This document shows, in pieces, positions 1 through 22,400 of a stretch of 22,400 nt of DNA (positions within the stretch are counted from its first letter, which is position 1; every line of letters begins with the position of its first letter). This DNA is from a virus. The notes beneath the pieces were generated by a model. It was not told where the DNA came from, made no database searches, and worked only from the letters and a program-made list of their open reading frames with translations. Both the position numbers and the translations under genes were made by a program. Location: the IMG/VR virus record IMGVR_UViG_3300036985_001640, positions 1-22,400 of that record; one strand, given 5' to 3'.

Positions 1-402
1 ACGGTTAATGCTGTTGTTAGTATCTACATGTCAGTGACAACATTATCAGCTACACAAGCTTTAGTGACATATAGAGGTACATCTTTTTATCTTCAGACTT
101 GTGTGTTAAACATAAGTGGTTCAACTGTTTCAGCTGGTACTGTTCTTACGGTTAATGCTGTTGTTAGTGTCTACATGTCAGTGACAACAATATCTGCTAC
201 ACAAGCTTTAGTGACATATAGAGGTACAAGCGATTATCTTCAGACTTGTGTGTTAAACATAAGTGGTTCAACTGTTACAGCAGGTCCTGTTCTTACGGTT
301 AATGCTGTTGCTAGTGACTACATATCAGTAACAACATTATCAGCTACACAAGCTTTAGTGACATATAGAGGTACAAGCAATTATCTTCAAACTTGTGTGT
401 TA
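1..402 (+). repeat. Tandem 147-bp coding repeats in the tail-fibre gene
   Basis: Two full units lie at 28-174 and 175-321 and a partial unit at 322-402. Bases 1-27 are the end of a preceding unit, so the array continues to the left. The units are nearly identical at DNA level. Differences cluster in a few places, notably the codons after YRGT (SF, SD and SN in successive units) and around the middle of the unit (SAGT versus TAGP). In-frame tandem copies this similar suggest recent duplication or homogenisation by recombination. Confidence 0.93.
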
Positions 403-417
403 GAGGCTTTATTATGA
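1..417 (+). CDS. Tail fibre / receptor-binding protein, C-terminal part (5' end outside window)
   Basis: The reading frame is open from base 1 to the TGA at 415-417, so this is the C-terminal end of a longer protein. An ATG at 28 exists but lies inside a repeat unit and is not a real start. The visible part is almost entirely a 49-residue repeat (each unit begins SVTT, then ATQALVTYRGTS, YLQTCVL, LTVNAV). The last unit stops after 27 residues and ends in EALL. The alternating short beta-strand pattern (ALVTY, TCVLNIS, LTVNA) resembles beta-propeller-like repeats seen in large phage and bacterial surface proteins. The position just before a small fibre-associated gene and the lysis cassette fits a host-recognition fibre. 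The role is inferred; the repeat and the truncation at the window edge are seen directly. Its stop overlaps the next start (ATGA). Confidence 0.7.
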   Translation, partial: TVNAVVSIYMSVTTLSATQALVTYRGTSFYLQTCVLNISGSTVSAGTVLTVNAVVSVYMSVTTISATQALVTYRGTSDYLQTCVLNISGSTVTAGPVLTVNAVASDYISVTTLSATQALVTYRGTSNYLQTCVLEALL

Positions 418-821
418 AAATATTAATTAGAAATTCAGACAGTGTTGTTATCTACGCACAAGACGATTTAATCTTAGATGATGAACTCCACGGCAATAAT
501 TGGCGCGATTTAAATTTTAATTCAACAAACGCGCATATAATTAGCGTCGATTCATTGCCAGAACTTTGGACGGGTGCTGTGTGGTCGTACATCAATGAAA
601 CATGGGTAGTTCATGATAATGCTCGATATAATGAGTTAGTGGCGGAAGAAAAAACAAAACTTGATGATAGTGTAAAAGCCAATATTAAATCCGAAATTGA
701 CGCAATTGAAGCAACGATTACACCTCGCAGAATCCGTGAATCGATTATTGGTACAGACAATGGATGGCTAATTAAACAAGACTCTGCAATCGCTTTATTG
801 CGTAAACAACTAGCAACATAA
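414..821 (+). CDS. Small tail-fibre-associated protein, possibly fibre assembly chaperone
   Basis: A protein of 135 residues beginning MKILIRN. I chose the ATG at 414 because it overlaps the fibre stop as ATGA and has AGAGG upstream; the frame is open further upstream to an ATG at 393, but that start lies inside the fibre gene. The first half is a mixed, Trp-containing domain (ELWTGAVWSY, ETWVVHDN). The second half is a charged helix followed by a TPRRIRESI segment and a helical end rich in Leu and Lys. Small genes directly after a fibre gene with this layout are often fibre assembly proteins or fibre tip components. I do not recognise the family securely, so the role rests on position. Confidence 0.5.
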   Translation: MKILIRNSDSVVIYAQDDLILDDELHGNNWRDLNFNSTNAHIISVDSLPELWTGAVWSYINETWVVHDNARYNELVAEEKTKLDDSVKANIKSEIDAIEATITPRRIRESIIGTDNGWLIKQDSAIALLRKQLAT

Positions 822-825
822 CACC

Positions 826-1038
826 ATGCCTGACGAAGCCTGCCGATTAGCCAAAATTGAACAACGTGTTTATTCGCTAAGTGATGACTTGAAGGAACAA
901 GACGATAAAATATGTGAGATACACGAATTGCTTGAAAAAATGCGCTCAGAACAGGCACGTTACAAGGGTTTTATCGGTGGGATAGTTTTTACCATTGGTG
1001 CGATATTCTCATTTTTATCCTGGTGGACAAGTAAATAA
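826..1038 (+). CDS. Small membrane protein with N-terminal coiled coil, XhlA-like lysis protein candidate
   Basis: Seventy residues. The first ~45 are a charged heptad-like helix (AKIEQRVYSLSDDLKEQ, EIHELLEKMR). A single membrane segment follows at about residues 48-66 (FIGGIVFTIGAIFSFLSWW) with a short WTSK tail. This coiled coil plus C-terminal span is the layout of XhlA-type haemolysin/holin helper proteins. It opens a run of three small membrane genes before the endolysin, which supports a lysis function (holin, antiholin or regulator). No clear Shine-Dalgarno is visible, and its stop overlaps the next start as TAATG, so translation is probably coupled. Which of the three is the pore former cannot be told from sequence. 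Confidence 0.65.
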   Translation: MPDEACRLAKIEQRVYSLSDDLKEQDDKICEIHELLEKMRSEQARYKGFIGGIVFTIGAIFSFLSWWTSK

Positions 1039-1262
1039 TGGAATTGCTGGTATTTGTTTCTGACGTAGGTTTCCCCATTGCGGCGGCTTGCGTTGGAATG
1101 TACTTTGTCTATCTAACTCAAAAGTTCCTACTTGAATCGGTACTCGAAAAAGTCAAAGGGTTAATTGTGATTATCAAGCAGTTAGATGAGCGCGTAACGT
1201 CAATGTCACAAGACATTTTAAAGATTGATGCACTGTTATCCGAAGCGTTAGAACTCGAGTAA
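1038..1262 (+). CDS. BhlA/UviB-like small membrane protein, putative holin (copy 1)
   Basis: Seventy-four residues. A short N-terminal stretch leads into a membrane segment at about residues 9-30 that starts with DVGFPIAAACVGMYFVYL. A helical, heptad-like cytoplasmic tail follows (VKGLIVIIKQLDERV, SQDILKIDALLSEAL). The GFPI-hydrophobic start plus coiled tail resembles bacteriocin/phage BhlA-UviB holin-like proteins. It overlaps the previous gene by one base (TAATG) and lacks a strong ribosome site, so it is probably translationally coupled. It shares layout and the GFPI(A/I)AA motif with the next gene, so the two look like diverged paralogues. Holin function is inferred from topology and the endolysin neighbour. 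Confidence 0.65.
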   Translation: MELLVFVSDVGFPIAAACVGMYFVYLTQKFLLESVLEKVKGLIVIIKQLDERVTSMSQDILKIDALLSEALELE

Positions 1263-1267
1263 AACAG

Positions 1268-1510
1268 ATGGAATTTGAAGCGGTTGCTAAATACATCAAT
1301 CAGTATGGCTTTCCGATTATTGCAGCAGGTGGAATGGGATATATAGCCTATTTCGTGTGGCTCTGGGCAACGACAATTGTTAAGCCTATCTTAGAAGAAG
1401 CGCATAACGTGCTAATTGATTTAATAGATCAAGTTAGGACACTGGACGGCGATATGATACGGTTAAGTCAGAAGCTAATAACGATACTAATTATACGGAG
1501 TAAAAAATGA
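1268..1510 (+). CDS. BhlA/UviB-like small membrane protein, putative holin or antiholin (copy 2)
   Basis: Eighty residues. A membrane segment lies at about residues 14-36, beginning YGFPIIAAGGMGYIAYFVW, followed by an amphipathic helix (ILEEAHNVLIDLIDQV) and a basic C-terminus (IIRSKK). The layout matches the preceding gene (N-terminal span headed by GFPI, then a coiled tail), suggesting duplication and divergence, perhaps into a holin/antiholin pair. The stop overlaps the endolysin start as ATGA. It lies 5 bases after the previous stop. The assignment as a lysis protein is inference from context and topology. Confidence 0.65.
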   Translation: MEFEAVAKYINQYGFPIIAAGGMGYIAYFVWLWATTIVKPILEEAHNVLIDLIDQVRTLDGDMIRLSQKLITILIIRSKK

Positions 1511-1956
1511 TTATAGGACAAGGCGGCATCGCACTAATCAAAGAATTTGAAGGGTGTAAATTGAACGCTTACAAGTGTCCTGCGGGTGTGTGGACAATCG
1601 GCATCGGATCAACACGATATGCTGATGGCTCGAAAGTCAAAGAAGGCGACAAACTGCGCGATGAATCAGAAGCATGTGAATTGTTAAAAGCAACACTGGC
1701 GACATTTACGCACGCAGTTAATACAGCAATCCACCCACCTATGACGCAAAACGAATTTGATGCGCTGGTTTGTCTTTGCTATAACATTGGTACAACTGGA
1801 TTTGCTACGTCAACACTTGTGAAACTGTTTAATGCTGGTGTAACTAAAATGGAAATATCACAACAGTTTTTACGGTGGGATAAAGCAGGGGGTAAACCGC
1901 TTGCTGGCTTAACTCGACGACGTGCCGCTGAAGCCAAATTGTTTTTAACACCTTAA
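1507..1956 (+). CDS. Endolysin, GH24 lysozyme (muramidase)
   Basis: A 149-residue phage lysozyme that cleaves the beta-1,4 bond between MurNAc and GlcNAc in peptidoglycan. The GH24 catalytic pattern is complete: E15 in KEFEG, then eight residues, C24 in YKCPAG, then five residues, T30 in WTIGIGST. This E-x8-C-x5-T spacing is the P1 Lyz type, with Cys in place of the Asp of T4 and R21 lysozymes. Later family motifs are present (QNEFDALVCLCYNIG near residue 80, FLRWDKAGGKPLAGLTRRR near 120-140). No signal-arrest-release or Sec leader is visible at the N-terminus, so release should depend on the holin candidates just upstream. The start follows TACGGAG and overlaps the previous stop as ATGA. Confidence 0.95.
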   Translation: MIIGQGGIALIKEFEGCKLNAYKCPAGVWTIGIGSTRYADGSKVKEGDKLRDESEACELLKATLATFTHAVNTAIHPPMTQNEFDALVCLCYNIGTTGFATSTLVKLFNAGVTKMEISQQFLRWDKAGGKPLAGLTRRRAAEAKLFLTP

Positions 1957-1983
1957 AATTTACATGTGGAATGAATAACATTT

Positions 1984-2012
1984 TTGTTTTTACATTCATT
2001 TAAAACTATAAT
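1984..2012 (+). promoter_or_regulatory. Putative sigma70-type promoter upstream of the tail/internal-protein block
   Basis: In the 117-base gap after the endolysin there is a perfect -10 TATAAT at 2007-2012 and a TTGTTT -35-like element at 1984-1989, with a 17-base spacer. The next start is at 2074, preceded by TACGGAG. The same arrangement, TTGYTTTTAC then ACTATAAT, occurs on the opposite strand at 20752-20780. That recurrence raises confidence that it is a genuine phage promoter. The weak -35 may mean help from a phage factor. Confidence 0.6.
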
Positions 2013-2073
2013 TCAACAATTCACAGGTGCATGCTGAATCAGCGGCTAATACTACAAAACATACGGAGTATTT

Positions 2074-2706
2074 ATGAGCTACAGCATGACTTACGACTCT
2101 TTGCTCGTAGACGTACGACGTTACTTAGAGCGCGGCTTTACGCAAGAAAGTGACCAAATCGTCTACGATCAACTTCCTCGACTCATCACGATGGGAGAGC
2201 GTCGTATTGCGCGTGAACTTAAGATTGAAGGTTTCATTCGAGCAGTCACAACACCGCTGTCCGTAGGCGTTAACGTTTACATGAAACCGGACAGATGGCG
2301 TGACACGGTCAGCATGACTGTTGACGGGACGCCTATTTTTGTGCGCTCTTATGAATACATCAAAAATTATTGGCCATCTCCTGCTCAAACAGGAACTCCT
2401 GCGTATTATGCTGATTACGATTATCAGCACTGGCTTATTGCTCCTACCCCCGACACAGCACAAACATTAGAAATTCTCTTCTATGAACAAGTTCGTTTCT
2501 TAGGTGATGAATTTCAAACAAATTGGCTCACCGAATATGCACCGGACGTTCTTTTATACGCTACGTTGCTCGAAGCAACACCATTTCTTAAAAATGATGA
2601 GCGTGTACAGGTGTGGCAAGCTATTTATGATAGAGCGGCACAAGCATTAAATGGCGAAGATCTTAAACGTATCATGGATCGCACAGCGAACCGGAGTGAA
2701 GCATAA
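2074..2706 (+). CDS. Head-to-tail adaptor protein (SU10-adaptor-like)
   Basis: A 210-residue protein. Adaptors of this kind form a ring under the portal to which the tail nozzle binds. The N-terminal helical pattern YDSLLVDVRRYLERG, then QLPRLITMGERRIAREL, is the typical start of SU10/P22 gp4-like adaptors. A central beta region follows (VDGTPIFVRSYEYI, PAYYADYDYQHWLIAP). A C-terminal helical part (WLTEYAPDVLLYATLLEA, then WQAIYDRAAQALN) is also typical of the family. It is the first gene after the promoter at 1984-2012. ATG 2074 has TACGGAG upstream. The stop overlaps the following start as TAATG. The family assignment rests on pattern recognition only. Confidence 0.7.
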   Translation: MSYSMTYDSLLVDVRRYLERGFTQESDQIVYDQLPRLITMGERRIARELKIEGFIRAVTTPLSVGVNVYMKPDRWRDTVSMTVDGTPIFVRSYEYIKNYWPSPAQTGTPAYYADYDYQHWLIAPTPDTAQTLEILFYEQVRFLGDEFQTNWLTEYAPDVLLYATLLEATPFLKNDERVQVWQAIYDRAAQALNGEDLKRIMDRTANRSEA

Positions 2707-3905
2707 TGACAATATATACAGACGTATTCGGTGGCGCAAATGTTTATCCGAGTGAAATAAGCTACAGTGCATTAACACTCACTGCTGATGTGACATTAAG
2801 CTGGCCAACTGAAACCTCTGCCAGTAACAACCTTGCTACTAGAATTATTAACATCTCATCAGCAACCGCAGGATTAAGTATATTTTTACCGGACGCGGCA
2901 AAGGCGGGTACAGGTGAGACAATACTTTTTAATAACGTAGGTGCGCAAACAATCACTGTAAAAAACGCATCGGGTACACAAATTGTTACGGTTACGAGTG
3001 GAACGCTTTGGCAAATTTATTTAACTAATAACAGCACGGTAGCCGGCGTTTGGGTTTCATTACAATACGGCGCGAGTCTTTCAATTGCAAACGCATCTGC
3101 GCTGGCGGGCACTGGTATTGTAGCTGTCGGTCCTTTGCTTTCACAATCGGTTCCGATAACGGCGTTTAATTCAAATTATACTGCTAGTGCAGCTGATAGA
3201 GCAAAAATGTTCAACTGGACTGGCGCAGGCGGCACGTTAAGTCTTCCAGATCCAACAATCGTAGGTAATAATTGGTTTATTTATTTACGCAACTCTGGCA
3301 CCGGCGCAATTCTTGCTGATGCTGTCGGTGCAACTTTAATTAACGGATCAGCTGATCTTAGTTTTCAACCAGGAGAATCTGCTATCATCGCTAGTGACGG
3401 GGTGAACTGCTACACGATTGGTTTCGGTCAATCTGCAACGTTTGCATTTGATTACACGGTTATTGCGGTTGGCGGCACTGGAAACTACACATTGTCCGGT
3501 ACAGAATTAAATCGAATTTCGTATCGGTTTACAGGAACGTTAACAGGTAATCGTACCATTATTGTTCCTGCTACGGTTCAGCAATATTGGGTTGATAACC
3601 AATGCACCGGCGCGTACACGTTCACGGTAAAAACAACTGCCGGCTTAGGTATTACTATCACGTCAGGTACAAGGTCAATTCTTTATTGTGACGGCACAGA
3701 CGTGGTTCGCGCTGATACATTCACAATAGCGTATCCAATTCCAGTGTCACAAGGCGGTACTGGCGCAGTGACTGCGGGTAGCGCACTTGTGAACCTTGGC
3801 GCAGGGTCGGTAGGCGCGTCTTTATTTGGTGCGGTTACACAAGCTCAAGCGTATTCTATTTTAGGACCTGCGGCAGTTGGTTCTGTTGATGGCGGAACTT
3901 ACTAA
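2706..3905 (+). CDS. Phage structural protein, fibre/appendage-like
   Basis: A 399-residue protein, rich in Gly, Thr, Ser, Ala and Val and poor in charged residues, with the beta-strand periodicity of virion appendage proteins. It appears to hold about three related beta modules, each built around a NN/NRxI segment and a tryptophan- or cysteine-bearing 'surface' strand (residues ~20-110, ~150-240 and ~245-330). Near the C-terminus is VSQGGTGAVTAGSALVNLGA, the linker motif widely seen in tail-fibre and collar proteins before a C-terminal domain. Here the protein ends soon after it, at GSVDGGTY. It lies between the adaptor and the gp10-like gene, so a neck or tail appendage is likely. GGAG precedes the ATG. 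No enzyme motif was seen. Confidence 0.6.
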   Translation: MTIYTDVFGGANVYPSEISYSALTLTADVTLSWPTETSASNNLATRIINISSATAGLSIFLPDAAKAGTGETILFNNVGAQTITVKNASGTQIVTVTSGTLWQIYLTNNSTVAGVWVSLQYGASLSIANASALAGTGIVAVGPLLSQSVPITAFNSNYTASAADRAKMFNWTGAGGTLSLPDPTIVGNNWFIYLRNSGTGAILADAVGATLINGSADLSFQPGESAIIASDGVNCYTIGFGQSATFAFDYTVIAVGGTGNYTLSGTELNRISYRFTGTLTGNRTIIVPATVQQYWVDNQCTGAYTFTVKTTAGLGITITSGTRSILYCDGTDVVRADTFTIAYPIPVSQGGTGAVTAGSALVNLGAGSVGASLFGAVTQAQAYSILGPAAVGSVDGGTY

Positions 3906-6067
3906 TGCCAGAAAAAACGATCATATTAAAATCAGAACCAGGAATTAAACGCGACGGTACGAAGTTTGATGGGAACAACTATACCGACGGTCAATGGGTG
4001 AGATGGCAACGCGGTCTCCCGCGTAAAATTGGTGGCTATAGATCAACACAAAAATATCTGACTGAAATCAGTCGTGGGTTTAGTAACTTTACTCAAATGG
4101 ATTACATTTACTGTCACAGCGGAAGTCGTAGTATGGTCGAACGTTTTACGATTGATTATACGGCTAACAGTTCAATTGTGTCAGACCGCACACCTCAAGC
4201 GTTGATATCTAGCGGTAATGTGGTTCTGACCGGCGGCGCGGCTGGATCAGTTAACATGATCACGGTTAATGGCGTTAACATTATGTCAGCGCCTGTGGCA
4301 TACACCACTAGCTTGACAGCAACCGCCACTGCTGTGGCTTCTGACATCAATGCGTACACATCATCACCGAACTACACAGCAGTAGGTATTGGCGCAACAA
4401 TAGCTATTTTAGCACCTAGCGCAGGCTCTAGTTATAATGGTTATGTGGTTGTTGTCACAACAACAACACTAACGGCGACTTCACAAGACATGAATGACGG
4501 ATCTGATGCGTTAGTTGAAGATGATCTCAACATGTGGATGTTTGATTATCAATACGATTCATCAACTAATCAAAATTATTTACTGGCGCATGTGTCACCT
4601 AACATGCAACGTATTGCTAATGATGAAGGCGGTCAAATATTTTTTGGTGAAGTTTTAGGTACCGGTATTTTAAAATCTATCACTTTACCGCCTGATGCGA
4701 ATTGCACCGGCGGTATTGTGTCGCTCCACCCTTATCTTTTTTATTACGGTACTGACGGGATTATCGGCTGGTCTGTTGCCGGTGAACCTACGAATTTAAC
4801 AGATTTTGGAGCCGGCGCTGGGCTTGCGAGGGTGTGGGGTCAAAAGATCATTAAAGGTTTACCCCTCCGTGCCGGTAGCGGAACCGCACCTGCCGGATTA
4901 TTTTGGGCATACGACGCAGTTATTCGCGCCACATTTACTGGCGGTGCGTCTGTATTTCAATTTGACGTAGTAGCAACAGACACTTCAATCATTTCAGAAA
5001 ACAGCGTGGTCGATTACGACGGGGTGTTTTTCTGGGCAGGCGTAGATCGATTCTTAATGTTCAATGGTGTAGTGCGTGAAGTGCCAAATTCTCTGAACTT
5101 AAATTATTTCTTTGATGGATTAAACAAACGCCGCCGGTCAAAAGTATTTGCATACAAAGTTCCCCGTTACGGTGAAATATGGTGGTGTTATCCTCGAGGT
5201 GACGCGACTGAATGCACCCATGCTGTAATTTACAATGTGCGTGAAAACACATGGTATGACACGACGCTTCCTGCTAACGGACGGTCTGCGGGTATGTTTA
5301 ACAACTCGTTTGCCGCACCTATTTTAAGCGGTGCAGTTGCCGGACCGGAAGCGACAGGCGCAACAGGATCAATTACATTGACCGGCGGGGCTTCTGGTTC
5401 AATCAACACCGTTACCGTAGGTGGAGTTCAGATCATGTCCGGAACGGTTGCATACAACACTACTTTGTTATTAACTGCTGGAGACGTTGCAAATAACATC
5501 AATAGTTACGGTTCGGATCCAGATTACGTTGCGACCGTAGCGGTAGTAGGGGGAAACCCAGTTATCACGTTGACAGCCACAACCGACGGATCGCGTGCAA
5601 ATTATCTTGTCGTAGCGGTTACATCAACAACCATAACTACAACAACGACAGGTATGATAGGCGGTACTGATGCGTTTAGAGTGTGGATCCAAGAACAAGG
5701 TGTTGATGAAATTGATGGTAATTTAGTGAGTCCAGTGCAATCCTTTTTTGAAACGGCTGATTTGTCGGCGGCGGCTCAAGGTAATAACGAGTTTATGCGT
5801 GTTACTCGTATTGAGCCAGATTTTGTTCAAACCGGTAGTATGACTGTTCAGGTCACCGGTCGCTCAAATGCGCGTGCTCCAGAAGTGTATGGCACCACAT
5901 TTACATTCCCAGAAACTGCGCAAGAACCTTGGCAACAAATTGTCATGCTTAAAGAGCAACGTCGTGAACTCCGTGTCAGATTTGAATCAAATGAATTGTA
6001 CGGTGATTATCAAATGGGTCAAATCATCGGGCATGTTTCAATGGGCGACAACACGGTGATCTCATGA
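3905..6067 (+). CDS. gp10/tail-nozzle-like structural protein with two inserted Ig-like domains
   Basis: A 720-residue protein. The N-terminus (PGIKRDGTKFDGNNYTDGQW, then VRWQRGLPRKIGGYR) is typical of the stabilisation/nozzle proteins of short-tailed phages, which continue the tail tube below the adaptor. The core has many W/Y-rich beta strands (VWGQKIIKGLPLR, GVFFWAGVDRFLMFNG, GEIWWCYPRG, VIYNVRENTWYDTTLP), suggesting a propeller-like hub. Two related ~100-residue beta domains interrupt the core, at about residues 105-201 (bases ~4217-4507) and 489-590 (~5369-5674). Each begins LTGGA(A/S)GS(V/I)N and continues with VNGV or VGGV, IMS and VAY. The C-terminal part resumes the core. The start overlaps the previous stop as TAATG. 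The nozzle role is inferred. Confidence 0.65.
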   Translation: MPEKTIILKSEPGIKRDGTKFDGNNYTDGQWVRWQRGLPRKIGGYRSTQKYLTEISRGFSNFTQMDYIYCHSGSRSMVERFTIDYTANSSIVSDRTPQALISSGNVVLTGGAAGSVNMITVNGVNIMSAPVAYTTSLTATATAVASDINAYTSSPNYTAVGIGATIAILAPSAGSSYNGYVVVVTTTTLTATSQDMNDGSDALVEDDLNMWMFDYQYDSSTNQNYLLAHVSPNMQRIANDEGGQIFFGEVLGTGILKSITLPPDANCTGGIVSLHPYLFYYGTDGIIGWSVAGEPTNLTDFGAGAGLARVWGQKIIKGLPLRAGSGTAPAGLFWAYDAVIRATFTGGASVFQFDVVATDTSIISENSVVDYDGVFFWAGVDRFLMFNGVVREVPNSLNLNYFFDGLNKRRRSKVFAYKVPRYGEIWWCYPRGDATECTHAVIYNVRENTWYDTTLPANGRSAGMFNNSFAAPILSGAVAGPEATGATGSITLTGGASGSINTVTVGGVQIMSGTVAYNTTLLLTAGDVANNINSYGSDPDYVATVAVVGGNPVITLTATTDGSRANYLVVAVTSTTITTTTTGMIGGTDAFRVWIQEQGVDEIDGNLVSPVQSFFETADLSAAAQGNNEFMRVTRIEPDFVQTGSMTVQVTGRSNARAPEVYGTTFTFPETAQEPWQQIVMLKEQRRELRVRFESNELYGDYQMGQIIGHVSMGDNTVIS

Positions 6068-6297
6068 TCATTAGGGTCACACTTCCGACGCATCTCACAC
6101 TCCGTGACTGGGCAGATCAGATTGCATTAGACTTTGACCCTTACGGTGCATTCGGTCGTCTTGAAGACGAAAACAACTGGCAGAATTGGGGAATGCAGTT
6201 CGTCAACAATTTAACGCTCAGAGAAAATTTCCCTATCCCGTATCAATTTGATGACTGGCGTGAGTGGGCAGAGCGTTTCTGCCAGACAGTAGAATAA
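6064..6297 (+). CDS. Small Trp-rich conserved phage protein
   Basis: Seventy-seven residues, acidic and aromatic. Three similar short segments are visible: LRDWADQIALDF, NWQNWGMQFV and DWREWAERF, each with a W-x2-W or D-W-A core ending in an aromatic or Ile residue. Small proteins of this type occur next to the nozzle gene in related phages and may be minor virion or chaperone-like components, but I know of no demonstrated function. It starts with an ATGA overlap on the gp10-like gene (ATG at 6064), so it is in the structural operon and probably translated by coupling. Confidence 0.6.
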   Translation: MIIRVTLPTHLTLRDWADQIALDFDPYGAFGRLEDENNWQNWGMQFVNNLTLRENFPIPYQFDDWREWAERFCQTVE

Positions 6298-6299
6298 AT

Positions 6300-6746
6300 A
6301 TGAAATACATTGAATTTGAACTTGAAGATGAAGCAGAAGAATGGGCGCGTGAGCGTCTTGGACTCGAACACCCACCGGAGTTTTTCCGTGCATTTTCAGC
6401 AGTCAACACTCAAGGCGAGTTTGTTTGTGTAGTGATTATGACCAACTTTACGTCACGCAACATTGATCTAACTATTGCGATTGATAACAAAAAAGTTAGA
6501 CCCAGAGAAACAATTGTCATGTTTAACCGGATTTTTGGTTTTATTTTTAACCAACTGCATGTTGCTCGCGTCACAGGACTCCTGCGCGGAAAGAACACGC
6601 AAGCCAAGCGATTAAATGAACACTTTGGCTTTCAACTTGAAGGCATCATGCGTAAATCATTCGAAGATGACGATGATTTACATATCTACGGATTTTTAAA
6701 AGAAGATTACTACGGCCATAAATGGTTTAGAGGACAAACAAAATGA
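6300..6746 (+). CDS. GNAT-fold acetyltransferase-like protein
   Basis: A protein of 148 residues beginning MKYIEFE. I chose ATG 6300, three bases after the previous stop, over the in-frame ATG at 6264 that lies inside the preceding gene. The C-terminal half has the GNAT pattern of RimJ/phage type: HVARVTGLLRGKNTQAKR, then LNEHFGFQLEGIMRK, an acidic stretch and IYGFLKEDYY. The acetyl-CoA loop (R/Q-x2-G-x-G/A) is not clear; the matching region reads KKVRPRETIVMFNRI. Activity is therefore uncertain. GNAT-like proteins recur inside structural operons of short-tailed phages (T7 gp13 is one fold-related case), so a virion or host-protein-modifying role is possible. The stop overlaps the next start as ATGA. 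Confidence 0.7.
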   Translation: MKYIEFELEDEAEEWARERLGLEHPPEFFRAFSAVNTQGEFVCVVIMTNFTSRNIDLTIAIDNKKVRPRETIVMFNRIFGFIFNQLHVARVTGLLRGKNTQAKRLNEHFGFQLEGIMRKSFEDDDDLHIYGFLKEDYYGHKWFRGQTK

Positions 6747-8869
6747 GTGAAATCAGAACAGCAATTATGCAATTGGTAGAAAACAATCCTCAATTTCAAC
6801 AAGGTGTTGATCAAATGGAACAACAAGTACAGCGTATGCCGCTGGTTCCAGAAGAACTTGATGAAGCCATTAACCTGCTTGAGTTTGTTCTTCAAAACCC
6901 AGAACAATATCCAGAAGTGCGTGCCGCTGCAATCAAAGATGGCGCAATTGATGCCAACATGGTGCCAGAACAATACGACATGGTATTCGTTGTGTCACTG
7001 CTTGTTGCTTTATATGGATTGCAAGATCGTTTAAAAGTTCGGGGTTACGCGCGAGGCGGTTTAGCGGTAGCTGCTAGGCGACTTGAAATGCAAGGTCGCG
7101 GCGGTGACGACAGATTAGCTCACATTAATCATCGTGAAGCAGAAATGTTAAAACGTATGGGCGGTGAAGGGTCTATCAATCCGACAACCGGTTTACGCGA
7201 ATACAAAAGTGTTTTTAAATGGATCATGTCAATTTTGCCTGTTGCATTGATGGTTTTTGCTCCTGGCATTGGTACGGCATTAGGTGGTTTCCTTTCTGCC
7301 GGTATGTTGTCTGGTGCGGGTGCGGCTGCTTTAGGTGGCGGTGCTATTGGCGCATTGTCTGGTGGTATTACCGGCGGTTGGAAAGGGGCGTTGATGGGCG
7401 GCGCGGCAGGCGCACTAGGCGGTGGTCTTGGTGGACAAGTAGGAAGCTCGGCGAGTAGCGCACTTGGACTTGGACTTGGTAAAACGGGACAAGCTATGCT
7501 CGGTAGCGGTATCATCGGAGCGGGGGTCGGGGCTGCGGGTGCTGGAATGTCTGGCGGAAATGTACTTAAAGGTGCGTTAGTAGGTGGCGGAGTGGGTGCT
7601 GCTGGCGGTGCTATTGGCTCTATGGCAAGCGGCGTTGGTACGGATTCTGCAATCGGCTTAGGTATTAATCGTGGCGGGCAGGCGTTTGGTAATGCGTTGT
7701 CAGCGGGCTACAGTCCAAAACAAGCGGCTATTTCAGGTGGTTTAGCCGGTGTTGCCGCAGGTTTACAATTTGATCCAACGTCAGTTGGGCAACAAAAACT
7801 TAACGCGGTTAATGAAGGAAACAAAGATTATAGTTTGGACACGGGTAAACAACTCAATGTTTCTGACATTAGTATGAAACCTTCTGACAGTGTCGTTGAT
7901 AGTTTAAAACTCGGTAACGCAGGAACTGCCCCCGCAGGCGGCGGTCAATATGTAACGGATCCTGTTTCTGGTGCTGAAACATGGGTTCCGAATTCAGTAA
8001 CGGCAGCTCCATCTTATGATTTAGGATTAAAAGGCAACGCCTTTGGATCTACAGCTCCTAGTGGCGGTTATGGGTTGAATGCAGAAGGTGCGCCTACGTT
8101 TGGCGGTGATCAAACTAATTTAGCACCTTCAGTACAAAATGCATTAAGTCCCCAAAGTGTTTTCGGTCAAGGTACTTCAATCGGCAGTCCTCAAGCGGTT
8201 AACACCAACGCAGCTGCGGGGCAAGGTGTTAACGTTTTAGGTGGTCAAACAGGCGCAACGAATTACACAAGTGCTTTATCAGGACAAGCTGATGCCGGAA
8301 CAGTTCAACAACAGCAACAACAGCAACAAGGACAAGGCGGTTTTGACTGGGGTAAAGCAGCGTTGCTCGGCGGTGGTGCATTAGCTGTAGGGTCGATGTT
8401 GACAGCACCAAAAGAAGCGCAAGACGCTGTTTCACAATTATCTCCACAGCAACAAGAATATTTCACCAGACCCAGCGTTCAGTGGGATTGGGATAAAATG
8501 CAAAATGATGCGAATAGAAATAATCAAGGGTTGTATGATTACATGGCGCAGAATTGGAACAAAGTGTCGTCAGGCACTTACAATCAAGCCGGTTACGCTG
8601 CTGGCGGGGCATTAGGAAATATTGCACGATTTGCGCGTGGCGCAGGATCTGGTCGAGATGATACAATTGACGCAAAATTATCTGATGGTGAGTATGTCAT
8701 AGACGCTGAAACTGTCGCGTTACTGGGTGATGGATCAAACAACGCAGGCGCAAAAATGCTCGACAAGATGCGCAGTGAAATTCGCGCTCAAAAAGGTAAA
8801 ATGTTAGCCAAAGGTAAAATTAGCCCAAACGCTAAATCCCCACTCTCATATTTAAGAGGAGCAATGTAA
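6743..8869 (+). CDS. Large internal virion / ejection-like protein with glycine-zipper membrane region
   Basis: A 708-residue protein. Residues ~1-100 are helical and acidic. Residues ~103-153 hold a Gly/Arg-rich motif region (YARGGLAVAARRLEMQGRGG, then RMGGEGSINPTTGLREYKS). A hydrophobic segment at ~157-180 (VFKWIMSILPVALMVFAPGIG) leads into a long Gly/Ala-rich zipper region to about residue 300, of the kind that can enter membranes. The middle is low complexity with a run of eight Gln (8306-8329). Near the C-terminus is the signature GRDDTIDAKLSDGEYVIDA, then ETVALLGDGSN, recurrent in phage internal or tail-tip proteins. It overlaps its neighbours as ATGA and TAATG, and AGAGGA precedes the ATG. 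A role in DNA ejection across the envelope is inferred. Confidence 0.65.
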   Translation: MSEIRTAIMQLVENNPQFQQGVDQMEQQVQRMPLVPEELDEAINLLEFVLQNPEQYPEVRAAAIKDGAIDANMVPEQYDMVFVVSLLVALYGLQDRLKVRGYARGGLAVAARRLEMQGRGGDDRLAHINHREAEMLKRMGGEGSINPTTGLREYKSVFKWIMSILPVALMVFAPGIGTALGGFLSAGMLSGAGAAALGGGAIGALSGGITGGWKGALMGGAAGALGGGLGGQVGSSASSALGLGLGKTGQAMLGSGIIGAGVGAAGAGMSGGNVLKGALVGGGVGAAGGAIGSMASGVGTDSAIGLGINRGGQAFGNALSAGYSPKQAAISGGLAGVAAGLQFDPTSVGQQKLNAVNEGNKDYSLDTGKQLNVSDISMKPSDSVVDSLKLGNAGTAPAGGGQYVTDPVSGAETWVPNSVTAAPSYDLGLKGNAFGSTAPSGGYGLNAEGAPTFGGDQTNLAPSVQNALSPQSVFGQGTSIGSPQAVNTNAAAGQGVNVLGGQTGATNYTSALSGQADAGTVQQQQQQQQGQGGFDWGKAALLGGGALAVGSMLTAPKEAQDAVSQLSPQQQEYFTRPSVQWDWDKMQNDANRNNQGLYDYMAQNWNKVSSGTYNQAGYAAGGALGNIARFARGAGSGRDDTIDAKLSDGEYVIDAETVALLGDGSNNAGAKMLDKMRSEIRAQKGKMLAKGKISPNAKSPLSYLRGAM

Positions 8870-10599
8870 TGGCGACATCAGACGACCCCTTTGCATCAAG
8901 CACTAGTCTGCTTAAAGATTTAACCACAGGAACTCCGAACGATACGAAATCATTTCAACTTGTTAAGTCGGGTGAAACACCCGTATGGATGCAGGAGGCT
9001 ATTTACAATCAAACGCAACTGGCTAAGAATTTTGCGCAAACACCTTATCAACCTTACGAGTTTGAATCGCTCGCACGTTTAACTCCCGCGCAGAAACAAG
9101 CCTACGGAAATATTTCAAGCAATGTTGCTAATGCGGAAACAGGGCAAGTCGCATCGTGGCAACCTGACATTTGGAATACGCAAACTAGTATGTTTGATCA
9201 GACGACCAACCAAACTGGTCAAACCCTGCAAACAGATCAAGGCGCGTATTTACGAGGTGATTTAGCTGACAAAAATTTAGATGCTGGGCAAGCTACATGG
9301 GACACGGCTGGCGGTCTTAGTCCTCTGGCTGCTGCACAAACAGCTTTAAACAAAGGTTTAAACTTGAGTGCTTCCGGAGCCGCTAGTCAATATTTAAGTA
9401 ACGCTGCGGGTGTTGATATTGGCAATGCAGGTCAAAGCAGATTTAATCAAGCGGCTAACACTAACATTACCGGCGCAGCAAATCCTTATTTTGACGCAGC
9501 TAACCAAAATTTAGTTACGTCCACGCAAGAACGGGCGTTAGCGGCTGCTGATCCTTACATGAAAGCGGCGTCAGCTTCAGGCGCGTCTGGCGTTAATGCC
9601 TACATGAACCCGTATCAAACAAGCGTCATGGATGCTATGGCACAGCAATCTGCGCGTAATTTGAAAGAAAACATTCTTCCTGGAGTGTCTGACGCATTTA
9701 TTAAAGCCGGTAACTTCGGTAGTGCACGGATGGGTGAATTTGGTAACCGCGCTGTTCGGGATGCTAATCAAACTTTGCAACAACAACAAGCGCAATTACT
9801 TAATCAAGGTTACGGTCAAGCGGTCACCGCTGCGCAATCTGATTTAAATCGTCAAGCTCAGTTGGCTAATGTCGCGGGTAGCACTGCTGGCGCAGATCTT
9901 AGTCGTATTACGCAAAACGCAGGCGCGTATAACCAACAAGGTCAAATAGCCGCAAACGCCGCTGCTAGCCAAGGTCAGCTTTATCAAAGCATCGGGCAAA
10001 GTCAAATTGATGCGGCAGCAAAGCAAGCGTCTATGTACGGGCAACTCGGTCAGACTACGGGAACACTTACTGCACAAGACATGCAAAATTATGCGAACAT
10101 TGGTCAGACACAAGGACAGTTAACAAATGCTCAGCAACAAAATTTAATTAACCTTGGACAACAACAAACTTTGGCGGGTCAACAGCAACAGACATTTGGT
10201 CTTAACGCTGCGGGGAATGTGCAACAAGCCACAGCGCAAGATTATGCTCGTCAGATAGGTGCACTTAACACTTACGCCAATTTGGTCGGTGGTGAACAAC
10301 AAATGTTAGCAGCTGACAACGCAGCACTCGAAGCGGCTGGCGCAGCACAGCAAAAAGATCTGCAAGCTAGCTATGATGTAGCAAAACAACAATACTATGC
10401 ACCATTAGAGTATGCTAGAAGCAATATAGATTTCTTGAATACACAAATTAAAGGTTTGCAACCGATTACGCCAATGAGCAACACGACTTTTGGGTCGGGT
10501 ACAGGTCAAACGTACTCACCGTCTCCGTTAGCAAACACGGCTGCAGCTTATAACATATATAAAGGTGTCACAACTCCAACAACCGGCACAACAGGATAA
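8869..10599 (+). CDS. Large helical Gln/Asn/Ala-rich virion protein
   Basis: A 576-residue protein. After a short N-terminal segment (PVWMQEAIYNQTQLAKNFAQ, PYQPYEFESLARLTPAQKQA) the rest is a long series of Ala/Gln/Asn-rich helices with repeated phrases such as GQTQGQL, NLGQQQTLAGQQQ and QASMYGQLGQT. Near residue 240 is a recognisable stretch MNPYQTSVMDAMAQQSARN followed by GSARMGEFGNRAVRDANQTL, a motif shared by structural proteins of related short-tailed phages. The composition suits an extended coiled internal protein ejected with DNA or lining the tail. No enzyme motif was seen. The start overlaps the previous stop as TAATG, with AGAGGAG about 10 bases upstream. Confidence 0.6.
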   Translation: MATSDDPFASSTSLLKDLTTGTPNDTKSFQLVKSGETPVWMQEAIYNQTQLAKNFAQTPYQPYEFESLARLTPAQKQAYGNISSNVANAETGQVASWQPDIWNTQTSMFDQTTNQTGQTLQTDQGAYLRGDLADKNLDAGQATWDTAGGLSPLAAAQTALNKGLNLSASGAASQYLSNAAGVDIGNAGQSRFNQAANTNITGAANPYFDAANQNLVTSTQERALAAADPYMKAASASGASGVNAYMNPYQTSVMDAMAQQSARNLKENILPGVSDAFIKAGNFGSARMGEFGNRAVRDANQTLQQQQAQLLNQGYGQAVTAAQSDLNRQAQLANVAGSTAGADLSRITQNAGAYNQQGQIAANAAASQGQLYQSIGQSQIDAAAKQASMYGQLGQTTGTLTAQDMQNYANIGQTQGQLTNAQQQNLINLGQQQTLAGQQQQTFGLNAAGNVQQATAQDYARQIGALNTYANLVGGEQQMLAADNAALEAAGAAQQKDLQASYDVAKQQYYAPLEYARSNIDFLNTQIKGLQPITPMSNTTFGSGTGQTYSPSPLANTAAAYNIYKGVTTPTTGTTG

Positions 10600-10603
10600 G
10601 AAA

Positions 10604-12874
10604 ATGGGATACGAATTAGATCAACTCATGAAAAGAAATGGCGTGTCTACAGCAGGACTGCCCCAGTATTCTGGTGCAAAAGCACCTTCAGAAACGATTA
10701 TACCTGTTAACACAAAGACTACTAATAAATACTACACTGCCCCTATCGAGCCTACTGCGCCTGTTATGCCTACTGCGCCAACAGCTTTTGATGGCACGAC
10801 TCCTATTGCGCCTGCAAAACCAGGGAAAGGCGCAACCGCAGAGCAAACAGCAGAATACAAAGTGTCTAACGCGCAGCACCTTGCAGATTTAAACACGTTT
10901 AACGCCGATAAAGCCGCAAGCATAAAAGCAACCACAGATTATAATACGGCATTGACAGCTTATCCAAAGTCGATGACCACTTACAATACGAATTTGACTA
11001 AGTTCAATACTGACAAAACGACGTGGGATGAGCTTCAGCGTAAATACGACTTAGATCAAAAATCGTACAACACTTATGTTGATGAGTATAAAAACAGAAT
11101 TGCTAACACACCGCAGTATGACCCGTTACCAAAAGCACCCGGACAGACACGTCCAAACACGTCTATGGGTCAAAGAACGTTACCTGAAACGCTTTCAGAT
11201 CCTGGAATTTCACAGACGTCTTCTGATATTTCAGAGTGGGCGTCACAAAATCCGTATGCAACAACGCAAGATGTTCAGAAATATCAAGATGACTATGGTT
11301 TAACCGGTCGTGATCTGTACAATGCGACAGGTAGCTTCTACGGTAATCAGTTGAAGCCTCCCGCGTACGGAGAATTGTCAAAGAATTTCAACAATCTAAC
11401 ACCACAGCAACAAGCCTCAAATTACGCGCAACAACTCAATACAGGCTACACGGATGCTGACATAAGAAGTAAGTTTGCAAAACAGTTTGGATCACCAATG
11501 GATGCGAACTGGACTGCTATGCAAGATTTAGCGTCTCCACCTGTATTAGCCGAAGGTGGCTCCGTACATGACCTTTATAGAAAATACGCTAACGGCGGAC
11601 ACGTAGCGCATTACGCAGATGCCGGTAGTGTTGATATTGCAAACAGTGTTATGCCTAGACCAGAAGAAGGCGTTCCGCAACCTTTACCACAAATCCAAAT
11701 GCAAGCTGCTGCGCCTCAGCAAGATGACCGAATGGCGCAATTGCAAGCTATGATGGAAAAATACGCTACTCCGCAAAATGATTATGCGCGGGAGCTTGAA
11801 GAAGCGCGTAGAAAATCTAACGCTGAAACTGAAGCGTTTACTGACATGGTTAAAAATGCGCGTAAATCTCCAGAGCGCGATAACATGAGTCAGGCAGAGC
11901 GTTATTTCAGATTAGCGGCGGCTTTCGGTCAACCCACCAAAACAGGTTCACTAGGTGAAACGTTAGGAAACGTCAGTCAAGCCATGGCTGAAAATGAAAA
12001 ATCTAAAAAAGACAGTCAAGATCAAAATTTAGAACTTCAGATGAAAGCGCAGCAATTAAAAACTGCGGGGGCAAAAGAAGATTTAAACACGTTACGGGTT
12101 TTGTCGTCTGAAGATAAAAAGACGCAACGTGAAATAGTTTCTAGCATGATCAAAGCAGAAATTGAAAGCGGTAAACCGCAATCAGAACTTGCTAAAATTG
12201 CTAAAGATCGTTACGGGTATGGAACGCAAGGTTATTACTCATTTTTAGAGAAAAACGTACCGACATGGGTAGAAAGTAAAATGGCTCAGATGCAAATGGG
12301 ACCCATGATAGCGCAAGGTAACTTATCAGTAGCGCAAGGTAACTTACAAGAAAATCAAGAGAGAACCAACATTTCGCAAGAAGAACATGTACAAAAACTA
12401 GCGGAAATGAAAGAAAAACAATCTCAAATGTCACAGCAAGAACTGAAAATGAAAACAGATTTGCAAAATGAGATGTTACGTCTTGAAAGTGCATCTGACA
12501 CGTTAAACAGAGCTTACCAGTTAAATTCTAACTCTTTTGACAATACGGTAACTGACAGAGCAAAACGGATGGCTATTGAAAACACCGTAGGTTCTAAAGA
12601 TGAAAAAGTTAAAAACACTAGGGAGCTTGAAACGTTCCTCGGTGAATCATCATTAAATTTAGCGCAGGATTTGAAAGGTTCTGTTTCTGATTCTGATATG
12701 AAATTGCTGTCATCATTGACAGGTGCAAAAACCATGGGAGTTCAAGAACGTGCAGACATATTGCACAAAAACTGGACTAATTTACAAAGAAATCTTGAAC
12801 TCAAAAAGAAACAATACAATGACGTCATCAGCAAACGAGCAAGACTTTATGACGAAAGAGCATCGGAGCAATAA
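10604..12874 (+). CDS. Large coiled-coil virion protein, putative internal/ejection protein
   Basis: A 756-residue protein from ATG 10604 (MGYELDQLMKRNGV), chosen because AGGATAAG lies just upstream; an in-frame ATG at 10565 would overlap the previous gene. N-terminal region: Pro/Thr/Ala-rich with repeated PTAP-like phrases (residues ~40-70), then helices. Around residues 320-350 is LAEGGSVHDLYRKYANGG, a Gly-rich motif found in internal proteins of related phages. The C-terminal half is long charged coiled coil (EEARRKSNAETEAFTDMV, ELKMKTDLQNEMLRLES). A short in-frame repeat (AQGNL twice) sits at 12310-12346. It is part of a run of four large structural genes after the gp10-like gene. Function is inferred from company and composition. 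Confidence 0.6.
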   Translation: MGYELDQLMKRNGVSTAGLPQYSGAKAPSETIIPVNTKTTNKYYTAPIEPTAPVMPTAPTAFDGTTPIAPAKPGKGATAEQTAEYKVSNAQHLADLNTFNADKAASIKATTDYNTALTAYPKSMTTYNTNLTKFNTDKTTWDELQRKYDLDQKSYNTYVDEYKNRIANTPQYDPLPKAPGQTRPNTSMGQRTLPETLSDPGISQTSSDISEWASQNPYATTQDVQKYQDDYGLTGRDLYNATGSFYGNQLKPPAYGELSKNFNNLTPQQQASNYAQQLNTGYTDADIRSKFAKQFGSPMDANWTAMQDLASPPVLAEGGSVHDLYRKYANGGHVAHYADAGSVDIANSVMPRPEEGVPQPLPQIQMQAAAPQQDDRMAQLQAMMEKYATPQNDYARELEEARRKSNAETEAFTDMVKNARKSPERDNMSQAERYFRLAAAFGQPTKTGSLGETLGNVSQAMAENEKSKKDSQDQNLELQMKAQQLKTAGAKEDLNTLRVLSSEDKKTQREIVSSMIKAEIESGKPQSELAKIAKDRYGYGTQGYYSFLEKNVPTWVESKMAQMQMGPMIAQGNLSVAQGNLQENQERTNISQEEHVQKLAEMKEKQSQMSQQELKMKTDLQNEMLRLESASDTLNRAYQLNSNSFDNTVTDRAKRMAIENTVGSKDEKVKNTRELETFLGESSLNLAQDLKGSVSDSDMKLLSSLTGAKTMGVQERADILHKNWTNLQRNLELKKKQYNDVISKRARLYDERASEQ
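12310..12346 (+). repeat. Short in-frame direct repeat
   Basis: The 16-base sequence AGCGCAAGGTAACTTA occurs at 12310-12325 and again at 12331-12346, 21 bases (seven codons) apart, encoding AQGNLSVAQGNL in the coiled-coil protein. It is a small duplication without an evident regulatory role. Confidence 0.9.
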
Positions 12875-12876
12875 TC

Positions 12877-14874
12877 ATGGCAACATTTTCAGAATTAAAC
12901 AACGGTGAACGAGTAAATCCATTTTCTAACTCAGCACGAGCATTGATCGGGCAGGGTGTGGGTATGGGCTGGGGTGATGAGGGTGAAGCGTGGCTCCGTT
13001 CTAAACTATCTAATGAAGATTATGACACCACATTAGCTGACATCAATAAAAAATATTCAAAATATAAAGAAGAATATCCAGTATCTTCAACAGCTTTAGA
13101 ATTCGGAGGAGCTGCTATTCCTGCAGTAGGGTCTTTACTGCTCGGACCGGAAACCGGAGGAGCTGCCCCCGTGGGTGTTTTAAAAACGATTATGAACAGT
13201 CCGTACGCTAAAAACGCGATGTTGACAGGACCAGTAGGTGGCGCGGTGCAAGGCGCAGGTATGGCTGCTCCTGAAGACAGAGGTCTTGGTATGGCGGAAG
13301 GTGCTGTTTTAGGTGGCGTGACGGGCGCGGCGATGCCTTTAATAACGCGTGGAGGAAAAGGCGCTGTTGACTGGTTACGTGACAGACTTGCTCCTAGTGA
13401 CGCGTTAATCGCGGAACGAGCTGCGGGTAAAGTATCTGAAGCTGTGAAAGAAGATGAGTTAACACCACGCGACGTAAATCGAACAGTGATGTACGATTAC
13501 GCACGCGGTATTCCTTCAACGATAGCTAACGTATCACCGTCTTTGGTTCATCTTGCTGACACTGTAGCGCAGCGTAGCGGTCCTAGCGGACGGTTGGTTG
13601 AAGAAGTGCTGGGCGAACAGAAAGCCGGTGCGCGTGAGCGTGTTTACCAACGAGCGCAAAATGAGATTTCGAGCGGAAATTATTATGATGACATTAAAAA
13701 ATTGTCTAGCGAGTTGAAAGCAAAAGCGCAGCCTCTTTACGACAAAGCATATGACCATGGGATTGTAGAAGATCCGGAAGTGTTAAAACATTTAAAATTA
13801 CCTCAATTTCAAAAAGCGATAGGCGCAGCAAGAGAATTGCTTGAAGCCGACGGTAGAAGTTTACCTACTGAAGATGTGTTTGATGCCGCAGGTGCTAAAA
13901 TTGGCGAAAAAATAACACCAGACGTTGAAACATTAGATCATTTAAAACGAGGTTTAGATCGTTTAATTGAAGGACAGACTGATGCAACAACGGGTAAAGT
14001 CACGGCACTTGGCGGCGTTTACATCAAAAAGAAAAATGAATTTTTAAACGCATTAGATGAAGCAGTTCCAGACTACAAAGAAGCTAGACGCGTTTATGCG
14101 GGTGATATAGAAGTTATTAACGCGATGGAATCTGGTTACAAAGATTTTTCAAAGTTAGACCATGAAGAAGTGCAACATCTAGTCGGAAAGATGAGCTCGG
14201 CTGAGAAAGAAGCATTTAAAACGGGGGTGGTTAGACATATACATAGCCTCACTATGGATCCAACTAATAATATGAACGCGGCAGCCAAAGTTATTCAGTC
14301 ACCAGAAACTCAAAAAAGTTTAAGTGTTCTGTTTGACAGTCCTGCTCATTTTGATTTGTTTAAATCAGCACTTCTACGTGAATCTCAACTGTACAACCAA
14401 GCTAATCAGATCTTGGGTGGTGCTCAAACAGGTCGCAGAATACAAGCGCGTGAACGTTTTGAGCAAGGACCGGCGTTAGATGCAGTTATTACTGAAGCAG
14501 TTTCTGGATTTCATCCCTTTGACGCGTTAGGAAAGCTAGTTACTCGTGTTGGAAATAGAGCGTTCATGTCAGACAAAGTGGCGCACAAAGTATCTGAACT
14601 TTTAATGTCAAAAGACCCGCATGAAGTGGCAGCCGCTGTTAAAACATTAGAAAGTTATGAGGCAAAAGCTAAAACAGGTGCGCATGTTTCTGAGCAGGTA
14701 GAAAGCGGTTTGACGATGGGTAGTTCTAATTTATTGCAAACACGCCAGGACATCAATAAAGACAAAGAAATAAATTACGACATCAGCAAACACGAACGTA
14801 TGTTAAAAGGACCGAGTATTTCTGAGCATCAATACACTAACATTCCTGGTAGTAAAATGGGAGCAACTGAATAG
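12877..14874 (+). CDS. Large internal virion protein, last gene of the structural operon
   Basis: A 665-residue protein. The N-terminal signature NPFSNSARALIGQGVGMGWG then DEGEAWLRSKL, followed by DYDTTLADINKKYSKYKEEY, is common in phage internal virion proteins at this operon position. Residues ~65-165 are Gly/Ala-rich and hydrophobic (ALEFGGAAIPAVGSLLLG, GPVGGAVQGAGMA, GAVLGGVTGAAMPL) and could insert into a membrane. The remaining ~480 residues are soluble, charged helices (ERAAGKVSEAVKEDEL, DAVPDYKEARRVYAGDIEV), with no catalytic motif I can name. The ATG at 12877 is two bases after the previous stop and follows GGAG. An intrinsic terminator lies 30 bases after its stop. A role in DNA ejection is likely but inferred. 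Confidence 0.65.
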   Translation: MATFSELNNGERVNPFSNSARALIGQGVGMGWGDEGEAWLRSKLSNEDYDTTLADINKKYSKYKEEYPVSSTALEFGGAAIPAVGSLLLGPETGGAAPVGVLKTIMNSPYAKNAMLTGPVGGAVQGAGMAAPEDRGLGMAEGAVLGGVTGAAMPLITRGGKGAVDWLRDRLAPSDALIAERAAGKVSEAVKEDELTPRDVNRTVMYDYARGIPSTIANVSPSLVHLADTVAQRSGPSGRLVEEVLGEQKAGARERVYQRAQNEISSGNYYDDIKKLSSELKAKAQPLYDKAYDHGIVEDPEVLKHLKLPQFQKAIGAARELLEADGRSLPTEDVFDAAGAKIGEKITPDVETLDHLKRGLDRLIEGQTDATTGKVTALGGVYIKKKNEFLNALDEAVPDYKEARRVYAGDIEVINAMESGYKDFSKLDHEEVQHLVGKMSSAEKEAFKTGVVRHIHSLTMDPTNNMNAAAKVIQSPETQKSLSVLFDSPAHFDLFKSALLRESQLYNQANQILGGAQTGRRIQARERFEQGPALDAVITEAVSGFHPFDALGKLVTRVGNRAFMSDKVAHKVSELLMSKDPHEVAAAVKTLESYEAKAKTGAHVSEQVESGLTMGSSNLLQTRQDINKDKEINYDISKHERMLKGPSISEHQYTNIPGSKMGATE

Positions 14875-14903
14875 CCACCCCCTTGTTGATTGTGTTATCT
14901 TCT

Positions 14904-14930
14904 ACCCCGCTGATGCGGGGTTCTTTTTAT
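14904..14930 (+). terminator. Intrinsic terminator of the left (structural) operon
   Basis: A perfect 7-bp stem ACCCCGC / GCGGGGT with a TGAT loop (14904-14921) is followed by TTCTTTTTAT on the + strand. It sits between convergent gene blocks. The T-rich side exists only for + strand transcripts, so it stops the structural operon. Minus-strand transcripts meet the hairpin without a U tract. Confidence 0.92.
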
Positions 14931-14933
14931 TCA

Positions 14934-15170
14934 TCAATGTTCAACATCTTCAATCAACTGTTGAATTATACGTTCTTCATCTTTAGCTGTCATTTTTCTC
15001 TCAAGCCAGTTCGCTAGATATCCTTTACGATCGTAGATTTTAAACTCTACGTCAAACCAACCGCCATAGTAGTCTGCGTCACTATCCCAGGTGTTATAAT
15101 CTGGTTTCTCATAATACCCGCTAGTCATTTCTGCTTTACAAGGTATACCGTTTATATGCGTGTCAATCAT
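14934..15170 (-). CDS. Small conserved phage protein of unknown function
   Basis: Seventy-eight residues from the ATG at 15170 (MIDTHINGIPCKAEM). I prefer this start because it overlaps the upstream stop as ATGA with AGG six bases before it; an upstream ATG at 15194 would overlap that gene by 28 bases. It is rich in aromatic and acidic residues (SGYYEKPDYNTWDSDADYYG), then WFDVEFKIYDRKGYLANWLE and a C-terminal charged helix (TAKDEERIIQQLIEDVEH). Similar small proteins with a 'DRKGY-WLERKM' end occur in phage replication regions, but their function is unknown to me. It is the last gene of the minus-strand operon. Confidence 0.7.
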   Translation of the reverse strand: MIDTHINGIPCKAEMTSGYYEKPDYNTWDSDADYYGGWFDVEFKIYDRKGYLANWLERKMTAKDEERIIQQLIEDVEH

Positions 15171-15643
15171 TTGTACCTCGTCTCGTAAAGCCATCTCGCC
15201 ATGAGGAGCGCTTCGGCTCTATCACTGTGTTTTTTAAGATTAATAGGAGCTTCAGGAAACATACGAACAGCTAATGATCGGCTCTGTTCTTTGTCGCTCG
15301 TAAGTTTAAAATATTTTTTCCAAGTCACCGGAGCAACGTAAACAGTTTCAAAACGACACGCGGCTATAGAAGACCTAGCGCATCCGAAACTATCTCCCAA
15401 ACTAAAAACAGAAGAAGAACCTTGTCCTGGCATCGCATTCACGCGCTCTAAAACCACGCACGTAAACTCAGTAACGTCTGCATATTCTCTCAACATTTTA
15501 ATGAGTCCCGCAGGATCTACTTCGTTTTTAACAACGCCTGTACCTTTCACAACGGTAGGCATGTCTAAAACTGTGACAAATACGCCGTTATTGAGCACGC
15601 CGATAGCACCGGTGAGTCCTGGGTCAATTCCTATGGTTATCAT
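15167..15643 (-). CDS. RuvC-like Holliday junction resolvase
   Basis: A 158-residue RNase H-fold endonuclease of the RuvC type, which cuts four-way junctions and branched DNA before packaging. The acidic residues expected for metal binding are in place: D7 in GIDPGLTGAIG, E66 in VVLERVNAMPGQG, and D141 (with H139 and E144) in KKHSDRAEALLMA. The segment after E66 (GQGSSSVFSLGDSFG) is also characteristic of phage RuvC-like proteins. It starts as an ATGA overlap with the nuclease gene upstream and ends as an ATGA overlap with the next small gene, so it lies within the replication-recombination operon. Length is close to RuvC (~170 residues). Confidence 0.9.
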   Translation of the reverse strand: MITIGIDPGLTGAIGVLNNGVFVTVLDMPTVVKGTGVVKNEVDPAGLIKMLREYADVTEFTCVVLERVNAMPGQGSSSVFSLGDSFGCARSSIAACRFETVYVAPVTWKKYFKLTSDKEQSRSLAVRMFPEAPINLKKHSDRAEALLMARWLYETRYK

Positions 15644-16479
15644 AACGCCTCGTAATGCTCACACCCTGTGAGCTGTTTATCAATAGGTAGAGTTTCGCTA
15701 TCAAGTTCGCAAACCCACGTACCGTCTGTGTAAGGAATACATTGCCGGCATGTACGACAGTTTTTAAGCGGTTCTACATTTTTAACACACACTTCTTTCA
15801 TATCACAAAATTTACATCCAAAACTAGTACCGTCGTCACTGATACCGGCGGGTCTGAGCCTAGCAGCGACTAATTTATCTACTTTTTTAAATAGTTTCTC
15901 CTGCTCAATTTCGTCACGTTCTATAATCTCAACGTACAATTTCTCGTCATCTTTACACACCGCGAGGTAAAGTGCTCTGTCAAAATTAGCTAAATTCATA
16001 CTAATTTGCACTTGAGCATAATGTAGAGGTTTTTCAGATTTTACACCTTTCTTTACGACTGAGTCAAAGTTCTTTTTATTGTGAGTTTTTATCTCAAGCA
16101 ACATCGCGTCGTCGTACCCGTTAATACCTTTGATTATACCGTCAATTTTAGTTACGAAATGTTTACTACTGTCAGCATATTCAAATTGTTTACCGGTGTG
16201 TTCATTCTTGTTCCAAACGTGATAGCCGGCGCGTCTCAAATCTTCAACTACTCTATCTTCCTGCCAATGCCCTGTTCCGAACAACCTAAGTATTCTACCG
16301 TCGAAATCTTTCCTGTTAAACCCTCGCCAGTCTAACCATATATTACGTAGGCATTCTTCACCGACAAACGATGATCCAAGTCTACCGAGGTAAATGTCAG
16401 GCTTTCTATCTTCTAGCTCGTAACCGGCGTAAATTCGATTGGCGATATCTAGTTCTGGTTTTACTGGTATAGCTACCAT
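15640..16479 (-). CDS. PD-(D/E)XK nuclease, Cas4/AddB-like with Fe-S-type cysteines and an extra Cys-rich tail
   Basis: A 279-residue nuclease of the RecB/Cas4 superfamily, expected to act as an exonuclease in recombination or DNA end processing. Motifs: G-H71-W-x-E in FGTGHWQEDRVVEDL, D113 in TKIDGIIKG, E129-x-K131 in LLEIKTHNKK, and Q156 in HYAQVQISMNL. Cysteines C43 and C222-x2-C225-x5-C231 match the 4Fe-4S pattern of Cas4 and AddB. A further cluster, C241-x2-C244-x2-C247, C257 and C273, makes an unusual C-terminal Cys-rich tail that could bind zinc. ATG 16479 follows TTAGGAG; an ATG five bases upstream is out of frame and stops at once. It lies downstream of the terminator-like hairpin after the SSB gene. 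Confidence 0.88.
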   Translation of the reverse strand: MVAIPVKPELDIANRIYAGYELEDRKPDIYLGRLGSSFVGEECLRNIWLDWRGFNRKDFDGRILRLFGTGHWQEDRVVEDLRRAGYHVWNKNEHTGKQFEYADSSKHFVTKIDGIIKGINGYDDAMLLEIKTHNKKNFDSVVKKGVKSEKPLHYAQVQISMNLANFDRALYLAVCKDDEKLYVEIIERDEIEQEKLFKKVDKLVAARLRPAGISDDGTSFGCKFCDMKEVCVKNVEPLKNCRTCRQCIPYTDGTWVCELDSETLPIDKQLTGCEHYEAL

Positions 16480-16486
16480 GTCATGT

Positions 16487-16498
16487 CTCCTAAGTTAT
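16487..16498 (-). promoter_or_regulatory. Ribosome-binding leader shared by two genes (copy at nuclease gene)
   Basis: The 12-base sequence ATAACTTAGGAG lies 7 bases before the nuclease ATG at 16479. The identical 12 bases lie before the SSB ATG (17018-17029). AGGAG is a strong Shine-Dalgarno and decides the start among the nearby ATGs. It starts just after the terminator U tract. Confidence 0.8.
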
Positions 16499-16523
16499 AA
16501 AAAGAGAGGGTGACACCCTCTCT
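16498..16523 (-). terminator. Intra-operon intrinsic terminator after the ssDNA-binding protein gene
   Basis: On the minus strand, an 8-bp stem AGAGAGGG / CCCTCTCT with a TGTCA loop (16503-16523) is followed by TTTTT. It lies 12 bases after the SSB stop and just before the nuclease ribosome site. It probably limits transcription into the nuclease, RuvC and small-protein genes relative to the SSB gene. Confidence 0.82.
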
Positions 16524-16535
16524 CTCGAAACAGGT

Positions 16536-17009
16536 TTAATCCCAAGGATTACCTGTTTTTGCGGCTGGAGCCGGCGTTGCTGGTTTTGGCGCGGGTTTCG
16601 CTGTTGATTCAAACAAAAACGCATTGATACGATTACTAGCAGCGTAACCGTTATTACCTTTCTCAATAGTAACGTCTGCTCTGAACGGTTTTTCAACTAA
16701 TTTGTCAGTGTCATCTGCGTCAGGTTTACCACAAGCAGCAGACCACGCTACGATTTGTTGACGACCGATACGTTGCGCTGCTTCACTAGGATTATTAACG
16801 TTGAAATTTTGCCAGATCAACCTACTTGCAAATTCACCTTTAATAACTTCAAATTTAACTTTAATGTATGAACCGTCACCTTTACTAGTGGTTTTCTCTT
16901 CGGCTTCTACAGCTTTCAAAAAATACTCTCCGGCAGGGATTGGCTCAAATGAACCTTGTGCGCCGGTGTCTGGTGTTACTTCTGTTACGTCGAATCCAAA
17001 TTTAGCCAT
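16536..17009 (-). CDS. DUF669-type single-stranded DNA-binding protein
   Basis: A 157-residue protein (MAKFGFDV start). Proteins of this family bind ssDNA and work with Sak/Sak4 or Erf-type recombinases in phages. The family pattern FEPIPAGEYFLKAVEAEEKT, followed by YIKVKFEVIKGEFASRLIWQ and a FNVNNPSEAAQRIGRQQIVA segment, is clear. The C-terminus is a Pro/Ala linker ending in NPWD, an acidic/aromatic tip as in other SSBs that recruit partners. I chose ATG 17009 because AGGAG precedes it at the right distance; the in-frame ATG at 17054 would overlap the ATPase gene. A terminator follows, suggesting higher expression of this gene than of those downstream. Confidence 0.88.
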   Translation of the reverse strand: MAKFGFDVTEVTPDTGAQGSFEPIPAGEYFLKAVEAEEKTTSKGDGSYIKVKFEVIKGEFASRLIWQNFNVNNPSEAAQRIGRQQIVAWSAACGKPDADDTDKLVEKPFRADVTIEKGNNGYAASNRINAFLFESTAKPAPKPATPAPAAKTGNPWD

Positions 17010-17017
17010 GATGTTTA

Positions 17018-17029
17018 CTCCTAAGTTAT
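17018..17029 (-). promoter_or_regulatory. Ribosome-binding leader shared by two genes (copy at SSB gene)
   Basis: ATAACTTAGGAG here is identical to the leader of the nuclease gene (16487-16498). Its TAA is also the stop codon of the ATPase gene, so the leader is part of the gene junction. The Shine-Dalgarno AGGAG lies 8 bases before ATG 17009. Confidence 0.8.
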
Positions 17030-17766
17030 TTAATGATTGGTAATAGTTTTTCAAGATTTTCGATAGTCATCTCAATATCTTCAGGACATGAATATCTATT
17101 TTTTGCAGCAAACGCAGGATTTTCTACAAAGTGAAGTAATCGTTCACCAGTAGTAACACCACGTGATTTCTGAGCATTAAAACCTGCGTCAGATTTACGT
17201 ATAATCACTTTAAATGCAGCAAACGCAAGCACGTCTGCCCATTCTTGTAACAAAGCGTTACAGCGATTAGGTAACTTGGGTTGATAACGGTCGTACGGTT
17301 CAGTACGAGGGTCTTCAAATTTAACCACCGCAGCGTGAGCAATCAAAACGACGTTCATACGGCGTTTCGTACGCAACAGGTCTAAACCTTGCAGGATCTC
17401 GCGTAACTCTTCGGCAACGAACATCTGACTTTTGCCGAAAGCGAGATCTTTCGCATCATGACTGGCTTCAACACTACGTATGATTAACGGTTCTACTAAC
17501 CAGTCTACTGAGTCAATAACCACCGTTTTGTAATCATGATCTTCTTTTAACAATGTTTTTATACTCTCAACGACGTCTTCTATCGCATTGGCATGGGGAA
17601 AACTAGTCACATCAAGTGAGTCTAACCCGTCTTCTGTGCTTATGAAAATAGGGTTCGGAAATTTACTAGCTAATGTAGATTTACCGATACCGTGACCTCC
17701 GTAAATACAAATACGCGGGGGTACGTCTTGTTTGCCCGTTCTGAGCGTTTCTTTCCAATTTGACAT
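17026..17766 (-). CDS. RecA-fold ATPase, Sak4-like (AAA_24) recombinase
   Basis: A 246-residue P-loop ATPase. Walker A is GGHGIGKST (residues 23-31), Walker B TVVIDSVDWL (D85), and a further conserved LIAHAAV segment near residue 150 fits the RecA/Sak4 class. Sak4-like proteins are compact RecA relatives that promote single-strand annealing with a phage SSB. The SSB gene follows immediately, which supports pairing of function. Start: GAGGAG upstream, 25 bases after the stop of the preceding gene. The C-terminus (CPEDIEMTIENLEKLLPIIK) is helical. An assignment as a RecA-like ssDNA-annealing ATPase is more secure than the exact subgroup. Confidence 0.85.
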   Translation of the reverse strand: MSNWKETLRTGKQDVPPRICIYGGHGIGKSTLASKFPNPIFISTEDGLDSLDVTSFPHANAIEDVVESIKTLLKEDHDYKTVVIDSVDWLVEPLIIRSVEASHDAKDLAFGKSQMFVAEELREILQGLDLLRTKRRMNVVLIAHAAVVKFEDPRTEPYDRYQPKLPNRCNALLQEWADVLAFAAFKVIIRKSDAGFNAQKSRGVTTGERLLHFVENPAFAAKNRYSCPEDIEMTIENLEKLLPIIK

Positions 17767-17791
17767 GTTTGTTCTCCTCTAATTGAAGCGG

Positions 17792-18145
17792 TTAGTCGTC
17801 CGCATTGTCATCACTAAAATTACCACTGTTAAACATTTCCCAATGCTGAAGCACATATTGAAACGAATTGCGATCCCAACTCAACACATTGACCGTGTCA
17901 TCTAACTCAGTTACAATTGACATACAAACTCCACACAGCGTTGGGTCTCCTATCATCAACAAATAATCTCCATCTCTCCAATTTCTCAACACTCTACGAG
18001 CTTTAGAAATCATATTAGAAGTGTGGTACGGTTTCTTCGGGTTTCCGAAAACGGCTTTAAGTGTTCCGTATCTTTTAGCGTCTGATAGATCTTTGCTGTT
18101 ATCAACTTGAACTACGAACACTGTTTTCTGGTTTTTATCAGTCAT
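17792..18145 (-). CDS. Hypothetical phage protein between polymerase and Sak4-like ATPase
   Basis: A 117-residue protein that I do not recognise. The sequence begins MTDKNQKTVFVVQVDNSKDL, has a basic middle (ISKARRVLRNWRDGDYLLMI), a GDPTLCGVCMSIVTE segment and an acidic tail (NFSDDNADD). Such an order (beta strand, basic helix, beta strand, acidic tail) could suit a small nucleotide-binding or regulatory protein, but nothing specific is visible. It overlaps the polymerase stop by 8 bases and is followed by the ATPase 25 bases later, so it is in the replication operon and may assist replication or recombination. Confidence 0.6.
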   Translation of the reverse strand: MTDKNQKTVFVVQVDNSKDLSDAKRYGTLKAVFGNPKKPYHTSNMISKARRVLRNWRDGDYLLMIGDPTLCGVCMSIVTELDDTVNVLSWDRNSFQYVLQHWEMFNSGNFSDDNADD

Positions 18146-19976
18146 TTTTACGTTTCCTAGTTTTCTTAGGGGGAGGGGCTATTAATTGTAATTGCTCTGC
18201 TGTTAAATAATCTGAGCACCCAACAGCCACCGCTATTTTTATTGCTTCTTTAATATACCATTCATAATCTAAATCCTCGGGGTGTTTGATTTTATCAAGT
18301 AACGTCATACACGCTTTTGCACCTTCTGTTTTAGGCACTTTATTACCGTTAGACGCGTATTTTATCGGTTCGTTAGCCATATCTGTAGATTGATACCAAC
18401 GTACCACTTTACCCAGGTAAACGCCGTTTTGCTGTCCACCTCCGGTCACATTACGAGCACTGATAAAATCAGTGAACGGCGTGTTGTAAATAGTAGACTC
18501 AAAAGATGAACCGAAAGCCAACCATTGACCGACAGCACCTGCTGACACTTGAGCAGTTGGATTCTTTCTGAGCGATAAAGGCGCGTAAATACCTTTGACT
18601 TTCAAGTTTCTATTTTGTTTTATAGCTATGTAGTTATTAACATCTTTCATAGCTAAGGCGCGGTAGTAAGTGTACTCAAAGTTGAACTTAGAAACTTTAC
18701 TAAATTCATCTACTGTTTTTTCTATTAATGTCTTTTGATCTTCTTTGAAAAATATAGCGATACCATCAGTGTTAGCCGACAACGTTATAACGTCGTGAGT
18801 TTCTAACCATTCAATCAACATAAGCAGTGTGAATTGCCCTGTCAACGTCACCGCCAGCATCAGATCAGGAGAGTATAGCACTGAGTACCTGCTAGCTAAT
18901 TTACCGAACGTTCCGTTTAACGAAATTTTAAGAGTCGCGTCTGTCGTCTTATCTCCTGATTTTTTAGCTTCAAGACGTTGTTCATAAATTTTACGATATT
19001 CATCTACAAACCGTTTACCGAGAGCGACAGGTACGAACCCACATTCTAAAATAATACTAGGATAGAAAGACGCAGCGTCAATGTCACATATGTAATCTTC
19101 TCCCGCAATATGACATACTTTTTTATCGTGAACGCTATGAACTCCTCCAACTCCAAGTTGATAAGAACCAGTGCCGAAAGTTATAATTTCAGATCCTAAA
19201 AACTCAGGTAAACGCACATGACCTGTAGCTGCGTTCATCTCAAAAACATGACTTGCGGTTCTATTTAACAGCTGTTGAAGTTTAAAATTTCTAAATTTCA
19301 AAAACGAAGGCGGCGTGTACCGTATTGTTTCTGGTATTTGATTGTCAGCAAATTTTAAACCCATACTGGTGATATAAGCAGCCTCTGCCATCTGCGCATC
19401 TGATTTACTACGCATGTCTACTTTGTACCTACGGCTCATATCAACTCTGAGCAGCACTTCATTTTCAAGTTGACTGAGTAATTCTTCAGTGGTGTCGACG
19501 TCATTGTGACAATATTCTAATATGTCAATTTCTTGATCTTCAGTTATCATGTCAGTATGCGCTATCGGCATGTCCTGCAACTTGGGCATATGCATTCTTG
19601 CGCCATACGCTTTTAAACCTACGAATGAGGGAGCAACTTCAATCAAATCTATATGATCCCCCATGACGTCAATTAAATCAAATTTACGCAGCGCTTCCCA
19701 GTGTCTCAGCCGATTAGTAATAACATCATCGGCTATGCGTTTTATTTCAATTTCAGATCTACCCGCGCAAAACGCAGCCACTATAACATTGTCAAATGAT
19801 CGGCTGTTAAAACCCACTAATGTCTCAACAGCCGGAGAGGTTATAAATGATCTCAACCTTTCAGGAGCGCCGTTTTCGTGACGCCACAGGTCAAACCAGT
19901 CGCCTGTCTCAATGTTTTTAGCGCAAAACAGAGTACGATTGGGTAACGTCTCTGTGTCAAACACCCACGTGCTCAT
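18138..19976 (-). CDS. Compact family B DNA polymerase with 3'-5' exonuclease
   Basis: A 612-residue replicative polymerase. Exo motifs: D7-x-E9 in VFDTETLP, N57-x4-D62 in GFNSRSFDN, and Y155-x3-D159 in EYCHNDVD. Polymerase motifs: A at D300-x2-S-F-Y-P-S (IDAASFYPS), B at K350-x3-N354-G-T-F-G358, and C at N402-T-D404 (SANTDGI), where the usual DTD has N first. Motifs A-B and B-C are only ~45 residues apart, so the TPR1/TPR2 insertions of protein-primed phi29-type polymerases are absent. ATG 19976 overlaps the DUF3310 stop as ATGA and begins MSTWVFDTE; a start at 20000 would run into DUF3310. No helicase or primase is in the window. Confidence 0.92.
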   Translation of the reverse strand: MSTWVFDTETLPNRTLFCAKNIETGDWFDLWRHENGAPERLRSFITSPAVETLVGFNSRSFDNVIVAAFCAGRSEIEIKRIADDVITNRLRHWEALRKFDLIDVMGDHIDLIEVAPSFVGLKAYGARMHMPKLQDMPIAHTDMITEDQEIDILEYCHNDVDTTEELLSQLENEVLLRVDMSRRYKVDMRSKSDAQMAEAAYITSMGLKFADNQIPETIRYTPPSFLKFRNFKLQQLLNRTASHVFEMNAATGHVRLPEFLGSEIITFGTGSYQLGVGGVHSVHDKKVCHIAGEDYICDIDAASFYPSIILECGFVPVALGKRFVDEYRKIYEQRLEAKKSGDKTTDATLKISLNGTFGKLASRYSVLYSPDLMLAVTLTGQFTLLMLIEWLETHDVITLSANTDGIAIFFKEDQKTLIEKTVDEFSKVSKFNFEYTYYRALAMKDVNNYIAIKQNRNLKVKGIYAPLSLRKNPTAQVSAGAVGQWLAFGSSFESTIYNTPFTDFISARNVTGGGQQNGVYLGKVVRWYQSTDMANEPIKYASNGNKVPKTEGAKACMTLLDKIKHPEDLDYEWYIKEAIKIAVAVGCSDYLTAEQLQLIAPPPKKTRKRKND

Positions 19977-20236
19977 CGGTCTTGATCCACGTATCCGCAC
20001 ATTTCTACTAACTCTGCGCCGGCGTTACCCGTTTCTATTTCGATGAGTTTTTCAAGATAATGTATCGCTTTATTTAAATCTTGAACAACATTGTCTTTCA
20101 AGTAGCACCGTTCAATGTATTTTGTAGCAGCTGCTTGGAAATAGTTAAGACCTAAACGATTGACACGGTCCCAGTGCTCTTCCCCTCCACGTTTATAATG
20201 TGTACCGCCGATTTGTTTTTGATTAGAAACGCTCAT
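19973..20236 (-). CDS. DUF3310 (SaV-like) small phage protein
   Basis: Eighty-seven residues with the DUF3310 signature: QIGGTHYK near residue 8, then RLGLNYFQAAATKYIERC, then DLNKAIHYLEKLIE. These small helical proteins are common beside phage replication and nucleotide-metabolism genes; the function is not firmly established. The start is an ATGA overlap with the HD-domain gene and the stop an ATGA overlap with the polymerase, so the three are closely coupled. Confidence 0.85.
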   Translation of the reverse strand: MSVSNQKQIGGTHYKRGGEEHWDRVNRLGLNYFQAAATKYIERCYLKDNVVQDLNKAIHYLEKLIEIETGNAGAELVEMCGYVDQDR

Positions 20237-20721
20237 GCTCCGTACTCCTTAATTAAGTTAAAAATTTGCCGTTCTATACCGTTTAATGACATTTCTTCAG
20301 CATAGCTAATGTATCGGTCAAATACAGAGCGTATACGCTTATTACCTAACGAAAGTTCACGTGCGCAAAACAGAGCGCCTTGGGCTATATCAGACAATTT
20401 TAAAACACGTTTATCTTCTAATGACAACGTAGGCATGTGAATACCGACATGACTCATGAGGCGTTCTTCTAATTCGTCTACCTTACCACCGATGCCGAAC
20501 TCACGCTTAGCAGGGGAAGGTATATCACCGGTTTGGTGCTCTGCTAAGTCGTGACAAAGCGCTGCAAATAAAAGATCACGTCCCGCATCGGGTTTAAAAA
20601 TCAAGCACAGCATGGCTACGCCGTGTGAATGATGACCGACGGTTTCAGAAATTAGAGTGGTGACGGTATGGTAACGCTTTACCTCAGCGCCGGCAATGAT
20701 AAAATCTAATGTTTTTTGCAT
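20233..20721 (-). CDS. HD-domain phosphohydrolase, YfbR-like 5'-deoxynucleotidase
   Basis: A 162-residue HD-superfamily metal-dependent phosphohydrolase. Family signature: H18 in RYHTVTTL, then ETVGHHSHGVAML, H57-D58 in ALCHDLAEH, TGDIPSPAKRE, and D110 in LKLSDIAQG. The YfbR family removes phosphate from deoxynucleoside monophosphates. Here it lies between a dUMP-modifying enzyme and the polymerase. One possibility is that it lowers competing dTMP or dNMP pools, as SPO1-type phages with hydroxymethyluracil DNA do with dedicated enzymes; the substrate is inferred, not seen. ATG 20721 follows GGAG. Start and stop overlaps (ATGA) join it to DUF3310, and a promoter-like sequence lies just upstream. 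Confidence 0.82.
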   Translation of the reverse strand: MQKTLDFIIAGAEVKRYHTVTTLISETVGHHSHGVAMLCLIFKPDAGRDLLFAALCHDLAEHQTGDIPSPAKREFGIGGKVDELEERLMSHVGIHMPTLSLEDKRVLKLSDIAQGALFCARELSLGNKRIRSVFDRYISYAEEMSLNGIERQIFNLIKEYGA

Positions 20722-20751
20722 AAAGTTCTCCAGTTAGTAGTTATGTTTAAA

Positions 20752-20780
20752 ATTATAGTCAAGTTTACAGGTAAAAGCAA
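20752..20780 (-). promoter_or_regulatory. Putative sigma70-type promoter of the replication operon
   Basis: On the minus strand, -10 TATAAT (20752-20757) and -35-like TTGCTT (20775-20780) are separated by 17 bases. The promoter lies between the thymidylate synthase-like gene stop (20782) and the HD-domain ATG (20721), so it would drive the HD gene and the replication operon. The arrangement matches the left-arm promoter at 1984-2012 with TTGYTTTTAC at the upstream end and ACTATAAT downstream, a similarity beyond the core hexamers. Confidence 0.65.
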
Positions 20781-20781
20781 A

Positions 20782-21834
20782 TTATTTTTTATCATAAATC
20801 GAACTCAAAATAGAGTTTACTTTATTCAGTTCAACCTTATCTTCCAGCATGCGCTGTTTTTTATCTCTACGAGTTATCCACTCAAAAGCAGCTCTCCTCC
20901 AGTCATCTGCTTGTATTTTTGCCGCGTAATATTTACCGTCCCCCTCGCCTGTTTTTCTCATTTTACTCACCATAGCTAACGGATGAGCAACTTGGCCGAA
21001 AAACGGGTTCGCATACCGAACACGTTCGTTAAACGGGTCTTGACAAAACAGTTCACACTCAATTAAAAACAGGTTGTATTCACTATTTAACATTATCGGT
21101 TTCGGTCTCACCGCACCGTTAAGATAATAATCATATTCTTTTGGATTCGGCGGTACAGATAGATAATTACCGATATCGTAAAGCTCAGTATAGAGGTGCA
21201 GATTGTTAGACATTTGACGATAAACGCCGACATATAAATTCAAAGCAGCCGCTACAAGTTCTTGGAGAAAACTGAAATGCACGGCGTTCGCGCCGTAAGC
21301 ACCCCACCAGATATCATTACTCCGATTGAACACCGTCATATTCAACCTGTTATTATGTACATCAAAAACGATCTGCGTATTACACGCCTTGTCTTTAGTC
21401 TTTTTGTGTAAATCTTCCGAGTCCCACATTTGAATAACAGCTTGTCGGCTGTTAGGTTCACGGCGTAACAACTTGATAACTTCGTCAAGCTGATCATGAC
21501 CAAAATGTTTGCGCCATCGGTGACCATAAGCGGCGTTGAAGGTTTTACCGTCGTCACTAAACTCAACCATTCTTTTATTAAACTGCTGCAAGAATGCAAC
21601 ATCGTTGCGCCCCGCCAGCATCCATATTGACTCCATCAAGTGGAAGATAGGATTGGCGTCTCTTTTATTATCAAATAGAACACGCTCACACGGATACCTG
21701 TACGTCGTCAACACGGTCTCAGGGAATACTAACGCAGGACCGTTGCGGGTTTCTTCTGGTTTTAAATTAAGCGTCTTAAGTTGCCAAAATATCTCACTGA
21801 ATGCGTGGTTAACATTACGAACGTTAATTTCCAT
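20782..21834 (-). CDS. Thymidylate synthase-fold enzyme, probable dUMP hydroxymethyltransferase
   Basis: A 350-residue enzyme of the ThyA fold. Conserved points: E68 in LMESIWML, YGHRW at ~103-107, NSR130, catalytic C151 in KACNTQ, R171 in NRSND, N183 in YGANAVHF and H213-x-Y215 in NLHLYTELY. N183 aligns with the Asn of ThyA that selects dUMP over dCMP (Asp in dCMP hydroxymethylases), so uridylate is the likely substrate. The PCH of ThyA reads ACN, and the Trp near residue 80 of ThyA is not evident. Together with the IWWGAYGAN segment and the modification-type gene upstream, this suggests 5-hydroxymethyl-dUMP rather than dTMP as product. Ordinary thymidylate synthase remains possible. ATG 21834 follows GGAG. 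The C-terminal ~120 residues are unlike ThyA. Confidence 0.82.
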   Translation of the reverse strand: MEINVRNVNHAFSEIFWQLKTLNLKPEETRNGPALVFPETVLTTYRYPCERVLFDNKRDANPIFHLMESIWMLAGRNDVAFLQQFNKRMVEFSDDGKTFNAAYGHRWRKHFGHDQLDEVIKLLRREPNSRQAVIQMWDSEDLHKKTKDKACNTQIVFDVHNNRLNMTVFNRSNDIWWGAYGANAVHFSFLQELVAAALNLYVGVYRQMSNNLHLYTELYDIGNYLSVPPNPKEYDYYLNGAVRPKPIMLNSEYNLFLIECELFCQDPFNERVRYANPFFGQVAHPLAMVSKMRKTGEGDGKYYAAKIQADDWRRAAFEWITRRDKKQRMLEDKVELNKVNSILSSIYDKK

Positions 21835-21836
21835 AA

Positions 21837-22400
21837 TTAAAACTCCGTTTCTGGTTTATAATGCGTTTTAGGTTTACCTTCTGACAACACAGTCCTGCAG
21901 TATTTACTATACTCACACATGCAGTTTTGAACATCATGTAACGTCATGTCATCTATTTCTAAATGATCAAGTATCAACTTGAAAATCTGCCGCAATTTGA
22001 GATTAAACTCTTCTTGAGTCCAACCGGCGTTCGGTGCTCGGTTAAACAGGTAATTCAATCCCCGTGAACTTCCTGGTCCGATAGGCGCGTATTCAAACAG
22101 ATCGCTAGCGAAACATAAATGTTTTGTTGAATACGTCAAATCGGCAGCCACTTGACCGGCTATAAACGTACTTATACCGAAACACCTGCTCATAACGTTG
22201 ACAAACCGTTCAATCGTAACGTCATCTTGCAGTGTTTTCTGTATATCATCAGCTTTCAAAACAACGTCACCGATAATGTATTTTGCCACTGCTTTTGATT
22301 TGTTACCACCTGGATCCATTTTAGTAGGGTAAAGCATGTATGCTCCAGAGTAAACTTTACCACGAGTTTCTTTTAAAAACTCTAAGACTGCTTCAAAAAG
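21837..22400 (-). CDS. 5-hmdU DNA kinase / aGPT-PPlase family helical-domain protein (5' end outside window)
   Basis: The frame is open from the stop at 21837 to the window edge, beyond the first internal ATG at 22337, so the start lies outside. The visible part has the helical-domain signatures of the 5-hydroxymethyldeoxyuridine DNA kinase / alpha-glutamyl-putrescinyl thymine pyrophosphorylase families: YSGAYMLYPT near the edge, FIAGQVAADL, then IGPGSSRGLNYLFNR, and the C-terminal HDVQNCMCEYSKYCR. These families act on hydroxymethyluracil in hypermodified phage DNA. The adjacent thymidylate synthase-like gene (start two bases after this stop) fits that pathway. Which enzyme of the family it is, and whether a kinase domain precedes, cannot be told from the visible part. 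Confidence 0.8.
   Translation of the reverse strand, partial: LFEAVLEFLKETRGKVYSGAYMLYPTKMDPGGNKSKAVAKYIIGDVVLKADDIQKTLQDDVTIERFVNVMSRCFGISTFIAGQVAADLTYSTKHLCFASDLFEYAPIGPGSSRGLNYLFNRAPNAGWTQEEFNLKLRQIFKLILDHLEIDDMTLHDVQNCMCEYSKYCRTVLSEGKPKTHYKPETEF

Follow-up and report, generated by a model that had tools for sequence, protein, structure and literature searches.

A predicted thymidine-hypermodification operon of uncultured phages, with an M6-type core and a ViI-type transferase and PLP enzyme

Introduction

The right edge of a 22.4 kb virus contig raises the question of whether the phage from which it derives remodels the thymine of its DNA, or simply encodes a thymidylate synthase next to unrelated genes. 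The contig, IMG/VR record IMGVR_UViG_3300036985_001640, was analysed as the whole record (22,400 bases; hereafter the window), which stops inside a gene. A sequence-only reading had proposed a thymine-hypermodification cassette here, made up of a thymidylate synthase (TS)-fold enzyme with a dUMP-type Asn and, beside it, a gene carrying the GPGxxRGLN and CEYxKY signatures of a 5-hydroxymethyl-dU (5-hmdU) kinase-type helical domain, with further pathway genes expected beyond position 22,400. Two known base chemistries are relevant to its product, since the DNA of Salmonella phage ViI carries 5-(2-aminoethoxy)methyl-deoxyuridine (5-NeOmdU) and that of phage M6 carries 5-(2-aminoethyl)-deoxyuridine (5-NedU) (PMC6449724, PMC11721090).

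Results

The TS-fold protein and its neighbours in the window

The features at the right edge of the window are as follows.

18138..20000, minus strand: family-B DNA polymerase, context rather than modification enzyme (phrog_1252, 4.8e-158)
19973..20236, minus strand: DUF3310 protein of 87 aa, from the phage 'nucleotide kinase' family (PF11753, 1.2e-4, just under the cut-off)
20233..20721, minus strand: HD-domain nucleotide phosphohydrolase, YfbR-like 5'-deoxynucleotidase (PF12917, 1e-8; PF13023, 1.1e-6)
20782..21834, minus strand: predicted deoxyuridylate (dUMP) hydroxymethylase with a thymidylate-synthase fold, 350 aa (PF00303, phrog_5131, residues and tree)
21837..22400, minus strand: HMUDK_hel protein, C-terminal part, 187 codons not counting the stop, continuing on the overlapping contig L122 (PF18723)
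22274..22400, no strand: terminal overlap of 127 bp with L122

The product of 20782-21834 matched Thymidylat_synt (PF00303, 8.2e-24, above the curated cut-off) in Pfam and phrog_5131 (thymidylate synthase, 2.1e-103) in PHROGs. The open-ended frame at 21837-22400, separated from it by 2 bp, matched HMUDK_hel (PF18723, 1.8e-20, profile positions 106-278 of 281, also above the curated cut-off) and phrog_2396 (4.4e-20), and these E-values rule out chance for both right-edge family matches. Its protein contains GPGSSRGLN and CEYSKY, and the claim of a gene with the two signatures beside the TS gene was thus borne out by motif and profile alike.

The TS-fold protein was aligned with E. coli ThyA, T4 gp42 and the proteins of SPO1, ViI, W-14, Vibrio 207E48.1, LKO4, Pam3 and RHph_TM26; the E. 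coli row was checked by its 96% match to the Salmonella gene. The window protein retains the catalytic Cys146, together with Arg166, Asp169 and the dUMP-type Asn177 (E. coli ThyA numbering), the last being the Asn that had been read earlier, while at the Leu143 and His147 columns of ThyA it has Asp and Asn, respectively. Asp at the first of these columns was common to every hydroxymethylase in the alignment, and Asn at the second to all except T4 gp42, the dCMP enzyme, which has Thr. The residue pattern is that of the SPO1, ViI, W-14 and M6-type hydroxymethylases and not that of ThyA. Eighty metagenomic relatives were collected by means of the TS protein, and D-x-x-C-N plus GAN was present in 80/80 of them (62 by strict pattern and the other 18 from the listing). 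In the TS tree the window protein sat with its own metagenomic clade, apart from the three ThyA rows; the T4 gp42, SPO1, W-14 and Vibrio rows formed long branches, and their exact placement was not used. The protein is also about 42% identical to its M6/LKO4 counterpart across its whole length. By active-site residues and tree, it is a predicted dUMP hydroxymethylase and not a ThyA, so that the profile check proposed in the sequence-only reading, taken together with these two analyses, came out in favour of the cassette.

As in M6, LKO4 and Pam3, the HD gene adjoins the hydroxymethylase gene, and its product likely belongs to the module, acting in nucleotide-pool control. The DUF3310 protein, which also matched phrog_5839 (2.5e-20) and phrog_236 (nucleotide kinase, 7.9e-13), is encoded next to the cassette and is a candidate member of the module. 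The family-B polymerase would have to accept 5-hmdUTP; it lies with Sak4-like, SSB-like, Cas4-type exonuclease and RuvC-like genes at 15167-20000. The left two thirds of the window (1507-14874) carry an endolysin and virion/tail genes, among which three large ORFs (6743-8869, 8869-10599 and 10565-12874) had no PHROG match.

Probable continuation of the cassette on an overlapping contig

The helical-partner gene is truncated because the record ends at 22,400 bases. A search of the viral collection with a 32-base pattern from the window end returned one contig, IMGVR_UViG_3300036985_002811 (L122, 12.2 kb), whose first 127 bases are identical to the last 127 of the window (127/127). De Bruijn assemblers run with k = 127 leave overlaps of exactly this length between neighbouring contigs, and L122 is therefore most likely the direct continuation of the window. 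The GC contents of the two (0.43 and 0.42) and their tetranucleotide profiles (r 0.91) are in agreement, although the join depends on a perfect match of 127 bases between two contig termini and could be an assembly branch linking strain variants. Reading across the overlap gave a complete HMUDK_hel protein of 304 aa plus stop (PF18723, 3.9e-45). Beyond the start of this gene L122 carries, all on the same strand, a kinase gene, an amino acid:DNA transferase (ADDT) gene, a 70-aa ORF and a gene for a pyridoxal phosphate (PLP)-type protein.

L122 468-1052, minus strand: 5-hmdU DNA kinase (PF18748)
L122 1049-2050, minus strand: amino acid:DNA transferase, ADDT (PF18724)
L122 2258-3244, minus strand: fold-type-II PLP enzyme (fold model, match to the ViI PLP protein)

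The further pathway genes expected past position 22,400 were hence found, and annotation of the flanking genome, which had been suggested as a check, yielded a PF18748 kinase, a PF18724 transferase and a PLP enzyme. The assignment of the TS neighbour to a 5-hmdU kinase-type helical domain held as far as the HMUDK_hel family is concerned; the neighbour is, however, only the helical partner, and the P-loop kinase itself is encoded by the adjoining gene, which lies outside the window. The kinase scored 28.4 bits against PF18748 (cut-off 27) and has a Walker A P-loop, GTFGSGKTT, so that an HMUDK_hel protein adjoins a P-loop kinase, the arrangement of a 5-hmdU DNA kinase with its helical partner. 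Compared with L007, which comes from a relative of 54.7 kb, the cassette proteins show 81-93% identity. L122:3358-3768, adjacent to the PLP gene, encodes a 136-aa protein (MNELSFASMTTPQLIAFYN..KRFSDRKTAERR) that is present in L007 and L020 too; a family search with it gave no match, and by eye it resembles LKO4_008, which lies close to the M6-type cassette.

The transferase and the PLP enzyme

The ADDT matched PF18724 at 3.1e-20 (73.3 bits, cut-off 26.2), placing a transferase of this family in linkage with the cassette. It is 36% identical to a protein of Mycobacterium phage Magpie and 27% to the ViI transferase, and also matched Vibrio 207E48.1, while the M6, Pam3 and RHph_TM26 proteins were not matched. 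The tree divided accordingly, with the window clade, ViI, Vibrio 207E48.1 and Magpie split from M6, Pam3, RHph_TM26 and W-14 at a support of 100/100, a split to be read with caution given the long central branch. The structural model of the ADDT is all-helical (pLDDT 90.8), and its best PDB matches were 8z2m and 8z2n, the 5-phosphomethyl-dU (5-PmdU) glycinyltransferase of Pseudomonas phage PaMx11 (Foldseek probability 1.00/0.99, with weak E-values of 0.034/0.15). This fold match supports a predicted role in transferring an amino acid to 5-phosphomethyl-dU.

The PLP protein of L122 is 37% identical to that of Vibrio 207E48.1 and 34% to that of ViI (9e-61), with no significant match to M6. An NGSKxRQ lysine loop, PAGSCNS and FWIVGS are common to the L122 and ViI proteins; in place of these ViI-type motifs the M6 and Pam3 proteins carry SFSK/PFSK and SxSSGT. 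The model of the PLP enzyme (pLDDT 82.9) matched D-cysteine desulfhydrase and ACC deaminase (E down to 9.9e-12, probability 1.00, TM about 0.6), which makes it a fold-type-II PLP enzyme, and family-profile and fold searches agreed on the relation to D-cysteine desulfhydrase. A single-sequence search of the PDB returned designed-protein matches only.

Conservation in relatives

For each gene, counts were taken over those of the relatives whose contigs are long enough to reach it. These relatives show the gene order of the window and L122 (PLP, ADDT, kinase, helical partner, hydroxymethylase, HD nucleotidase), with three exceptions for the PLP gene. On the strand of the TS gene and around it were found the helical partner (70/70), the kinase (61/61), the ADDT (51/51) and the HD gene (58/58), and the PLP gene was adjacent to the cassette in 32 of 35, the exceptions being L038, L039 and L057. 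L038 and L039 have a PLP relative about 7 kb from the cassette on the other strand, and on the stretch of L057 that was examined no PLP gene was seen, which may represent a natural variant without the last step. Across the clade the ADDT and PLP reading frames are open, with mean column identities of 71-77%, and the kinase and PLP motifs are intact.

Because the window and L122 are fragments, additional tailoring enzymes were sought in the records of clade relatives, which may themselves be incomplete. A query with LKO4_0012, the M6-type radical-SAM protein, detected its positive controls LKO4 and Pam3 and nothing in six clade records (G001, G006, G011, G013, G016 and G017). The Pfam Radical_SAM profile, which detects the LKO4 protein at 1.5e-4, found nothing in 16 clade records, and the DAO profile, which finds the FAD enzyme of RHph_TM26, nothing in 14. 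The FAD-lyase type represented by the RHph_TM26 gene set was rejected on this last result.

The cassette carriers are uncultured phages of about 53-60 kb. An ADDT alignment run against 84,980 bacterial and archaeal genomes for a host or prophage link gave 27 pattern matches, none of them a relative. By the terminase of a relative, the nearest isolate is Roseobacter phage CRP-901 (46%), in which no cassette genes were detectable in the 50 of 53 kb checked; two structural proteins of the window also resemble CRP-901.

Discussion

Comparison with known systems

The same set of enzymes, namely a TS-fold hydroxymethylase, a 5-hmdU kinase, HMUDK_hel, an ADDT and a PLP enzyme, serves 5-(2-aminoethoxy)methyl-dU in ViI (Kuttervirus), which has the closest relatives of our ADDT and PLP proteins among the compared phages of known base chemistry. 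In ViI, however, these genes lie far apart across 150 kb (TS-kinase at 38 kb, hel at 88 kb, PLP at 141 kb and ADDT at 151 kb), whereas here they form one operon in a roughly 55-kb phage, with TS and hel proteins far from those of ViI. In the 5-(2-aminoethyl)-dU phages M6 and LKO4 (Yuavirus, Mesyanzhinovviridae) a compact cassette likewise lies just upstream of the polymerase gene, and its kinase-hel-TS-HD order and close homologues are shared with ours; in contrast, ViI-type genes here replace the M6-type ADDT and PLP genes, and no radical SAM was found. The polymerase beside the cassette also differs, being of family B, where those of LKO4 and Pam3 are annotated as DNA polymerase I. Pseudanabaena phage Pam3 and Rhizobium phage RHph_TM26 have their kinase, hel and TS genes arranged as here, Pam3 with an HD gene and RHph_TM26 with a DUF3310 gene, but their ADDTs are on the M6 side of the tree, and Pam3 has a radical SAM plus Nmad5 and RHph_TM26 a DAO-type FAD enzyme, unlike the present cassette.

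Among characterised phages, the closest are LKO4/M6 for TS, RHph_TM26/M6/Pam3 for hel, Pam3 and RHph_TM26 for the kinase, and Pam3/M6 for HD. By protein sequence comparison the cassette is a mosaic, in which the hydroxymethylase, hel, kinase and HD proteins are nearest to M6 and its relatives and the transferase and PLP enzyme are of ViI type. Lee et al. 2022 reportedly described viral metagenomes in which genes of this sort are permuted combinatorially, and the principle of gene mixing is therefore not new; what is new is that an M6-type core and a transferase and PLP enzyme of ViI type are encoded together in one operon, in an uncultured group.

Magpie (L086:1-3462) encodes as gp1-gp4 a ParB-like nuclease, a hypothetical protein, an ADDT-like gp3 and an 'adenylate kinase' gp4. 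Together these genes resemble a thymine-hypermodification cassette that has escaped annotation, its transferase being of the ViI side and 36% identical to the clade ADDT; no TS-fold gene was found in the Magpie genome.

Proposed pathway and alternatives

From the gene content and order, families, active-site residues and enzyme lineages observed here we infer the reactions, the amino acid and an anti-restriction role. The right end of the window would fall within the 3' half of an operon of six genes. Ahead of replication, 5-hydroxymethyl-dUMP would be produced by the TS-fold enzyme and dTMP probably depleted by the HD phosphohydrolase, so that the phage polymerase would incorporate 5-hydroxymethyl-dU. 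In the replicated DNA, the hydroxymethyl group would be phosphorylated by the P-loop kinase with its HMUDK_hel partner, and the helical ADDT would swap the phosphate for an amino acid. The fold-type-II PLP enzyme would then act on this amino acid; most likely it decarboxylates a serine linked through oxygen, leaving 5-NeOmdU as in ViI. The pathway steps draw in part on PMC6449724, PMC9476957 and PMC11721090. With a transferase and a PLP enzyme of ViI type and no radical-SAM or FAD tailoring enzyme in the clade records searched, the ViI product is the most likely one, rather than the 5-(2-aminoethyl)-deoxyuridine of M6. For a PLP enzyme to act without an isomerase, the amino acid on the base must have its alpha-amino group free, which would fit one linked through its side chain, such as the serine of ViI. 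The DNA of this phage very probably has part of its thymine replaced by a bulky base derived from an amino acid, a known means of evading restriction, and we regard a six-gene thymidine-hypermodification operon with a ViI-type product as the probable explanation of the whole.

The most probable of the alternatives, though we consider it unlikely, is an undescribed thymidine hypermodification, in which the ADDT uses another amino acid or the PLP enzyme carries out elimination or deamination. With only about 27% identity to the ViI ADDT, and 36% to an unstudied mycobacteriophage protein, the attached amino acid could differ, and the solved structures nearest in fold to the PLP protein, D-cysteine desulfhydrase and ACC deaminase, are not decarboxylases; against this, PLP and ADDT co-occur as in ViI, and the PLP protein has the catalytic-lysine loop of that phage's enzyme, along with other motifs. 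It is improbable that the same cassette makes the M6 base from a glycine joined through nitrogen, isomerised and then decarboxylated. The TS, hel, kinase and HD proteins are indeed closest to those of M6-type phages, which likewise have a PLP enzyme and an ADDT, but the radical-SAM enzyme that carries out the isomerisation in LKO4/M6 and Pam3 was absent from the clade records searched and the ADDT and PLP proteins belong to the other lineage, and on these grounds an M6-type product was rejected.

Some phages, such as SPO1, carry 5-hmdU alone, and a phage that stops at this base would have later genes that are decayed or act elsewhere; the open, well conserved ADDT and PLP frames and the intact motifs described above make this very improbable. 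Least credible of all is an ordinary thymidylate synthase supplying dTMP beside unrelated neighbours. Such an enzyme would be a PF00303 member with all the core catalytic residues, as this one is, but the hydroxymethylase-type Asp and Asn and the position outside ThyA in the tree led us to reject it, and all relatives with long enough contigs have the gene linked to kinase, hel and ADDT.

Significance

If the six-gene reading with a ViI-type product is true, the thymidine chemistry of ViI is found beyond the large Ackermannviridae myophages, in uncultured phages of roughly 55 kb. The operon is contiguous and small enough for cloning and expression, and with its hydroxymethylase, kinase and hel of M6 lineage it offers a natural experiment on whether the side chain is determined by the ADDT/PLP lineage alone. 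These viruses, if the reading is true, should withstand many host restriction enzymes.
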